Of a DNA stretch of 63,627 nt, positions 1 through 63,627 are shown one piece after another. The first letter of the stretch is position 1. Every line of letters begins with the position of its first letter. The notes under the pieces are model-generated. The model was given only the letters and a program-made list of their open reading frames with translations. It made no database searches and was not told where the DNA came from. Location: contig JAJRVS010000259.1 in the NCBI GenBank assembly GCA_024277195.1, positions 1 to 63,627 of the forward strand, in the 5' to 3' direction. The stretch is from Verrucomicrobiota bacterium (lineage in GTDB: Bacteria > Verrucomicrobiota > Verrucomicrobiia > Verrucomicrobiales > DEV007). The position numbers were made by a program, and so were the translations under genes.

Positions 1-140
1 AATATCGGACGCAGTTTGCGCTGCTCGGCCAGCGAGGCCACCAGTCCTTGGTAGGTTTCTTTTTCATCGCTGCGCAGGTAAGCGAAGATATCAGTGGCGA
101 GTTGTGGCTCGATTTGTTGAAAAATTTGATAGGCGTTCAT
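1..140 (-). CDS. N-terminal fragment of an unidentified protein (cut by window edge)
   Basis: The minus strand has an ATG at 140-138 followed by 46 open codons running off the left edge. The translation starts MNAYQIFQQIEPQL and is mostly helical and charged, with no signal peptide. It lies 41 nt upstream of the next minus-strand gene, so the order suggests co-transcription with the Tat-exported protein. I do not recognise the family from this fragment. Confidence 0.55.
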   Translation of the reverse strand, partial: MNAYQIFQQIEPQLATDIFAYLRSDEKETYQGLVASLAEQRKLRPI

Positions 141-181
141 GCAAGGCAAAGGGAAATCCTTTCGGGGCACTTGTCCAGTGT

Positions 182-1684
182 TTATACTTTGACCATGCGC
201 TCGAGGATATTGCGGGTGATTTGTTGGATGCGGGCATCGGGTCCCTGGGGGGCGGTGTAGGCTTTGGGGCGCACGTATCCTGGAGGGGCGCTGAGGCCGT
301 CGGCCCACCAGCAGGTGGAGGCGTTGAAGACAAAATTATTTTCAGGTCCGGGGTAAACGGTGGCGGTGTAGGTGCCACCGTTCAATTTACCGGGCGCGCT
401 TTGGGTAGGTGCCGTGGCGACGATTTCGAGACCGGGGATATTGGCCGGATCCCCATGCCATTCCCAACCGATGACACCGGGGATGCGGTCGTCTTGTTTC
501 ATTCCGGTATCCTGGTAAATCCAGTGATCAGGTTTGCTGCAAACCCAATCGGCTCCGCCGGTGACGGGGCCGGTGCTGTGTGCTCCCATCAAAGCGTTGC
601 CGTAGGGCGGCACGTGTTCGAGGGATTTCATCATCTCAAATTCGCGGGTGCCGCCGGGAGGGCCAAAAACCCCGATTCTTTCAAAGGCCTGGTTTTTTTC
701 ATCTTGCAGGATGCGCCCGCAAACGGCGTTGCCGGAGAAAAAACCAACATTGAGCCCTTGTCCGATCGCTTGTTTGACATTGTTATACATCTCGATCGTC
801 CAATACTCGTCGTGTCCGATACTGAGGAAACCTTTGGCTCGTTTCAGTCCGTCGGCATCATGGTGAGTATCGAGGTTGGAAATATAAGTCAGGTCGTAAC
901 CCAGTGATTCCATCCAGTAGGCGAAGGGGAATTCCCAGAGGAAAAATTCACCGGATCCGGTTGAAAGTGGTGCGTCGATAATTTGGCAATATTTACCGTA
1001 GGGGCGACGGTAGCTGACCTGTATGTCTTTGCCCCAGTACCATTTGTGCTTGCCGTTATCGTAAAGGGAAAACTGGGATGGCCAGCGATTGTAAGCCTGC
1101 CAGGTGTTATCGCTACATTGGAATAGGTAATCTGCCTGGCGGTTATCACGTATGATGAAAGTGAGGTAGCTTTGCAGTCCGGTTTTGCTTTCGGTGATTT
1201 TACCCACATAGACTCCGCTGAGCCAATCTGCAGGGATGGTCAATTCGGTGCAGGCATCCCAGTCACATATGCGCACGCGTTTTGCGCCGATGGGTGGGTC
1301 GCTTTGCGTTTTTCCTTTGAATGAACCGAGTTGTTTCATCAGCCGCCCGCCTTTACCCTGATAATAACCGAGGCGATAGAGGTCGATGGTGAAGGGTGCA
1401 TCGTCGTAGGTGCTGACATGAAAACTAATGGTTTCTCCCGCTCGCACACTGGCCTTGGAAGCATAACCCTCCACCCATGGGCAGCGGTATTTGCTGTCTG
1501 GATCAATCCTAGCGTTTTTCAACATCCAGTCACGGGTTCCGGGTTTGGAATTTTCATCGGTAATGATACCGGGCAGAGGTTTGGCAGTAGCAGCGCTTAC
1601 GTTTTTGGAGAAGTGACTGGCCAGAGCGGCAGTGCCGGCCACTGTCATTTGCTTGAGGGTATCGCGGCGGGTGAAATCATTCAT
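182..1684 (-). CDS. Tat-exported N,N-dimethylformamidase large-subunit-like protein
   Basis: A 500-residue protein. The start at 1684 is chosen because a twin-arginine signal (TRRDTLKQM, then an Ala-rich segment ending near ASHFSKNVSAATA) follows directly; an upstream in-frame start at 1744 would add 20 residues before it. The body resembles the C-terminal domain of the N,N-dimethylformamidase large subunit: an N-terminal beta-sandwich (residues about 60-190, with YRLGYYQG and WLSGVYVGKI) followed by a Rossmann-like part with the GHDEYW and FFSGNA blocks. This domain is found in amidohydrolase-related proteins, often of unknown substrate. Export suggests a periplasmic role. The true substrate cannot be read from sequence, and formamidase activity is only the family label. 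Confidence 0.72.
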   Translation of the reverse strand: MNDFTRRDTLKQMTVAGTAALASHFSKNVSAATAKPLPGIITDENSKPGTRDWMLKNARIDPDSKYRCPWVEGYASKASVRAGETISFHVSTYDDAPFTIDLYRLGYYQGKGGRLMKQLGSFKGKTQSDPPIGAKRVRICDWDACTELTIPADWLSGVYVGKITESKTGLQSYLTFIIRDNRQADYLFQCSDNTWQAYNRWPSQFSLYDNGKHKWYWGKDIQVSYRRPYGKYCQIIDAPLSTGSGEFFLWEFPFAYWMESLGYDLTYISNLDTHHDADGLKRAKGFLSIGHDEYWTIEMYNNVKQAIGQGLNVGFFSGNAVCGRILQDEKNQAFERIGVFGPPGGTREFEMMKSLEHVPPYGNALMGAHSTGPVTGGADWVCSKPDHWIYQDTGMKQDDRIPGVIGWEWHGDPANIPGLEIVATAPTQSAPGKLNGGTYTATVYPGPENNFVFNASTCWWADGLSAPPGYVRPKAYTAPQGPDARIQQITRNILERMVKV

Positions 1685-1873
1685 GATTGAGGGGGGTGGA
1701 GTGAGGGCTTTCGTGAATAAACGCGAAAAGTGAAATATTGTCACTGGATAAAATTTATAACTACTTTACAAATAGGGAAAGGGTTTTGTGGGATTTTATA
1801 ATAAAATTGCGAGATAGTGTAAAGCGACTCAACTAGGTTTGGGTTCCCCCAATTCCACCCCCCTTGTATTATT

Positions 1874-4800
1874 ATGAAGAAAAAACCATTAGTGGTAAGT
1901 CTAGCCCTGTCGTTAATTTTATTGTTGAGTATGAACTCAATTTCATTTGCCGGGGAGTTCAAATTCAAGGATCAGACCTTGAGCGTGCCCGAGGGGTTTA
2001 AGGTGGAGCAGATCGCCGGGCCGCCATTGGTCAATCGCCCGATGGAGGCGGATTTCGATGAACGAGGTCGGATGTTTGTTTCGGACTCATCGGGCTTTTC
2101 GGGGAAATCCGAGGAACAGTATAAAAAAAAGGATCATCGAATCATGCGTTTGGTGGATACCGATGGGGATGGGGTTTTTGATAAAAGCACGGTGTTTGCC
2201 GACGGCATGATGTTTCCGGAAGGGGTGCTTTGTTATGATGGAGCTGTGTACGTTTCGGCTGTGCCGGTGATCTGGAAATTGGTGGACACCGATGATGACG
2301 GAGTGGCGGACGAACGCACTGTGTGGCATGACGGCAAAACCATGACAGGTTGTGCCAATGACCTGCATGGCCCCTATCTGGGGCCGGACGGGTGGATCTA
2401 CTGGAACAAGGGGGCTTTTGCCGAACAAACTTATTCCCGTCCCGGGCTGACTGGCTTGAAGGATTCTGCGGGGCATCTTTTTCGCCGGCGACCTGATGGC
2501 TCGGCCAGTGATTCGATCATGAGTGGGGGAATGGATAATCCAGTGGGAGTGGCTTTTACTTCGTCGGGAGACCCGATGTTTACATGCACATTTTTCTATC
2601 GTCCGCATGCGGGAAAGAAAGATGCATTGGTTCACACTATTTACGGCAGTGTGTTTGGTAAGCCGAACGGTGTGCTTGACGGATTGACACGCACTGGCGA
2701 CTTGATGCCACCGATGACTCAGTTGGGTTCGGCGGTGCCTTGCGGGGTGACGCGCTATGAATCCCAAGTTCTGGGTAAAGAGTTTCAAGATAATTTATTC
2801 ACTTGTCATTTTAATCTAAAGCGGGTGCAACGGCACGTGTTGAAAAAAAAGGGTTCGACGTATCAAACAGAAGACAGCGACTTTTTGGTTTCAGATAATC
2901 CGGAATTTCATCCCACCGATGTGTTTGAAGACGCTGATGGTAGTTTGGTGGTGATCAATACCGGTGGGTGGTATCGGATTTGTTGTCCGACTTCCCAAAT
3001 TGCCAAGCCGGATGTGATGGGCGGAATTTTTCGGATCACCCGCGACGATGGAAAAAAAATGATCGATCCGCGGGGATTAAAATTGAAGTGGCAAGGGGTA
3101 AAAGCGAATGAACTAGCCAAGCGTTTGGGGGACAGTCGGGTGGCAGTCAGCAAGCGGGCGATTGAGGCTTTGGGCAAACAGGGGGAAGCGGCGGTCGGAG
3201 TTCTAGCTGATTTGCTGAAGCAGTCTCAACAGCAACAGGTACGATTAAATGCAGTGTGGGCGCTCACCCGCATTGATGGAGCAGCTGCTCGCGCTTCGAT
3301 TCGTTTTGCTCTGAATGATGCTTCGGATACAGTAAGGCAGGCAGCTTGTCACGCCGCGGGGATCCATCGGGACGCGGCGGCCGTTGCCGGCTTGATGAAA
3401 TGTATTCAAGCTGAGTCGCCGCATTTGCGTCGTAAGGCGGCGACGGCGCTGGGACAATTGCGGGCGAAGGAGGCGCTGTTAGCTTTGCTGGACGGTATCG
3501 ATGTTTCGAATGACCGACTGCTGGAGCATGCGTTGATTTACGCTTTGATAGAAATCGGTGATGCGGGTGTTTTGCGCAAAGAGGTTGCCCGGCTTTCCTC
3601 CATGACAACGGAAGCTGCGGTGTTGAAACATCGTGCGGCTTTGATCGCTTTGGATCAAATGGCTGGGGAGCATTTAAAAACGGATGATGTGGTTCCTTTA
3701 CTGACCTCCAAGCAGCCCGTTTTGAAAAAAGTAGCGGCCTGGATCATCGAGTTTCATCCGGAATGGGGAGATGCCTTGACGGATTATTATCGTCAACAAC
3801 TGGCCAGGGTCGATGAGTTGGGTGAGGATGATAGAAGGGCTTTGCAAGGTCAGATTGGTCAATCGGCGGCAACCGCTTCGGTGCAAAAATTAATCGCGGA
3901 TGATTTGGCTGCGGAAAATAAACAGCCTGCCGGACGACTGGTTTTGTTGACGGCGGTATCCCAATCGACTTTGAAGCGCATGCCTGTCACATGGACAGTA
4001 GGCATCAAACGTTCTCTAGAGTCGTCTGATACGGCGGTGATAGAACAAACTTTGAGAGCATTGAAGGCGGTGAAACCGGGCAAAGGAGCGGCTGCGATTT
4101 TGGAAGAGCGTTTGTTGTTGATCGCCGGGGATGAGCAACAGACGGCGACGCTGAGGTTGGCGGCTTTGGAGGTATGGTCATCGCTGTCGCCTAGCGTGCC
4201 GTCGCAAGTTTTGTTTGATTTTATGATTGCTCGTATTGATGCAGCGAACCCTCCCATGCAGCGTAGCGTGGCGGCAGGGGTTCTTGCTCGGGTGAAATTG
4301 AATGACGGGCAATTATTAAAATTGGCGGTGGCGATGAAAAACATTAATCCGATGGAACTGACGAGTTTGTTGGTGGCTTTCAAAACGTGCTCGGATGAAA
4401 ATATTGGCAGTCAATTGTTGGATTCGCTTGCACAATCTGAAGCCAAGTCGGCTCTTCGTCCGGATATGCTGCAACCGTCATTGGAAAAATTCTCGCCGAC
4501 GCTTCGTGAAAAAGGAGAAGCTCTGTTGGCATCGGTGAATCTCGGGATCAAGGAGCAAAAGGCAAAGCTGGATGCCTTGGAAAAAATTGTGGTGAAGGGT
4601 GATGCCAAACGGGGGCATCTGGTTTACAACAGTCAGAAAACCGCTTGTTCGGTGTGTCATTCGGTGGGGTATGTCGGAGGAAAATTTGGCCCTGATCTCA
4701 CTCACATCGGCAAGGTGCGTACCGAGCGCGATTTGCTGGAGGCGATCATTTACCCCAGTTCGAATTTCGTCCGCAGCTTCGAACCGGTGACGCTGAAAAC

Positions 4801-5014
4801 CAAATCGGGAGCCGCTCTTTACGGAATGTTAAAAGAAGCATCATTGGATCATGTGGCTTTGGTGCTGGGGCCTGGTGCAGAGCAGCGTATCGCCAGAGCG
4901 GATGTCGCGGAGATCACACCCGGCGCGGTGTCCCTGATGCCGCAAGGTTTGGATGCAGTGATGAGCGAACAGGAGCTTGCGGATCTGGTGGTGTTTTTGA
5001 AATCATTGAAATAA
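1874..5014 (+). CDS. PVC-type secreted dehydrogenase / HEAT repeat / haem-binding fusion protein
   Basis: A 1046-residue exported protein. It has a classical signal peptide (about 1-27, ending ISFAG), then a beta-propeller domain of the PVC-specific membrane-bound dehydrogenase type (about 30-400; it opens with VPEGFKVEQIAGPP and contains Asp-rich VDTDGDGVFDK-type repeats). HEAT-like alpha repeats follow (about 410-640 and onward), and then a C-terminal planctomycete-type haem-binding domain with one CxxCH motif (Cys925, Cys928, His929). The architecture is known from Planctomycetota and Verrucomicrobiota and is thought to oxidise sugars or sugar alcohols in the periplasm, passing electrons to the c-type haem. 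Substrate is unknown. It is divergent from the upstream Tat-exported gene across a 190 bp intergenic region. Confidence 0.88.
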   Translation: MKKKPLVVSLALSLILLLSMNSISFAGEFKFKDQTLSVPEGFKVEQIAGPPLVNRPMEADFDERGRMFVSDSSGFSGKSEEQYKKKDHRIMRLVDTDGDGVFDKSTVFADGMMFPEGVLCYDGAVYVSAVPVIWKLVDTDDDGVADERTVWHDGKTMTGCANDLHGPYLGPDGWIYWNKGAFAEQTYSRPGLTGLKDSAGHLFRRRPDGSASDSIMSGGMDNPVGVAFTSSGDPMFTCTFFYRPHAGKKDALVHTIYGSVFGKPNGVLDGLTRTGDLMPPMTQLGSAVPCGVTRYESQVLGKEFQDNLFTCHFNLKRVQRHVLKKKGSTYQTEDSDFLVSDNPEFHPTDVFEDADGSLVVINTGGWYRICCPTSQIAKPDVMGGIFRITRDDGKKMIDPRGLKLKWQGVKANELAKRLGDSRVAVSKRAIEALGKQGEAAVGVLADLLKQSQQQQVRLNAVWALTRIDGAAARASIRFALNDASDTVRQAACHAAGIHRDAAAVAGLMKCIQAESPHLRRKAATALGQLRAKEALLALLDGIDVSNDRLLEHALIYALIEIGDAGVLRKEVARLSSMTTEAAVLKHRAALIALDQMAGEHLKTDDVVPLLTSKQPVLKKVAAWIIEFHPEWGDALTDYYRQQLARVDELGEDDRRALQGQIGQSAATASVQKLIADDLAAENKQPAGRLVLLTAVSQSTLKRMPVTWTVGIKRSLESSDTAVIEQTLRALKAVKPGKGAAAILEERLLLIAGDEQQTATLRLAALEVWSSLSPSVPSQVLFDFMIARIDAANPPMQRSVAAGVLARVKLNDGQLLKLAVAMKNINPMELTSLLVAFKTCSDENIGSQLLDSLAQSEAKSALRPDMLQPSLEKFSPTLREKGEALLASVNLGIKEQKAKLDALEKIVVKGDAKRGHLVYNSQKTACSVCHSVGYVGGKFGPDLTHIGKVRTERDLLEAIIYPSSNFVRSFEPVTLKTKSGAALYGMLKEASLDHVALVLGPGAEQRIARADVAEITPGAVSLMPQGLDAVMSEQELADLVVFLKSLK

Positions 5015-5053
5015 GGGGGCTGTGGTGTTTTGAGGCTTCATATTGTCCTAATT

Positions 5054-5082
5054 TTCCCTAGTGCTGCTATTACACTAGGGAA
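5054..5082. promoter_or_regulatory. Perfect 10-bp palindrome upstream of the Gfo/Idh gene
   Basis: The arms TTCCCTAGTG (5054-5063) and CACTAGGGAA (5073-5082) are perfectly complementary around a 9-nt spacer. There is no T-run on either side, so it is not a typical intrinsic terminator. It sits 39 nt after the stop of the haem-binding fusion and 62 nt before the Gfo/Idh start. It could be an operator, an attenuating leader hairpin or a processing site; which one is inference. Confidence 0.4.
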
Positions 5083-5143
5083 TAGGCGATGAACCAGTGT
5101 TTGTTGCTTTGTGGAAAGGCCAAAATTAAAACACCTCATTGTC

Positions 5144-6520
5144 ATGAATAGCTCGAATACCGATGAATCACCTGCTGCTAATTCTTTAGCCACGTCACGG
5201 CGAAAGTTTTTAAAAAATAGCAGTAAAGTAACGGCTGCGTCCATTTTGGCAGGGGTGAAGATTCCTTTTGTTCATGCCAGTGATGATCAGACCATCCGTT
5301 TGGCCCTGATTGGTTGTGGTGGACGTGGCGCAGGTGCGGCGGGTAATGCTCTTACTGCTCCCGGAGGTCCGGTGAAGTTGGTTGCGATGGCGGATCTTTT
5401 TGAAGACAAACAAAATCGGGCTTACGAGGTTTTAAAAAAGCAATTTAAAGAAAAAGTTGAAGTGCCGAAGGAGCAGCGATTCATCGGCTTTGATGCTTAC
5501 CGTCATGCAATTGATTGCCTTCGACCGGGCGACGTGGCGCTGTTGACCACTAACGCCTATTGTCGTGCCACTCATCTCGATTATGCGGTGGAGAAGGGGG
5601 TGAATGTGTTCATGGAAAAATCTTTCTCACCCGATCCTTATGGACTGCACCGCATGCTTCGTGCTGGTGAAGTGGCAGAAAAGAAAAACTTAAAAATTTC
5701 CACGGGTCTTATGTGTCGTCATTCGGTGGCGCGGCAGGCTTTTATCGAAAAGGTGCGCAATGGCGACTTGGGAGAAATTCCACTGATAAGAGCTTATCGT
5801 ATGGGGCGCAAAGCACACTTGACCTCGCGCAATACGGGTGATCCTGAGGTGCAGTGGCAAATCCGTAATAAGGGTTATTTTAACTGGGTATCCTCCGGCC
5901 GGCTGATTGAGTATATGATTCACCAGATAGACGAAATTTGTTGGTTGAAAGATTCCTTTCCTATTGCGGCTCATGGCATTGGCGGTCGGGTGCCTCACAG
6001 TCCTGATCTAGGTCAAAATTTGGATACCTATTCGATTGAGTATTCTTTTGCTGATGGTTCGAGGGCGATGGTTTACAGCCGCGACATTGATCACAGTAAA
6101 ATTGATTTTGGCACTTACGTACATGGAACCAAACGTGCGGGTCAATTTTCGGGAATGACTCACAAAGCGACAGTTCAGACTTACAAGGATATGCAGATGA
6201 ACCGTCGAAACATCGATTGGAAAGCGGAGCGGGAACCGTGCAATCCGTGGCAGGCTGAGTGGAATGTGTTGTTATCGAAAATCAGGAATGACGAAAAGCA
6301 TAACGAGACCAAAAGATCCATTTATTCAAACTTCGCATCGATCATGGGGCGTGCAGCTGTCCACAATGAGAGTGTGGTCACCTGGGACGAGGTGTTTAGC
6401 TCAAAATTCAAGTTCTGTGATAATATTGATGCAATGGAATTTAACCAGACAGCGCCAGTGTTGCCTGACGCCAATGGAGCTTACCCAGTGCCGATTCCGG
6501 GACAGTGGACAGAGATCTGA
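5144..6520 (+). CDS. Tat-exported Gfo/Idh/MocA family oxidoreductase
   Basis: A 458-residue protein. The ATG at 5144 is preferred over the upstream in-frame start at 5111 because it places the twin-arginine motif SRRKFLK near residue 19, followed by a hydrophobic stretch ending PFVHA. A Rossmann NAD(P)-binding motif follows (RLALIGCGGRGAGAAG), then the family Lys region (VFMEKSFSPDP) and the C-terminal alpha/beta domain. Such exported family members usually oxidise sugars or sugar derivatives with a tightly bound nicotinamide cofactor. It lies 129 nt downstream of the haem-binding dehydrogenase on the same strand, so a shared sugar-oxidation role is plausible. Substrate is unknown. Confidence 0.88.
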   Translation: MNSSNTDESPAANSLATSRRKFLKNSSKVTAASILAGVKIPFVHASDDQTIRLALIGCGGRGAGAAGNALTAPGGPVKLVAMADLFEDKQNRAYEVLKKQFKEKVEVPKEQRFIGFDAYRHAIDCLRPGDVALLTTNAYCRATHLDYAVEKGVNVFMEKSFSPDPYGLHRMLRAGEVAEKKNLKISTGLMCRHSVARQAFIEKVRNGDLGEIPLIRAYRMGRKAHLTSRNTGDPEVQWQIRNKGYFNWVSSGRLIEYMIHQIDEICWLKDSFPIAAHGIGGRVPHSPDLGQNLDTYSIEYSFADGSRAMVYSRDIDHSKIDFGTYVHGTKRAGQFSGMTHKATVQTYKDMQMNRRNIDWKAEREPCNPWQAEWNVLLSKIRNDEKHNETKRSIYSNFASIMGRAAVHNESVVTWDEVFSSKFKFCDNIDAMEFNQTAPVLPDANGAYPVPIPGQWTEI

Positions 6521-6638
6521 GAGTAAGGACCTAGTGAGTCTTATTCTAGCTAGTCTCTAAAATGGGTCAGACCTCATGCAATAAAGTTCTTGTCTCATAT
6601 GGGGGGCGTGGTGTGGGGCGGGAGAGGGGGGGCAAGCT

Positions 6639-7406
6639 TCAGCTGTGCATCACTTGACCGCCGTCGATGTTGATGGTTTGGCCGGTGATGTTTTTGGCTT
6701 GGGGGGAGGCGAGGTAAACCGCCATGGCTCCGTATTCTTCGGGGTCTTGCCATTGGCCGAGCGGGGCGATGCGCTTGATTTTTTCATCTGCCCAGTCTTG
6801 ATAACTTTCGGTTACTTGCGAAGCTTTCCAGACGGAGCGGTTGAGACTCGTTTTTACCATGCCCGGAGCCAAGGCGTTGGAACGTATGCCATCAGCTGCT
6901 AAGTCGCGGGCGACACATTGCATGAAGTTGATCAGGCCTGCTTTCGAGGCGCTGTAGGGTGGATCGGTTTGTGATCCGACCTGCCCAGCTACGGAGGTGA
7001 TGAATAATAGTGAGCGTCCGTGGCTGTCGCCTTGCTGCATGTAGGGGGCAAAGGCTTGGGCGGTGTGAACGGCTCCGATCAGATTGACCTGTAGGACTTG
7101 CATCCAGTCCTGGGGGGCGACGTTCCAGAAAGGAAATCCGGTTTTGCCCGATCCGATGCCAACACTGAAGATCACATGATCGATTTGTCTGAATTGAGAA
7201 GCCAAGTCGTCAGCGGCCTTTTTTATAGCTTCGAAGTCCGCTACGTCGGCCTGACGGACTTCCCCTAGAAATCCAGTGATCTCTGCTTCACGGTCGATGA
7301 TAGCGACCTGAGCTTCCTCGGCGATAAAGGCGTCCGCAATCGCGCGTCCAATTCCCTGGGCACCGCCGACGATGATTGCGGTTTTGTTTTGTAAATTTAA
7401 ATTCAT
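6639..7406 (-). CDS. SDR family NAD(P)-dependent oxidoreductase
   Basis: A 255-residue classical short-chain dehydrogenase. It shows the N-terminal TAIIVGGAQGIGRAIA glycine motif, an acidic residue after beta-2 (AIIDRE) that tends to favour NAD, the catalytic Ser (FITSVAG), the YxxxK motif (YSASKAG) and the C-terminal TGQTINIDGG stretch typical of FabG-like members. It follows the interrupted ATP-grasp-like gene by 9 nt and is probably the last gene of a ruvA-led minus-strand operon. Substrate is unknown. Confidence 0.85.
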   Translation of the reverse strand: MNLNLQNKTAIIVGGAQGIGRAIADAFIAEEAQVAIIDREAEITGFLGEVRQADVADFEAIKKAADDLASQFRQIDHVIFSVGIGSGKTGFPFWNVAPQDWMQVLQVNLIGAVHTAQAFAPYMQQGDSHGRSLLFITSVAGQVGSQTDPPYSASKAGLINFMQCVARDLAADGIRSNALAPGMVKTSLNRSVWKASQVTESYQDWADEKIKRIAPLGQWQDPEEYGAMAVYLASPQAKNITGQTINIDGGQVMHS

Positions 7407-7415
7407 GTCTTTTTA

Positions 7416-8807
7416 TCAGTAGCCGTCTTCGTCGATTGTGCAGGGCACCATGATGGCTTCGCTCATGCCGTGGAGGATTTTTTTGTTGGCAGGACAGATG
7501 GTGGCGAGGACGCCGCCGAGTTTGACTTCGCTGATCCCGGTGGCAGATAGCGGCGGTGGGGTGAAATAATAGGGGCAGAGCCGCACTCGTCCTTCCATCT
7601 CGATGATCTGTCCGGATTCGGGATCGAGGTAGGGGTGTTGAACTAACTTTCCGTTATGGAATTCCTGTAGAACGTAGGGGTGGCTGTCAAAGGAGTCGAG
7701 TGCGTTGTCGATGGCGGCACTCCATTCGGTTTGTGACTGGTCGTGGCCGATACTGACGCTGCGACTGCCCCAACCGATTTCGGAAAAACCGCTGATCTTG
7801 AGCACGTATTCACGCTCGGTTTGGCTGAAGTGTTTAAGTTCTTGGAAACTGTTGATCTCTAATTGAGGAATAACGGCGTGGTGGGGCAGAGGGGTGGGAT
7901 CGAGGATCCAGCCGCGGGGGATGAGTTGTTGCAGGCGTTTCCAATTGCCTTCACGCAATTCGCGTCGCCAGATTTGTTGCAAGGGGCGTGACCAGAATAG
8001 GGCGAGCCACATTTTTTCTTCGAGGAAGGCTTTGAAGGGGGCGCTGAGATCGAGATCGCCAGCGGCGGCGGAATGCGCGAGTTTTTCGATTCCGGGCAGG
8101 TTGGGCAGGTCGAAGAGTTCGAAAAAACGGTAGGCGTCGCGGCTGCCATCGTTTTGGTAGCCTTCTGCCGGGTGGACTTGCCAGGTTTTGTCATTGCTAG
8201 ACTGGTTTAATTGGTTTACCAGCCATTCGGATTCCGGCAGGTAGTCGCAGGCTTCTTGAGAGATGACTAAGTCGGCTCCGTTTTTAAAAATGGAAGCAAA
8301 GCCTTTGAGCATGCCATCAGCTCCACCGATGATGTGCGCATCGGCGAGGTTTTGGGTGTAAGTTTGGTTCAGCCATGCGCTTAGGCCGATGCCGCCGGGC
8401 ACGCTGTCGAGTTAGGCGATGGCAAAACCTTGCTCGGTGAGGATCAAGTCGGGGCGGATCACGCGCGGCAATTGTTTTTGGATGAGGGGATCGATACCGA
8501 GGTCGATCAGCGTGGCGGGCTTGCCTCGATCCAGATATTGGTGGATCCAAGGCGGCAGGGATCCGTTGTGGCTGCGGCGGTAGAGGGTGTCACTGGCGCG
8601 TTGGAAGCGGTGCAGCAGGGGGCCGATGTGTTCGAGCTGGCGGACGGTTTTGGGAGAGAGTGGGAATGCGCGGGGGGATAGGCGCCAATGTTTGCCGGAA
8701 AAAAGCCCTTGTTTGGGGAAGGCCTGTTGCAGAGCGGTCACCTTGGCCTGTGGGGAGTCGACCTCGGGCGGTTTTGCTTGTGCGTTGGATTGAATCGGGT
8801 GCGGCAT
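7416..8807 (-). pseudogene. ATP-grasp-like gene interrupted by one in-frame TAA
   Basis: Two open stretches in the same frame (8807-8412 and 8402-7416) are separated only by a TAA at 8414-8412, codon 132 of 464. The reading through the stop is FAIA-stop-LDSVPGGIGLSAWL, continuous with what looks like a single domain boundary, so a single substitution such as GAA to TAA would explain it. The C-terminal half has an ATP-grasp look: YVLKISGFSEIGWGSRSV, a YVLQEF linker and GRVRLCPYYF. The exact family is not recognised. A GTG at 8402 could restart translation and yield a 328-residue C-terminal protein. The gene sits 27 nt after ruvA and 9 nt before an SDR. A sequencing error is an alternative explanation. 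Confidence 0.62.
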
Positions 8808-8834
8808 GGCTGGAAAAGATTTTGTGGCGCGGCC

Positions 8835-9446
8835 TTATTGTAGCAATCGCAAGGCCGCCCGCAGGATATCATCGGAGCTGCTGGTGCCATCCGGATTTTC
8901 TTTGCAGGCTTTGATCACGGCGCTGTGGGCGGCGTTTTGCTTGAAACCCAGTGAGATGAGGGCGAGCACGGCATCGTTTTTGAGAGAATTTTCGGAAGGG
9001 CTTGCTCCTTCGCTGCTGGCGGCTTGCTCCCAAGCGCTGGTGACTCCGACTTTGTCTTTGAGTTCGAGCACGATGCGTTCGACGGTTTTTTTACCGAGTC
9101 CCTTGATGCGGGAAAGGGTGTCCAGATCGCCGGCCACTACAGCGTTTTGGAAATCCGAGGCGCCTAGACTGCCAAGGAGCGACATGGCGACTTTGGGGCC
9201 GACTCCGGAGACACGGTTGATGAGCAGTAGAAAGAGGTCGCGCTCTTCATCTGATTTAAAACCATACAAGGTGAGTTCCTGCTCGCGCACATATAGATAG
9301 GTGAGCACTCGAACTTTGTCGCCGACCTGGCCAAGTGAGTCGGGGCCGCCGAGCGGCATGGTGATCTGGTAGCCGACCCCCTGCACATCGAGAGTGACAC
9401 GGTTGGGGAGAATATGGGCGAGGGCGCCGTGGAGAAAGGTTATCAT
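8835..9446 (-). CDS. ruvA: Holliday junction branch migration protein RuvA
   Basis: A 203-residue protein of normal RuvA length. It has the N-terminal OB-fold (MITFLHGALAHILPNRVTL and GVGYQITMP), the helix-hairpin-helix region (INRVSGVGPKVAMSLL and IKGLGKKTVERIVLELKDK) and the C-terminal RuvB-interacting domain (about 150-203). RuvA tetramers bind Holliday junctions and load the RuvB motor. It is the first gene of a minus-strand run that continues into the ATP-grasp-like and SDR genes; ruvB and ruvC are not in the window. Confidence 0.95.
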   Translation of the reverse strand: MITFLHGALAHILPNRVTLDVQGVGYQITMPLGGPDSLGQVGDKVRVLTYLYVREQELTLYGFKSDEERDLFLLLINRVSGVGPKVAMSLLGSLGASDFQNAVVAGDLDTLSRIKGLGKKTVERIVLELKDKVGVTSAWEQAASSEGASPSENSLKNDAVLALISLGFKQNAAHSAVIKACKENPDGTSSSDDILRAALRLLQ

Positions 9447-9482
9447 GGAAATTGTGGTGTTTGGGAACTAGGATAAATCTTG

Positions 9483-9513
9483 TCTGGTCGTTTGGACGGT
9501 GACTACGACCAGA
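9483..9513. promoter_or_regulatory. Inverted repeat in the divergent ruvA / secreted-protein intergenic region
   Basis: Perfect 9-bp arms TCTGGTCGT (9483-9491) and ACGACCAGA (9505-9513) are separated by 13 nt, in the 101-bp gap between the divergent starts of ruvA (9446) and the gene at 9548. Placement between divergent promoters fits an operator; no regulator is identified. Confidence 0.35.
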
Positions 9514-9547
9514 ACTTAGTTTAATTGTCGTTATATTTTTTGCTACT

Positions 9548-10183
9548 ATGAAAAAGAGTTTATTCCAACTGTGTGTAGCGGTTTTGTGTTTGTTTAGAGT
9601 AACGGGATTGGTTGCAGGAGATAAGCCGGCGGTGAAAAGAGATTCGGATGCAGCAAAAATGCGTGCTGGTATTGTGTTTGAAACGCTGGCGATTGATCCT
9701 GAGGTGTTCACCCGGGTGGAGGGAGGGAAAAAATCGGTGATGGTACCGGTTCACGAGTGGGATTATGGGGTGAAACTGTTCACTGCTGAGGAATGGAAAA
9801 AAAGGAACTATAAAAAAGGTGAATTCAGAGGCCTGGCGGAAGTGGTGGCGGATAAAGTTTTGCAAGAAGTGCAGCTCGAATTTATCCGAGATAGGCGTGA
9901 TGTCGTTCTTTATGCAGTGATTCGCAGTGAGGACCCGTTTTTATCGAGCATCCTGCTTTCTAAAAAATTCCTGCCAAAATTTAAAAAAAATATGGGAGAA
10001 ATCGTGAGGGTGGTCATTGTTGATCGTCACGAATTGTATGTTTTTCCCGATTCAGGGGGGAAATTGGACGAATATGGGCCGGTTTTGGCGCAGCGGTATA
10101 AAACGACCCGACAGCCGGTAAGCCTTGAGATATTCCAGGTGAGCGATAAAGGTTTAAAAATAATCGGGACATTAGGGCGATAA
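9548..10183 (+). CDS. Secreted protein of unknown function
   Basis: A 211-residue protein with an N-terminal signal peptide (MKKSLFQLCVAVLCLF, cleavage near LVAG, about residue 24). The mature part is Lys-rich, mixed alpha/beta, without Cys pairs or repeats that I recognise. It is monocistronic by spacing: 101 bp from ruvA on the opposite strand and 100 bp before the next plus-strand gene. No function can be assigned. Confidence 0.7.
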   Translation: MKKSLFQLCVAVLCLFRVTGLVAGDKPAVKRDSDAAKMRAGIVFETLAIDPEVFTRVEGGKKSVMVPVHEWDYGVKLFTAEEWKKRNYKKGEFRGLAEVVADKVLQEVQLEFIRDRRDVVLYAVIRSEDPFLSSILLSKKFLPKFKKNMGEIVRVVIVDRHELYVFPDSGGKLDEYGPVLAQRYKTTRQPVSLEIFQVSDKGLKIIGTLGR

Positions 10184-10283
10184 TTAATAATTTTCATAAA
10201 TTATATAAAAATTGTAAAAATTTCTCAGTGAGCTCTGGGAAAAGGGTGGCTTAGTTGGACGGAATGTGATACACTGCTGGTCT

Positions 10284-10607
10284 ATGGCTAATCCAAGAAG
10301 AACCAGATTTTCAAGACGTGTGCCCGATCATGTAACAAATGAACTTGTTGCCGTACTCTCCGACAAAGCTACCTTTGGCTTCAAAGACCTATTTATAGTG
10401 GTTTACGAAAACCTGAAAGCTAGAAATGCCGTCAGCGGTGGTGAAGAAATGCTTCGTTTGCGTGCTTACGAAAAATTACAGAACCTGGTAACCCGTGGTT
10501 TGGTCAGTAAAGAGGGCAAGCAATACACTGCGCTCGATAACATCAAAGACGCGATCACTGAGGCGGCTCCTAAACCCGAGCTTCCCAAAGAAGAAGCGGC
10601 TAAATAA
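10284..10607 (+). CDS. Small basic protein of unknown function, possibly winged-helix
   Basis: A 107-residue protein. The ATG at 10284 is chosen because residues from MANPRRTRFSRR give a compact basic start; an alternative start lies 18 nt upstream. It has a basic N-terminus, helices (VTNELVAVLSDK, MLRLRAYEKLQNLVTRG) and a short YTALDNI strand-like stretch. This is reminiscent of small helix-turn-helix or winged-helix folds, but the similarity is weak. The C-terminus is Glu/Lys/Pro-rich (PKPELPKEEAAK). It ends 87 nt before a strong terminator. Confidence 0.7.
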   Translation: MANPRRTRFSRRVPDHVTNELVAVLSDKATFGFKDLFIVVYENLKARNAVSGGEEMLRLRAYEKLQNLVTRGLVSKEGKQYTALDNIKDAITEAAPKPELPKEEAAK

Positions 10608-10694
10608 GGCCGATTGTTCTATTTTGCCTGAGGGTTTTGGGTGATATTTCTTTGAAATATTCATCTGGACGAACTCCGGAATCGAATTAAACTC

Positions 10695-10740
10695 ATCGCT
10701 GTGCGGACTTGAATAAAGTCGGCACAGCGATTTTTCGTTT
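10695..10740 (+). terminator. Intrinsic terminator
   Basis: The stem is ATCGCTGTGC (10695-10704) pairing with GCACAGCGAT (10722-10731), with an inner GACTT/AAGTC stem separated by one mismatch, followed by TTTTCGTTTT. It closes the small basic protein gene before nuoA. Confidence 0.88.
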
Positions 10741-10798
10741 TAGTCTACAGACTTGGCTCTGTGGGCGTATTTAGATTCACCATCAGTTACAGATCATT

Positions 10799-11182
10799 AT
10801 GACAGATAATTACGAAGCCGTTTTATTGCAGTTCTTGCTGGCAGCGGGATTTGCCGGAGTGACCTTGTTGATTTCCGTCTTGCTCGGTCAGCGGGCGAAA
10901 AGAAACAAACTGAAGGACAGTGCTTACGAGTGCGGCATGTTGCCGGTGGGCGATGGTCAGTCGCGTTTCAGTGTGAAATTTTACCTGGTGGCGATGTTGT
11001 TTGTATTATTTGACATCGAAGTGGTGTTTTTCTACCCTTGGGCGGTGGTTTTCAGGGATTTACTGGAAGAGACCGAGACCAAAATGTTTTGCTGGAGCAT
11101 GGCGAGTTTTGCCGGCATTCTATTTGTTGCTTATCTATACGCGCTTAAAAAAGGCGCGCTCGATTGGAAGCCCCGCCATTGA
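10799..11182 (+). CDS. nuoA: NADH-quinone oxidoreductase subunit A, isolated
   Basis: A 127-residue membrane protein of typical NuoA length with three predicted transmembrane helices (about 8-28, 62-82 and 94-115). Family-typical blocks include KDSAYECGMLPVG with the conserved Cys, RFSVKFYLVAMLFVLFDIE and the following VVFFYPWAV. NuoA is part of the membrane arm of complex I near the quinone site. The next plus-strand gene is a Dabb protein rather than nuoB, so nuoA is separated from any nuo operon here. A strong terminator lies upstream, so it is probably transcribed from its own promoter. Confidence 0.93.
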   Translation: MTDNYEAVLLQFLLAAGFAGVTLLISVLLGQRAKRNKLKDSAYECGMLPVGDGQSRFSVKFYLVAMLFVLFDIEVVFFYPWAVVFRDLLEETETKMFCWSMASFAGILFVAYLYALKKGALDWKPRH

Positions 11183-11262
11183 CATTTGACTCGGGAAACC
11201 GTCAGTATAGGAGATTGTAAGGATGGTTGCTGGCGAGCGACTGTTGTAATAACTTTCCTCCC

Positions 11263-11580
11263 GTGGTTCATTTTATAGCACTCTACAAATTGAAAGCCGA
11301 TCTGCCGGAAGGCCGAGCGGAGCAGATGATACGCCGTAGTCGCAGTCAGTTGTTAAAGATTCAAGAGGTGCTGAATGTGAGATCGGGGGTGCGTATTCAC
11401 GAGGAGTGTGAATGGCCTTTTTTTCTAGCGATTGATTTTGAGAACCTCGACAAGCTGGAGATGTTTCGTGAGGATCCGGTTTTGCTGAAGTTCGCTCAGG
11501 AGGTGATCCAGCCAAATACCAGTGACTGCATGGAATGTGTCTATGAGATGGAGCCGGGCAAGGACGTCAAATACTCCTGA
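11263..11580 (+). CDS. Dabb family (stress-responsive alpha/beta barrel) protein
   Basis: About 105 residues if translation starts at the GTG at 11263, which gives the family-typical opening MVHFIALYKLK; an upstream TTG at 11227 would add 12 residues of poor similarity. The dimeric ferredoxin-like Dabb fold is suggested by the alternating strands VVHFIALYKL and FFLAIDFENLDKLEMF plus the C-terminal VIQPNTSDCMECVYEM. Functions vary and none is predicted here. It runs convergently into the aminotransferase gene, overlapping its 3' end by 40 bp. Confidence 0.72.
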   Translation: MVHFIALYKLKADLPEGRAEQMIRRSRSQLLKIQEVLNVRSGVRIHEECEWPFFLAIDFENLDKLEMFREDPVLLKFAQEVIQPNTSDCMECVYEMEPGKDVKYS

Positions 11581-12899
11581 AGGCAGTCGGCGAAGTAGCG
11601 CAGTTCGTCTTCGTTGATGTTGAAAGGAGGCACGAGAGAGAGCACGTTGCCTGCGGGCGAGGCTGAGAGGGTGATGAGGCCCTTTTTTAGTGAATGAACC
11701 ACAAAGCCGGAGGTCGCGGCGCGGTCGGGTTGGCCGTTGGGGGTGAGGATTTCCACTCCTAATAATAAACCGCGCCCGAGGATTCGACCGCGTGAGGGCA
11801 GGTCGATTTTCTCGAGCAGCTTGGTGAACAGGGAGCCGCGTTGTTGCACGTGTTTTGCCAGATCGGACTTGCTGTGCAGGTCGAGCGCAGCCAGGGCCAT
11901 GGCACAAGCGGGGGGGTTGCCGAGGTGGGTGGTGGTGTGAATGGCTTCACCGTCAGAGGGGGGCCAGGCACGATCCATCAGTTCGGCGGTTCCGACACAG
12001 GCGGAGAGAGGTAGTCCGGAGGCGAGGCTTTTGCCAAGACAGATCAAGTCCGGGACGGTTTGGTTGGCTTCGCAGGCAAACAGGCTGCCGCAGCGGTTGA
12101 GGCCGGTGAGGATTTCATCTGCGATCAATAAGCTGCCGGTATCGTCGCAGATTTGTCGTAATAGGGGAAGGAAGCCCGGGGGTGGAACGACTTTGCCCCC
12201 ACGGCCTTGGATCGGTTCTACCAGGATGGCTCCGATGGGGTTCTGCTCGATTTTTTTGCGCAGTGCTGTTTCCAGGGTTGTTAATTGTTCGAGGCAGTCA
12301 GGGTTGCAGGGGAGTTTTTGTTCGCAAAAGCATTGAGGAAAGGGCAGGGGATGACCGAAATCGGAGAGCTGGGCGACAAAGGGGGCGCTGAAACGGTGCA
12401 TGGCGCCGGCGGCGAGGGTTCCGTAACCTAGGCCGTGGTAGGCATTTTCAAACGTGATCACGCTGGGTTTTCCGCTAGCGAGCAGGCTGGTTTTGAGGGC
12501 GGCTTCGATGGATTCAAAGCCGGTATTGCCGAGGATGACTTTAGCGGGGCCTTGCCCCCAGCGTTCAAAGGTGATTTGGCTGATTTTTTCACAAAGCCGG
12601 ACTTTGAGCTCGGTGGGATGGACGTCGCCCATGCCGTGAATCAACTGGTCAGCTTGGTTTTTCAGGGCGGAAAGCACGGTGGGGGGGGAATGGCCAAGGC
12701 CACTGACGCCAAATGCGCTGGTGAAGTCGAGCAGGCGGTTGCCATCGACGTCCCAGACATTAGTGCCGCTGGCACGCTGCCAGAAGACTGGGAATTCCGA
12801 GTTCATGAAGGTCACGTTGCGGCATTCGTGTTGCGACAGTCTCGCGGCGAGGTCGAGGGACCTGGGGCCGGGGATGGCAGTCTGGATGTCGGGCAGCAT
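11541..12899 (-). CDS. Class III PLP-dependent aminotransferase
   Basis: A 452-residue fold-type I aminotransferase of the acetylornithine/GABA/diaminopelargonate class. Visible motifs are WDVDGNRLLDFTSAFGVSGLGH at the N-terminus, NTGFESIEAALK (phosphate binding), ENAYHGLGYG, the DEILTGLNRCG block and the PLP lysine in CLGKSLASGLPLSA (Lys290). An insert with four cysteines lies at about 190-202 (QCFCEQKLPCNPDC). No biosynthetic neighbours are present, so the amino donor and acceptor are unknown. It overlaps the Dabb gene at its 3' end. Confidence 0.85.
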   Translation of the reverse strand: MLPDIQTAIPGPRSLDLAARLSQHECRNVTFMNSEFPVFWQRASGTNVWDVDGNRLLDFTSAFGVSGLGHSPPTVLSALKNQADQLIHGMGDVHPTELKVRLCEKISQITFERWGQGPAKVILGNTGFESIEAALKTSLLASGKPSVITFENAYHGLGYGTLAAGAMHRFSAPFVAQLSDFGHPLPFPQCFCEQKLPCNPDCLEQLTTLETALRKKIEQNPIGAILVEPIQGRGGKVVPPPGFLPLLRQICDDTGSLLIADEILTGLNRCGSLFACEANQTVPDLICLGKSLASGLPLSACVGTAELMDRAWPPSDGEAIHTTTHLGNPPACAMALAALDLHSKSDLAKHVQQRGSLFTKLLEKIDLPSRGRILGRGLLLGVEILTPNGQPDRAATSGFVVHSLKKGLITLSASPAGNVLSLVPPFNINEDELRYFADCLQEYLTSLPGSIS

Positions 12900-13121
12900 G
12901 ATCGGTGGTGATGTCGGGAAAGGCGGAAACTAGCTCTATCGCGGTCGATCAGATCAGGCAAGCAAGAATCGTTTTACATGATCGGGCATTTTTGATAAGC
13001 TGAATGAAATAGGGATTCACAATGGCGGACTGAGGGGGCTTTAAGCGCCTTCGCAAATGGGCTGGCAGCGATTGTTGATCTGAGTGGTGAAGTTGGATTA
13101 ATATTGGGAAAAGGAGAAATT

Positions 13122-13766
13122 ATGAGAAAAATATCAAAATGGTCGAAAATAAAAAGCCTCGCAGCAGGCATGATGATGGCGGTGGTCATGGGATCGGTCG
13201 CGGTCGCGGGATCGGGCAATTTACAGAAAGTTTTTAATGATGCCAAGGCGGATTATGATGCGGGAGAGTTTGAAAAGGCAGCGATCGGGTTCCGTAAGGT
13301 GCTGAAATACCAGCCGAGTTATGTGTATGCGCGCAAGTATCTGCCCCAGACGGAGGCGATGCTCAAAAAGGGTAAAACCGTGGTCACGCTGGAAACTAAG
13401 TTGGCTAAGTTGCAGGTGCCGAATGTGAATTTTGATAACGCTAGCTTGGGCACCGTGTTGACTTATCTGTCTCAAAGGTCGGAGGAAATTTCCGGGGGCA
13501 AGGTGATTGCGAACTTTATTTATAAGGGGCCGCGGGAGGACAAGGACTCAAAAATGGTGACCTTGAAACTGGGCAGTGTGCCGATGACGGAAGTCATTCG
13601 TTATGTCGGGCAGTTGACTGGAACTAAGTTTAAATATGAGGAATACGCCGTGGTGGGAGTGCCTGCAGTTGATGTCGCTAGAGCCGAGGTGAAGTTGGAG
13701 CAAGGGGCAGCGGCTTCTAACAAACCTAAATTCGATGACAAACCCAAAGATCCCTTTGCTAAATAG
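13122..13766 (+). CDS. Secreted protein with TPR-like and secretin-N-like regions
   Basis: A 214-residue protein. The start at 13122 is fixed by an AAGGAG ribosome-binding site at 13111-13116, rather than the earlier in-frame codon at 13104. A signal peptide (about 1-29, ending GSVAVAG) is followed by a TPR-like pair of helices (FNDAKADYDAGEFEKAAIGFRKVLKY). The region from VPNVNFDNASLGTVLTYLSQ to AVVGVP resembles the short N-terminal domain of secretins and TonB-dependent receptors. It has no secretin pore domain and no pilus or secretion neighbours. An envelope role is likely, the specific function unknown. Confidence 0.75.
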   Translation: MRKISKWSKIKSLAAGMMMAVVMGSVAVAGSGNLQKVFNDAKADYDAGEFEKAAIGFRKVLKYQPSYVYARKYLPQTEAMLKKGKTVVTLETKLAKLQVPNVNFDNASLGTVLTYLSQRSEEISGGKVIANFIYKGPREDKDSKMVTLKLGSVPMTEVIRYVGQLTGTKFKYEEYAVVGVPAVDVARAEVKLEQGAAASNKPKFDDKPKDPFAK

Positions 13767-13894
13767 CGGAAGCTCATAGGGCAAAATTTCATATTTGTCC
13801 GTGGGTCTGCCGTTGCTCTTAAATAATATAGTTGGAGTGAGGTTGAATCAGGCATGACAGGATTGGAATTCTATCCTACGGACTCTAAAAATCA

Positions 13895-14554
13895 GTGAAG
13901 CCAAAAATTGCTCTGATCACTGGAGGCGGGGGAGATCTCGCTTTGGAGTTGCGAAGTCAACTACTGGCGGCGGGCTATGAGGTGCTTGCGCCCACCCGTG
14001 TGGAACTGGACGTGAGCGATGCGGCTGCGGTGGACTTGTTTGTGAAAGGGCATGCGCGCATTGATTTGTTGATCAATAATGCAGCAGTGACGGAGGATCG
14101 GACCATTTCGCGAATGAGCGAAGCTGAATGGGATCATGTGCTGGATGTGAATGCCAAAGGGGCATTCCTCTGTGCCAGAAGTGTTTTGCGCAAGATGCTA
14201 CGTCAGCGATGCGGGCATATTATCAATATAAGCTCGTATGCTGCACTACGGCCTCCTGTCGGACAGGCAAATTATGCGTCGGCAAAGGCTGCTTTGATCG
14301 CCTTGACCCAGAGTCTGGCAGCGGAGGCGGGAGGGCGGAGCGTCCGGGTGAATTGTGTATTGCCGGGGTTTCTGGAGACTAAAATGACGAAGCGGGTGAG
14401 TGATAGTGTGCGTGAGCGAGCGAAGCAGGCTCATGTATTGGGGCGTTTTAACCGTGTTTGCGATGCGGCGCGGTTTATAGTGTTCTTGGACACTATGGAG
14501 GCGGTATCAGGTCAGGTGTTCCAACTGGACAGCCGTCTGCGTCCATGGTGTTGA
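13895..14554 (+). CDS. SDR family oxidoreductase (FabG-like)
   Basis: A 219-residue short-chain dehydrogenase. It starts at a GTG at 13895 and shows ALITGGGGDLALEL (cofactor motif with a shorter Gly pattern than usual), DLLINNAAV, the catalytic Ser (NISSYAA), YxxxK (YASAKAA) and the C-terminal GQVFQLDS. It is slightly shorter than most FabG proteins (about 245). The neighbours (rplU downstream) give no substrate hint. Confidence 0.83.
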   Translation: MKPKIALITGGGGDLALELRSQLLAAGYEVLAPTRVELDVSDAAAVDLFVKGHARIDLLINNAAVTEDRTISRMSEAEWDHVLDVNAKGAFLCARSVLRKMLRQRCGHIINISSYAALRPPVGQANYASAKAALIALTQSLAAEAGGRSVRVNCVLPGFLETKMTKRVSDSVRERAKQAHVLGRFNRVCDAARFIVFLDTMEAVSGQVFQLDSRLRPWC

Positions 14555-14661
14555 GCGGGTAAAAAGTCGGTAAAAATAATAATTTTCCGTGATGGAAAAT
14601 ATCGCTTGCCGAATAAGCCAAGGTGTGGAAACTTTGCGCCCCTCTCAACCGAGGCTAAGCG

Positions 14662-14976
14662 ATGGCATACGCAATTTTTAAAACAGGTGGTAAACAATAC
14701 AGGGTCTCCGAAGGCGACAGCATAGATGTGGAAAACATCGACGCTGAAGTCGGCGCTAATACTTCTTTTTCTGAGGTATTGATGCTCAATGACGGAACCA
14801 GCACAACCGTGGGTGAACCTTTTATCAATGGAGCAACGGTCGAAGCCGAAGTGGTCGATCAGCATCGTGATAAAAAAGTGATCGCCTTCAAATTCAAACG
14901 ACGTAAAGGTTTTCACAAAACCAAAGGTCACCGCAGGCATCTGACACGTTGGCAGATCAAGAAGATCTCGGCATAA
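14662..14976 (+). CDS. rplU: Ribosomal protein L21
   Basis: A 104-residue L21 of normal length with the hallmark opening MAYAIFKTGGKQYRVSEGD and the C-terminal KRRKGFHKTKGHRRHLT rRNA-binding block. It forms the standard rplU-rpmA pair, with rpmA 67 nt downstream. The upstream 107 nt hold no hairpin that I can confirm as an L21 leader. Confidence 0.98.
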   Translation: MAYAIFKTGGKQYRVSEGDSIDVENIDAEVGANTSFSEVLMLNDGTSTTVGEPFINGATVEAEVVDQHRDKKVIAFKFKRRKGFHKTKGHRRHLTRWQIKKISA

Positions 14977-15043
14977 AACGCTTCAAATTTCAGGCGGGTT
15001 GCAAAACTTTAGCGCTGAACGCAAATCTTAACTATTTTTAGCA

Positions 15044-15295
15044 ATGGCTCATAAAAAAGGACAGGGAAGTATTAAAAACGGTCGCGACAGTAACGCGAAG
15101 CGCCGTGGGGTGAAAAAATTCGGCAGCGAAAAAGTGATCGCCGGCAACATCATCATTCGTCAATGTGGCACCAAATGGCAGCCCGGTGTGAATGTGGGTC
15201 TGGGAAAAGATTATACGATTTTTTCACTAGTGGACGGAGTGGTTCGTTTTGACCGCAACGGTCGACGGGTGAACGTTGATGCGGTGGAAGCGTAA
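15044..15295 (+). CDS. rpmA: Ribosomal protein L27
   Basis: An 83-residue L27 with the usual N-terminus [20 protein letters not shown] and no N-terminal extension of the Firmicutes type. It is co-directional with rplU and closed by a strong terminator 37 nt downstream. Confidence 0.98.
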
Positions 15296-15332
15296 GTTTT
15301 TATCTCTATGGTCTTTTGACCGCAAAGATTTA

Positions 15333-15359
15333 CAGCAGGCTTTAGCCTGCTGTTTTTTT
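15333..15359 (+). terminator. Intrinsic terminator of rplU-rpmA
   Basis: A perfect 8-bp stem, CAGCAGGC (15333-15340) with GCCTGCTG (15345-15352) around a TTTA loop, followed directly by seven T residues. Confidence 0.93.
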
Positions 15360-15439
15360 GCGCCTTGGGAATAAGGCTGATAAAATTTATTCTAGTATTC
15401 TAGCTTTGCGAAATCGTTGAGCCTGTGAAAGTGTGACTG

Positions 15440-15892
15440 ATGTTTAATGTTGTTTTGATTGAACCGGAGATCCCGCCGAATACCGGTAATATCGGTCGTT
15501 TGTGTATGGCTGCGGGCGCACGGTTGCACTTGGTGGGGCCGCTCGGATTTTCTCTCGACGACCGTTCACTGAAACGTGCGGGGTTGGATTATTGGCCTGA
15601 ACTCGATTTATCCCAGTGGCAATGTTTTGAAGAGCTGCAAACTGCTGCGGATGATTCAGCGGCTTTTTATTTCTTAACAACTAAGTCGGATAAGGCTTAC
15701 TGGGAGGTGGATTTTAACGATAACGATTATATTGTTTTTGGCCCTGAAACCCGGGGGCTGCCGCAGTCTTTATTGGAGGAAAATGAATCCAATGCATTAA
15801 CGATTCCGCAAAAAAAAGGCCGCAGTTTGAATTTGGCCACTTCAGTTGGCATTGTTCTTTACGAGTCCGTTAGGCAGCTGAGCAGCTCATAA
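15440..15892 (+). CDS. trmL: tRNA (cytidine(34)-2'-O)-methyltransferase TrmL
   Basis: A 150-residue SPOUT methyltransferase of usual TrmL length. Motifs are the opening MFNVVLIEPEIPPNTGNIGR, LVGPLGFSLDDRSLKRAGLDYW, VFGPETRGLP and the knot region IPQKKGRSLNLATSVGIVLYE. It methylates the wobble ribose of some tRNA-Leu species. It stands alone, with a weaker terminator 55 nt after its stop. Confidence 0.93.
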   Translation: MFNVVLIEPEIPPNTGNIGRLCMAAGARLHLVGPLGFSLDDRSLKRAGLDYWPELDLSQWQCFEELQTAADDSAAFYFLTTKSDKAYWEVDFNDNDYIVFGPETRGLPQSLLEENESNALTIPQKKGRSLNLATSVGIVLYESVRQLSSS

Positions 15893-15946
15893 TAATCCGA
15901 TTTGGGCATTAGGTGCTTGAGTCGTATTTAGTTAAGAATGATTTTT

Positions 15947-15970
15947 ACACTTGCCAAGTGTGATTTTTTT
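15947..15970 (+). terminator. Probable intrinsic terminator after trmL
   Basis: A short 6-bp stem, ACACTT (15947-15952) with AAGTGT (15956-15961), around a GCC loop and followed by GA then seven T residues. It is weaker than the rpmA terminator. Confidence 0.6.
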
Positions 15971-16284
15971 CTGTAACAACGATTTCTATAGACCGCACTA
16001 TTATTCTGACAAAATCAAAAACAAATACAGAGAAGTTAATTCTCAGGAAAAATCCTAGTTCACAGGTTAATGTTTCTGGGCGATATAGCGGCGACGGGTG
16101 TGTTGGAGGCGGCAGGGGAGATTCTCAAATTGTGATTGGATCCGCCATGGCTAACGGTGATCTGGTGACGGGTGTTTCACATGTTGTGAGCATGGGTGGA
16201 ATGATGAAATTTTAGTGTGGAAAGATATATAGAATTTAACTGATCCCCAACAACAATGCCCTTTGTGGCGAAAACAAAGCAACT
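15971..16284. other. Intergenic region with two short orphan reading frames
   Basis: About 310 bp without a convincing gene. Two consecutive short frames begin with ATG at 16070 (21 codons, MFLGDIAATGVLEAAGEI) and at 16147 (22 codons, MANGDLVTGVSHVVSMGG). Their composition is more protein-like than the flanking AT-rich sequence, so they may be scraps of a decayed gene; I cannot name it. The promoter of the histone-like gene must lie in the last part. Confidence 0.3.
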
Positions 16285-16677
<393 letters not shown>

Positions 16678-16700
16678 ATCGAATTAATTAACTCGATTAT

Positions 16701-16739
16701 AACCCGGAACTGACGAAGGAGTCGGTTCCGGGTTTTTTT
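16701..16739 (+). terminator. Intrinsic terminator of the histone-like gene
   Basis: A long stem, AACCCGGAACTGAC (16701-16714) pairing with GTCGGTTCCGGGTT (16721-16734), with one T-G wobble pair, ending in a T-run to 16739. Confidence 0.93.
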
Positions 16740-16823
16740 GTCAGTTGATATAATTTACGCGAGTATTCTCGGGACACTTGTTTTAACCCTACTTAAAAAA
16801 TTCAAAAGCTACTGAACTAATGA

Positions 16824-18191
16824 TCAATCCTTGAATTGAGCTACCAGATTAGTGATGGTCTCTTTGGCGTCTCCGTAGATCATGCGGGTGTTTTCGCGGA
16901 AGAACAGGGTATTAACCAGTCCGGAAAACCCAGCACCTTGACCACGTTTGAGGGCAAATACGGTGCGGGCTTCGTAAACTTTGATGATGGGCATGCCGTA
17001 GATCGGGCTTGATTCGTCTTCGACCGCTGCGGGGTTGACCACGTCGTTGGCACCGATGACGATGGCGACATCGACGGTGTTGATGATGGGGTTGATGTCG
17101 TCCATCTCAGCTAATTGTTCGTAGGGAACGTCAGCCTCGGCGAGTAGTACATTCATGTGTCCGGGCATACGTCCGGCCACTGGGTGAATGGCAAAACGAA
17201 CTTCCGCGCCGTTGTTTTCCAAAATTTGCGCCAGCTCTTTCACAGCGTGCTGGGCTTGGGCGACGGCCATTCCGTATCCGGGGACAAAAACAACGCTCTG
17301 TGCGGCTTCGAGCACGTAATAAGCATCTTCTACCGTGGCCGCCTTCATTTCGCCTTCAACTACTTTGCCGGACTTTCCAGTGGCGGCTCCGAAACTGCCG
17401 AAGAGCACGTTGCCCAGGGTGCGGTTCATTGCTTTGCACATGATAATGCTGAGGATCAATCCGCTGGCACCGACCAAACAGCCGGCGACGATGAGCACGT
17501 TATTGAAGATCACAAAACCAGCAGCGGATGCGGCCAGTCCGGAAAAACTGTTGAGGATGGCGATGACCACCGGCATGTCGCCACCTCCAATGGGGATGAC
17601 GGCGAGGATGCCGAGCAGCAGGGATAAGCCGATCAGCGCATACAGCGCCCAAGCTGAGTGGGTGGTGACAAATACCACGCCCAAAGCAACGATGGCGAGG
17701 GCTATCAGGGCGTTGACGGCTTTTTGGCCACTGAAGTTGATGGCGTTGCCGCCCATTTTACCAGAGAGCTTGAGGTAGGCAATCAGGCTGCCGGTGAAGG
17801 TGATGCCACCAATCAGGATGGTCACCACCACGGCGGCTCCTTTTTCAACACCCATGTCGCTGTTGTCCGTGTGAGCGGCGAATTCCGCCCAGCCGACCAG
17901 CAGTGACGCCAGTCCTCCGAAACCATTGAAAAGTGCGACCAGTTCCGGCATGCCGGTCATTTGCACGCGTTTGGCGGTGAAAGCGCCAATGATGGAGCCG
18001 AGGGCCAGACCTGCGATGATCCATTCGAAGGCGAGGCCTTTGGTGAGCAAAACCGCCACCACGGCGATCAACATGCCGAGCGAGGAAATTTGGTTGCCGC
18101 GTCGAGCGGTGCTGGCAGAGCCGAGCATTTTGATCCCATAAATAAATAGGATCGATGCGATGATGTAAGCAAAATTAATGTAAGGTTCCAT
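16824..18191 (-). CDS. pntB: NAD(P) transhydrogenase beta subunit
   Basis: A 455-residue PntB. About nine transmembrane helices make up the N-terminal two-thirds (domain II), then the NADP(H)-binding domain III with VEDAYYVLEAAQSVVFVPGYGMAVAQAQ, HPVAGRMPGHMNVLLAEADVPY and VDVAIVIGANDVVNPAA. Together with PntAa and PntAb it couples inward proton flow to hydride transfer from NADH to NADP+, supplying NADPH. It is last in the pntAa-pntAb-pntB operon, 43 nt after pntAb. Confidence 0.96.
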   Translation of the reverse strand: MEPYINFAYIIASILFIYGIKMLGSASTARRGNQISSLGMLIAVVAVLLTKGLAFEWIIAGLALGSIIGAFTAKRVQMTGMPELVALFNGFGGLASLLVGWAEFAAHTDNSDMGVEKGAAVVVTILIGGITFTGSLIAYLKLSGKMGGNAINFSGQKAVNALIALAIVALGVVFVTTHSAWALYALIGLSLLLGILAVIPIGGGDMPVVIAILNSFSGLAASAAGFVIFNNVLIVAGCLVGASGLILSIIMCKAMNRTLGNVLFGSFGAATGKSGKVVEGEMKAATVEDAYYVLEAAQSVVFVPGYGMAVAQAQHAVKELAQILENNGAEVRFAIHPVAGRMPGHMNVLLAEADVPYEQLAEMDDINPIINTVDVAIVIGANDVVNPAAVEDESSPIYGMPIIKVYEARTVFALKRGQGAGFSGLVNTLFFRENTRMIYGDAKETITNLVAQFKD

Positions 18192-18234
18192 CTTGTGTCA
18201 GGTCAGTCGGTAAAAAAACAGAGGCAATAAAAAA

Positions 18235-18525
18235 TTATTTATTGTCTTTTTTGGAGTGAAACATGGCGAGCATACGGTCGGTGACCATGTAGCCGCCTAC
18301 AACATTGATTGTAGCCAATACCAAGGCGATGAAGCCGAGGATGACACCCATTTTCCCGTCGGGGTCAGTTGCTCCGGAGGCAATGATCGCACCTACAATG
18401 GTGATGCCCGAGATGGCATTAGAGCCTGACATCAGCGGGGTGTGTAGCTGTGAGGGGACTTTCTGGATCAGTTCGAAGCCGAGGAAGGCGGCGAGCACAA
18501 AGATAAAGAGGAGGAGCATTAACAT
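18235..18525 (-). CDS. pntAb: NAD(P) transhydrogenase alpha subunit, membrane part
   Basis: A 96-residue membrane protein with about three transmembrane helices. It carries the family blocks VPSQLHTPLMSGSNAISG and VVGGYMVTDRMLAMF. In Verrucomicrobiota, as in Rhodospirillum, PntA is split into a soluble PntAa and this membrane PntAb. It lies between pntAa and pntB, 40 nt downstream of pntAa. Confidence 0.93.
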   Translation of the reverse strand: MLMLLLFIFVLAAFLGFELIQKVPSQLHTPLMSGSNAISGITIVGAIIASGATDPDGKMGVILGFIALVLATINVVGGYMVTDRMLAMFHSKKDNK

Positions 18526-18565
18526 GATGAGAAGATGTCAGGAATTAAAATGATGCGGTAAGCTG

Positions 18566-19690
18566 TTAAGAAGTGAAACGGTCGTGGACGATTTTCCCCC
18601 CGTGAGTGATGACGCAACCTTTGAGCAGTTCGTCTTCGAGGTCGATGGGGAAAGTTTTGCTCTCTTCGTCGAGAAAGTGTTCCACCATGTTAGTGATGTT
18701 GGAGGAATAGACCTGGGTTGCGTTTTGTGGAACCAAACCTTCATAATTGGTCAGTCCGATCAGGGTGACGCCTTTGTCGGTGGTGACTTCTTCGCCGGCA
18801 ACCACGCCTTCAACATTGCCGCCGCCTTCAGCAGCGAGGTCAATGATCAGGCTGCCGTTTTGCATTTGAGCTACGACATCTTTTTTGATCAGCACCGGTG
18901 GTTTGCGGCCGAAAACTTTGGCGGTGGTGATCACCACATCGGATTGGGCACAGACCTTGGCTTGCGCTTCGATCTGGATTTTGATCTGCTCAGGAGTCAT
19001 CTCCTTGGCGTAACCGCCTTCGCTTTTGGTTTCACCGAGGTCGATGCGCAGGGCTTTTGCGCCCAGAGACTCGGCTTGTTCGAGCGCTTCTGGCCTGACG
19101 TCAAAGGCGGTGACCCGTGCGCCGAGTCGTTTGGCAGTGGCGATCGCTTGCAGTCCGGCTACGCCGATGCCGAGGATGAAAAATTTGGCCGGAGAGATGG
19201 TGCCTGCCGGGGTCATCATCATTGGCAGGATGGTTTTCATGCGGCTGGCGGCGAGAATGACGGAGGCGTAACCTGCCAAGTTGGCCTGCGAACTGAGGGC
19301 GTCCATTTTTTGGGCCAAGGTGGTGCGCGGAAGCATTTCCAGACTGATAGCGGTGGCATCGGCTTTGGCAAACGCTTCAATCAGGCTGGATTCATTAAAA
19401 GGGTCGAGGAAGCTGATGTGGATGGCGCCTTTTTTGAGTTTGGCGATTTCATCTGCCGGAGGTTTGCGTACTCGGACGATGATGTCGGCGTCCGCTAGGG
19501 ACGCATTGCGCTCGCTGGAGATTTCCGCCCCAGCTTCACGGTAATCTTCGTCTCTATGCCCGGAGGAGTCTCCTAGGCCTGATTCTATGATCACCGTAAC
19601 TCCAAGGGTAGAGAGTTTCTTTGTGCCGACGGGATCCAAGGCGGCTCGGGTTTCGTCGGGGTCCGTTTCTTTTGGCGCGAAGATTTTCAT
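18566..19690 (-). CDS. pntAa: NAD(P) transhydrogenase alpha subunit, NAD(H)-binding part
   Basis: A 374-residue soluble PntAa (domain I) starting at the ATG at 19690, which gives the family-typical MKIFAPKETDPDETRAALDP; a longer frame from a TTG at 19744 is rejected. It shows the alanine-dehydrogenase-like fold with the NAD motif FILGIGVAGLQAIATAKRLGARVTAFD and the RQD-loop counterpart. It is first in the operon. A thioredoxin-fold gene lies upstream on the same strand, separated by 96 bp, so it is probably independent. Confidence 0.94.
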   Translation of the reverse strand: MKIFAPKETDPDETRAALDPVGTKKLSTLGVTVIIESGLGDSSGHRDEDYREAGAEISSERNASLADADIIVRVRKPPADEIAKLKKGAIHISFLDPFNESSLIEAFAKADATAISLEMLPRTTLAQKMDALSSQANLAGYASVILAASRMKTILPMMMTPAGTISPAKFFILGIGVAGLQAIATAKRLGARVTAFDVRPEALEQAESLGAKALRIDLGETKSEGGYAKEMTPEQIKIQIEAQAKVCAQSDVVITTAKVFGRKPPVLIKKDVVAQMQNGSLIIDLAAEGGGNVEGVVAGEEVTTDKGVTLIGLTNYEGLVPQNATQVYSSNITNMVEHFLDEESKTFPIDLEDELLKGCVITHGGKIVHDRFTS

Positions 19691-19786
19691 GAAATAAGGA
19701 GCACTGATCGTCTCAGAGGGCAGTAACCTATCAAGCTCAGGCAAAGTGTCGAATGGAATTTTTTGTCTGCGCTGGTATTTGCTGCA

Positions 19787-20596
19787 TCAATGAGCTTTGT
19801 TTTCCTCGCGGTTAACGTTGCTCGGGAAGGACTGGGTATAGGCCTGGTCTTTTGGACTGAGGGTTTTTATCTCTACTTGCCACTTTTCACCTGCGGCGGA
19901 TTTCAGAGTGACGGACGTTCCATTGCGTTGCACAAACTGGGCGAAAAATTTCTGACCTTTGTGGTTTTCCCACTCGCGGTATCCTCTGGTTTTCAGTGTT
20001 TTTCTTTTTTGGGAAATTTCAACAAGTTGGGCGTCCGTCACGGTTTTGAGGTTATTGAAATAATCGACTGGTCGCCCACTGTGGTAACCAGTGGTCTGGT
20101 GGATCACATGCCCGTTGGGGTCGAAAAAAAGCAGGACTGGCAGCCCGCTGACTTTGAATTTTTCTTTTAGTTTGCGTAGGGCATCAGGAATCTCTAGTGG
20201 ATCCCGTGGGTAGTCGAGGTAACAAAGGACCAGATTCTTTTTGGCGTAGCTGTTGAAGGTTTTGGATGAGATCACTTCGGAGCTGAGATCCTGGCAGATG
20301 GTATTCCACTGTGCGGTGAAAAGCAGCAGCATCGGTTTCTGTTTGGCTTTGGCGATGGAGAAAGCTTTGTGGGGATTGCGTTCCCATACCGCAGCATTGG
20401 GATCTGTGGGGATATTGGGTTGAAGAGGAATTTTGTCAGGGATGACCCCCGAACGTTTGATCAACCCATTGGCATCGGGCACCGGGGTAGCTACGATGGG
20501 CTGGCTGGTTTCCTGGGCTTGAAGCGACATCGGACCAGTCACCAATAAAAAGGAAAGCAAGGCAAGGAACTGGCAATGGTGGTTGGGAAAATGCAC
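19787..20596 (-). CDS. Exported thioredoxin-fold protein with C-terminal SHD1-like domain
   Basis: A 269-residue protein with an N-terminal hydrophobic signal (about 8-27, ending SLQAQ). A thioredoxin-like domain follows (about 85-190; MLLLFTAQWNTIC, then LPVLLFFDPNGHVIHQTTGY). The usual WCxxC redox site reads WNTIC here, so the first Cys is absent and disulfide oxidoreductase activity is doubtful. The C-terminal about 50 residues (YREWENHKGQKFFAQFVQR, then KTLSPKDQAYTQ) resemble the SHD1-type domain common in Planctomycetota and Verrucomicrobiota. Likely an envelope scaffold or chaperone-like protein; the function is not established. Confidence 0.72.
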   Translation of the reverse strand: MHFPNHHCQFLALLSFLLVTGPMSLQAQETSQPIVATPVPDANGLIKRSGVIPDKIPLQPNIPTDPNAAVWERNPHKAFSIAKAKQKPMLLLFTAQWNTICQDLSSEVISSKTFNSYAKKNLVLCYLDYPRDPLEIPDALRKLKEKFKVSGLPVLLFFDPNGHVIHQTTGYHSGRPVDYFNNLKTVTDAQLVEISQKRKTLKTRGYREWENHKGQKFFAQFVQRNGTSVTLKSAAGEKWQVEIKTLSPKDQAYTQSFPSNVNREENKAH

Positions 20597-20738
20597 GGAT
20601 GAAAAATATAAACGAGCAGAGATTGAGCTTAACTTGGATTCCGTAGGTAATGGAGTGAAATGATACTGGGAGAGGGGCTTGAATTAATGCTGAAGAGGAT
20701 GTGTATTGGGGATTGTAGCAGCTCATCGAATAAGCGAT

Positions 20739-22289
20739 ATGAAAACCACTCTCAGTCTCCTTTTTTCCCTTGCCTTCATTTGTCCCCAGTTATGGGCGCT
20801 AGAGAAAAGTTTTCCGAATATTATTTACATTTTAGCTGATGATTTTGGTTATGGTGACGCAAGTTGTTATAATCCTGAATCAAAAATAATCACCCCACAC
20901 ATTGACCGTTTGGCGAAAGCTGGCATGCGCTTCACTGATGCCCACACGCCTTCGTCGGTGTGTTCGCCAACACGTTATGGCATTTTGACCGGACGTTATT
21001 GTTGGCGCACTAGATTAAAAGAGCGGGTGCTGGATGGTTTTGATCCGCCTTTGATCGAACCAGATCAGGTCACGGTGGCTTCTTTTTTGAAAAAACAGGG
21101 ATACGCTACGGCAGCTGTGGGTAAATGGCATCTGGGCATGAACTGGACGGACAAAAAAGGCGTGGAGGTGCCGTGGATCCCTACTGCAGAGAAAAAGCGT
21201 CCAAGGAACGGTTTTGATGTGGATTATACCGCGAAGATCAAAGGTGGCCCGATCGCAGTCGGCTTTGATTATTATTTTGGTATTTCGGCGTCGCTGAACA
21301 TGGCGCCATTTTGTTATTTGAAGAATGATCGTGCTTTACATCTGCCTGTTTGGCAGCAAAAACGCATCAGCTCGGACTTTGTCTCAGTGGATGAGGGCAT
21401 GCGCTCACCGGATTTTACTATCACAGGGGTGATGCCGCGGCTCACTGGTGAAGCGATTGCAGTGATTGAAAATCACGCGGCAGAAAAGTCGACGAAGCCT
21501 TTGTTCCTTTACGCTCCCCTGACCTCACCGCATTTGCCCTTGGCACCGAATGTGGAATATCGCGGCAGTAGTCAGGCGGGAGAATATGGGGATTTTGTGG
21601 TTGAGACGGATGCGTTTGTCGGGGCGATTATGGATGCGCTGGAACGCACGGGGATGGCTGATGATACCCTGGTGGTGTTCACCTCTGATAACGGCGGTTT
21701 GTATCATTGGTGGCAAGCGAAGGAAGCGGATGATTTGAAACATTATCGAGTGAACAAGCGGGGGCAATATGTGAAGGACCGTGGGCATCAGGGAAATGCT
21801 CACTTACGTGGCACTAAAGCGGATATATGGGAAGGTGGGCATCGGGTTCCCTTCATCGTGCGTTGGCCGGGTAAAACTCCGGCGGGTTCGACTAGTAACG
21901 ATTTGATCGAATTGACGGATTTACTGGCCACCTGTGCAGCGATCACTGGAGTGGAGTTGCCGCAGGGGGCAGGTCCAGACAGTCGTAATATATTGCCAGC
22001 TTTGTTGGGGAGGGAGGGCGCTGAACCGCTGAGGGATTATGCCGTCCATCATTCCCTGTGGGGGATGTTTGCTATTCGTAAGGGAGATTGGAAATTGATC
22101 GAGCACCGGGGTTCGGGTGGATTCACTCGTCCGCGGGAAATTGATCCGACAAAAGAAGGTGGGCCGGTTGGGCAGTTATATAATTTGAAGGATGATCCTG
22201 CCGAGACAAAAAACCTTTGGGATGAAGAGCCGCAAGTGGTGAAGCAATTGTTGAAGCTGCTGAAAGAAGTGAAAACTGGCGATGCCTGA
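20739..22289 (+). CDS. Secreted sulfatase (type I, formylglycine-dependent)
   Basis: A 516-residue sulfatase. The start at 20739 gives a clean signal peptide (MKTTLSLLFSLAFICPQLWA). The N-terminal metal site (IIYILADDFGYGD) and the maturation signature CSPTR (Cys75, to be converted to formylglycine) are intact, as are GKWHLG and the later FTSDNGG metal-binding block. It resembles arylsulfatase A-type enzymes. It would remove sulfate esters from polysaccharides in the periplasm. A metallo-beta-lactamase-fold gene overlaps its 3' end by 8 bp, implying translational coupling. A formylglycine-generating enzyme is not in the window. Confidence 0.92.
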   Translation: MKTTLSLLFSLAFICPQLWALEKSFPNIIYILADDFGYGDASCYNPESKIITPHIDRLAKAGMRFTDAHTPSSVCSPTRYGILTGRYCWRTRLKERVLDGFDPPLIEPDQVTVASFLKKQGYATAAVGKWHLGMNWTDKKGVEVPWIPTAEKKRPRNGFDVDYTAKIKGGPIAVGFDYYFGISASLNMAPFCYLKNDRALHLPVWQQKRISSDFVSVDEGMRSPDFTITGVMPRLTGEAIAVIENHAAEKSTKPLFLYAPLTSPHLPLAPNVEYRGSSQAGEYGDFVVETDAFVGAIMDALERTGMADDTLVVFTSDNGGLYHWWQAKEADDLKHYRVNKRGQYVKDRGHQGNAHLRGTKADIWEGGHRVPFIVRWPGKTPAGSTSNDLIELTDLLATCAAITGVELPQGAGPDSRNILPALLGREGAEPLRDYAVHHSLWGMFAIRKGDWKLIEHRGSGGFTRPREIDPTKEGGPVGQLYNLKDDPAETKNLWDEEPQVVKQLLKLLKEVKTGDA

Positions 22290-22953
22290 AAATGTGATGC
22301 AGATTCGTTGCCCGATGGTGTGCTGTTATGCCATTCGGGTGAATGAATGTGTTTATCTCATTGATACGGGGTTTGTTGGAGGAGTGAAGGCGATCGAGCG
22401 AGCCTTGGACCAGGAGGGCTGGAGAGGTCTGCCGGTGAAAGGTATCCTCCTGACTCATGGGCATCTCGATCATACGTTGAATGCCGCATCGCTTGCAGAG
22501 CGGCACCAGGCGTGGGTGGCGGCTCCAGCAGCCGATCGCTTATTATTGAATGGGGATTTTCGGGTGACTGGACTTGGATGGGTAGGAGGTGCGATGCAGC
22601 AGCTAGGTGCAGTTTTTTTGCATTACAGAAAGGCGGAAGATATTACCTGGTATGAAGAAGATACTCCGGAAGTGTTTCCTGATGCTCTCAGTATTGTAAA
22701 ATTGCCGGGACACACGGCGGGGCACTCGGGATTTCTTTTTGGTCGTCATTTGTTTTGCGGAGATGTGTTTGCCAGTTTTGGGGCAGCGTCTCATTTGTCA
22801 CCCGGGATTTTCAACGAAGACACTGAATTGGCGAAAAGGAGTCTGCTCGAAGTGGCAAAAATGGATATTGACGGCGTGTTCCCTCATCATTGTGATGGAG
22901 CTCCCCCGGAAATACATCTTGAGAGGTTGAGAGGGATTGCCGCTAAAATTTAA
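22282..22953 (+). CDS. Metallo-beta-lactamase fold hydrolase
   Basis: A 223-residue MBL-fold protein with the metal-binding HxHxDH motif (LTHGHLDHT), a second His block (LPGHTAGHSGFLF), the bridging Asp region (FCGDVFASFG) and a late His (FPHHCDG). It has no signal peptide, so it acts in the cytoplasm. It begins inside the sulfatase gene (8-bp overlap). The class includes glyoxalase II-like hydrolases and thioesterases; the substrate is unknown. Confidence 0.86.
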   Translation: MPENVMQIRCPMVCCYAIRVNECVYLIDTGFVGGVKAIERALDQEGWRGLPVKGILLTHGHLDHTLNAASLAERHQAWVAAPAADRLLLNGDFRVTGLGWVGGAMQQLGAVFLHYRKAEDITWYEEDTPEVFPDALSIVKLPGHTAGHSGFLFGRHLFCGDVFASFGAASHLSPGIFNEDTELAKRSLLEVAKMDIDGVFPHHCDGAPPEIHLERLRGIAAKI

Positions 22954-23097
22954 GCGTGGAAAATTGATCACTGTGGAAAAATATATTTTAAGGGAGGATC
23001 CCAATGGAAAAAAGTTCTTGTGTGTGGGGGATGTCGTTGTATTATGGGGGAAGGGACATATTCGGGGGAGTCGAAGCGCTAGAGAAAGGGATCAATT

Positions 23098-24216
23098 ATG
23101 AGGAAGATACGGGAGTTTTTGTTGGGGCCGGAGGGGCAGACGAATTATTATCACGTGGTGAGCCGGACGACGGGACGGGATATTTTGTTTGAGGATGATG
23201 AGAAGGAAACTTTTCGAATTCTGATGCTTAAGCAGTTGAAATTCAGCGGGCTGCGGGCGCTGGCTTGGTGTTTTATGGGCAATCACTTTCATTTGTTGTT
23301 GGAGGTGCCGGACAGTGAGCTGGCGACAGAGGGGTGGACGGATGAGGATTATATCAGGCGACTGGAGGTGTTTAAGAATGAGTGGTCGAGTAAGTTGGTG
23401 CTGGATGAGGTGGAGCTGTTTAGGGGGAATGGGGCGGATGAAAAGGTGAGTGCGATTGCGGAATTGGTGAAGGCGCGGTTGTTTGATCTATCGATGTTTA
23501 TGAAGGAGTTGAAGCTGAAAATGACATTGGCTTACAACAGAAAACACGGTCGGGTGGGGACTTTGTGGGAGGGGCCGTTTAAGAGCGTGTTGTTAGAACC
23601 TCCTTCGCCATTCTCCTTCGCTAAAGCTACGGCGAACAAGGGGCTTCGGCGATCAGGGGGGGCTGATAAAGAGAGTGGAGAGAGCAGTGATGCGCTGCGG
23701 ATGGTGGCGGCTTATATTGATCTGAATCCGGTGCGTGCGGGGCTGGCGCAGGAGCCGGAGGGTTACCGTTGGTGTTCGTATGCGGCGGCGGTGGCCGGGG
23801 TGCGCGGGGCGAGGCAGGGGCTGTGTTATGCGGTGACGGGTCGGAGTCGGGTGGCGTGGAAGAAGGTGGCGCAGGAGTATCGGTGTTTGCTGTATGCAAA
23901 AGGGGAGCAGGTGAACGCGGATGTGACGGTAGACGGTTACAACAAAGGAAAGGGTGGTTTCAGCCGGGCGGAAATCAAGGAAGTGCTGGAATCAGGTGGG
24001 CGTTTGCCAGTGGCGGAGGCTTTGCGGTGCCGGGTGAGGTATTTTACTGATGGAGCGGTGTTGGGCAGCCAGAGGTATGTGGATGATTTTTTTGAGAGCA
24101 AGAGGGGGTGTTTTGGCGCGCGTCGTAAGGACGGGGGGCGGAAGATGCGTGGGGCGCAGTGGGGGGATTTGAGGGTATTGCGGGATTTAAAGGTGGATGT
24201 GATAAGAGGGGCGTAA
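23098..24216 (+). CDS. REP-associated tyrosine transposase-like protein (RAYT / Y1 family)
   Basis: A 372-residue IS200-like transposase domain protein. It shows NYYHVVSRT near the N-terminus, the HUH metal site in CFMGNHFHLLLE, the candidate tyrosine region LAYNRKHGRVGTLWEGPFKS and the AAYIDLNPVRAGL block typical of RAYTs. A C-terminal extension of about 90 residues (GYNKGKGGFSRAEI onward) is also common in RAYT subgroups. No terminal repeats of an insertion sequence flank it, so it is a domesticated-type gene rather than a mobile element. An in-frame low-similarity insert lies between SVLLE and ALRMVAAY (see the REP-like element). Confidence 0.88.
   Translation: MRKIREFLLGPEGQTNYYHVVSRTTGRDILFEDDEKETFRILMLKQLKFSGLRALAWCFMGNHFHLLLEVPDSELATEGWTDEDYIRRLEVFKNEWSSKLVLDEVELFRGNGADEKVSAIAELVKARLFDLSMFMKELKLKMTLAYNRKHGRVGTLWEGPFKSVLLEPPSPFSFAKATANKGLRRSGGADKESGESSDALRMVAAYIDLNPVRAGLAQEPEGYRWCSYAAAVAGVRGARQGLCYAVTGRSRVAWKKVAQEYRCLLYAKGEQVNADVTVDGYNKGKGGFSRAEIKEVLESGGRLPVAEALRCRVRYFTDGAVLGSQRYVDDFFESKRGCFGARRKDGGRKMRGAQWGDLRVLRDLKVDVIRGA
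23602..23657. repeat. REP-like palindromic element inside the RAYT gene
   Basis: The segment contains CCTTCGCC (23602-23609) and GGCGAACAAGG (23631-23641), with TTCGCC/GGCGAA pairing, around CTTCGCTAAAGCTACGG. This is in the style of short palindromic REP elements that RAYT proteins recognise. It is in frame and encodes an extra stretch (PSPFSFAKATANKG) at a point where RAYT proteins are normally continuous. Confidence 0.45.
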
Positions 24217-24380
24217 CAAGTGGTTGTCCGGGGAAATAGGAGATACGATGGCGCAATTTGACATCTAAACCTGTGGTCGATTTTGTTGAAAGTCCCGCCG
24301 ACTTTAATTGACTTTAGGGGCAAGCTCTTATAAACGGTAACAGCCCTTTTTCTGTACCGATTCAGGGCTGGATTGATGAG

Positions 24381-24914
24381 ATGGGATACCGCGTTTTTAT
24401 ATTTGTATTATTGCTGATCACCTGGGTGCTGCTTTCAGGCCAGTTTGACGCTTTTCATTTGATCCTGGGCTTGATTTCATGTGCTTTGGTGACGTGGATG
24501 TCGTCGGATTTGTTGTTTCGCACCCGAGAGGACCCGGTGATGCAGCGGGTGCAGGAGGGCTGGAAGCTGGTTTGGTATTTTTTGTGGATGTTGTGGCAGA
24601 TTTTTCTGGCAAATATCGCAATTTTGAAGCTGGCACTGTCACCGAGCGCTTTACAGCAGGTTAATCCGAGCATTGTGCATTTTAAAACCAAGCTGAAGTC
24701 AGATTTCGCTAAGTTTTTGCTCGCTAATTCGATCACTTTGACTCCGGGTACGGTGACGATCAAAATCAGAGGGGATGATTTTTACGTGCACGCGATCAAT
24801 GAGGAGGCTGCGGCGGGTTTGGACGGGGAAATGGAGCGGCGTATCGCGCGTATTTACCGGGCGGAGCGTGCTGCGTCCAGCAGTGAATCCAGTGGAGAGG
24901 AGGATTCCCAATGA
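24381..24914 (+). CDS. Cation:proton antiporter subunit E (MrpE/MnhE, MbhA-like)
   Basis: A 177-residue protein with two N-terminal transmembrane helices (FIFVLLLITWVLLSGQFDAFHLILGLISC) and a cytoplasmic domain carrying TLTPGTVTIKIRGDDFYVHAIN, the family signature. It opens the Mrp/Mbh-like operon; its stop overlaps the next ATG by 4 bp (ATGA). MrpE is needed for assembly of the antiporter complex. Confidence 0.93.
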   Translation: MGYRVFIFVLLLITWVLLSGQFDAFHLILGLISCALVTWMSSDLLFRTREDPVMQRVQEGWKLVWYFLWMLWQIFLANIAILKLALSPSALQQVNPSIVHFKTKLKSDFAKFLLANSITLTPGTVTIKIRGDDFYVHAINEEAAAGLDGEMERRIARIYRAERAASSSESSGEEDSQ

Positions 24915-25222
24915 ACACCTTTTTTGTTTGGTCGGGCATTGCCTTGTTGCTGATGATGGTGCCGATTTTTTATCGTATGCACATCGGCCCGACAGCGATT
25001 GACCGGATTTTAGCGGTTAATGTGATTGGCACTAAAACAGCGGTATTGTTGGTTTTCATCGGAACGATTTTCCCTGGGGGGCGAATTGAAATGTTCGTTG
25101 ATTTCGCCTTGGCTTACGGCTTGTTGAATTTTATTGGATCGTTGGCAGCAGCGAGATATTTCCATCGTTCCAAGGCGGTGGCTGGCGAAATTGATGTGGA
25201 GGGAGAGGCTGAGGGGTCCTGA
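24911..25222 (+). CDS. Cation:proton antiporter subunit F (MrpF/MnhF, MbhB-like)
   Basis: A 103-residue protein with three transmembrane helices and the family block MHIGPTAIDRILAVNVIGTKTAVLLVFIG. Overlaps subunit E by 4 bp and precedes subunit G by 3 nt. The C-terminus is Glu-rich. Confidence 0.92.
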   Translation: MNTFFVWSGIALLLMMVPIFYRMHIGPTAIDRILAVNVIGTKTAVLLVFIGTIFPGGRIEMFVDFALAYGLLNFIGSLAAARYFHRSKAVAGEIDVEGEAEGS

Positions 25223-25225
25223 CAA

Positions 25226-25606
25226 ATGAGTATCATTATTAACATCATCAGTATCGTTTTCATCCTAGCCGGCCTGGTATTTTTCTTTGGCTCGGTGGTG
25301 GGAGTGGTGCGCTTTCCGGATTTTTACACCCGCATGCATGCGGCGGGCAAGGGGGACACCTTGTCGAGTTTGTTGGTGGTCATGGGTTTTGCGGTGTATC
25401 ACCTAGGTCAGATTCACTGGACGGATTTTGCTTGGGCTGATTTGTTGGTGGTGATCAAGTTGCTCGCTATTTGTGCTTTTATCATGCTGACTTCGCCAAC
25501 CGCGACCCATGCCTTGATGGATGCGGGTTATGAGGACGGTATCGAGCCGCTGTTGCGGAAAAAGGGCAATGCTTTACAGGATGAGGAGATAGGAGATAGG
25601 AGATAG
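25226..25606 (+). CDS. Cation:proton antiporter subunit G (MrpG/MnhG, MbhC-like)
   Basis: A 126-residue protein with three transmembrane helices. It contains VGVVRFPDFYTRMHAAGKGDTLSS and LTSPTATHALMDAGY, both diagnostic of MnhG. It is tightly spaced in the operon. Confidence 0.93.
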   Translation: MSIIINIISIVFILAGLVFFFGSVVGVVRFPDFYTRMHAAGKGDTLSSLLVVMGFAVYHLGQIHWTDFAWADLLVVIKLLAICAFIMLTSPTATHALMDAGYEDGIEPLLRKKGNALQDEEIGDRR

Positions 25607-25613
25607 TTTTTAC

Positions 25614-25859
25614 ATGATCTGGCAGTTCGACATTATTATTCTTATTTTCCTGGTGATCACGGCGGTGATTTCTTTACGGGTGAAGGATTTGTTAGCGGCT
25701 TCGATGGTCTTTGGTACGTATAGTTTTTTGATCTGTCTTTTATGGGCGGGTATGGGGGCGGTGGACGTGGCTTTTACTGAGGCGACGGTTGGTGCGGGTA
25801 TCAGTGCGGTTATTTTGATCGCTACGGTTTACAATACCAGGAGGGATTCATCGGATTAA
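25614..25859 (+). CDS. Small DUF4040/MbhD-like antiporter subunit
   Basis: An 81-residue protein with three transmembrane helices, containing DLLAASMVFGTYSFLICLLWA and VDVAFTEATVGAGIS. In canonical Mrp systems this domain is fused to the C-terminus of MrpA; in the archaeal membrane-bound hydrogenase it is the separate subunit MbhD. Here it is separate, so the operon follows the Mbh-like layout. Seven nt after subunit G. Confidence 0.86.
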   Translation: MIWQFDIIILIFLVITAVISLRVKDLLAASMVFGTYSFLICLLWAGMGAVDVAFTEATVGAGISAVILIATVYNTRRDSSD

Positions 25860-25863
25860 GAAC

Positions 25864-26625
25864 ATGAAGTGGGTCGGACTTATAGCGGTGATATTTACTG
25901 GGGGCTTACTGCTCTCGGCGATGGATGATTTTCCTAATTGGGGTGATGCGCATTCCCCTGCCAATGCCAGTCCGGTGTCACAGTATTATATCGAAAAAAC
26001 CATCGAGGACTCAGGGGTTCCTAATATGGTGACAGCGGTTTTGGCGGATTATCGCGGTTATGATACGATGTTCGAAACGGTAGTGGTATTGATCGCGGGT
26101 ATTGCGATCATGGCGATCCTGCGAGTGATGAATGGAGTCCCTGGTGGGGCACGGCCTTCACCTGCGCATGAGATTGGCGATCAACATGATATCATTATTG
26201 GTACCACTTGCCGTTTGCTGATCCCGGTTTTGCAGTTGTTTGCACTTTATGTGATTGCGCATGGTCACCACAGTCCGGGCGGGGGGTTTCAAGGGGGGGT
26301 GATTCTGGGGGCGAGTTTTATTTTGACTGCTATCGCCAAGGGGCTGGATCCGGCCTTGGAAAGATTACCCGAAAAACGCTACGTGAAACTTGCTTTTGTC
26401 GGAGTGGTGATTTATTCCGGCTTTGGTGTGGCGTGTTTGTTACTGGGGGAGAACTTTTTGGACTACGGGGTTTTGCAGGTGTTGCTGCCGACGATCGACG
26501 CGGCCGAGGCTCGTTCGCACAGTATGCTGGGAGTTGAAGTCGGTGTCGCTTTTACGGTGTCTGCGATCATGTTTGCGATCTATGCAAACCTAGCCAGCAA
26601 GGGTGAACTGGAAGGAGGGCTTTAA
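25864..26625 (+). CDS. MbhE-MnhB fusion-like antiporter subunit
   Basis: A 253-residue protein. Residues 1-90 (SPVSQYYIEKTIEDSGVPN, then NMVTAVLADYRGYDTMFET) match the MbhE or MrpA C-terminal type segment. Residues from about 105 (IIIGTTCRLLIPVLQLFALY, then GHHSPGGGFQGGVILGASFI) are a MnhB domain with its conserved HHSPGGGFQGG loop. In archaeal Mbh these are two genes, MbhE and MbhF. About six transmembrane helices. Confidence 0.88.
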   Translation: MKWVGLIAVIFTGGLLLSAMDDFPNWGDAHSPANASPVSQYYIEKTIEDSGVPNMVTAVLADYRGYDTMFETVVVLIAGIAIMAILRVMNGVPGGARPSPAHEIGDQHDIIIGTTCRLLIPVLQLFALYVIAHGHHSPGGGFQGGVILGASFILTAIAKGLDPALERLPEKRYVKLAFVGVVIYSGFGVACLLLGENFLDYGVLQVLLPTIDAAEARSHSMLGVEVGVAFTVSAIMFAIYANLASKGELEGGL

Positions 26626-26634
26626 ATTTTTGTC

Positions 26635-27111
26635 ATGAGTGAAATTACGAGTCAATATCTGATCGATCACTTCAACTTCTGGGTTGCGGTGGTGTTGATG
26701 ATGATCGGGCTGTATGCCATGATCACGAAGAATAATCTGATCAAAAAACTGATAGGCATGTCGATTTTCCAGACGGCGATTATTTTGTTTTATGTGTCTG
26801 CCGGGGTGAAAGAAGGGGCGACGATTCCGATTCTGGAGCATCACGTGGCGGAGACGGAGCAGGTGGAAGCGGGTGAGCACGCGGAGGGGCATTCCACAAC
26901 AAAGGCTTCGTCCAGTCACGAGGTTCATGCGATCAATCCTGATGATTATTCAAACCCTTTACCCCACGTTTTGATGCTGACGGCTATCGTGGTGGGGGTG
27001 GCGACGCTGGGGGTGGCTTTGGCGGTGTCGCAGGTGATTTATAAAAACTACGGAACTTTGGAGGAAGACGAGATTCTTGCTAAAATAAAAGCAGCGGAAA
27101 ACGATGGCTGA
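26635..27111 (+). CDS. Cation:proton antiporter subunit C (MrpC/MnhC, NuoK-like)
   Basis: A 158-residue NuoK-like protein with three transmembrane helices (FWVAVVLMMIGLYAMI; GMSIFQTAIILFYVSA; and HVLMLTAIVVGVATLGVAL) and the NPLPHVLMLTAIVVG family block. Between helices 2 and 3 lies a His/Glu-rich insert of about 50 residues (HHVAETEQVEAGEHAEGHS) longer than in most MnhC proteins. Its 3' end overlaps the first large subunit by 8 bp. Confidence 0.92.
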   Translation: MSEITSQYLIDHFNFWVAVVLMMIGLYAMITKNNLIKKLIGMSIFQTAIILFYVSAGVKEGATIPILEHHVAETEQVEAGEHAEGHSTTKASSSHEVHAINPDDYSNPLPHVLMLTAIVVGVATLGVALAVSQVIYKNYGTLEEDEILAKIKAAENDG

Positions 27112-28654
27112 GCAATACCCTATCATCGTATTACTGGTGCTATTGTTTGGAGCACTTTTTGTAGGTCTGGCCGGCATGGCGGATCGGCGGGTGTGTTTTC
27201 CTCTGACGATGACGGCCTTGGTTTTAGCGGTGATGGTTTCGGTGGGGATTTTGCAACGGGTGATCAGTGGCGGCGTGATTCGCTATTTTGTTGGTGGGTG
27301 GAGCCGGCCGGTGGGCATCGGTATCGAACTGAGGATCGATACAATCAATGCGCTGGTGCTGTTGACCATCACTACGGTGGGCCTATTGACGGCACTGTTT
27401 TCTTTCCGCCGGGTACAGGAGGACAAAACTGAAAAAACGCCTTTGTTTTACGTGCTCTATTTGCTGCTGATCATGGGCTTGTCGGGGATGGTGATCACTG
27501 GCGATGCGTTTAATTTGTATGTTTTGTTGGAGGTATCTTCGCTTACGTCTTATGCGCTGATTGCGATGGGTAAGTCGCGCCGCGCGGCAGTGGCGGCGTT
27601 CAGTTATATCATCATGGGAACGATTGGCGCATCGTTTTATTTGCTCGGCGTGGGATACCTCTATTTGCGCACTGGCACGTTGAACATGATGGAGATTCAT
27701 CAGGCGATTTTGGCTTTGGATGGTCCTTCGAGCACTATTGTGGTGGCTTTTGTACTGATCCTTGTTGGTTTGATGATCAAGATGGCTTTTTTCCCCTTGT
27801 TTGGCTGGTTGCCCAACGCTTACTCTTATTGCCCGTCGTCGACGTCCTGTGTGGTTGCACCGTTGATGACCAAAGTGGGGGTGTATGTGATGGTGCGGAT
27901 GATGCTGACAGTGTTTGGTACTGAGTGGGTGTTTGAAAACCTGCAGTACACCCAGTGGATGGTGGGCATCGCGGTGCTGGCGATTCTGGCAGGTTCAGTG
28001 ATGGCGCTAGCCCAAGTGGAATTGAAAAAAATGTTTTGTTATCTGATTGTCGCTGAGGTGGGTTACATGGTGGGCGGTGCTTGGATGGCGAATCATTGGG
28101 GCATGGTGGGCACGATTTATCACATCATGGGCGATGCTTTTATGACTTTGTGCATGTTTTTGGCTGCTGGTATTTTTGTCAAACAAGCGGGCGTGGTGCG
28201 CATCGATCAACTGGATGGCATGTTTCGCAAAATGCCGTGGACGATGGCGGGTTTTGTGGTGGGTGCTCTGGCGATGATCGGGATCCCGCCGACCTGTGGG
28301 TTTTTCAGTAAACTGTATCTCATTCGCGGAGGTATGGAGTCTGGGCATTGGGGGTATGTGATGGCGCTGTTGATTTCCAGTCTGGTGAATGCGGTGCTGT
28401 TTTTCAGGATTTTTGAGATTGCCTATTTCGGCAAAAAACCTGCAGAGGGTCATGGGCACCATGTAGATCATTCCGAAGAGAGTGTGATTAAGGAAGCGCG
28501 GCCGAGTGCTTTGATACCGCTTTTGGCAACGGCGGTGATTATTGTGTTGCTGGGGCTTTTTAATAGCAATCTGGTGGAGTTGATCGAACGCTCTTTGCAG
28601 GGTTCGGAGGTGATTGGAACGAGAGCTTTGTCTTCGAAAGGGGGGCTGGGCTGA
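27104..28654 (+). CDS. Antiporter large subunit D, copy 1 (MrpD/NuoN-like)
   Basis: A 516-residue protein with about 14 transmembrane helices. It carries the acidic membrane residue in GDAFNLYVLLEVSSLTSYAL and the Lys in GLMIKMAFFPLFGWLPNAYS, which belong to the proton-transfer path of the NuoL/M/N-MrpA/D superfamily. It lacks the extended NuoL lateral helix. The C-terminus carries a His-rich loop (EGHGHHVDH). It overlaps the C subunit by 8 bp. Confidence 0.92.
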   Translation: MAEQYPIIVLLVLLFGALFVGLAGMADRRVCFPLTMTALVLAVMVSVGILQRVISGGVIRYFVGGWSRPVGIGIELRIDTINALVLLTITTVGLLTALFSFRRVQEDKTEKTPLFYVLYLLLIMGLSGMVITGDAFNLYVLLEVSSLTSYALIAMGKSRRAAVAAFSYIIMGTIGASFYLLGVGYLYLRTGTLNMMEIHQAILALDGPSSTIVVAFVLILVGLMIKMAFFPLFGWLPNAYSYCPSSTSCVVAPLMTKVGVYVMVRMMLTVFGTEWVFENLQYTQWMVGIAVLAILAGSVMALAQVELKKMFCYLIVAEVGYMVGGAWMANHWGMVGTIYHIMGDAFMTLCMFLAAGIFVKQAGVVRIDQLDGMFRKMPWTMAGFVVGALAMIGIPPTCGFFSKLYLIRGGMESGHWGYVMALLISSLVNAVLFFRIFEIAYFGKKPAEGHGHHVDHSEESVIKEARPSALIPLLATAVIIVLLGLFNSNLVELIERSLQGSEVIGTRALSSKGGLG

Positions 28655-28655
28655 T

Positions 28656-30155
28656 ATGCCGGAAGTGATCCAGACTTACATGCCGCTGTGGGCTTGTTTG
28701 AGCGCCTTGTTTGCGGTGGTGCCGATTGTATTGCTGCGCAGGGAAACGTTCTTGCGTGAGGGGGCTACTTTTGTGGCGGGTTTTGTGATGCTGGGTTTTG
28801 TGATTTCGATGGTGCCCGAGGTGCTGGCGGGCAAGGTCTTGGAATGCACGCTGATTGAGATCACCGCGGATGTGCCGATCAAGTTCCGGGTGGACGGACA
28901 GGGTATGTTGTTTGCCTTGGTGGCGTCGAGTTTGTGGATTGTGACCTCGCTGTATTCAGTGGGTTATATGCGAGGATTGAAGGAGCATTCGCAGACGCGG
29001 TTTTTTGTGTTTTTTGCGGTTTCCCTGACGGCAACGATGGGGGTGGCTTTTGCTGGCAACCTGTTGACGCTCTATTTGTTTTACGAAATGTTGTCGCTGG
29101 CAACCTGGCCACTGGTGACTCATCATCAGGATAAAGAAGCACGTGGAGGTGGACGGAAATATCTGGCTTATTTGTTAGGCACCTCAGTGGGGTTTGCGCT
29201 GCCGGCTTTGATTTTTTGTTACGTCAAAGCTTCGGCGACTGGGCTCGAATTTTCAGCTGCGGGTTTCCTGGCCAGCACTGGGGTAGAAGGCTCGACCGCT
29301 CTGGTGCTGTTATTACTTTTCACTTTCGGCTTCTCCAAAGCGGGGCTGATGCCTTTTCATTCGTGGCTGCCTGGTGCGATGGTGGCACCGACCCCGGTGT
29401 CGGCTTTGTTGCATGCGGTGGCAGTGGTGAAGGTGGGCGTGTTCTGCATCATCCGGGTGTTCACCGGAGTATTTGGTTTGGCTTTTTTGAAGGAATTGGA
29501 CATCGCCATCGTGGTGTCCTGGATCGCGGCTTTCACGGTGATCACTTCGTCATTGATCGCCTTGACGCAGGATAATTTGAAGCGTCGGCTGGCTTTTTCG
29601 ACGATTGGTCAGTTGGCCTACATTATTTTGGGAGTGTCTTTGCTGGAGGATCGAGCGGTGATCGGCTCGATGGCACACATCGCCATGCATGCGGTGGGTA
29701 AAATCACTTTGTTCATGTGTGCGGGGGCGATTTTTGTGGCAACGGGCAAAAAATATGTCAGTCAGATGGACGGACTGGGACGCAAGATGCCGCTGACCTT
29801 TGTTGCGTTCACGATTGGAGCATTGAGTGTGATTGGGCTGCCGCCGACGGGCGGATTGATCAGTAAATTTTATTTGGTGACTGGCGCAATGGATGCGGGC
29901 CAACCATTGTTGGTGACCGTTTTTCTGGTGAGCACGCTATTGAACGCTGCCTATTTGTTGCCGGTCGGTTACCGCGCTTTTTTTCCCAGGGATCGGCAAC
30001 TGTCGAGTCAGCCCTTTTCTTGGAAAACAACGGCAGAAGCTCCTTGGGCAGCGGTGTTGCCACTTTGTGTGACTTCTATCTTGGCGATCGTATTATTTGT
30101 GAAACCTCAACTGCTATTAAAACTCGCCAGTCTGATGGTGAGTGATGTGGGATAA
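28656..30155 (+). CDS. Antiporter large subunit, copy 2 (MrpA/MrpD/NuoL superfamily)
   Basis: A 499-residue protein. The ATG at 28656 lies one base after the previous stop; an earlier start at 28614 would overlap it. About 14 transmembrane helices include LLTLYLFYEMLSLATWPLVTH (key Glu), GFSKAGLMPFHSWLPGAMVAP (key Lys) and LLHAVAVVKVGVFCIIRVF (His/Lys pair typical of the superfamily). It is clearly a paralogue of copies 1 and 3, with low mutual identity. Role: a further ion-translocating module. Confidence 0.9.
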   Translation: MPEVIQTYMPLWACLSALFAVVPIVLLRRETFLREGATFVAGFVMLGFVISMVPEVLAGKVLECTLIEITADVPIKFRVDGQGMLFALVASSLWIVTSLYSVGYMRGLKEHSQTRFFVFFAVSLTATMGVAFAGNLLTLYLFYEMLSLATWPLVTHHQDKEARGGGRKYLAYLLGTSVGFALPALIFCYVKASATGLEFSAAGFLASTGVEGSTALVLLLLFTFGFSKAGLMPFHSWLPGAMVAPTPVSALLHAVAVVKVGVFCIIRVFTGVFGLAFLKELDIAIVVSWIAAFTVITSSLIALTQDNLKRRLAFSTIGQLAYIILGVSLLEDRAVIGSMAHIAMHAVGKITLFMCAGAIFVATGKKYVSQMDGLGRKMPLTFVAFTIGALSVIGLPPTGGLISKFYLVTGAMDAGQPLLVTVFLVSTLLNAAYLLPVGYRAFFPRDRQLSSQPFSWKTTAEAPWAAVLPLCVTSILAIVLFVKPQLLLKLASLMVSDVG

Positions 30156-30158
30156 AAA

Positions 30159-30464
30159 ATGGCTCAACAAAAAAAAGAATTTGATTGGTTTGACCGTCCG
30201 AGCTCGCGGCGACTTTTGTGGCGTTTGTTGTGGGGAGCCTGCGCTCTGTCGGTGGTTGCCGAATTGTTTGTTCATCGCCATCCGTATTTTGGCATCGACG
30301 GGATTTTTGGTTTTTATGCGCTGTTGGGTTTCATCGGCTGCACGGTGATGATTTTATTGGAGAAGGGCTTGGGGAAATGGGTGAAGCGGAGTGAAGATTA
30401 TTATAATGATCACATCGAGGATGATGTGATTCCTGAAGATATAGATGACGGCCATGCTGACTGA
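30159..30464 (+). CDS. Small membrane subunit of unknown function within the antiporter operon
   Basis: A 101-residue protein with two transmembrane helices (about 22-40 with LLWGACALSVVAELFVH, and 48-66 with IFGFYALLGFIGCTVMILL). A basic segment (EKGLGKWVKRSEDYYND) and an acidic tail (HIEDDVIPEDIDDGHAD) follow. It is not a recognised MrpA-G or MbhA-H subunit. It begins 3 nt after copy 2 and overlaps the start of copy 3, so it is translated with them and is a likely accessory or structural subunit. Confidence 0.78.
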   Translation: MAQQKKEFDWFDRPSSRRLLWRLLWGACALSVVAELFVHRHPYFGIDGIFGFYALLGFIGCTVMILLEKGLGKWVKRSEDYYNDHIEDDVIPEDIDDGHAD

Positions 30465-32235
30465 TATCCCTCCATCACTATTGCTGTTCGCCGGAGCATT
30501 GATCACCATGCTGCTGCGTGGTCGTGCACGGAATATTTTCCTGGTGGTTTTGCCGGCTTACACTTTCTGGCACATCTCCCAGCTGTCTTTTAGCGAAGGG
30601 CCGAAGATGGAATTCCTGCCGACTTTTGATGCGCTCGAACCTTTGCGAGTGGACAAGCTCAGCAAAGCTTTTGGCTACATTTTCACCCTGAACGCGGCGG
30701 TTGCTTTCCTGTTTGCCTTTTATGTCAAAAAGGCGTTCCAGCATGTCTGGGCCTTGGTCTATATCGGCGCGGCTCTGGGGGTGATTTTTGCTGGAGACTT
30801 GATTACGCTGTATGTGTATTGGGAGTTGATGGCGATCTCGTCGGCTTTTGTGATCATTGCCCGTAATACCCTGCGTGCCAAGCAAGCTACTTTTCGTTAC
30901 GTGATGGTGCATATCTTTGGTGGGCTGTTGCTGCTGGCAGGTATTGTGATGACGGTTTCGTCGAGTGGCAGCATCGCCTTTGATAGTTTCGATTACGCTG
31001 ATGCCAATCTGGGCACCTGGCTGATTCTGGCAGGATTCCTAGTCAATGCGGCAGCGCCCTTATTTTCCTCCTGGCTGTCGGACGCCTATCCGGAAGCCAG
31101 TGTGACCGGCGGATTGATCCTCAGTGCTTATACCACCAAAACGGCGGTTTATACATTGCTGCGTGGCTTCCCGGGATGGGAACCGCTGATGGTGATTGGC
31201 TGCGTGATGGCGGTGTTTGGCATCATGTATGCACTGCTGGAAAATGACATGCGCCGCATATTGGCTTATTCGATTATCAATCAGGTGGGCTTCATGGTTT
31301 GTGCGGCGGGTATTGGGACCAAGATGGCGATCGCCGGAGCGGTGGCACATGCTTTTTGTCACATCATTTACAAGTCGCTGCTGTGGATGTCAGCTGGCGC
31401 GGTGTTGTATCGCACGGGGAAAAGTCGCTGCACGGATTTGGGGGGCTTGTATAAAACGATGCCGTGGACTTTGTTGTTTGGGGGCATTGGAGCTTTGGCG
31501 ATTTCGGCGGTGCCGCTGACCAGTGGTTTCACCAGCAAGACGATCATCATCGCTGCGACCGAGCATGAGAAGTTGTTTTGGATCTGGTTGATTTTGGAGC
31601 TGGCATCGGCGGGGGTTTTTCTCCATGCAGGGATCAAATTTCCTTATTTTGTCTTTTTTAATCAAGACAAGGGATTGCGTCCCAAGGAAGCTCCGAAGAC
31701 GATGTTATGGGCGATGGGGATTTTGGCTTTCTTGTGTATCTGGTTAGGGATCCGACCGCAGATGCTTTATGATATTTTGCCTTACGCGGTGGATTATAAA
31801 GCTTACACCGCTAGTCACCTGGTGACCCAGATGCAGTTGCTGATGTTCTCGGCGCTGGTATTTTTTCTCTTTCTACCGCTGCTCAAGCGCACGGCGACGA
31901 TCAGTTTGGATGTCGATTGGTTTTACCGCAAAGGAGGAGTGGCTTTTTACCGCTTGATGGACAAGAGCCTGAACGGGATCAACGCGAAAGTGGCCGATGT
32001 GATTGCTGTTCGATACACTGCGTGGTTGGGGCGATTTCTCCGCACCGCTCCGGCTGAAATATTGGGAGGTTTGTTGGTGCCTTATTGGATGGGGATAGGA
32101 TTGAATTCGGATGAGATAGCAGGGCGTAAGGCGAAGCTGGTATTACGAGCCAAACGCGGAGCGTTTCCGGTGGGGATCACGGCTTGTCTGGCGGTGATGA
32201 TGTTGGCGATTATTTATTTGGTGGCATTGGCCTGA
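30445..32235 (+). CDS. Antiporter large subunit, copy 3 (MrpD-like, 596 aa)
   Basis: A 596-residue protein with about 15-16 transmembrane helices; it starts at the ATG at 30445 or nine bases later. Key features are LITLYVYWELMAISSAFVIIA (Glu), APLFSSWLSDAYPEASVTGG, LSAYTTKTAVYTLLRGFPGW and a long C-terminal extension (RTATISLDVDWFYRKGGVAF) resembling the lateral part of NuoL-like subunits. It overlaps the small subunit by 20 bp and ends the operon. Confidence 0.9.
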   Translation: MTAMLTDIPPSLLLFAGALITMLLRGRARNIFLVVLPAYTFWHISQLSFSEGPKMEFLPTFDALEPLRVDKLSKAFGYIFTLNAAVAFLFAFYVKKAFQHVWALVYIGAALGVIFAGDLITLYVYWELMAISSAFVIIARNTLRAKQATFRYVMVHIFGGLLLLAGIVMTVSSSGSIAFDSFDYADANLGTWLILAGFLVNAAAPLFSSWLSDAYPEASVTGGLILSAYTTKTAVYTLLRGFPGWEPLMVIGCVMAVFGIMYALLENDMRRILAYSIINQVGFMVCAAGIGTKMAIAGAVAHAFCHIIYKSLLWMSAGAVLYRTGKSRCTDLGGLYKTMPWTLLFGGIGALAISAVPLTSGFTSKTIIIAATEHEKLFWIWLILELASAGVFLHAGIKFPYFVFFNQDKGLRPKEAPKTMLWAMGILAFLCIWLGIRPQMLYDILPYAVDYKAYTASHLVTQMQLLMFSALVFFLFLPLLKRTATISLDVDWFYRKGGVAFYRLMDKSLNGINAKVADVIAVRYTAWLGRFLRTAPAEILGGLLVPYWMGIGLNSDEIAGRKAKLVLRAKRGAFPVGITACLAVMMLAIIYLVALA

Positions 32236-32275
32236 GGAAGGGGGGCTACCAATAAACACGAATTTAGAAGGCGGA

Positions 32276-32532
32276 TTTTTTTAACCACGGAGGTCAGTGG
32301 ATCAGAGCGAGCCGGAGCGAAGATAGCTGGAGGAAATTACCTGAAGGCAAATTTGCACCGATAAGAGAATGTTTTTTTTTCAGGGGGAAGAGGTTTTCTC
32401 GCCAAGGCGCAAAGAATCGCAAAGCAATGAAAGAGGGGGGGAGGGGATGTAGTTGGAGCGATCGTGCTACAATGGGGCAAATTCAAAATGAAAAATCAGT
32501 GTTCATCAGTGTGAATCAGTGGTTTCTTTTTA
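32276..32532. repeat. Composite intergenic repeat region between the antiporter operon and riboflavin synthase
   Basis: The 301-bp gap between 32235 and 32537 holds no gene. At its left is an AACCACGGA core; at its right is GTGTTCATCAGTGTGAATC then CAGTGGTTTC, which in reverse complement begins GAAACCACTG, so the ends are loosely inverted. Inside lies a segment (about 32318-32363: CTGGAGGAAATTACCTGAAG, GCAAATTTGCACCGATAAGA) that recurs at 44130-44166 and, partly, at 44214-44245. No FMN-riboswitch signature is seen upstream of the riboflavin gene. Confidence 0.55.
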
Positions 32533-32536
32533 GAAT

Positions 32537-33124
32537 ATGTTTACTGGAATTGTTGAATGTTGTGGAGAAGTAAAGTCGATGGAGCCGGTGGAGGCGGGGT
32601 TCCGTTTGTGTTTGGGCATTCCCTTTGCGCGGGAGTTGAGTGAGGGGGAGAGTGTGGCAGTGAACGGGTGCTGCCTGACGGTGACGAAGGTTGAGGATGG
32701 TTCGGTCGGTTTTGACTTGTTGGCGGAGACTTGCCGGGTGACGAATCTGGGCGATTTGAAGGCGGGAGGTGTGGTGAATTTGGAGCGTGCCTTGAGAGCG
32801 ACTGACCGGATGAGCGGGCATTTTGTGCAAGGGCATGTCGATGGCACCAGTGAGATTTTGGAATTAGAAGCGGTGGGACAGGATTATCGCTTGCGAGTTG
32901 CTTTGCCAGATCAGTTTTCGCGTTATTTGATCAACAAGGGCTCGATTTGCGTGGATGGCATGAGCCTGACGGCAGCAGAGGTGGGTGAGGATAGTTTCAC
33001 CATCTGGCTGATTCCTCACACCATGGAGATCACCAATTTAAAAAATCGTCAAGCTGGACAGCGGGTGAATCTCGAATTTGATATGCTAGCGAAGTATGTT
33101 GAGAAGCTGGTGGCAGTTAGATGA
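32537..33124 (+). CDS. ribE: Riboflavin synthase alpha subunit
   Basis: A 195-residue riboflavin synthase with two lumazine-binding repeats: MFTGIVECCGEVKSME and VNGCCLTVTKV in repeat 1, then GHFVQGHVDGTSEILELE and CVDGMSLTAAEVGEDSFTIW in repeat 2. It converts two 6,7-dimethyl-8-ribityllumazine molecules to riboflavin. It is isolated from other rib genes, and no FMN riboswitch was recognised in its leader. The gene symbol ribC or ribE depends on the organism. Confidence 0.95.
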   Translation: MFTGIVECCGEVKSMEPVEAGFRLCLGIPFARELSEGESVAVNGCCLTVTKVEDGSVGFDLLAETCRVTNLGDLKAGGVVNLERALRATDRMSGHFVQGHVDGTSEILELEAVGQDYRLRVALPDQFSRYLINKGSICVDGMSLTAAEVGEDSFTIWLIPHTMEITNLKNRQAGQRVNLEFDMLAKYVEKLVAVR

Positions 33125-33179
33125 GAACATTGGAGTCAAGAATCATGGCTATTCTGCCCAAGGGTTAGCAGGTGGCGTT

Positions 33180-34145
33180 TCACGCTTTAGCCAACTCTTC
33201 GACATGGGCGGAGACTGCTTTAGCTAGGCCTTGCGGATTGTAGCCGCCTTCCAGGATTGATACGATTTTTCCTTGGCAGAATTCTTGGGCCCATCCGCAT
33301 GTCATCTTGGTTAACTCGATAAAATCGTCGTCGGTGAGCTGGAGCATGCCAACAGGATCGTCGATGCGAGCGTCGAATCCAGAGGAGATTAAGATGAAGT
33401 CGGGTTGAAACCTTATTAAAGCGGGCTCGATCAGCTCGCGCCACTTTTTTAAGATAAGATCGCCACCGCTGCCTTCGGGCACCGGGATATTAAGGGTGCT
33501 GCCTTTGCCCTCACCTTGCCCGATTTCATCAGCAGCGCCGGTGTGGGGGTAGATATTGTCTTCGTGGCTTGAAGCGTAGAAGACCGAGGGGTCGGAGTAA
33601 AAAATGTCTTGGGTACCATTGCCGTGATGGACATCCCAATCGAGAATAGCGATGCGCTTGAGGCCGTGGCGCTGTTGTAGATGGCGAGCGGTGATCGCTA
33701 CATTGTTAAAGATGCAAAAGCCCATGCCTCTACCCGCAGAAGCGTGATGGCCAGGAGGTCTGACGGCAGCAAAGGCATTTTTTACGGTTCCTTCACAGAC
33801 CGCATCGGCGGCTGCCAGGGATGAGCCGATCGCGTCCATGGCTACATCGTAGGAGTCCGGGCAAATGGCGGTATCGCCCGTGCGGAGAACGTCGGCAAAT
33901 TGTTCCACATCCATGCGTGCCACATCGTGATACCAGGAGTCATGACACAATAAAACATCCTTGATGGTTGCGTTTTGGAAGGCTAAACGGTGATAGGCAG
34001 AGGGGGCGTTTTTGCAAAGAGCCTCCAGGTTGTTCATCACCGAGAGGTAGCGCTCGGCGCTCTCGGGGTGCATCGGTCCGGTGTCGTGCTTGAGAAAGGA
34101 CGCGTCATAGATGATGCCGGTGGTTTGGTCAGTGGGGGTTGTCAT
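33180..34145 (-). CDS. Histone deacetylase family protein (AcuC/HDAC-like)
   Basis: A 321-residue class II-like HDAC family protein. Motifs: IIYDASFLKHDTGPMHPES, RPPGHHASAGRGMGFCIFNN, the zinc-site block ILDWDVHHGNGTQDIFY, a second metal Asp region (SSGFDARIDDPVG) and the C-terminal ILEGGYNPQGL. The family includes AcuC, acetylpolyamine amidohydrolases and protein lysine deacetylases. It overlaps the CoA-transferase-GNAT gene by 4 bp, which is upstream on the same strand, pointing to a linked acetylation/deacetylation role. Confidence 0.9.
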   Translation of the reverse strand: MTTPTDQTTGIIYDASFLKHDTGPMHPESAERYLSVMNNLEALCKNAPSAYHRLAFQNATIKDVLLCHDSWYHDVARMDVEQFADVLRTGDTAICPDSYDVAMDAIGSSLAAADAVCEGTVKNAFAAVRPPGHHASAGRGMGFCIFNNVAITARHLQQRHGLKRIAILDWDVHHGNGTQDIFYSDPSVFYASSHEDNIYPHTGAADEIGQGEGKGSTLNIPVPEGSGGDLILKKWRELIEPALIRFQPDFILISSGFDARIDDPVGMLQLTDDDFIELTKMTCGWAQEFCQGKIVSILEGGYNPQGLAKAVSAHVEELAKA

Positions 34146-36025
34146 GAATTCGGATCAGCTGTTTTACTCTTTTCCTGGTGTATGGATGTTAAGAGTTGCT
34201 CGACGTCGATGGTGAATTCGTCGCTGTCTTCGCCAAAATAGGATTTTTTGTCAGCGCCAAAAGAAATAAATAGTGCCGCCATGGCTTTGTTTCGTTTGAG
34301 CACGGAAGCCCAGAATTTTTTAATACCGCGATTTTTTGCGACACAGGCCAACTCGCCAAGCAAAAAACGGGACAGGCCCAAGCGCCGTCTATTTTCTCCA
34401 ACCATGAAAGCAACTTCGGCAGACTGTCCGGACGGATCCTGATAAAAACGTGCGATGGCAGCGATCTGTTGTCGTTGCGTGTTTTCCTCGAACAGGGCGA
34501 AGGCGAGATCGACACTTTGATCTATAGAAGTGAGTTTGTAGGCGGATTCGTTGCTCATCCGGTCTTTGACGTGACCGTAGCGCATACTGATGGTTTCTTT
34601 GTCGTGCGAGTAGAAGAATTCCTGCAAAGAGCGGGTGTCGCTTGCCTTAAGCGGGCGAAATGTAAAACGTCGCCCTTTGAAATTTAGCGATTTTGAGTTT
34701 GCATGATCTTCACAGGCGTCGGTGATATGTTTGGGGGCGATGTTGTAAAATTTGGGGATCCACCCCCAGTGGTGGGCGTCGGCCAGCAGCTTTTCCCTGT
34801 AGTCGGGGTGAGCGACTTCCACCATGTTGAGAACTCTTTCGCGAATGCTGCGACCACGTAAGCGAGCGATGCCATATTCGGTAATCACATAATGAACGTC
34901 ACCGCGGCCGGTATTGACGCCACTGCCAGGTTTGAATCCCGCCACAATGCGCGAGTGTTGGCCGTCATCGGACATGGAAGTTAATACGATCAAGGGATGC
35001 CCTCCTTTGCTGTAACTTGCTCCGCGAATAAAATCCTGGGTACTGCCCATGCCGCCGTAAAACAGGTGGCCGCGTGAGTCGCGCACTACCTGACCGGTCA
35101 GATCAACTTCGTAGGCGCCGTGGATGGCGACCATCTTATGGTTTTTACGGATGCGGTTCACATTTCCGACCCAATCAGATGGGCGCATTTCGATTGTTTT
35201 ATTATTCTCGGCGAAATCGTAGAGTTGTTTGCTGCCGATAAAATTTGAGCAAGTGGCTCTGCCAACATGATATTGTTTCATGGAGTTGTCGACGGCTCCG
35301 CATTGCATCAATTCCCTCATGGCATCTGAAAACAGACCGGTATGAATCCCCAGGTGACGGTGTTTTTTCAGTGCCATGAGAACTGCCTGGGGGGTGTTGC
35401 CTAGACCTGCTTGGATGGTCGACCCATCTTCGATGAGCTGCGCAGCGTATTGTGCGGCTACTACCTGGGCAGCGCGCGGACTTTGCCAATCCAGAGTTGG
35501 CAGAGCTTGTTCGGCTTCGAGAAAGTAGTGGATCTTATCAGTGGAAATTTGAGCCGACTTTCCAGTGTGTGGCATGGATGGATTGATTTGCGCCACTACG
35601 ATGCGGGCGGCTTTGATCGCCGCTTTGACCACATCCACGCTCACCCCAAGGGAAACACAGCCGTATTTATCGGGCGGGCTCACGTGGATCAGGGCTACAT
35701 CCACGGGAAGTAGATGCCCGCCAAATAGAGTGGGCACGTCTGACAGGGGGCAGGGCGTGTAGTCTGCCCGGCCGGCGGCGACGGCTTCCTGAATGGAGGG
35801 AGTGAGAAAAAAAGTATTGGTACGTAGCGAGCTGTCGTATTTTTTATCAATCCACGGCATCTCACCGATGGTGTGGATATGAGTTAGTTCGACGTCGTGA
35901 TAGTGTCCGGATTGCTGCAGCATTGATTCTACCACCGCAAAAGGAACGGCGGCTCCCGAGCCGATGAATACTCGGCTACCGGGCAATACAATGTCTTTCC
36001 ACGCCTGTGGCGTCAGTTCTTTCAC
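34142..36025 (-). CDS. Acetyl-CoA hydrolase/CoA-transferase fused to a GNAT acetyltransferase domain
   Basis: A 627-residue fusion beginning at a GTG (36025). Residues 1 to about 430 form a 4-hydroxybutyrate CoA-transferase/acetyl-CoA hydrolase family domain, with GSRVFIGSGAAVPFAVVESM, the catalytic-Glu region AIHGAYEVDLTGQV and GGMGSTQDFIRGASYSKGGH. From about 455 a GNAT fold starts (GRRFTFRPLKASDTRSLQEFF) with the acetyl-CoA loop MVGENRRRLGLSRFLLGELA. The fusion would couple acyl-CoA handling with an N-acetyl transfer. It precedes the deacetylase gene with a 4-bp overlap. Confidence 0.88.
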   Translation of the reverse strand: MKELTPQAWKDIVLPGSRVFIGSGAAVPFAVVESMLQQSGHYHDVELTHIHTIGEMPWIDKKYDSSLRTNTFFLTPSIQEAVAAGRADYTPCPLSDVPTLFGGHLLPVDVALIHVSPPDKYGCVSLGVSVDVVKAAIKAARIVVAQINPSMPHTGKSAQISTDKIHYFLEAEQALPTLDWQSPRAAQVVAAQYAAQLIEDGSTIQAGLGNTPQAVLMALKKHRHLGIHTGLFSDAMRELMQCGAVDNSMKQYHVGRATCSNFIGSKQLYDFAENNKTIEMRPSDWVGNVNRIRKNHKMVAIHGAYEVDLTGQVVRDSRGHLFYGGMGSTQDFIRGASYSKGGHPLIVLTSMSDDGQHSRIVAGFKPGSGVNTGRGDVHYVITEYGIARLRGRSIRERVLNMVEVAHPDYREKLLADAHHWGWIPKFYNIAPKHITDACEDHANSKSLNFKGRRFTFRPLKASDTRSLQEFFYSHDKETISMRYGHVKDRMSNESAYKLTSIDQSVDLAFALFEENTQRQQIAAIARFYQDPSGQSAEVAFMVGENRRRLGLSRFLLGELACVAKNRGIKKFWASVLKRNKAMAALFISFGADKKSYFGEDSDEFTIDVEQLLTSIHQEKSKTADPNS

Positions 36026-36097
36026 AGTGATAAGTTGTCACAGAATAGTCCGGCGGCAAGTGAGGAAAGGGATCCTTAGCCTAAGGGATTGAATAAA

Positions 36098-36517
36098 ATG
36101 CTAGAGGCTTCGTCAAATGAGCGTAATAAGTTATCTATCATCATTATAAAATTCTCCGCTAAAAATACCATTTTGTTTTTTGTTTTCGTCGGCGCTGTGC
36201 TTGCCATTATTCTGGCGAATGACGCGATGGCACGTGTGAGCTCAAAAACAGAGGTCGGCGGCAGCGTGATGGCTTGCACTAAGGCGGAGATCCGGCGCGT
36301 ATATGGAAAGATCCAGTTCGTTGATTCCTTTCCGGATTACAAAGTGAAGATTGTGGGGGGCAATGCCGACCTTAAGGTGCAGAAGGTGACATCATTTCCA
36401 TCTGTTCCTGGAAAGTGGAAAATTGTGAATTCTTTTCCCGACTACAAAATCCAAATAGTCGATGCTTTTCCGGATTTCACGATCAGATACGTAGATGCTT
36501 TTCCGGGAACGAATTAA
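36098..36517 (+). CDS. Envelope protein with short tandem FPD-containing repeats (possible septoil-knot type)
   Basis: About 139 residues from the ATG at 36098; an in-frame TTG three codons earlier is an alternative. The N-terminus carries a hydrophobic anchor or signal (ILFFVFVGAVLAIILAN, ending AMA). The rest is a run of about six short repeats of the pattern V-D-S-F-P-D-Y-K-V-K-I-V (FVDSFPDYKVKIV; IVNSFPDYKIQIV; DAFPDFTIRYV; DAFPG). I recall a similar repeat in proteins called 7(1) septoil knot, but that match is from memory. No close partner gene is identified. Confidence 0.62.
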   Translation: MLEASSNERNKLSIIIIKFSAKNTILFFVFVGAVLAIILANDAMARVSSKTEVGGSVMACTKAEIRRVYGKIQFVDSFPDYKVKIVGGNADLKVQKVTSFPSVPGKWKIVNSFPDYKIQIVDAFPDFTIRYVDAFPGTN

Positions 36518-36616
36518 AAGGTGGAGCATTAATCCGTCCGCCCAGTGATTAGGTGAAATTCATTCGTATGGATTTGGACTTGCCTTTACTCCTTTTTTGT
36601 CGTTGGTCAAGTCAGT

Positions 36617-36967
36617 ATGGGTGAAGGGAAAGGAAAAGACAGTGAGCAAGAGATGCGTTATGGCATGCTTGGGGGTGAGGATTTATCAACAGGCGAAAAG
36701 CTGGAAAAGTACACCGGCGAAGTCACTTGGAAATACCTGCAGAGTCACTATGACGCGGGTGCCTTGATTTATGTTGATCCGGCTTTGCCGCTCACTGAGG
36801 TGGGTGAGGCCTTTGCCGACGATGATTCGGCACGGGTGAAACAGTGGCGCGAGAAAGGGGATATTCTTACACCGTCAGCGCCTCATGCAGAATATTGGAA
36901 AGAGAGTGGAGCGGTGTTTTGTGCTTTGGTGGTATCGCCTTTTGTGTTGATCCAGCCGCAACCGTAG
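36617..36967 (+). CDS. DUF2288 family protein
   Basis: A 116-residue protein. The region EVTWKYLQSHYDAGALIYVD, then PALPLTEVGEAFADDDS and the terminal VVSPFVLIQPQP match the DUF2288 pattern of small cytoplasmic proteins. The molecular role is unknown. It is co-directional with the methyltransferase 24 nt downstream. Confidence 0.75.
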   Translation: MGEGKGKDSEQEMRYGMLGGEDLSTGEKLEKYTGEVTWKYLQSHYDAGALIYVDPALPLTEVGEAFADDDSARVKQWREKGDILTPSAPHAEYWKESGAVFCALVVSPFVLIQPQP

Positions 36968-36991
36968 CCTGAGAAAAATCGATTTAATGAC

Positions 36992-37660
36992 ATGATGACT
37001 GATTCGAATGATGCCACGCCGGGGCAGGCGATTTATAGCAAAAGGTTGCTCAGGGTATATGATTTGTGGGTGCTGGGTATATCCAATCAGTGGATCTGGA
37101 AGTGCCCGTCGGCGAAACTGCTCGCTTTTTACAATCGGCATATATCCAATAACCATCTTGATGTGGGAGTTGGCACAGGCTATTTTCTGGATCGCTGTGA
37201 ATTTCCAAAGTCGCCGCCGCGGGTGGCGTTGATGGATCTGAATGCCAACAGTCTCGACAGCGCGGCCGGGCGCATAGCCCGTTATCATCCCGAGACTTAT
37301 CAAGCGAATGTGTTGGAGCAGATCAAGCTGGAGATAGAGCCTTTTGATTCCATTGGGATCAATTATTTACTGCATTGTCTGCCTGGATCGATTGCGGAAA
37401 AAACACTTTGTCTGGATCATTTGTCGGTTTGTTTGAAACCGGGCGGAATCATTTTCGGCAGCACTCTTTTGTCAGGCGGAGTGCAGCGCGGTGGAGCGGC
37501 GCGGCGCTTGATGGCTTTTTATAATCAAAAGGGGGTTTTTGGAAATACCCAAGATGATCTGGATGGCTTGACAGCAGCCCTTGAAAAACGATTCATCGAT
37601 GTGCAGGTGGAAGTGATCGGTTGCGTGGCTTTATTTTCGGGAAAGAAGTTGGAGCAGTAA
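36992..37660 (+). CDS. Class I SAM-dependent methyltransferase
   Basis: A 222-residue protein with an SAM-binding motif I (HLDVGVGTGYFLDR), motif II-like acidic residue (VALMDLNANSL), a YLLHCLPGS motif IV and a late GGIIFGSTLLSGG. The substrate is not evident. It starts with two adjacent ATG codons (36992 and 36995). Confidence 0.8.
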   Translation: MMTDSNDATPGQAIYSKRLLRVYDLWVLGISNQWIWKCPSAKLLAFYNRHISNNHLDVGVGTGYFLDRCEFPKSPPRVALMDLNANSLDSAAGRIARYHPETYQANVLEQIKLEIEPFDSIGINYLLHCLPGSIAEKTLCLDHLSVCLKPGGIIFGSTLLSGGVQRGGAARRLMAFYNQKGVFGNTQDDLDGLTAALEKRFIDVQVEVIGCVALFSGKKLEQ

Positions 37661-37681
37661 GCGGTAGGAGGATTAATTCAC

Positions 37682-38230
37682 TCAAGGATTGAGATCCGGT
37701 CTTTTTTTTAGGATGTAGCGTTTTTCGTCGTAACGTTTAGCTCCGCTATGTTTGAGAATGGTGAGTTCGATTTGCTTTTCACTCCAATCGACCCGTAACA
37801 GGACTTCGCTTTCACTTCGATCCCAATTAAAAACCCCGGTCATAGTCAGGCTGTTTTTAGCCAGAGTTCTTTTTGCTGGAAAAAAAGCATCATCGGCATT
37901 CATCCGACGATTGGGAGGTCCTCCTACGGAGAGCCAAAATTCCCCTATTGCGGTGTCGGTTGTATTATCGTTCAGTTCACTACTGTGAATAGAGACATAC
38001 AAGCCGGATGATTCCTCGGACCAGAACCCGAGTGGAGGGCCGGCGGGAGTGGCGAGTGTGGGAACTTTGATGGGCGGGGTTTTGTTGTGAGAAGTTTCCT
38101 TGTTGCTGGCAGATAGAAGCGGTGCTTTTTTGCCAAGATGACGGCATTGCACAAGAAGTAAGCTGGTGACCAAACTAGCGGTGAGAATAATCGCTCGATT
38201 GGCGTGGAAGGAAAAGAGGGAGGTGTTCAC
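37682..38230 (-). CDS. Putative lipoprotein of unknown function
   Basis: A 182-residue protein starting at a GTG. The N-terminus has a hydrophobic stretch ending LVQC, which approximates a lipobox with an unusual Gln before the Cys. The mature part is Ser/Thr-rich then forms beta-like strands (SEVLLRVDWSEKQIELTIL). No domain is recognised. Convergent with the methyltransferase. Confidence 0.6.
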   Translation of the reverse strand: MNTSLFSFHANRAIILTASLVTSLLLVQCRHLGKKAPLLSASNKETSHNKTPPIKVPTLATPAGPPLGFWSEESSGLYVSIHSSELNDNTTDTAIGEFWLSVGGPPNRRMNADDAFFPAKRTLAKNSLTMTGVFNWDRSESEVLLRVDWSEKQIELTILKHSGAKRYDEKRYILKKRPDLNP

Positions 38231-38316
38231 TATGATGGGAGGGTTGAGATTTTTTTTAAGGGGTGAAGCCTAGTCGGAGAGTTGTATAGCTTGTAGTGAT
38301 CAAAGTGAAAAACTAC

Positions 38317-38344
38317 AACTGTAAAAAATAAACTGTAAAAAATA
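38317..38344 (+). repeat. Tandem 14-nt direct repeat upstream of a small lipoprotein gene
   Basis: The unit AACTGTAAAAAATA occurs twice back to back (38317-38330 and 38331-38344), directly in front of the small lipoprotein start. A perfect inverted repeat TTGTAGT/ACTACAA (38291-38297 and 38312-38318) lies just upstream. Together these suggest a regulated promoter or leader, by inference only. Confidence 0.5.
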
Positions 38345-38466
38345 TGAAAAAAATCATCCGTCTGTTTTTAATTCTCGCCGCCACTGTAAGCATAGGAGGG
38401 CTTAGCTCATGCTCGAGCACGTCCAGTTCAGGGGGGGCGGACGGACACACAGCACATTCCCATTGA
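38344..38466 (+). CDS. Small 40-residue lipoprotein
   Basis: The start ATG at 38344 gives MKKIIRLFLILAATVSIGG followed by the lipobox LSSC, then a Ser/Gly/His-rich tail (SSTSSSGGADGHTAHSH) and a TGA stop at 38464-38466. The N-terminal positive charge, hydrophobic core and lipobox cysteine (residue 23) make a complete lipoprotein signal. The size resembles entericidin-type or toxin-like small lipoproteins. Function unknown. Confidence 0.66.
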   Translation: MKKIIRLFLILAATVSIGGLSSCSSTSSSGGADGHTAHSH

Positions 38467-38555
38467 TAGGGCAGTTGACGAGTTTCTATTATTTTTTATT
38501 CAACTTTTGCGGCTCAACGTCTCTGCGTGAGAATAATCTACAGCGACTTTACATC

Positions 38556-39932
38556 TCAAACAAACTTTCCTGGATTCAGAATGTCGTTTGGATCCAGGGC
38601 GGCTTTCAAATCACGATGCACCTGGCGACCCACCTCTGACACGGCGTCGGGATACCAGCGTTTTTTGGCTAGGCCGATGCCGTGTTCGCCGGTGATGGCG
38701 CCGTCGTTGGCCAGCACCCATTTGAAAAGTTGGTCGAGTGCGGCGTCGGCTTTTTTACGTGTATCCGGGTCATCGTAATTGTCGACCATCAGGTTGGTAT
38801 GGATGTTGCCATCTCCGGCATGACCAAAACAGGCGACGGCGATGCCGGTGTCTTTTTGTAACTGGCGGGCAAAGGTAACAAGATCGACCAGCTTGGAGCG
38901 TGGAACCACGATGTCTTCGTTGAGCTTGGTCAAGCCAGTGGCGCGCAGGGAATAGGAAAAGTCGCGGCGTAATTGCCAGATGGCTTCGCAGCTTTCACTA
39001 TCGAGCGCTTCTTGGATTTTTAAGGCACCAAGCGTGAGGAGGAATTTTTTCAGTTCTTTGATTTCGTTTTGCACCGACTCTTTGCGGCCATCGAGTTCGA
39101 CGATGAGATGGGCATTGCCGTTGGGCAGTGCGTCCTCGCCGAGGTAGTCGCGCGCGGCTTTTAGGGTGAAGGCATCGGTGATCTCCAAGGCGGAGGGCAA
39201 CCAACTGGAGCCGAGGATGGCTTGCACGGCGGCAGCGGCTTGGGAAAAATCGGCAAAGGTGGTGGTGAGCATGGCGCGTGCCTCGGGATGCGGGATGATT
39301 CGCAGGGTGGCTTCAGTGATGACGCCTAACATGCCTTCTGAGCCGACAAACATGCCGATGAGATCGAAGCCGGTTTTGTTTTTGTGGCAACGTCCGCCGG
39401 TGCGTAGGATGTCGCCGTTGGCGAGCACGACTTCTAGCCCCATGACGTAGGGACGGGTGACGCCGTATTTCAGGCAGCGGGGGCCGCCGGCGTTGGTGGC
39501 AATGTTGCCGCCGAGGGAGCATTCGCGCAGGCTGGCTGGATCGGGAGGGTAATACCAGCCGAGGGCGGCGGCGGCGTCCTGTAGGTCGCCGGTGATGACG
39601 CCGGGTTCGACTACCGCGACGCCGTCTTCGGGTTTGAGCTCTTTGATTTTGGTCATGCGAGCTACAGACAGCACGATGCCGCCTTTCATCGGCACGCAGC
39701 CGCCGACGTAGCCGACTCCAGCACCGCGGGTGGTGACGGGGATGTTGTGCTGGTGCGCATACTTCATGGTGGCGACGACGTCAGAGGTGGATTGTGCAAA
39801 GACCACTATTTCAGGCGGATTCGAGGCATGCCATTTGTCGATGGAGTGTTCTTCGAGGATACTATCGACGGTCGAAACACGATCCTCTGCAAGTAGAGCG
39901 ATGAGATCGGACTTTAATTGGCTGTTTGGCAT
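38556..39932 (-). CDS. FAD-linked oxidase, glycolate oxidase GlcD-like
   Basis: A 458-residue FAD-binding PCMH-type protein. VVATMKYAHQHNIPVTTRGA then GVGYVGGCVPMKGG is the FAD-binding block; further on are GNIATNAGGPRCLKYGVTR, AVACFGHAGDGNIHTNLMVD and the C-terminal GEHGIGLAKKRWYP. The family oxidises 2-hydroxy acids such as glycolate or D-lactate. The partner subunits GlcE/GlcF are not adjacent, so the electron acceptor is unknown. Confidence 0.92.
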   Translation of the reverse strand: MPNSQLKSDLIALLAEDRVSTVDSILEEHSIDKWHASNPPEIVVFAQSTSDVVATMKYAHQHNIPVTTRGAGVGYVGGCVPMKGGIVLSVARMTKIKELKPEDGVAVVEPGVITGDLQDAAAALGWYYPPDPASLRECSLGGNIATNAGGPRCLKYGVTRPYVMGLEVVLANGDILRTGGRCHKNKTGFDLIGMFVGSEGMLGVITEATLRIIPHPEARAMLTTTFADFSQAAAAVQAILGSSWLPSALEITDAFTLKAARDYLGEDALPNGNAHLIVELDGRKESVQNEIKELKKFLLTLGALKIQEALDSESCEAIWQLRRDFSYSLRATGLTKLNEDIVVPRSKLVDLVTFARQLQKDTGIAVACFGHAGDGNIHTNLMVDNYDDPDTRKKADAALDQLFKWVLANDGAITGEHGIGLAKKRWYPDAVSEVGRQVHRDLKAALDPNDILNPGKFV

Positions 39933-40037
39933 AGGGTGTTTAGGTTGGACTGGTGAAGTTTGAAATGGGATGTGGGCAGCTTGCGTTCTGCCCTACATTC
40001 GAATGTGGGCTTTGGCTCTGCAGAAATTGCAAAAAGC

Positions 40038-41228
40038 TCAGCCTCCGAGATTCACTTCACGTAGAGGATCGGTCTCGGCGTCGTAGTTCACGCCGTCGAT
40101 GCCAAAACCGAACAGTTTGAGGAAACCTTTTTGATAGCCTTCGAAGTCAGAGACGGAAGAGAGGTTTTCGGTGTTTACTTGTTTCCAGACTTCGGCTACG
40201 GCTGCTTGGATTTCATCGCGCATTTCCCAGTCATCGATGCGGATGCGGCCTTTGTCATCGGTCTGTGGTCCGTTTTCGCTGTAGAGTTGGTCCGAAAATA
40301 AACGATAGATTTGCTCGGTGCAGTCTTCGTGGGTGCCAGCCTCTTTCATGGCTTTGAAAAGCAATGCGATGTAAAGCGGAACCACAGGGATAGCGGAACT
40401 AGCTTGGGTGACGACGGCTTTGTTGACGGAGACGTGGGCGGAGGCGATGCCGTCCAGGGCGTTGATTCGTGAACAACTTTCTTCGAGATTAACTTTGGCT
40501 TGGCCGATGGTGCCGTCCCAGTAGATCGGCCAGGTTAGTTCGGGTCCGATGTAGGAGTATGCTACGGTGCGGCATCCATCGGCGAGCACTCCGGCATCGC
40601 CGAGTGCTTTCATCCATAGCTCCCAATCTTCTCCGCCCATGACTTTGACCGTTTGCTCGATCTCGTCATCGCTGGCGGGCTCGATGGTGATGTCGTAAAC
40701 TTCCGCTTTGTCGGTATTGACGGTTTTGTTGGTATAACTCTCACCGATGGGTTTTAAGACCGATCGATAAACTTCACCCGTTTCGGGGTCTTGACGGCGA
40801 GGCGAGGCGAGGCTGTAAATCACCATATCAACTTGTCCGAGATCATCTTTGATTCGCTGGATCGCCTGATCTTTGAGCTCATTGGAAAAAGCGTCACCAT
40901 TCAAGCTGGAAGCGTAAAGGCCTTCTTCATGGGCAATTTTTTCAAAAGCAGCGGTATTATACCACCCAGCACTGCCGGTTTTGTTGTCAGTAGGGGGTTT
41001 TTCGAAAAAGATACCGAGGGTGGCGGCACCTCCAGCAAACGCAGGCACCAGACGTGAAGACAGACCATAACCGGTCGAGGAGCCGAGCACTAAAACTTTT
41101 TTAGGTGCTTTGTCGCTCAGCGCGGGTTGGCCTTTGATGTATTTGATTTGCTCGCGCATATTGGCCTCGCAACCGTCAGGGTGGGCAGTGGTGCAAATGA
41201 ATCCACGGATTTTAGGTTTGATGATCAT
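40038..41228 (-). CDS. fabV: Trans-2-enoyl-CoA/enoyl-ACP reductase FabV
   Basis: A 396-residue FabV/TER-type protein. It has the PKIRGFICTTAHPDGCEANM opening, the cofactor motif VLVLGSSTGYGLSSRL, the Tyr-containing YSYIGPELTWPIYWDGTIGQ block and YDITIEPASDDEIEQ. FabV catalyses the last reductive step of fatty-acid elongation and often confers triclosan tolerance. It lies 105 bp after the divergently or independently regulated FAD-oxidase gene, on the same strand. Confidence 0.95.
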   Translation of the reverse strand: MIIKPKIRGFICTTAHPDGCEANMREQIKYIKGQPALSDKAPKKVLVLGSSTGYGLSSRLVPAFAGGAATLGIFFEKPPTDNKTGSAGWYNTAAFEKIAHEEGLYASSLNGDAFSNELKDQAIQRIKDDLGQVDMVIYSLASPRRQDPETGEVYRSVLKPIGESYTNKTVNTDKAEVYDITIEPASDDEIEQTVKVMGGEDWELWMKALGDAGVLADGCRTVAYSYIGPELTWPIYWDGTIGQAKVNLEESCSRINALDGIASAHVSVNKAVVTQASSAIPVVPLYIALLFKAMKEAGTHEDCTEQIYRLFSDQLYSENGPQTDDKGRIRIDDWEMRDEIQAAVAEVWKQVNTENLSSVSDFEGYQKGFLKLFGFGIDGVNYDAETDPLREVNLGG

Positions 41229-41360
41229 GATATTTTTTTGGTAAAATGGGAATCGATAGCTTTGCGCAGATCATAAACTGAAACTGGCTCAGCGGCAACC
41301 GAGAGCTTTTGTGCTTTTACTGCTCGCACAAGAGCGGCAGATGGGTTAATTCTGTTCAAG

Positions 41361-42188
41361 ATGAGCGATTGGGTATTTGAGATTTTGACGGTAGTGGCGG
41401 TATTGGTGGCGGCGTTTGCTTTGAAGACTTTTCAGCCTACTGCGGTGCGGAAAGCTGGTGCTTTATTGATTCTAGTGGCGAGTTATCTGGCGGGTTACTT
41501 TCTCACGGACAGTCATTATGGTGGCGGTGCGGGTATTTTGATTTGGTTTGTGCTGCCTTTGTTTCCCTTATTGACCCGGGTGCGGCAGATGCGACTGCCG
41601 GTGGAGAAAACTTTGGAAAAATGCACGCCGCCGAGTGTGAACCGTTTTCCGACACTCAGCGAGTTCACCGATGAAATTGAAGCGGCTGGCTTTGAATATG
41701 TGGCTGACAAGGGGTGGCAGTGGGACGACAGCAAACAGTATTTCCGGCTTTTTTATAATTCTGAGGAAAAACAACAAGCGGTGATTTGTTTGAATGAACA
41801 GGAGGAGATGTCGTTTGCTTTTGTCAGTATTGTTTGTCGCACTAAATATGGCCAGACTTACCGGACTTGGAATTATCCTTTTTCGTATACGATGAAAACC
41901 GCGCCAGGGGTGATGATGAACGCAGTGCCAAACGTCGATGGTTTTGAGGGGTTGATCGCCTCGCAGCGTGAGTTTTTGGTTAAGAATCAAGTGAGTCCTG
42001 ATGAGATTTTGGTCGAGGATGAAAAGAGTTTTGAGCAGGCGATGGAGGAAGAGTTGCGCTTGCAGGTGCGGCATAATTTGGATAGTGGCCTGATTGCACT
42101 GGCAGGGGAGGGGACTTTTCGTTATTCTTGGCGCGGGTTGTTTTTTTTATGGGGACAGTTTGTGAAGGATATGGTGAAGTTGAGTTAA
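41361..42188 (+). CDS. Membrane protein of unknown function
   Basis: A 275-residue protein with three N-terminal hydrophobic segments (about 7-22, 31-48 and 52-68) and a soluble C-terminal domain of mixed alpha/beta type (VNRFPTLSEFTDEIEAAGFE; SYTMKTAPGVMMNAV). No enzymatic motif is visible. It converges on the SLC13-type permease gene, overlapping it by 4 bp. Confidence 0.62.
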   Translation: MSDWVFEILTVVAVLVAAFALKTFQPTAVRKAGALLILVASYLAGYFLTDSHYGGGAGILIWFVLPLFPLLTRVRQMRLPVEKTLEKCTPPSVNRFPTLSEFTDEIEAAGFEYVADKGWQWDDSKQYFRLFYNSEEKQQAVICLNEQEEMSFAFVSIVCRTKYGQTYRTWNYPFSYTMKTAPGVMMNAVPNVDGFEGLIASQREFLVKNQVSPDEILVEDEKSFEQAMEEELRLQVRHNLDSGLIALAGEGTFRYSWRGLFFLWGQFVKDMVKLS

Positions 42189-44077
42189 GAGCTAAACGGC
42201 CAGAGCCAGGGGATGAGGAAGGTGGCGGCGATCCAGAGGATGAGGTTGAGGGGGACGCCGATTTTGGGGAAGTCGGTGAATTTGTAACCGCCGGCTCCGT
42301 AAACGTAGGTATTGGTTTGGTACCCGATGGGGGTGGCGAAACTGGCACTGCAACCGAACATCAGGGCGACGATGAAGGGGCGGGCATCGACTTCGAGGGT
42401 GGCTGCGATACCGATGATGACGGGGGTGAGCAGGGCGGCGACGGCGTTGTTGCTGATCAGCTCGGTGAGGACGGAGCTGAGCAGGTAGATGACGCTCAGA
42501 ATGATGACGGGGCTGTAGGAGCCGACGACGCTCATCACCCCGCTGACCATCAGTCTGGCGGCGCCGGTTTGATCCATCGCTAGACCGAGGGCGAGCATGC
42601 CGAAGATGAGGAAGACGATGTTCCACTGCACGGCGTCATAAGCTTGCTGCGGGGTTAGGCACTGGGTCAGGATCATGGCGATGGCGGCGATGATGGCAAC
42701 TGCAGGGATGGGTAACATCGGTAGTTGCAGGGCGGCACCGATTACAAAGGCGGCGGTGACGGCGATTCCTGTCCAGAGTTTTGCTGGGCGGATGGTGACT
42801 TCGGGGGCTTCGGTGATGGTGACGAAGTCGTTGGATTTTTGGATGCGGTTGATCGCTTCAGCTGGGCCTTCCATCAGGAGGGTGTCGCCGAACTGGAGGC
42901 GTACGGTGTCGAAGTCTTTGTTGATGTTCTGTCCCTGACGGTGAATGGCGAGTACGTGGATGCGATGGCTGCGACGGAAGCCGATTTGGCGCAGGGTTTT
43001 GCCGACAAAAGAGGAGCGTGGGCCGACGATGCCTTCGATGAGTTGCAGTTCGCGGGTTTCGAGTTCCTTGAGGTTGAGGTTCTTTTGCTCGGCAAAACGA
43101 ACCCCTTCGGCTTCGTAAAGTTCCTTGAAACTGGTGCCGTGTAGGGTGAGCAAGAGGCGATCGCCTTGGCGCACGGTGAGTTGGTTGAGCGGGATGTCGA
43201 GGGTTTTGCCGCGTCGTCGGACTTCGAGAATCTGGGCGCTGGGTATTTCTTTTAATAAAGTGTCGGTGAGAACTTTATCGATCAAGGGCGAGTCTTTTTC
43301 GACCGAAAACTGGGTGAGGAAGCTGCGTACCTCGGCGGGTTCGATCAGTTCGGCGAGGGAGGAGCGCTGGGGCAGCAGTTTGCGTCCGATGAAGATCAGG
43401 TAGATGAAACCAATAGCGGCATAGATCAGGCCGAGTTTGCTGACTTCGAACATGGTGAAGGGTTCCAGGCCGTAGTCCTGGGCGACGCCGTCGATGATGA
43501 GATTGGTCGAAGTGCCGGTGAGGGTACAGGTGCCGCCGAGGATGGAAGCAAAGGAAAGAGGGATGAGTAGGCGCGAGGCCTTCAGGCCGGTGGCGCGGGC
43601 GTGGGAGAGTACGATGGGCAGGAAAACGACAACGATGGGGGTGTTGTTGACAAAAGCAGAGAGCACCGCGGCCATTAGCATCAGGATGAGCATGACGCGC
43701 AGCTCGCTTTTGCCGGCGATTTTGGTGAAAAAACGCCCCATGACATCGATGGTGCCGGTGCGTTCGAGGCCGGCGCTGAGTACAAACATGCAGGCGATGG
43801 TGATCGGGGCGCCGTTGGAGAACACGCTGAGCAAACCTCGGTGGCGTAGCAGTCGCACGCTCTCACCGTCGATGAGCTGGCGCTCGAGCACATCGGTCAG
43901 CGGCAGCAGGCCGAGGATGAGGATGGCACCGAGGGCGGACAGGGCGACCACTTCGGGTGGCGCCCACTCGCGGAAAAAACCGAGCACGACGAAGACCAGC
44001 AGCAGGCAGACGGCGATGACGGGAAGGTTGAGGGTAGGAAATAGTGGCTGGATGAAGTCGATCATGCTTGCTGGCAA
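42185..44077 (-). CDS. SLC13/DASS-type permease with central RCK_C (TrkA-C) domains
   Basis: A 630-residue permease. An N-terminal set of membrane helices includes FVNNTPIVVVFLPIVLSHAR and ILGGTCTLTGTSTNLIIDGV, the family signature. A central cytoplasmic region of about 200 residues has two TrkA-C-like repeats (TLDIPLNQLTVRQGDRLLLT and LQFGDTLLMEGPAEAINRIQ). The C-terminal helices follow with ELISNNAVAALLTPVIIGIA. Such proteins often import sulfate or other anions with sodium. Substrate unknown. Confidence 0.9.
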   Translation of the reverse strand: MPASMIDFIQPLFPTLNLPVIAVCLLLVFVVLGFFREWAPPEVVALSALGAILILGLLPLTDVLERQLIDGESVRLLRHRGLLSVFSNGAPITIACMFVLSAGLERTGTIDVMGRFFTKIAGKSELRVMLILMLMAAVLSAFVNNTPIVVVFLPIVLSHARATGLKASRLLIPLSFASILGGTCTLTGTSTNLIIDGVAQDYGLEPFTMFEVSKLGLIYAAIGFIYLIFIGRKLLPQRSSLAELIEPAEVRSFLTQFSVEKDSPLIDKVLTDTLLKEIPSAQILEVRRRGKTLDIPLNQLTVRQGDRLLLTLHGTSFKELYEAEGVRFAEQKNLNLKELETRELQLIEGIVGPRSSFVGKTLRQIGFRRSHRIHVLAIHRQGQNINKDFDTVRLQFGDTLLMEGPAEAINRIQKSNDFVTITEAPEVTIRPAKLWTGIAVTAAFVIGAALQLPMLPIPAVAIIAAIAMILTQCLTPQQAYDAVQWNIVFLIFGMLALGLAMDQTGAARLMVSGVMSVVGSYSPVIILSVIYLLSSVLTELISNNAVAALLTPVIIGIAATLEVDARPFIVALMFGCSASFATPIGYQTNTYVYGAGGYKFTDFPKIGVPLNLILWIAATFLIPWLWPFSS

Positions 44078-44084
44078 TTAAGAA

Positions 44085-44260
44085 AAGGAACCACGGATAG
44101 CGCAGCCGAGCGTAGCGAGACAGCCGGAGGAAACTATGCGAAGGCAAATGTACACGGATAAGAGAAGATGAATTAGGAAATGGAATTGCGGATGATACAG
44201 CTGACCCGCGGATAGTCGGAGGTTATTTCTCGAAGGCAAATAAGGGAAGCTGAAATAGGC
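44085..44260. repeat. Intergenic repeat cluster with two copies of a dispersed element
   Basis: The 243-bp gap between the permease and the alkyltransferase-like gene starts with AACCACGGATAGCGCAG and contains GAGACAGCCGGAGGAAACTA, TGCGAAGGCAAATGTACACG (about 44118-44157). A shorter second copy (TAGTCGGAGGTTATTTCTCG, then AAGGCAAATAAGGGAA) sits at about 44213-44248. Both resemble the segment at 32318-32363. Confidence 0.55.
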
Positions 44261-44320
44261 GTTTTGTTTTAGATTGTAATTTCCCCGCATTTTTCTGTTA
44301 AGGTGCCATATTGTAAAAGA

Positions 44321-44647
44321 ATGAAAAAGCGTGAACCTAGCGAATTTGAGCAGCGTGTCTATGACGCAACCCGACGGATTCCCAAAGGTAAGGTGACGAC
44401 CTACAAGCTGTTGGCGACTGAACTGGGCTGCGGATCGAATCAGGCGGTGGGGCAGGCTTTGAAGCGCAACCCTTTTGCTCCCGAGGTGCCGTGTCACCGA
44501 GTGGTGCGCACGGATCTGACTATTGGTGGCTTTTATGGGCAGACCGAGGGCAGGGAGATCGTTCGTAAGAAAAAGATGCTGCAGCAAGAAGGGGTGGATC
44601 TGGATGGACGCGGCCGAGTGCCGGCGGATTTGGTGTTTGGTTATTGA
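44321..44647 (+). CDS. MGMT/alkyltransferase family DNA-binding protein
   Basis: A 108-residue protein matching the DNA-binding domain of O6-methylguanine-DNA methyltransferase, with the active-site PCHR (Cys58) and preceding IPKGKVTTYKLLATELGCGS. It lacks the N-terminal domain of Ada and MGMT. The Cys is retained, so it is not a Trp-type alkyltransferase-like protein. It would repair or recognise O6-alkylguanine. The ATG at 44321 is chosen; an in-frame start at 44303 is possible. Confidence 0.85.
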   Translation: MKKREPSEFEQRVYDATRRIPKGKVTTYKLLATELGCGSNQAVGQALKRNPFAPEVPCHRVVRTDLTIGGFYGQTEGREIVRKKKMLQQEGVDLDGRGRVPADLVFGY

Positions 44648-44655
44648 TTGTTTTG

Positions 44656-44979
44656 ATGATGGAGGATCCCGAGGATATTTTTCGCCGCCAACTCGCGGAT
44701 AACTTGAAGGACTTGGCGAGCTTCCGCATGCCTTTTGGCAAATACGGGCCGGGGGCGTGTCCTCCCAAGGGCATGCCGCTCTATGATGTGCCCTTGGACT
44801 ATCTGCATTGGTTTCTTGAGCGTGGCGGCGGTTTTCCAAAAGGGCGTTTGGGGGAGTTGATGGAGTTTGTTTATCACGTGAAGAGTGCCGGAGCTGGCGA
44901 GGTGTTTGCCTCCTTGCGGGAGGCGGCCGGGGGGAGGAAGACGACCAAGCGTCCGAGGAAGCGCGAGTTTAAGTTTTGA
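44656..44979 (+). CDS. DUF3820 family protein
   Basis: About 107 residues. FRMPFGKYGPGACPPKG, then VPLDYLHWFLERGGGFPKGR and LGELMEFVYHVK match DUF3820, a small family linked in some bacteria to nucleases. The tail is basic (GRKTTKRPRKREFKF). It starts 8 nt after the alkyltransferase-like gene and probably shares its transcript. Confidence 0.7.
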   Translation: MMEDPEDIFRRQLADNLKDLASFRMPFGKYGPGACPPKGMPLYDVPLDYLHWFLERGGGFPKGRLGELMEFVYHVKSAGAGEVFASLREAAGGRKTTKRPRKREFKF

Positions 44980-45001
44980 GGTTTGATATTGGCTAAAACA
45001 C

Positions 45002-45027
45002 ATATTGACCTTTTTTTAGGTCAATAT
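45002..45027. promoter_or_regulatory. Palindromic operator upstream of the toxin-antitoxin pair
   Basis: Perfect 10-bp arms ATATTGACCT (45002-45011) and AGGTCAATAT (45018-45027) around a six-T spacer, 13 nt before the antitoxin ATG. The position and symmetry fit autoregulation by the antitoxin or the toxin-antitoxin complex. T residues lie in the loop rather than after the stem, so it is not a terminator. Confidence 0.7.
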
Positions 45028-45039
45028 TAAACTGTGGCT

Positions 45040-45309
45040 ATGACGACCCAACAGATATCCGTTTCGGAGTTCAAAGCTCACTGTGCGGAGCAGTTGCGCA
45101 AAGTTGAAACGGAAGATGTGGCTTTGCAGATCACTCGTCATGGAAAGGTGGTGGCAACGGTGCAGAAACCTGTTGCGGAGGAGTCTGAAAATAAGAAGTC
45201 CATCATGGATTACATGGGTAGCTTACGAGGCACCGTGATTTTCGCAGATGACTACGACCCTCACGAGCCTGCGTGGGCGGATGATGAATGGGAAATGAAT
45301 AAGGATTGA
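45040..45309 (+). CDS. Phd/YefM-family antitoxin
   Basis: An 89-residue protein from the ATG at 45040 (an upstream GTG at 45034 is possible). It opens with ISVSEFKAHCAEQLRKVETE and LQITRHGKVVATVQKP, the Phd/YefM DNA-binding fold. The C-terminal 35 residues, rich in Asp/Glu/Trp (DDYDPHEPAWADDEWEMN), would neutralise the toxin. Directly followed by the PIN-domain gene. Confidence 0.85.
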   Translation: MTTQQISVSEFKAHCAEQLRKVETEDVALQITRHGKVVATVQKPVAEESENKKSIMDYMGSLRGTVIFADDYDPHEPAWADDEWEMNKD

Positions 45310-45317
45310 TTTCCTCG

Positions 45318-45722
45318 ATGAAAACACAATACATTCTCGATACCTGCGCTTGGCTGGATTTCAACTTGGCGCCTAATCTTCTTAGTAAAGAAGTGAAGGA
45401 ATTGATCAGTGAAGCATCGCCATTGTTTATTGCCACAATGAGTATGATAGAGGTCAGCCGGAAGGTGTCGTCTGGAAAGCTTACGATATCGACCCCCATT
45501 GGGCAGTGGTTAGAATTGGCTTTGCCTGCGGATCATATAAAGAATCTGAGTATAACACGACAAATTGCCATTGAGGCGTATGCTTTGCCAGGGAGCTTCC
45601 ATGCGGATCCTGCTGATCGTGTTATTGTGGCTACTGCACGTATTCATAATCTCACGTTATTGACTTCGGATAAGCGTATTCTCAATTATCCCTATGTCCT
45701 ATCTTTGCCGTCTCGTTCCTGA
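45318..45722 (+). CDS. PIN-domain toxin (VapC-like)
   Basis: A 134-residue PIN-domain protein with the acidic active-site pattern ILDTCAWLDF near the N-terminus, a Glu in TMSMIEVSRKV, the DPADRVIVATA block and the final TSDKRILNY. It would be a metal-dependent ribonuclease. It starts 8 nt after the antitoxin stop; the frame opens earlier at a TTG (45306). Confidence 0.86.
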   Translation: MKTQYILDTCAWLDFNLAPNLLSKEVKELISEASPLFIATMSMIEVSRKVSSGKLTISTPIGQWLELALPADHIKNLSITRQIAIEAYALPGSFHADPADRVIVATARIHNLTLLTSDKRILNYPYVLSLPSRS

Positions 45723-45755
45723 TATGGGCAAAGTGCAATTTTTTTTGAAAAACAA

Positions 45756-47144
45756 ATGACTACAAAACGATCGATGGTGAAATCATTGCTGGCGGCTGAA
45801 GAGGCTTCTTCGCAGGTAAGGGTGCAGGGCTGGGTGCGAACCAAGCGCGACTCGAAGGCTTTTTCTTTTGTGGAAATTAACGACGGCTCTTGTCTGGCAA
45901 ATATCCAGGTGATCGTCGATGCCACGGTGCCGGGTTATGAAGCGTCGATTTTGCCGCTGAGAACCGGGGCTTCGCTCGAGGTCGAGGGTGGGCTGGTGGA
46001 ATCGCAGGGCAAGGGGCAGAAGTGGGAGATGGTGGCGAAGTCGGTGATCGTTCATGGCCAGGCGGATGAGGATTACCCACTGCAGAAAAAAGGGCACAAA
46101 GCGGAGTTTTTGCGTTCGATTGCGCATTTGCGGCCACGCTCGAACTTGTTTGGCTGTGTGTTCCGGGTGCGCAGTCGTTTGGCTTATGCGGTGCATCAGT
46201 TTTTCCAACAGCGGGATTTTGTCAATGTGCACACGCCGATCATCACCGCGAGTGACTGTGAGGGCGCGGGGGAGATGTTCCAAGTGAAGACGGTTTCCGG
46301 TGAGTCGGGGCAGGAGGGCCAGGCTAAAAATGGTGAAGAAGAGTTTTTTGGCAAACCGGCTTTTTTGACGGTGAGTGGTCAGTTGGAGGGCGAGACCTTT
46401 GCCTGTGCGCTATCGAACATCTACACCTTCGGACCGACCTTCCGTGCGGAGAATTCACATACTACGCGGCATGCGAGTGAGTTCTGGATGATCGAACCGG
46501 AGATGGCGTTTTGTGATCTGGAGGCTGACATGAGTCTGGCAGAGGAGTTGGTGAAATACCTGGTCTGCGATGTGTTGGAAAATTGCGCCGAGGATTTGGA
46601 ATTGTTTGGCAAGTTTGTGGACAAAGGATTGATGGAGCGCCTGCACTTTGTTCGTGATCGCAGTTTCGAGCGGGTGACTTATACCGAGGCGGTGGACTTG
46701 TTGCTGGCCTCGGAACAGAAGTTTGAATTTCCGGTAGAGTATGGAGCGAACTTGCAATCCGAGCATGAACGTTATTTGACCGAGCAGCATTTTAAGTGCC
46801 CGGTCACGGTTTATAATTACCCGAAGGAGATTAAGCCTTTTTATATGCGGCTCAACGATGATGACAAGACGGTGGCGGCGATGGATCTGCTGGTGCCGGG
46901 TATTGGTGAGATTGTCGGTGGTAGTCAGCGGGAGGAGCGGTTGGAAATTTTGCGTGGTAATATGGAGCGGGAGGGATTGGCGGAGGAGGAGTATTGGTGG
47001 TATGTCGATTTGCGGCGTTACGGCACGGTTCCGCACGCTGGATTTGGGCTGGGTTTTGAGCGCATGCTGATGTTTGTCACGGGGGTGGCAAATATACGTG
47101 ATGTGATTCCCTTTCCGAGAGTGCCGGGCTGGGCGGAGTTTTGA
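45756..47144 (+). CDS. asnS: Asparaginyl-tRNA synthetase
   Basis: A 462-residue class II aminoacyl-tRNA synthetase. N-terminal OB-fold ([20 protein letters not shown], then [13 protein letters not shown]), motif 2 region ([28 protein letters not shown]), and motif 3 ([20 protein letters not shown]). The [10 protein letters not shown] end is typical of AsnRS. It stands alone next to the toxin-antitoxin pair. Confidence 0.96.
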
Positions 47145-47178
47145 AGCGGGGGAGACAGGAGGGTAACCGCAACCGTAT

Positions 47179-47345
47179 CCCGCGTCCGCGGGTGGAGATA
47201 GGCGGAGTCAAATAGCGCGGCTCGAAAATGAAGGGGGAGGGATAGGGATTTGTGGGGCAGTGGCTTTCCATGCCTGAGTGAGAATGTAAAACAGCTTTGT
47301 AAGCTGTGGGGAAAGGGCGGAAGCGGAGACAGGTTGAAAACCTGT
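47179..47345. repeat. Set of three short palindromes downstream of asnS
   Basis: Three perfect palindromes occur within 170 bp: CCCGCG/CGCGGG (47179-47192), ACAGCTT/AAGCTGT (47291-47307) and ACAGGTT/AACCTGT (47329-47345). The region lies between convergent asnS and the lipoprotein gene (235 bp in total) and holds no gene. The second and third are of REP-like size; none has a clear terminator T-run. Confidence 0.5.
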
Positions 47346-47378
47346 GACACACTGTGGAATAGGTGGATGAGTTTTGAG

Positions 47379-47987
47379 TTATTTGTCTTTTTTTGGACTG
47401 GCGATTTTTCTTAGGATGATAGGGTTTTTAGAATCAAACAGTTCTGAATTTTTGGAACCACTGATTAGCTTTAGTAAGCTGTTGGCATCACTGCTGATGT
47501 TGATACCAGTGCTGTATTTGCCGGGTTCGACTTTTCCTTGTATCAATTTTTCCTTGATGGCATTTTCGAAGGCTTTGGAATCAGGAATCCAGGCGATCAA
47601 ATCTCCTTGCTCGGTAAACTTGTATTGGGCGAAAAAGTAGTTTTTCATCCATTGACCTTTTTCCTTGGCGCGTAAACTGATGAACTTGTGTTCTCCTTTT
47701 TTTACCAAGGTCATCTCCATAGTCTCTAATTCGAAGTGATCCCTTTTCCATTCTAAAGCAGCAATTTGAGCAGTGTTGCTATCATCAAATTTGACCTGTA
47801 AAGTATTGCCTTTGCCGTCAACGAGCCAAGTGCCTTCGAATTTTTCTTTATCGAGGGATTCGGGTTTTGATGTGAGTGGGTGCGTCGTGGTGACGGAGGA
47901 ACATTGGCAGAGCAGCAGCATGGAGCATAGTGTCAGCAGTAGGGAGAGGAGATGGAGGTTGCTTTTCATCGTATGGGTTTGTTGCAT
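47379..47987 (-). CDS. Putative lipoprotein of unknown function
   Basis: A 202-residue protein. The start at 47987 overlaps the marC stop (TAATG), while an internal ATG at 47969 gives a cleaner signal MKSNLHLLSLLLTLCSMLLL then a CQC lipobox-like site. The rest is mixed beta and Lys-rich, with a lipocalin-like opening (KFEGTWLVDGKGNTLQVKFD) but no confirmed domain. Translationally coupled to marC. Confidence 0.62.
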   Translation of the reverse strand: MQQTHTMKSNLHLLSLLLTLCSMLLLCQCSSVTTTHPLTSKPESLDKEKFEGTWLVDGKGNTLQVKFDDSNTAQIAALEWKRDHFELETMEMTLVKKGEHKFISLRAKEKGQWMKNYFFAQYKFTEQGDLIAWIPDSKAFENAIKEKLIQGKVEPGKYSTGINISSDANSLLKLISGSKNSELFDSKNPIILRKIASPKKDK

Positions 47988-48601
47988 TACTGAAAATATT
48001 CTTTGAGCCCTTCGAGCACATTGGTCGCGGCGATTGAGGCGAGGATCAGTCCCATGACGCGACTGATGATACTAGCGCCACCGCTGCCTATAATCGTTGA
48101 GATTTTTCCTGCACTGAGCATCAGTAGGTAAACGATGAGCATCACTGATAACATTATGAGAGCGGTGATGGCTTGGTGAAAAATCGAATAGGTGTGGTTT
48201 TCCGTTAGTAGAACTACCGCCATCATGGCGCCTGGGGAAGCGATGGACGGAGTGGCAAGTGGGAAGATGGCGGTATCGCTGATGGAGCGCATCATTTTCA
48301 ATTCGCTGTCAGGTTTGCTTTCTCCAAATATCATGGTTAGGGCAAAGAGGAATAAAACCAGGCCGCCTGCAATCTTGAATGCAAGCAGGGGGACGCCGAC
48401 CGCCTGAAGTAGGATTTCGCCGACTAGAACAAAGAATAACAAAATGCCAGCGGCAGACGCGGCTGCGATCAGTGCGATTTTTTTGCGCTCGGCATCAGAC
48501 CGGTTGCGAGTAGCTGCGATGAATACTGGAACCGTGCCGATGGGATCGATGACCGCCCAGAGCAGCACAAAGGTATTCAATATTTCTTGAGTGTTTTGCA
48601 T
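47987..48601 (-). CDS. MarC family integral membrane protein
   Basis: A 204-residue protein with six transmembrane helices and the MarC blocks FVLLWAVIDPIGTVPVFIA, FPLATPSIASPGAMMAVVLL and SRVMGLILASIAATNVLEGL. The name comes from a multiple-antibiotic-resistance locus, but the transport role is unproven. First gene before the lipoprotein. Confidence 0.88.
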   Translation of the reverse strand: MQNTQEILNTFVLLWAVIDPIGTVPVFIAATRNRSDAERKKIALIAAASAAGILLFFVLVGEILLQAVGVPLLAFKIAGGLVLFLFALTMIFGESKPDSELKMMRSISDTAIFPLATPSIASPGAMMAVVLLTENHTYSIFHQAITALIMLSVMLIVYLLMLSAGKISTIIGSGGASIISRVMGLILASIAATNVLEGLKEYFQ

Positions 48602-48676
48602 GGGTTGTGGGGAATCTACGGCTTATTTGGTAAATAACAGCGTGATTCGTATCATTTGCGTTTGGCTGGTTTTTTC

Positions 48677-49285
48677 TTAGAATGTTTTTTCCTTGGCAGA
48701 GCGGATGAATTTCAGCGCTTCGCTGACAATGATGGCCGAGCTGTCACCTTTAAATTCTTCGAACTCTCCATTGCGGCTCATGATGGGGTTAATGTCAAAA
48801 AAATTAGTGACCGTCAGCCACTGATCGAAACCGAATGCCCCGGGGTTATGGGAATCGTTTCCTAGCACAGGAACCCCCGGCCCACGCAAGGCGTTGAGAT
48901 GCCATTTGCCAAAATGTGCGGTGGCATAACCGGCGGCTTTTAGGGCGGCGGGCAGGGTTTTTTCCTGCAGGCGCAAGGCGTGCCCGTGTGAGGGGACGCC
49001 GGTTCGATGATGGGCTCGGCCGGTGAGAACGCTGGCGCGGGTGGGCGAGCAGACTGGGGCGCCGGCGTAAAAGCGGTCAAAGCGCAGGCCGTTGGCGGCC
49101 ATGGCGTCGAGGTTGGGAGTCTTTAGGACAGGGTGATTGTAATAACCCGTTTGTCCCCAGCCCTGGTCGTCCGTCATGATCAGGATGATATTGGGTGGGG
49201 TGGTGGTGGGAGAAGCACAGAATGAAGATCTGGTGAAAACCAGCAAGAGCAGGGAAAGAGTGACGAGGATGATTGGTTTGAACAT
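48677..49285 (-). pseudogene. Truncated sulfatase gene (N-terminal half only)
   Basis: Reads as 202 residues from the ATG at 49285: signal peptide, metal site ([13 protein letters not shown]), the maturation motif CSPTR (Cys79), GKWHLN, and then a stop after [11 protein letters not shown]. Complete sulfatases need about 250 more residues including the later metal and catalytic blocks, so it should be inactive. The rest of the gene is not found downstream; marC begins 75 bp further on. A deletion is the simplest explanation. Confidence 0.78.
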
Positions 49286-49466
49286 AGGGATGGCTGGGGT
49301 GGACCTATTGGTGATTGGTGATGAATCCAGCGGCAGAAATAAATACAATGTTGATGAGCCGTCTGGTCATGGAGAATCTGGTGCTTACTATGATATTGTC
49401 AGAAACTCTTTGTGAGGACAAGGTGGTTTCTATTTGCTTGATTTTTTATCGCAAAGAATGGAGAGT

Positions 49467-49690
49467 ATGAACATGGATGCGACCTTGCCACTTGAACAGA
49501 TGAATGTACAGGAAAAGCTCCGGGCGATTGAAATTTTGTGGGACGATCTTTGCCGCAATGATGGGGATATTCCGATTCCTGAATGGCACAGGCGAGCGCT
49601 TTTGGAAACGGAAAAACGTTCCCGAAATGGCTAGGAAAAACCGATGGATTGGGAAATTGCAAAAAAATGCTTCGGGAACGGTTTGAATGA
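49467..49690 (+). pseudogene. Degenerate antitoxin (TIGR02574-type addiction module component)
   Basis: The open part from 49467 (MNMDATLPLEQMNVQEKLRA, then IEILWDDLC and EWHRRALLETEKR) resembles RelB/ParD-like addiction-module antitoxins. It meets a TAG at 49632-49634. Beyond it the frame continues EKPMDWEIAK, and after a one-base slip in the A-run at 49661-49667 it reads MLRERFE and a TGA (49688-49690) that would overlap the toxin ATG (ATGA). So the ancestral gene was about 75 residues and has a nonsense and a frameshift lesion. Confidence 0.68.
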
Positions 49691-49976
49691 ATTTAAGAAT
49701 CCTTCCATCAGCATTAGATGATCTTGCGGAGGGGCGTGTATTCTATGGAATGCAGGGAGGCAAGGCACTAGGCGAATATTTTTTTTAATACGCTTTTCTC
49801 TGGTATCGATTCGCTCACGCTCTACGCGGGGACTCACAGGATGATAGATTTTACCGTATGCTCTCTAAACGGTTTCCCTATGCGATTTATTATTCATAGT
49901 TGAGGATGTGGTGGAGGTTTGGCGAGTATTGGATGGACGGCAGGATCCTGATGCGATTAAGGTAGGGCTTGAGTAA
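49687..49976 (+). pseudogene. Degenerate RelE/ParE-like toxin
   Basis: Begins MNLRILPSALDDLAEGRVFY, typical of ParE/RelE plasmid-stabilisation toxins, then stops early after GEYFF because of an extra T in the run 49779-49786. The intended reading continues in other frames: NTLFSGIDSLTLYAGTHRM, DRFYRMLSKRFPYAIYYS and VEDVVEVWRVLDGRQDPD, ending at a TAA (49974-49976). Three frame changes are needed, so the toxin is inactive. It keeps the antitoxin-toxin gene order. Confidence 0.7.
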
Positions 49977-50028
49977 TGTGGTCAGAGCAAAGCGTAGTGG
50001 CAATATGAAAAGCTGATTTCTAGCCGTA

Positions 50029-50058
50029 AAAAAGCCTGCGCTTTCGCGCAGGCTTTTT
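50029..50058. terminator. Bidirectional intrinsic terminator
   Basis: Stem GCCTGCGC (50034-50041) with GCGCAGGC (50046-50053), loop TTTC, flanked by five A on the left and five T on the right. It lies 45 nt after the stop of the minus-strand Gfo/Idh gene and works on both strands. Confidence 0.9.
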
Positions 50059-50102
50059 AATTGTTTTAGGCTCACTTAAAAGGGTATCCTGTAACAGTCA
50101 GT

Positions 50103-51503
50103 TTATTTTTTTGCCCAAGGCAATGGCCACTGGCCGGGTTTGGCGGTGGGGTAGAGGCCGTCCTTGTCTGGCACGGGCAGCGGGGCGGCGTCGAAGGCGA
50201 ATTCTTTCGGCATGATGCTGAAGTCTGATTTTACAGCTTCGTCCCAAGTGACGTTTTTGCCACTGTAGGTGGCGAGGCGCCCAAGCACGGTTGTGAACGA
50301 ACTTTTGGCAGCGTAGTGCGCGTTGTTGATCGGTTTGTTATCACGGATGTGTTGGTGCAGAACGTCATGTTCGATCTGATAAGGGTTTTTTGCTTTGCGG
50401 TTGCGGTAGTTCCAAACCTCCTTGCCTTTGTGGTCGACGATGCGGGCTTTGCCACTGCTGGTATAAAGAATGCCTTCACTGCCGTGGATTTCTTCTTCCA
50501 CTTTGTTCAGGCAGTTTTTCTGGTGACGGCACTGGCTGTTGCCAACTTTATCGCCTTCGTAGCGGAATTCGACGTAGTGGTGATCAAAGATTTCACCAGT
50601 ATTCGGTCCGACCCGCACTTCGCGTCCACCCATACCTTGTGCAGAGATGGGGTTGCCGCCAGTTTCCGAGTTATCACTGAAGAACCAGTTGAGCACGTCG
50701 ATGTTGTGGATGTGCTGCTCGCAGATGTGGTCACCGCAGAGCCAGTTGAAATAATACCAGTTACGCATTTGGTATTCCATTTCTGACCAACCGGGTTGGC
50801 GTTCGACGGTCCACACTCCACCACTGTTCCACCAGCATTGACCGGAAATGAGTTCGCCGATTTCTCCAGCGCGAACTTTTTCCAGTGCTTTCAGATAGCT
50901 GTCTTGGTAGTGACGTTGCAAACCCACTACGACTTTGAGTTTTTTCTGGTCGGCGATTTCAGCGGCTTTGATCACTTTGTTGTAACCGGCTGCATCAACG
51001 CAGACGGGTTTTTCCATGAAGATATGTTTGCCAGCTTCGACGGCAGCTTCGAAGTGGTAGGGGCGAAAACCCGGAGGCGTGGCGATGACCACGAGGTCGC
51101 AGGTGTCGATGACTTTTTTGTAAGCATCAAAACCGGAAAACTGACGGCTGGCAGGCACATCCACTTGTTTGCCTTTGCCGCTTTTTTCGAGATTTTTCTG
51201 GATCACAGGCAGGCCGGTGGCGCGAACCCCGGTGCCGTCGATTTTGTCTTGGAAGGCATCGCCCATGGCGTAAAGCTGGGCGTTATCACTGGCGGTGAGA
51301 TCTTGGACAATGGCTCCAGATCCACGTCCGCCACAACCGATCATCCCTACTTTGATCATGTCGCTGCCGGCGACTTGGGCGTAGGATTGGATGGGTAGGG
51401 CCGAGGCGGCAGCAGTAGCGGCTGCGGTGCCTGCGATGAATTTACGGCGTGAAGTCTGGCTTGCAGGTTCACTGGTGGGTTTTTCTTTAGTTTCGTTTTT
51501 CAT
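50103..51503 (-). CDS. Tat-exported Gfo/Idh/MocA oxidoreductase
   Basis: A 466-residue protein starting at the ATG at 51503, where the twin-arginine signal SRRKFIAGTAAATAAASALP occurs early; a longer frame upstream is rejected. Rossmann motif VGMIGCGGRGSGAIVQD, the EKPVCVD Lys block and the C-terminal domain with GMGGREVRVGPNTGEIFDHH follow. It is 31 nt downstream of the DUF1080-ThuA gene and ends near a terminator, so the two form an operon. Inferred role: oxidation of a sugar or keto-sugar in the periplasm. Confidence 0.88.
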   Translation of the reverse strand: MKNETKEKPTSEPASQTSRRKFIAGTAAATAAASALPIQSYAQVAGSDMIKVGMIGCGGRGSGAIVQDLTASDNAQLYAMGDAFQDKIDGTGVRATGLPVIQKNLEKSGKGKQVDVPASRQFSGFDAYKKVIDTCDLVVIATPPGFRPYHFEAAVEAGKHIFMEKPVCVDAAGYNKVIKAAEIADQKKLKVVVGLQRHYQDSYLKALEKVRAGEIGELISGQCWWNSGGVWTVERQPGWSEMEYQMRNWYYFNWLCGDHICEQHIHNIDVLNWFFSDNSETGGNPISAQGMGGREVRVGPNTGEIFDHHYVEFRYEGDKVGNSQCRHQKNCLNKVEEEIHGSEGILYTSSGKARIVDHKGKEVWNYRNRKAKNPYQIEHDVLHQHIRDNKPINNAHYAAKSSFTTVLGRLATYSGKNVTWDEAVKSDFSIMPKEFAFDAAPLPVPDKDGLYPTAKPGQWPLPWAKK

Positions 51504-51534
51504 AAATGTTGTGAGGTTGAAATTTGCGTGCGGT

Positions 51535-53061
51535 TTATTTCTTTTTCTTTTTAGCGGGTTTGGGGTCGAGGTTGGCGTCGAACTCCGCTTTGCTCGGCGT
51601 GGTGGTTGCAATGCCTTTTTCAGGAACTTCGGCTTTGCTGATCCAGCAGATGGCATTGAGCAAGGTTTTGCGAAAAGAATCGTTGGCGAGGTTGTCGTGG
51701 AAGTGAGTTCCGGTGAAACCAAATCCACGTCCGCCGTCTGCGCGGTCATAGACCCAGCATACGTGTTGCGGAGTTTTGGATGCGACCATTTTGCGCACTG
51801 CGGCATTGCCGGAGTGTGCCCCGTCGGGGCGTGACATAGTTGAGTCATCGGGGATGGCGCTTAGAATAGGGGTCACGCCTTTCATGCCGGGAGCAAAGCG
51901 CATGTTGAAATACCACTCGTCTTCGACTTCAAAGGGGGCGACTCCGTTGGCGACAGGGTGTTTGGGCATTTTATCAAAGTGAGCGGTCCAGTGGGGATTG
52001 ACGGAATGGTCGATTTCAAAGGCGCCTCCGATCCATGAAATGAGATCCTGGTTGGATTCATCTTTGAGCATTTCCACGGCGTAGTGCATAGCGCCGATGC
52101 CGATGCCTTTGGAGGCGAGTTCGCTGACTTCGTCGCGGTGATCAAAAGCGACGTGATTTTTTTGCCCGTCGCTGAACATCACCAGGCTGTCGGCATTTTG
52201 AAATGCAGTGGGGTCGGTCGGCCATCCATTGCGGTAAACCGTGGCGAGCACTTTGTCGCCGTAGTTTTCATTGAGCAAGCGAGCTAGCAGCAGGCTGCCG
52301 GCGTTGTGCTCGTGCTGGCGTGGGCCGTGGGAGGGTTTGCCGGCGGTGAAGACGATTTTTTTGCGGCTGTCACTCAGAGGGAGACGTTTGAGCCGGATGT
52401 TGCGGAACTGAACTTTCATCGCGGGACCTTTATGCACCTGGAAAGCGAGCACGCCGGAGAAACGGCGTTTGTCAGTGTCGTTGTCGGTGACGTCTGACAT
52501 GGTGACGCCGTTGATTTTGTGAATCATGCGATTACCTTTGGCGATGATGTGGTAGGTGTTCCATTCGCCTTGATTGATTTTTTTCTGTAGGTCTTCGGTT
52601 TTGGCAAAGGTTTCGATCACTTTGGGTTTGCTATCTTCTCCGATCTCGGTTTTTTCTCCGCGCTTGGCGAGGATACCTCGAAAGTGCTCACCGTAGTTGA
52701 TGCCGGAGTAGGTGGTGCCGGCTTCGAAGTCAGCCTGGTAACCACCGACGGAATAATCTTTTGGCAGGCGGAAACTACGGTATTGGATGCCGGAGTTGCC
52801 TTTTTTGATTTTGTATTCCAGTTTCAGCTCGAAGTCATCTACTTCGCCCTGCGACCAAATCAGGAATTGGTTGTATTGGATAGGGGCTTCATCGGTGGTG
52901 GTGCCGGTGATGGTGCCGTCCTGCACGCTCCACAGTTTGGGATTGCCTTCCCAACCGGTGAGGGTTTTGCCGTCGAAGATGGAGGTGAAGCCTGAGTCGT
53001 CGGCAAGCGCATGGCTGAGACAGAGGGTGAGGACAAGGAGGAGGGATGCGAGTGGTTTCAT
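51535..53061 (-). CDS. Secreted DUF1080 (3-keto-disaccharide hydrolase) / ThuA fusion
   Basis: A 508-residue protein from the ATG at 53061, which gives a clean signal peptide (MKPLASLLLVLTLCLSHALA). N-terminal domain (about 25-230) is DUF1080, a concanavalin-like fold: FTSIFDGKTLTGWEGNPKLW, KKGNSGIQYRSFRL and GVLAFQVHKGPAMKVQFRNI. The second domain (about 240-480) is a ThuA-like glutamine-amidotransferase fold (IVFTAGKPSHGPRQHEH, DGAHSGNAAVRKM, GGRGFGFTGTHFHDN). DUF1080 proteins include 3-ketoglycoside hydrolases. Forms an operon with the Gfo/Idh gene. The Lys-rich C-terminus (AKKKKK) is unusual. Confidence 0.88.
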   Translation of the reverse strand: MKPLASLLLVLTLCLSHALADDSGFTSIFDGKTLTGWEGNPKLWSVQDGTITGTTTDEAPIQYNQFLIWSQGEVDDFELKLEYKIKKGNSGIQYRSFRLPKDYSVGGYQADFEAGTTYSGINYGEHFRGILAKRGEKTEIGEDSKPKVIETFAKTEDLQKKINQGEWNTYHIIAKGNRMIHKINGVTMSDVTDNDTDKRRFSGVLAFQVHKGPAMKVQFRNIRLKRLPLSDSRKKIVFTAGKPSHGPRQHEHNAGSLLLARLLNENYGDKVLATVYRNGWPTDPTAFQNADSLVMFSDGQKNHVAFDHRDEVSELASKGIGIGAMHYAVEMLKDESNQDLISWIGGAFEIDHSVNPHWTAHFDKMPKHPVANGVAPFEVEDEWYFNMRFAPGMKGVTPILSAIPDDSTMSRPDGAHSGNAAVRKMVASKTPQHVCWVYDRADGGRGFGFTGTHFHDNLANDSFRKTLLNAICWISKAEVPEKGIATTTPSKAEFDANLDPKPAKKKKK

Positions 53062-53328
53062 GAATTTGAGTTTAAAAGGAGAGGGTGAAAGTTTTTTATG
53101 GAAGATGCAAAATCTAACAAGGCTCAGCCAGCCCTGCAAGTTGCAATCCTTGGCGTGTTTACGTAGGGAATATGAGTTCAATCGCAGAGAAAACAAAGGA
53201 GTACGGGTTTTTAACCCTCCATGTCTCTGGGCTTTCGCCGGACAGGAGTCGAAGACTGACGGGAGTCAATGTCAGCCCTCCTGTTTGTAATTGAATTGGG
53301 TCTCTGTGTTTTTGCTAGTGAAAGGCTC

Positions 53329-54408
53329 TTATATCTCGACTGCGAACTGTTCGTCGGCTTGGATTGAGCGCAGGACTTCGACAAATAGACGGATGGTCTT
53401 TTCGATATCATCAAAATGGGCGACTTCGACCACTGAGTGCATGTAGCGCAGAGGTAGTGAGATCAAGGCCGAGGGCACGCCGCCGTTTTGGTGGAAGATG
53501 GAGTCGGTGTCGGTGCCGGTGGCACGCGAGGAGGCTTCATGTTGGATCGGGATGTCGTTTTTGGCGGCTACTTCGATGATGTGTTTGACCAGTTCCGGGT
53601 GATTGGCGGAGCCGTGGGTCAGAGAGGGGCCTCCGCCGAGCTCAACATCGCCGTGTTCGGCTTTTTCGATGCCGGGGCTGTCGGTGGCGTGGGTGACGTC
53701 GAGCACGATACAGATGTCCGGGTGCAAGCGATGGGTGATCATTTTGGCGCCGTGACCGCCGATTTCTTCCTGTACGGCGTTAGCAGCGATGATGGTGGCG
53801 GGGATTTTGTCATCTGATTCGCTGAGTTGTTTTAATACCTGGGCGATGATGAAGCCACCAATGCGGTTGTCGAGAGCACGGCTGACGATGCGGTTTTTGC
53901 CGAGCAGCTCGGCTTGGTCGGAATACACTGCCGGGTGACCGACGCGGATGCCCAGTTCGGCGACTTCTTGTGGGCTGCAGGCTCCGACGTCGATGAACAG
54001 TTCGTGCATCTCAGGAGTTTTTTCGCTGCCGAGGGTGCGTTTGCGCAGGTGAATGGCGGTATTGCCAAAAATACCGGTGACATCGCCGTCGTCGCCGAGA
54101 ATGGTCAGGCGGCGACCGCGGGCAGTGGCCCAGTCACTGCCGCCGACCCGATCGACTTGCAGGTAACCTTCTTTGGTGATGTGTTTGACCATGTAGCCGA
54201 TCTCGTCGGCGTGGGCTTCGATCATGATGGTGGGGGCGGTGGCGCTGCCTTTGACTGTGCCCCAGGCGTTGCCGTAAGCATCGCTTTCAACCGAGTCGGC
54301 AAATTGACGAACATAAGCGGCCCATTTGCGCTGCCCGCGCACTTCGAATCCGGTGGGGCTGGGGGTGTTGAGCAGGTCGAAGAGGAATTGGTGTGTGTCT
54401 TTATCCAT
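53329..54408 (-). CDS. M42 family metallopeptidase
   Basis: A 359-residue M42 aminopeptidase/endoglucanase-like protein; the ATG at 54408 (MDKDTHQFLFDLLNTPSPTG) is preferred to a longer start at 54513. Metal ligands: MIEAHADEIGYMVKHI, the central Asp region (SRALDNRIGGFI), ANAVQEEIGGHGAKM and a final LRYMHSVVE His. It cleaves N-terminal residues from peptides in the cytoplasm. Not obviously coupled to its neighbours. Confidence 0.93.
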   Translation of the reverse strand: MDKDTHQFLFDLLNTPSPTGFEVRGQRKWAAYVRQFADSVESDAYGNAWGTVKGSATAPTIMIEAHADEIGYMVKHITKEGYLQVDRVGGSDWATARGRRLTILGDDGDVTGIFGNTAIHLRKRTLGSEKTPEMHELFIDVGACSPQEVAELGIRVGHPAVYSDQAELLGKNRIVSRALDNRIGGFIIAQVLKQLSESDDKIPATIIAANAVQEEIGGHGAKMITHRLHPDICIVLDVTHATDSPGIEKAEHGDVELGGGPSLTHGSANHPELVKHIIEVAAKNDIPIQHEASSRATGTDTDSIFHQNGGVPSALISLPLRYMHSVVEVAHFDDIEKTIRLFVEVLRSIQADEQFAVEI

Positions 54409-54554
54409 GCGGGGAAAGTAGCGGGGGATGTTGGCGGGGAAAAGCGTTTTATCGGGGAAATTTAAAGAGGAGGAAGGGCGAGCCACCATCGCTAAAGAGC
54501 TATGGCGAGTCAAGATGGACGCGAGTCGAAGCGCAGCGAAGACAGGCGGAGGCC

Positions 54555-54770
54555 TTAATCCACGTGGATGATGTTCACCGGGCAGCCTTCGGCGGCGCGT
54601 TTGAGGGCAGGGCGATCGATTTCCAGTCCTTGGCCGTGTTGGAAAACGCCGATTTGGGTGAACTTGTGCAAGGTGGCCATGCCTTCTTCGTCCATGGTGA
54701 AATATTCGGGTGCCTCTTGCTCACATAGGGCGCAACCGATGCACTCGTTTTTTTTGTGGCGGATTTTCAT
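54555..54770 (-). CDS. Small ferredoxin (single [4Fe-4S] cluster)
   Basis: A 71-residue ferredoxin from the ATG at 54770, MKIRHKKNECIGCALCEQEA, with CxxCxxC plus a distal GCPVNII, which supplies the fourth Cys for a single [4Fe-4S] cluster. It begins 7 nt after the U32 protein stop. Likely an electron donor to its neighbour. Confidence 0.87.
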   Translation of the reverse strand: MKIRHKKNECIGCALCEQEAPEYFTMDEEGMATLHKFTQIGVFQHGQGLEIDRPALKRAAEGCPVNIIHVD

Positions 54771-54777
54771 TGCGCGA

Positions 54778-56058
54778 TCATGCCTTTGCGCTTTTCGCGA
54801 TTGCGGCGTTTTTGACGGCTTCGAGCTTGTAAAATTTATCACCCCGGCGAATGGTGCCGGACTCTTTGAGGGTGAGGGTGGCTCCCCGGTCAGCGAAAGA
54901 TTGTTCGATCATTTCTTTGTCGCTTAGGACTCGCATGGATTCGATTTTGCCTTCCACGACGCCCGTGGTATCGCCGATGATGAGGTAGTCATCTCCGACT
55001 TGCAGACCGGTGGCTTCGGCGAGGACTTCGATAACGCCGGCTTTTTTGAAATGGTTTTGAATGGTGCCGACAAACACTTTGCGATGGCTCGCTTTACTGC
55101 CGGCGGTGCCGGACCAGCCTTGCTGGCGACCAAGGTAATAACCGTCGGAAAAACCACGGTTGTAAACTTTTTCAACTGCGGGCATCAGTGATGCCACCAG
55201 TTCTTGTGAATAAGTTCCGTCTTGCACAGCATCCATGGCCAGGCGGTAAGCTTTGGTGACGGCTCCGACGTATTCCGGTGCGCGTCCGCGGCCTTCGATT
55301 TTGAGAATACGGATGCCGGCACCGAGCACTTCGTCAAGGAACTCGATGGTCTTAATGTCGTTGGGCGACATGATGAGGTTGTTGTCGATTTTGAGCTCCT
55401 TGCCGGATTCCGTATCCTTGACGGTGTATTCCTTGCGACAGTTCTGGATGCAGGCGCCTCGATTAGCAGATGAGTTATCGGTGTAGAGCGACATGCCGCA
55501 GCGTCCGGAGACGGCGATGCAGAGTGCGCCGTGGGCGAAAGCTTCGAGTTCCATCGGGCGTCCGGCTTTTCCGCGCAGATCGTTTTGTTGCATCTTGTCA
55601 AAGATGCTGCGGATCATTTTGAGGTTGAGCTCACGGGCGAGCACGATGCGGTCGCAGAATTGGCTGTAAAATTTGAGCGATTCGTAGTTGGAGATCGAGA
55701 GTTGGGTGGAGATGTGAACCTCGAGGCCAATTTCGTTGGCGATCTGAATGGCGGCCATGTCGGAGGCGATGACGGCGGTCACCCCATGGTCGTGGGCGGT
55801 TTCGAGCAGATTACGGGCCAGTTTTAGATCGTGTTCGTAGAGCAGGGTATTGAGGGTCAGGCAGCTATTGACATTGCTCTCGTTGCAAATGCGTATGATT
55901 TCCGCTAGATCCTTAAGGTGAAAGCTGCGTCGAGCTTTGGCGCGCATGTTCAGTTGAGCGAGCCCGAAATACACAGAATCAGCCCCGTTGCTGATCGCGG
56001 CTCTCAAGGATGGATAACAACCAGCTGGCGACAGCAATTCTGTATTTGGATATAACAT
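54778..56058 (-). CDS. U32 family peptidase-like protein (TrhP/YegQ-like)
   Basis: A 426-residue U32 protein from the ATG at 56058. [20 protein letters not shown] and GADSVYFGL at the N-terminus, [46 protein letters not shown] and [20 protein letters not shown] match the group. The bacterial relatives TrhP/YegQ act in prephenate-dependent hydroxylation of tRNA wobble uridine with iron-sulfur cluster involvement. A small ferredoxin gene directly downstream supports a redox role rather than proteolysis. The exact substrate is unproven. Confidence 0.86.
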
Positions 56059-56253
56059 GATGGCAGACAAACGGTAATGCGTTCAGGCAGTAGGCCTTTG
56101 AATCAAACGGGCATTGATGGATAGAGTGCCCTGATTGCGCGCTACTATATGGCAGAATGGCTCTTTGGGCAAGGCTTGTAGTGATAGCAGGGGCAGGTGA
56201 GTTGCTTATTAAATAAGGTTTGAAAATGCAGATTTACGGGTAAACTGATTTTG

Positions 56254-58242
56254 ATGATTCCCCGTCCCCCGCGCTTGAGATGGATGATCCCTTGTCTCGT
56301 AGTTATTGCGGGTATCGGGATGGGTTTTGCTGCGGACAGGACAAAAAAAGTCGAGACCCCGTGGTCGTTTGCGCCGTTGCAGCAAAAAGATGAGCTGCCT
56401 GTAGTCAGCGATGATTCGTGGCCGAAGGCGCGCATCGACTATTTTGTGTTGGCGAAGATGGAAGCCAAGGGCTTAAAGCCGTCAAAACGGGCTGACGGGA
56501 GGACACTTTTGCGGCGTTTGCATTTTGATCTCACTGGCTTGCCTCCCACCCCCGCGGAAGTCGCGGATTTTTGTGATTGCGCTAGTGAGGGGAAAATCGA
56601 TGAGCTGCTGGCATCACCACATTATGGCGAACGTTGGGGGAGGCATTGGCTCGATTTGGTGCGCTATACGGATACCACGTCGTCTTGGCTGAAGTCGACC
56701 GGCTCAGCCTAGTTGTATCGAGATTGGGTGGTGAGAAGTTTCAATCAGGACCTCAGTTATCCGGATTTTATTAAACGTCAGTTAGCTGCTGATCAGATGC
56801 CTGAAGTCGGTCCTGAAGAAAATGCGGCATTGGGTTTTCTGGGGCTCAGCCCCACCTACTGGAAGGAGCTGCAGTTGCCTCCGGAGATTATCAAAGCCAC
56901 CGTGGCAGACGAATGGGAGGAACGGATCGATACTCTGGGAAGGACTTTTCTGGGGTTGACCGTGGCTTGCGCGCGTTGCCATGATCATAAAGCCAATCCG
57001 ATCAGCACGGCGGATTATTACGCTCTGGCCGGAGTGTTTGCCAGTATCAAGATGAGCGATCGGCCGATGATGGCGGAGGAACTTTGGCTGCCGGTGAAAA
57101 AAGCTCGCGGCGAGGTAGCGGTGCTGGTGAAAAAGCAAGCGGATCTGAAAAAGAAAAAGCCCAAACCTGAGGAATTGAAGCAGCAATTGGCCGAGTTGAG
57201 CAAAAAAATCAAAGTTATCAAGACGGGAACGCCGCATTACAATATGGCGACGATCGTGGGGGTTAAGGATTCGGCCTTGCATGTTTTGCCGAAGAAAAAG
57301 GGCTACGGCACGCTGTTGGATTATCAAGACGGCAAGGCGCGTGATCTGGAGATACAGATTCGAGGTAATCCCAACGATACCGGTGAAGTGGTGCCGCGCC
57401 GATTCCTTAGCGCGTTCCCTGCGGAGAAAGGAGAGCCCAGGCAGTTCAAGAATGGCAGTGGGCGGTTGGAGCTCGGTGAGTCGTTGGTCAAAGATTCCAA
57501 ACCTTTGCTGGCGCGGGTGATTGTAAACCGTATTTGGCGGCAACATTTTGGCCGTGGGCTGGTGGAAACTCCGAGTGATTTTGGCAATACGGGCGCTCGG
57601 CCGTCTCATCCGGAACTGCTCGACGATCTCGCCGCGCGCTTCGTTGACAATGGTTGGTCGTTCAAGTGGTTGCATCGGGAAATTCTCAACTCGGCGACTT
57701 GGCAGCAGAGTTCGTTTGCCAGTGATTCAGCCGCGGCGGACCCGGGTAATATTTATTATTCGCGCATGTCCCGCCAGCGTCTCGATGTCGAAGCTTGGCG
57801 TGATGCGATGTTATCGGTGTCGGCGGTGCTGAACGAGGAACTCGGAGGCAAGCCGGTTGACCTGAATGATGCGTCCAATGTGAGGCGCACTCTGTATGGG
57901 AAAATCCATCGTCGTGATCTGAACAAAATGTTGCAAGTTCATGATTTCCCAGATCCCGCAGCGCACAGTCCGGCACGTGCCAATACGATCACCCCGCTGC
58001 AGATGTTATTTGCTTTGAATGGGCCGCTTTTGAAAAAACAGGCGACCGAATTCGCTAAACGCATCGAGTCGGAAAAGGGTGTCACCAATAGTGAGCGGGT
58101 CACGCGCACCTATGATCTGATGTTTCAGCGAGAACCTAATAAAACCGAAGTGGAGCTCGCCGAGGTTTTCCTTGAGACGGCACCTTTGGCGGAGTACGCC
58201 CGGGTGCTGTTTGCCGGCAATGAATTTCTCTACATTGACTGA
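56254..58242 (+). pseudogene. DUF1549-DUF1553 protein gene interrupted by one in-frame TAG
   Basis: The frame is open from 56254 to 56709, meets TAG at 56710-56712 (codon 153), and is open again in the same frame to 58242. Before the stop it reads WLDLVRYTDTTSSWLKSTGSA and after it LYRDWVVRSFNQDLSYPDFI; related proteins have Trp-Arg or Trp-Leu-Tyr-Arg there, so TGG to TAG is the likely change. The N-terminal PSCyt2 (DUF1549) and C-terminal PSD1 (DUF1553) domains are otherwise intact (LGFLGLSPTYWKELQLPPEI; HPELLDDLAARFVDNGWSFK; WLHREILNSATWQ). There is no cytochrome-c (PSCyt1) domain. Intact DUF1549-DUF1553 genes usually sit next to DUF1501, as here. Confidence 0.75.
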
Positions 58243-59612
58243 TGGATCATTTAAATAACCAGCAAGTTGTGTCCCGTCGCGCCGCCATGGCATCTATTGG
58301 AGGAGGTCTGGGCACTTTGGGCATGATCAGTGCCCTTGGGGCCGCCGATGGTCCGCGCACGCATTTTGCCCCGCGGGCGAAACGGGTCATCCATTTGTTC
58401 ATGAACGGAGGTCCTTTTGGGCCGGATTTTTTTGATCCCAAACCGGCCTTGACCAAATACGCAGGTCAACGCCCCAAGGGGGCGGATTTGAGAACCGAAC
58501 GTCCGACTGGCGGTTTGCTTGAAGTGCCTTACAAATATCGAAACTGTGGTGCCAGTGGTTTGCCGGTCAGTGATTTGCTTCCACAGTTGTCGCAACACGC
58601 CGATGATATCTGTGTTCTGCGCTCATGTTATACGGACAATCCTAATCACGGTCCGGCATTGCTTTTGATGAACAATGGCACGATGACACCGCGGGTGCCG
58701 AGCATGGGAGCGTGGACCTCATACGGGCTTGGCAATGAAAGTGATGATCTCCCTGGTTATGTGGTCCTTTGTCCGGGAAAGCCGGTGCGCTTCTCCATTC
58801 TTTGGAACAGCGCTTTTTTACCTGCGCATCACGCAGGCTTATATATCAATCATTCCAACATCGATCCCAAATCGATGATTCCGTGGTTGAACGATGCGCA
58901 ATCCAAGCCGGAGGAGCAGGCGAAGCGGGTCGAGCTTTTCCGTGCTCTTAATCGTGAGCATGCCAAGCAGCGCGGCGCCCGTGATGAGCAACTCGAGGGG
59001 CGCATTGCCGCGCTTGAATCGGCTTACCGGATGCAAACGTCAGCCAGTGAGGCTTTTGATATCAGTCTGGAGCCGAAGAAGGTTCGCGAAGCTTATGGGG
59101 AAGGGCATTTTGCCAATGGTTGTTTGATGGCGAGGCGCTTGGCTGAGCGTGGGGTGCGATTCACCCAGGTGTATTATGGTAACGGTCAGCCTTGGGATAC
59201 ACACAGCAAGCACGACGAAAAGACCCGCAAGCTGGCGCAAGATATCGATCAACCGATCGCGGCTTTGCTCGCAGATTTGAAACAACGAGGCATGTTGGAA
59301 GATACGCTGATCGTATGGGGAGGGGAATTTGGGCGTACTCCAGTGAGTGAAAACAAAGGGGGGCGTGATCATAACCCGCACGGATTTCTGATGTGGATGG
59401 CGGGTGGTGGTGTGCGTGGCGGGTATGCCCACGGAGCGACTGACGAATTTGGTTTCAAGGCGGAACACAAACGCATGCATGTGCATGACATTCACGCCAC
59501 GATTCTACATTGGTTAGGCATCGACCATGAACGTCTGACCTACCGCTATGCGGGGCGGGATTTCCGCCTTACGGATGTGCACGGTAAAGTGGAGCACGAG
59601 ATAGTGGCTTGA
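58242..59612 (+). CDS. DUF1501 protein, Tat-exported sulfatase-like
   Basis: A 456-residue protein starting with MDHLNNQQVVSRRAAMASIG, a Tat signal, and overlapping the preceding stop by one base (TGATG). It contains the DUF1501 features FMNGGPFGPDFFDPKPALTK, SCYTDNPNHGPALLLMNNG, VIWGGEFGRTPVSE-like (VWGGEFGRTP) and GRDHNPHGFLMW. The family is alkaline-phosphatase/sulfatase-like and pairs with DUF1549-DUF1553 in PVC bacteria; substrate unknown. If the partner is inactive, this gene may be left without its normal partner. Confidence 0.88.
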   Translation: MDHLNNQQVVSRRAAMASIGGGLGTLGMISALGAADGPRTHFAPRAKRVIHLFMNGGPFGPDFFDPKPALTKYAGQRPKGADLRTERPTGGLLEVPYKYRNCGASGLPVSDLLPQLSQHADDICVLRSCYTDNPNHGPALLLMNNGTMTPRVPSMGAWTSYGLGNESDDLPGYVVLCPGKPVRFSILWNSAFLPAHHAGLYINHSNIDPKSMIPWLNDAQSKPEEQAKRVELFRALNREHAKQRGARDEQLEGRIAALESAYRMQTSASEAFDISLEPKKVREAYGEGHFANGCLMARRLAERGVRFTQVYYGNGQPWDTHSKHDEKTRKLAQDIDQPIAALLADLKQRGMLEDTLIVWGGEFGRTPVSENKGGRDHNPHGFLMWMAGGGVRGGYAHGATDEFGFKAEHKRMHVHDIHATILHWLGIDHERLTYRYAGRDFRLTDVHGKVEHEIVA

Positions 59613-59680
59613 AGCTGCCGCAGTTCTTAACTTGTGGGTGCTTAAAGTGCAAGGGGGTAATAAGGTGTAGGGTGGGCGGG

Positions 59681-60463
59681 ATGAGTGAGCAAAAAATGAC
59701 GGAGCAGCAAGATGCTCTATATCAGCGTATTTCAGATTTCTCTTTTGATGAAGGAGAGGTGGGTATGAGCTTTGCAGATCGTCTGGCATTGGAGAACGGT
59801 TGGACGGCGGAATTTGCCCAGGCAGCTATGGCTGAATACAAAAAATTTGTATTCCTGGCGATGGAAGCTGGACATCCGGTGACGCCTTCGGATCAGGTGG
59901 ATCAGGTCTGGCACTTGCATTTGGTTTATACCAAGTCCTATTGGGATCGTTTTTGCAAGGGGGTGTTGCTGCGTGAATTGCATCACCATCCGACCGAGGG
60001 AGGTGAGGCTGAGTCGGCAAAATTCCGTGAGCAGTATCAAAACACGCTCGACTCCTATAAAACATTTTTTTCCAAGGCTGCGCGTAAAGATCTCTGGCCA
60101 AAAAGCTCCGTGCGTTTTCGTTATGGGCTGAATTTTGAGCGTGTAAATACTCGGCGGATGTGGGTGCTGTCAAAGAGCAGGGTATTCTGGAAAGCAGCCC
60201 TGGTGTTTCTGGGTTTGGCTTTGATGACTTTTTTGATTTTTCGCATCAAGGCAGGTTTGATCAGCGCGGAGAGTTCGATGAAGAGCTGGTTGGTGGAAAA
60301 CGGACTAGCGATTGTGCTGGTGGTTGGGCTGCTGTTGATTTTGGCAGTGAATATCAAATGGAGCCTTGGGGGTAAACGAAGTAAAAGGAGGTGGGGCTCC
60401 GGAGGCTGCGGCGACAGCGATGGTGGTTGTGGGGATGGCGGCTGCGGTGGCTGTGGCGATTGA
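59681..60463 (+). CDS. Membrane protein with glycine-rich-domain-like N-terminus and Gly/Cys tail
   Basis: A 260-residue protein from the ATG at 59681; a longer in-frame start at 59609 overlaps the DUF1501 stop and is less likely. The N-terminal part has DQVDQVWHLHLVYTKSYWDR, matching glycine-rich domain-containing and TIGR04222-type proteins. Two transmembrane helices follow (VFWKAALVFLGLALMTFLIF; GLAIVLVVGLLLILAV), then a C-terminal tail of Gly, Cys, Asp repeats (CGDSDGGCGDGGCGGCGD). Function unknown; a metal-binding tail is possible. Confidence 0.72.
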   Translation: MSEQKMTEQQDALYQRISDFSFDEGEVGMSFADRLALENGWTAEFAQAAMAEYKKFVFLAMEAGHPVTPSDQVDQVWHLHLVYTKSYWDRFCKGVLLRELHHHPTEGGEAESAKFREQYQNTLDSYKTFFSKAARKDLWPKSSVRFRYGLNFERVNTRRMWVLSKSRVFWKAALVFLGLALMTFLIFRIKAGLISAESSMKSWLVENGLAIVLVVGLLLILAVNIKWSLGGKRSKRRWGSGGCGDSDGGCGDGGCGGCGD

Positions 60464-60512
60464 GCGCAGAAGGCTGATCGGAAATAAGTTTCCGTATCCG
60501 CTATATGTCCGC

Positions 60513-60746
60513 CTAGACTTGCTGGAGCAGGCTGAAAAGTTGGTCTTTCAAATGCAGGCGTTTTTTTCGCAAAGCGTTGAGGATTTCATCGGTGGTGTTC
60601 TCTGCTCCAGTTTCTATGCGATGCACTTCGTGATCGGTTTCATGGTAGTCTTCGAATAAATTTCGAAAATGGGTATTACTCGTTTTGAGCTGGTGGATTT
60701 TGTCCTTTAGTTCAGGGAATTCGTGAATCAGATCGTGTTTTTCCAT
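60513..60746 (-). CDS. DUF465 (YdcH-like) small helical protein
   Basis: A 77-residue charged helical protein (MEKHDLIHEFPELKDKIHQL; FEDYHETDHEVHRIETG; LNALRKKRLHLKDQLFSLL) that fits the DUF465/YdcH family. Single gene. Function unknown. Confidence 0.82.
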   Translation of the reverse strand: MEKHDLIHEFPELKDKIHQLKTSNTHFRNLFEDYHETDHEVHRIETGAENTTDEILNALRKKRLHLKDQLFSLLQQV

Positions 60747-60935
60747 AGTCTTTCTATTTATTATTAACTACGTTGATTGAAGCGGAGGGGATGCGAATAA
60801 GCGGGATACGCAGCAAGATGTGAAGATTTAAGTTTTTAAGCTTGCCGAAATGCTTCAGAGATCTTAAATATCAAGTTTTAGAATTTTCTCAAATTTGATT
60901 CTCAGGTGGTTTTGCAGAGTTACGGTCAAACGACT

Positions 60936-63254
60936 ATGGTTCGCGCTTTTGTTATCAATCGCGATGAGCAGGCTCGGCGGCTGGTATCTCGCAGCTTACA
61001 GCGCTGCGGGTTTGGGGTGAGTGAGTGTGAATCGCCGCTGTTCGGGCAGGATGAATACGCGGGGGAGCCTTTGGTGGTAGTGGATGTGAGGTCTTTGCAA
61101 GACGATGTGCGGGAATTTTTGCTGTGGATCAGAGGGCAGCAAGTGGAGGGGGGGCAGCAAGCACATGTGATCGCTTTGCTGACGGGCATCGAAATCGATG
61201 CTGGTAATCATTTTAACGGGCAACTTTGGGATGAGGTATTGCGTATGCCGGATGAGGTGGATCGTTTGTGCAAGTGTTTCGAGCGCTTCGGTTCTCGTTT
61301 TAACGACTTGCAGGGAGCTCCGCAAAATCTTGATTTGCTGAGTCCTTTTGAATTAGCTGAAGAAACGACAGCTCAAACCGAGCATACGGGGGGATTGCCC
61401 CAGCGTTCGGCAGAATCCCAGGTATCGAAGGCGGAGCTTTCGCCGTCGCGTATTGAAGGGTTGAGTGAAATGACGGGAGCTGGGCCTTTAGCTGCCTCTG
61501 GGGGATCGCTAGACTCTGAATTGTTTCGTGAGATGGCAGAGAGCGTTCCTTATGGTTTGGTGGTTTTGGGCAGGGATGAAAAATTTGTTTATGGCAATGC
61601 CCGTCATGCGGATTTGCTGGGCCTGGGCATTGACGAAGCCGACAGTGTGGAGGATTGGCTGCGTAGAGTCAGTCCGGGGGAGGAGCATTGCCGAGAGGTG
61701 ATCGCATCTTGGCGCAAGCATGTCTGGCGCAAACAACTGGTGCGAACCTATGCGCTGCGGGCGGGCAACGGGACGGTTGTGGACATTGAATTTCGACCGA
61801 AGCTGATGAGTGATGGCAGCCTGCTGCTGACGATGAATAATGTCTCGGAGCGTTGTCGTTCGGAGGAGGCCTGGCTGTTGAGTGATGTGAAATTCCGCAC
61901 ACTTTTTGGCAGCAAGGGATTGGGTATGGCTTTGGTGGATCGCACTGGCCGGATTTGCATCGTGAATGCGGCGCTGCAGAAAATGTTGGATTATACCGCG
62001 ACGGAATTGCGGGCGATGGCCTTTGATGATTTTGTATTGGCTGCGGACCGCATAGAAAAATGTGAGTTTGAAGATTTGGCAAAAAAAGAACCGTCCCTGG
62101 CGGTCGAGGAAGTGAGTTTGCGCTTACGAAAAAACGGTGGGGAGATGTTGTCTGTTTTTATCGGGATCTCCTTTATGGAGGAGGCGGGAGGCCCTTTTAC
62201 CGCTTATCTGGTGCGCGAGAATAAGCAGCAGGACTTGGCGACAATGCCGAGTTCTTTGAAGGAGAGCTTGTTGCAGAATCGGGCGCTGCTGGAGGTGGTA
62301 CCGGATTTGGTGTTGATGTTTGATCACTGTGGCAAAGTGACTGATGTGAGCCCGGCCGGAAAGGGATGTGTGCTGGATCTCGATGCGCTTGATCTGAAGG
62401 GGAGGTTTCTGAGTGACCGTCTGCCTACTTTTTGGGAGGCCTGTGTAAAAGCCGGCTTGGGTGAGCCTGAGTTTCATTCCAACGGAGGGCTGATGTTGGA
62501 ATTTTCTTTGTCTGGAGGCACAAGCTGCTGTGCTCATGTGGCGGGTTGCAGTCAGGGGAATTACATGGCGTTGATTCGTCCTGCCGACGAAGCGATTGTT
62601 TTGCAGCAAAAACCCGAGCCGCAGCACTTTCAGTTTGAGGGTGATCCTGAAGATCTGGCGGCGGGGGAATGGGCGGATCAGTTGCAGACTTTAACCAGCT
62701 TGTTGAATCTGGAGATCGATGCGATGCCGGTGGATACGGAAAAAGAGCAACGCAGTGTGTTGCAAAAACATCAGGGGCGCATTCGGGCGATTGCCTGTTT
62801 GAGCGCGGCGAAACTGCCGTCGGCCAACGGGGACAGGGTGCAGGTATCGGCAGCGAATTATTTGAAAACCTTGATCGAGGAATTACTGCAAAGTTCGGCT
62901 ATGGCTGCGGAGCTGGATCTCGAAGCAGAAGTGGATTGTGTGAGTTTGGGACTGTCTGCACGCAAGGCGTTTGCTTTGGGTTTGTATGTGACGGAGTTGG
63001 TGAGCAATGCGATTGAACATGGTTTGGCGGAAATGCCTGGAGGGCGGGTGTATGTGCGCTTGCGCCGCAGTGATAGGGAAGGGGTTTTGTTGGTAGGGGA
63101 CAATGGAGCGGGACTGCCGTCTGGATTTGATTTGGATCGAGTGGATACCCTGGGCTTCCGGGTGGTGAAAAGTCTGACGACACAACTGGGAGCGCGTTTG
63201 GAAATCAGGCCTGGAGAGAATACGGAATTTTTGCTTCGATTTCCGCTCAAGTGA
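60936..63254 (+). CDS. Receiver-PAS3-HATPase sensor protein lacking a recognisable H-box histidine
   Basis: About 772 residues from the ATG at 60936 (a GTG at 60906 would add ten). Residues 1-120 resemble a receiver domain: VVVDVRS keeps an Asp (Asp50) and LLTG a Thr (Thr83), but the usual Lys is Arg in LRMP. Three PAS-like domains follow (about 195-300, 320-440 and 450-560). The dimerisation part QLQTLTSLLNLEIDAM matches the HisKA_2 core SLLNL, but the HH pair expected about ten residues before it reads AG (AAGEWADQLQ). The ATPase domain is intact: ELVSNAIEHGL (N-box), VGDNGAGLP (G1) and LGFRVVKSL. A response regulator follows 18 nt later. Confidence 0.8.
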   Translation: MVRAFVINRDEQARRLVSRSLQRCGFGVSECESPLFGQDEYAGEPLVVVDVRSLQDDVREFLLWIRGQQVEGGQQAHVIALLTGIEIDAGNHFNGQLWDEVLRMPDEVDRLCKCFERFGSRFNDLQGAPQNLDLLSPFELAEETTAQTEHTGGLPQRSAESQVSKAELSPSRIEGLSEMTGAGPLAASGGSLDSELFREMAESVPYGLVVLGRDEKFVYGNARHADLLGLGIDEADSVEDWLRRVSPGEEHCREVIASWRKHVWRKQLVRTYALRAGNGTVVDIEFRPKLMSDGSLLLTMNNVSERCRSEEAWLLSDVKFRTLFGSKGLGMALVDRTGRICIVNAALQKMLDYTATELRAMAFDDFVLAADRIEKCEFEDLAKKEPSLAVEEVSLRLRKNGGEMLSVFIGISFMEEAGGPFTAYLVRENKQQDLATMPSSLKESLLQNRALLEVVPDLVLMFDHCGKVTDVSPAGKGCVLDLDALDLKGRFLSDRLPTFWEACVKAGLGEPEFHSNGGLMLEFSLSGGTSCCAHVAGCSQGNYMALIRPADEAIVLQQKPEPQHFQFEGDPEDLAAGEWADQLQTLTSLLNLEIDAMPVDTEKEQRSVLQKHQGRIRAIACLSAAKLPSANGDRVQVSAANYLKTLIEELLQSSAMAAELDLEAEVDCVSLGLSARKAFALGLYVTELVSNAIEHGLAEMPGGRVYVRLRRSDREGVLLVGDNGAGLPSGFDLDRVDTLGFRVVKSLTTQLGARLEIRPGENTEFLLRFPLK

Positions 63255-63272
63255 AGATGAAGGCGGTAACGA

Positions 63273-63627
63273 ATGAGTGAGCGACTGCAGATCTTGATTC
63301 TAGAAAGCGACGCCATTGTCGGCGGGGATTTGAGTGATACCTTGACGCGGCGTGGTTACAGCGTGTTGGGGCTGGCGGATAATGTTGAGCGGGCTTTGTC
63401 ATTGATGGGGGAGCGTCAACCGGATTTGATGTTGATCGATTTGCGCATGGGGTCACGGGATAATGGGGTTGAAGCAGCGCAACAGTTACGTGAAAAATGT
63501 GCGGCTCCGGTGGTTTTCATGACGGGGTTTTCCAGCGAAGAGAGCTTTGACCGAGCCAAGGCGGTGCGACCGGCGGTTTTTTTGCGCAAACCTTTCAGCG
63601 CCTGGGAACTGCAGGCAGCGGTCGAGG
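63273..63627 (+). CDS. Response regulator receiver protein (cut by the window edge)
   Basis: Open from the ATG at 63273 through the right edge; at least 118 residues. All receiver features are present: ESDAIVGGDL with acidic residues, the phosphoacceptor Asp56 in LMLIDLRM, VVFMTGF with the Thr and FLRKPF with the Lys. It follows the sensor gene by 18 nt and is the likely partner. The output domain is outside the window. Confidence 0.9.
   Translation, partial: MSERLQILILESDAIVGGDLSDTLTRRGYSVLGLADNVERALSLMGERQPDLMLIDLRMGSRDNGVEAAQQLREKCAAPVVFMTGFSSEESFDRAKAVRPAVFLRKPFSAWELQAAVE

Follow-up and report, generated by a model that had tools for sequence, protein, structure and literature searches.

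What does a Mrp/Mbh-like gene cluster do that encodes three large antiporter-like subunits and no hydrogenase? Such a cluster lies at positions 24381-32235 of a 63,627-nucleotide stretch of contig JAJRVS010000259.1, from a Verrucomicrobiota bacterium; this whole stretch was analysed and is called the window below. A preliminary description of the DNA proposed an Mbh-like antiporter module with three candidate ion-translocating units, which might move more ions per cycle or supply the ion module for a redox partner of unknown identity.

Gene content of the operon

The operon consists of ten complete, co-directional open reading frames on the forward strand, each starting with ATG and each overlapping its neighbour or lying a few bases from it. 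Searches of Pfam and NCBIfam assigned nine of the ten products to families; the three large ones, all matching Proton_antipo_M, are designated D1, D2 and D3. For D2, an ATG at 28656 was preferred over the mechanically called TTG at 28614. The gene order is E-F-G-DUF4040-(MbhE+MnhB)-C-D1-D2-S9-D3:

24381..24914, + strand: MrpE/MbhA-like subunit, 177 aa (Pfam MNHE, 6.6e-37)
24911..25222, + strand: MrpF/MbhB-like subunit, 103 aa (Pfam MrpF_PhaF, 1.4e-11)
25226..25606, + strand: MrpG/MbhC-like subunit, 126 aa (Pfam PhaG_MnhG_YufB, 2e-24; TIGR01300 above cut-off)
25614..25859, + strand: separate DUF4040/MbhD-like subunit, 81 aa (Pfam MbhD, 4e-17)
25864..26625, + strand: MbhE-like part (residues 35-88) fused to an MnhB/MbhF-like part (residues 111-236) (Pfam/NCBIfam)
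26635..27111, + strand: MrpC/NuoK-like subunit, 158 aa, with a His/Glu-rich insert (Pfam)
27104..28654, + strand: D1, MrpD/MbhH/NuoN-side antiporter-like subunit, 516 aa (Pfam/NCBIfam, tree, key residues)
28656..30155, + strand: D2, second antiporter-like subunit, 499 aa (Pfam/NCBIfam, tree, key residues)
30159..30464, + strand: S9, small protein with two transmembrane segments, 101 aa (conservation; no family match)
30445..32235, + strand: D3, distal antiporter-like subunit, 596 aa (NCBIfam NF009310 (PRK12668), 675 bits against a curated cut-off of 564)

The layout given in the preliminary description, with a separate DUF4040 gene and an MbhE-like N-terminus on the B subunit, was borne out by the reading frames and the family matches. 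The Mbh-like order and sequence also stood up, the best solved relative of D1 being MbsH of the archaeal MBS complex, and no hydrogenase gene was present in the operon. A scan for promoters and terminators returned matches exceeding the shuffle mean by less than 2 sd, most of them within genes.

MrpA is not one long gene here, as it is in groups 1 and 2, but is split over three genes. Judged by its sequence, the DUF4040 protein is the putative equivalent of the first part of the MrpA C-terminal region, which the MbhE part of the next gene would complete, following the correspondence between DUF4040 plus MbhE and that region given in PMC7419157. With D3 matching the N-terminal region of MrpA (see below) and DUF4040 plus MbhE its C-terminal region, each Mrp part (A-N, A-C, B, C, D, E, F and G) has a homologue in this one operon, which can thus be read as the full set of Mrp parts plus an extra D2 and S9. 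A standard Mrp whose complete mrpA gene lies elsewhere, a possibility raised in the preliminary description, was rejected: searching the rest of the genome revealed neither an MrpA gene nor a second MbhD/DUF4040 gene, the sole MbhD-family match being that of this operon.

Ancestry and fold of the large subunits

The operon could also have been explained by recent duplication of one gene as the source of the three large subunits. A tree of 117 antiporter-like subunits resolved D1, D2 and D3 as one clade each, separate from the others (support 94, 100 and 100, respectively), and haloarchaeal sequences fell inside all three. Since each clade spans bacteria and haloarchaea, D1, D2 and D3 are ancient paralogues, and recent duplication was rejected. 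D1 fell with MrpD and NuoN, and D2 and D3 on the MrpA/NuoL side, the latter placement having SH-aLRT support of only 87 in a tree built by a quick method. D2 is the extra unit, with an ancient clade of its own on that side. We give hardly any credence to an ordinary Mrp in which D2 and D3 are recent, redundant copies of MrpD; the one Pfam domain shared by D1, D2 and D3 agrees with such an origin, but the clades contradict it, as do private conserved residues found in D3 and likewise in S9.

An AlphaFold2 model of D3 (pLDDT 89.6) contains a 61-residue helix (490-550) followed by a helix at 555-570 and a last transmembrane segment at 576-595, the confidence of these C-terminal helices being lower than that of the core (block means 51 to 89). 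Foldseek ranked MrpA chains first and NuoL chains next, and with VIA-align NuoL chains matched D3 over residues 5..534, i.e. into the lateral helix. As modelled, D3 is the predicted counterpart of the MrpA N-terminal region and NuoL, lateral helix included.

Residues of the cation path and of the antiporter-like subunits

The carboxylates of the Mrp cation path are all kept. Glu56 of the DUF4040 protein corresponds to MrpA E706 and MbhD E69 in an alignment with MbsD and MbhD, and is Glu in 47/47 sequences; Asp67 and Glu71 of the MbhE part correspond to MrpA D792 and E796; and Asp31 of the MrpF-like subunit aligns with the conserved Asp of MrpF (alignment with MbsB, MbhB and MrpF chains), being Asp in 79/83, where this and all other residue counts are based on automatic ORF starts and one alignment. 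The MrpC-like subunit has Gln46 and Ile50 at sites taken by His, Asp, Glu or Asn in Mrp, MBH and MBS. The cation ligands usual in MrpC of a standard Mrp (His/Asn/Asp) are absent, and Gln at the ligand site is kept in 78/80 MrpC sequences from systems with three antiporter-like subunits. Without the usual Na+ ligands, the ion site would be non-standard and the ion may not be Na+. The same subunit (26635-27111) carries an insert of about 40 residues rich in His and Glu (EHHVAETEQVEAGEHAEGHS...) ahead of a PLPHVL motif; the insert is found in most family relatives, is weaker in Desulfobacterota and is mostly missing in Pseudomonadota.

The accepted model of Mrp assigns to each antiporter-like unit a Glu in TMH5 and one Lys in each of TMH7, TMH8 and TMH12, and the Lys of TMH7 is termed absolutely conserved and essential (PMC7419157); in Bacillus, the MrpA substitution K223A abolishes antiport (PMC5703873). 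D1 and D2 have the canonical set, with Lys on TMH7 in 84/84 and 90/90 sequences, respectively. D3 keeps Glu127 (TMH5), Lys232 (TMH8) and Lys365 (TMH12). At its TMH7 site stands Asn201, and Asn occupies this position in 101 of the 106 homologues, Lys in five. The Glu(TMH5)/Lys(TMH7) pair of an MrpA-N unit is therefore incomplete in D3, Glu127 being present and Asn201 replacing Lys. Helix 189-201 of the D3 model breaks just past Asn201, as expected for the TMH7 site. Set against the loss of activity in MrpA K223A, the Asn suggests that D3 may do something other than assumed, or nothing. His156 on TMH6 gained no support as a stand-in for the missing Lys, since three D3 proteins (L041, L048 and L049) have both His and Lys and two others have Lys together with Gln.

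A related change was seen in complex I. NuoM of the same genome (C34:4022-5581) and of its relatives has Leu at the TMH7 Lys site, within the motif GFG.LVSLFPFHxW, and the replacement was found in all 25 genomes of the order that gave a match, although this Lys is thought essential.

These residues bear on the idea that D1, D2 and D3 are three equal pumps, each moving one proton, so that about 3 H+ would be exchanged per Na+ as against the 2 H+ proposed for Mrp. If so, cations could be expelled at a weaker proton-motive force. All three subunits are of full length with conserved Glu(TMH5), Lys(TMH8) and Lys(TMH12); extra antiporter-like subunits have been argued to add ions per cycle (PMC9040806); and the lack of the TMH7 Lys in 25/25 verrucomicrobial NuoM suggests that this residue may be less essential than supposed. 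The prevalence of Asn in D3, that of the window included, at a position described as absolutely conserved and essential (PMC7419157) weighs the other way, and together with the unusual MrpC residues makes it unlikely that three equal pumps are the whole story. We regard this idea as rather doubtful.

S9 and the D2-S9-D3 cassette

S9 has two predicted transmembrane segments and is conserved in 20/20 relatives, which indicates that it is a real gene. Among the best 80 of at least 582 D3 loci, at least 77 had S9 immediately ahead of D3 or flanked by D2 and D3. The three genes also travel together: in a few loci the cassette lies ahead of the seven-gene part (L087) or on the strand opposite to it (L105), and in six of the best 80 loci, as in rhizobial plasmids, it is found between NuoK and NuoM, in the place of NuoL. 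The latter arrangement is that of the 'green' complex I, for which PMC9040806, in the part available, counts two large subunits and makes no mention of a small protein. The small protein between D2 and D3 of the rhizobial complex I aligns with S9 at 34-36% identity. A tblastn search of plasmids with S9 gave no match although relatives occur in rhizobial plasmids, S9 being too short and diverged for tblastn. We tentatively propose, with confidence a little short of even, that D2-S9-D3 is a self-contained, exchangeable end module, located at the outer end of stand-alone antiporters and substituting for NuoL in complex I, in which D3 works without the TMH7 Lys that is regarded as indispensable and S9 acts as a dedicated linker of D2 and D3.

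Distribution and genomic setting

D3 scored above the NCBIfam cut-off in 27 of 57 genomes of relatives: 27 of the 36 from the same family and none of the 21 from other families of the order. The ten-gene layout was present in all 20 same-family relatives whose loci were inspected. D3 was found in 8/145 genomes across the phylum, and a scan of named genomes yielded at least 582 D3 relatives. Among the best 80 of these, 54 loci carried a Mrp-type gene set and D3 on one strand; they belong to Desulfobacterota, Pseudomonadota, Nitrospirota, Planctomycetota, Acidobacteriota, Deferribacterota and Myxococcota, the Nitrospirota loci showing E F G D40 B C D1 D2 S9 D3. The layout is thus common in bacteria and haloarchaea, a little-studied but known kind and not something new. 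It is less unusual than the preliminary description held, being widespread and partly described (PMC7784846). Two Gammaproteobacteria contigs (L099 and L117) have NuoL-, NuoM- and NuoN-like genes about 2-3 kb upstream of C-D1-D2-S9-D3 and lack E, F and G, possibly a further arrangement.

No redox gene was conserved beside the operon in the 20 relatives or in the 54 wider Mrp-type loci, the latter having no recurrent neighbour beyond common regulators. The only recurrent neighbour in the relatives, named from its sequence, was a riboflavin synthase gene, downstream on the same strand in 9/20. The window has a riboflavin synthase-like gene just downstream of the operon on the same strand (32537-33124) and, directly upstream (23098-24216), a gene whose product, judged by its sequence, resembles REP-associated tyrosine transposases. 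No reading frame for a redox-module subunit of MBH or MBS was found in or beside the operon, and no NuoA-I subunit in the cluster. The genome's own NuoL, NuoM and NuoN of complex I are encoded on other contigs. A separate locus of this genome (contig C307, L033, about 1371-13590) has a DUF2309-like gene (849 aa) adjoining a NuoL-like gene (624 aa), with two SulP-type transporters and two carbonic anhydrase-like genes; judged by sequence, it is a candidate DAB-type inorganic carbon uptake locus.

An ion module for a redox enzyme encoded elsewhere, docking through D1 or D3 as in MBH, is improbable in this light. Sequence and gene order are nearest to archaeal MBS/MBH, and D2-S9-D3 does operate as part of complex I in other organisms; yet no redox gene adjoins the operon consistently, D3 bears the NuoL-type end helix, a mark of the row's distal end in complex I and Mrp, and the genome's complex I has large subunits of its own. 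Where D2-S9-D3 does meet redox genes, the setting is a complex I variant already described (PMC9040806). The unknown redox partner thus found no support, and a stand-alone cation/H+ antiporter is the best reading of the operon.

Relation to described systems

A close match by description is the group 3 Mrp of 'Ca. Nitrospira alkalitolerans', with mrpA-G and two NuoM/NuoL-like genes directly after mrpD; the accessible text of PMC7784846 names all seven mrp genes and does not mention S9. Group 3 is loosely defined by the presence of every subunit in an irregular gene order (PMC5703873), and the operon falls within this definition. Plasmid-borne haloarchaeal Mrp loci (Natronorubrum NZ_CP019328 and Halomicrococcus NZ_CP100467, G being unannotated in the latter) share the order E F G DUF4040 MnhB C D D D; their large subunits fall in the D1, D2 and D3 clades where placed, with Asn in D3 and Gln in MrpC. 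They differ in lacking S9, in a longer DUF4040 gene (about 180 aa) and in having MnhB separate from it.

D2-S9-D3 is shared by the 'green' complex I found in rhizobia and their relatives (PMC9040806), with 48% identity in D3; there, however, the cassette replaces NuoL between NuoK and NuoM of a full NADH:quinone oxidoreductase, and E, F, G and B are absent. Archaeal MBS and MBH (6u8y, 6cfw) were the top sequence hits in the PDB for DUF4040, B, C, F and D1. Their MbhA-H order is also that of the first seven genes here, and the MbhE-MbhF fusion is paralleled by the MBS subunit 6u8y_E; the operon lacks their hydrogenase or sulfane-reductase subunits and has D2, S9 and D3 in addition. The Mrp complexes of Bacillus, Anoxybacillus and Dietzia (7qru, 6z16, 7d3u) share all subunit types, D3 folding like the MrpA N-terminal region, but have two antiporter-like subunits, MrpA as a single gene, other ligands in MrpC and Lys at the TMH7 site of MrpA.

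Proposed function

We consider it likely that the operon encodes a multisubunit cation/proton antiporter of Mrp type (CPA3, 'group 3'-like) that stands alone. Nine gene families, the kept acids of the cation path, the tree clades, the D3 model, the lack of a redox neighbour and of another MrpA all argue for this function, as do the haloarchaeal version without S9, the widespread ten-gene version and the Mrp coupling model (PMC7419157). A literature search found no transport assay of any Mrp with three antiporter-like subunits. The operon departs from standard Mrp in three features, namely the single MrpA gene, the TMH7 Lys of the MrpA unit and the MrpC ligands; the Asn at the D3 site and the Gln and hydrophobic residues at the MrpC sites appear to be the new details.

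For the order of subunits in the complex, the identity and direction of the ions and their stoichiometry, we infer the following scheme. E, F, G, DUF4040, MbhE/B and C would form a cation (probably Na+) path beside D1, as in Mrp and MBH, and D1, D2 and D3 a row of three antiporter-like units, with D3 at the far end, where its lateral helix would brace the row in the manner of NuoL and MrpA. Protons driven by the membrane potential would move inward through D1 and D2, and probably through D3 in an altered way; coupled charge changes along the row would then expel the cation through the small-subunit module, a role in salt and pH homeostasis. D1 and D2 probably each provide a complete proton path. 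D3 has lost Lys(TMH7) while keeping Glu(TMH5), Lys(TMH8) and Lys(TMH12); it is probably an altered or weakly coupled end unit that braces the row, not a third equal pump.

The operon bears on how distant ion movements are coupled in Mrp and complex I. The shared cassette ties the 'extended' variants of complex I to antiporters that stand alone. In a widespread antiporter with a third unit, the natural Lys-to-Asn change at the supposed key site of that unit would make it easy to ask whether every unit moves a proton of its own.
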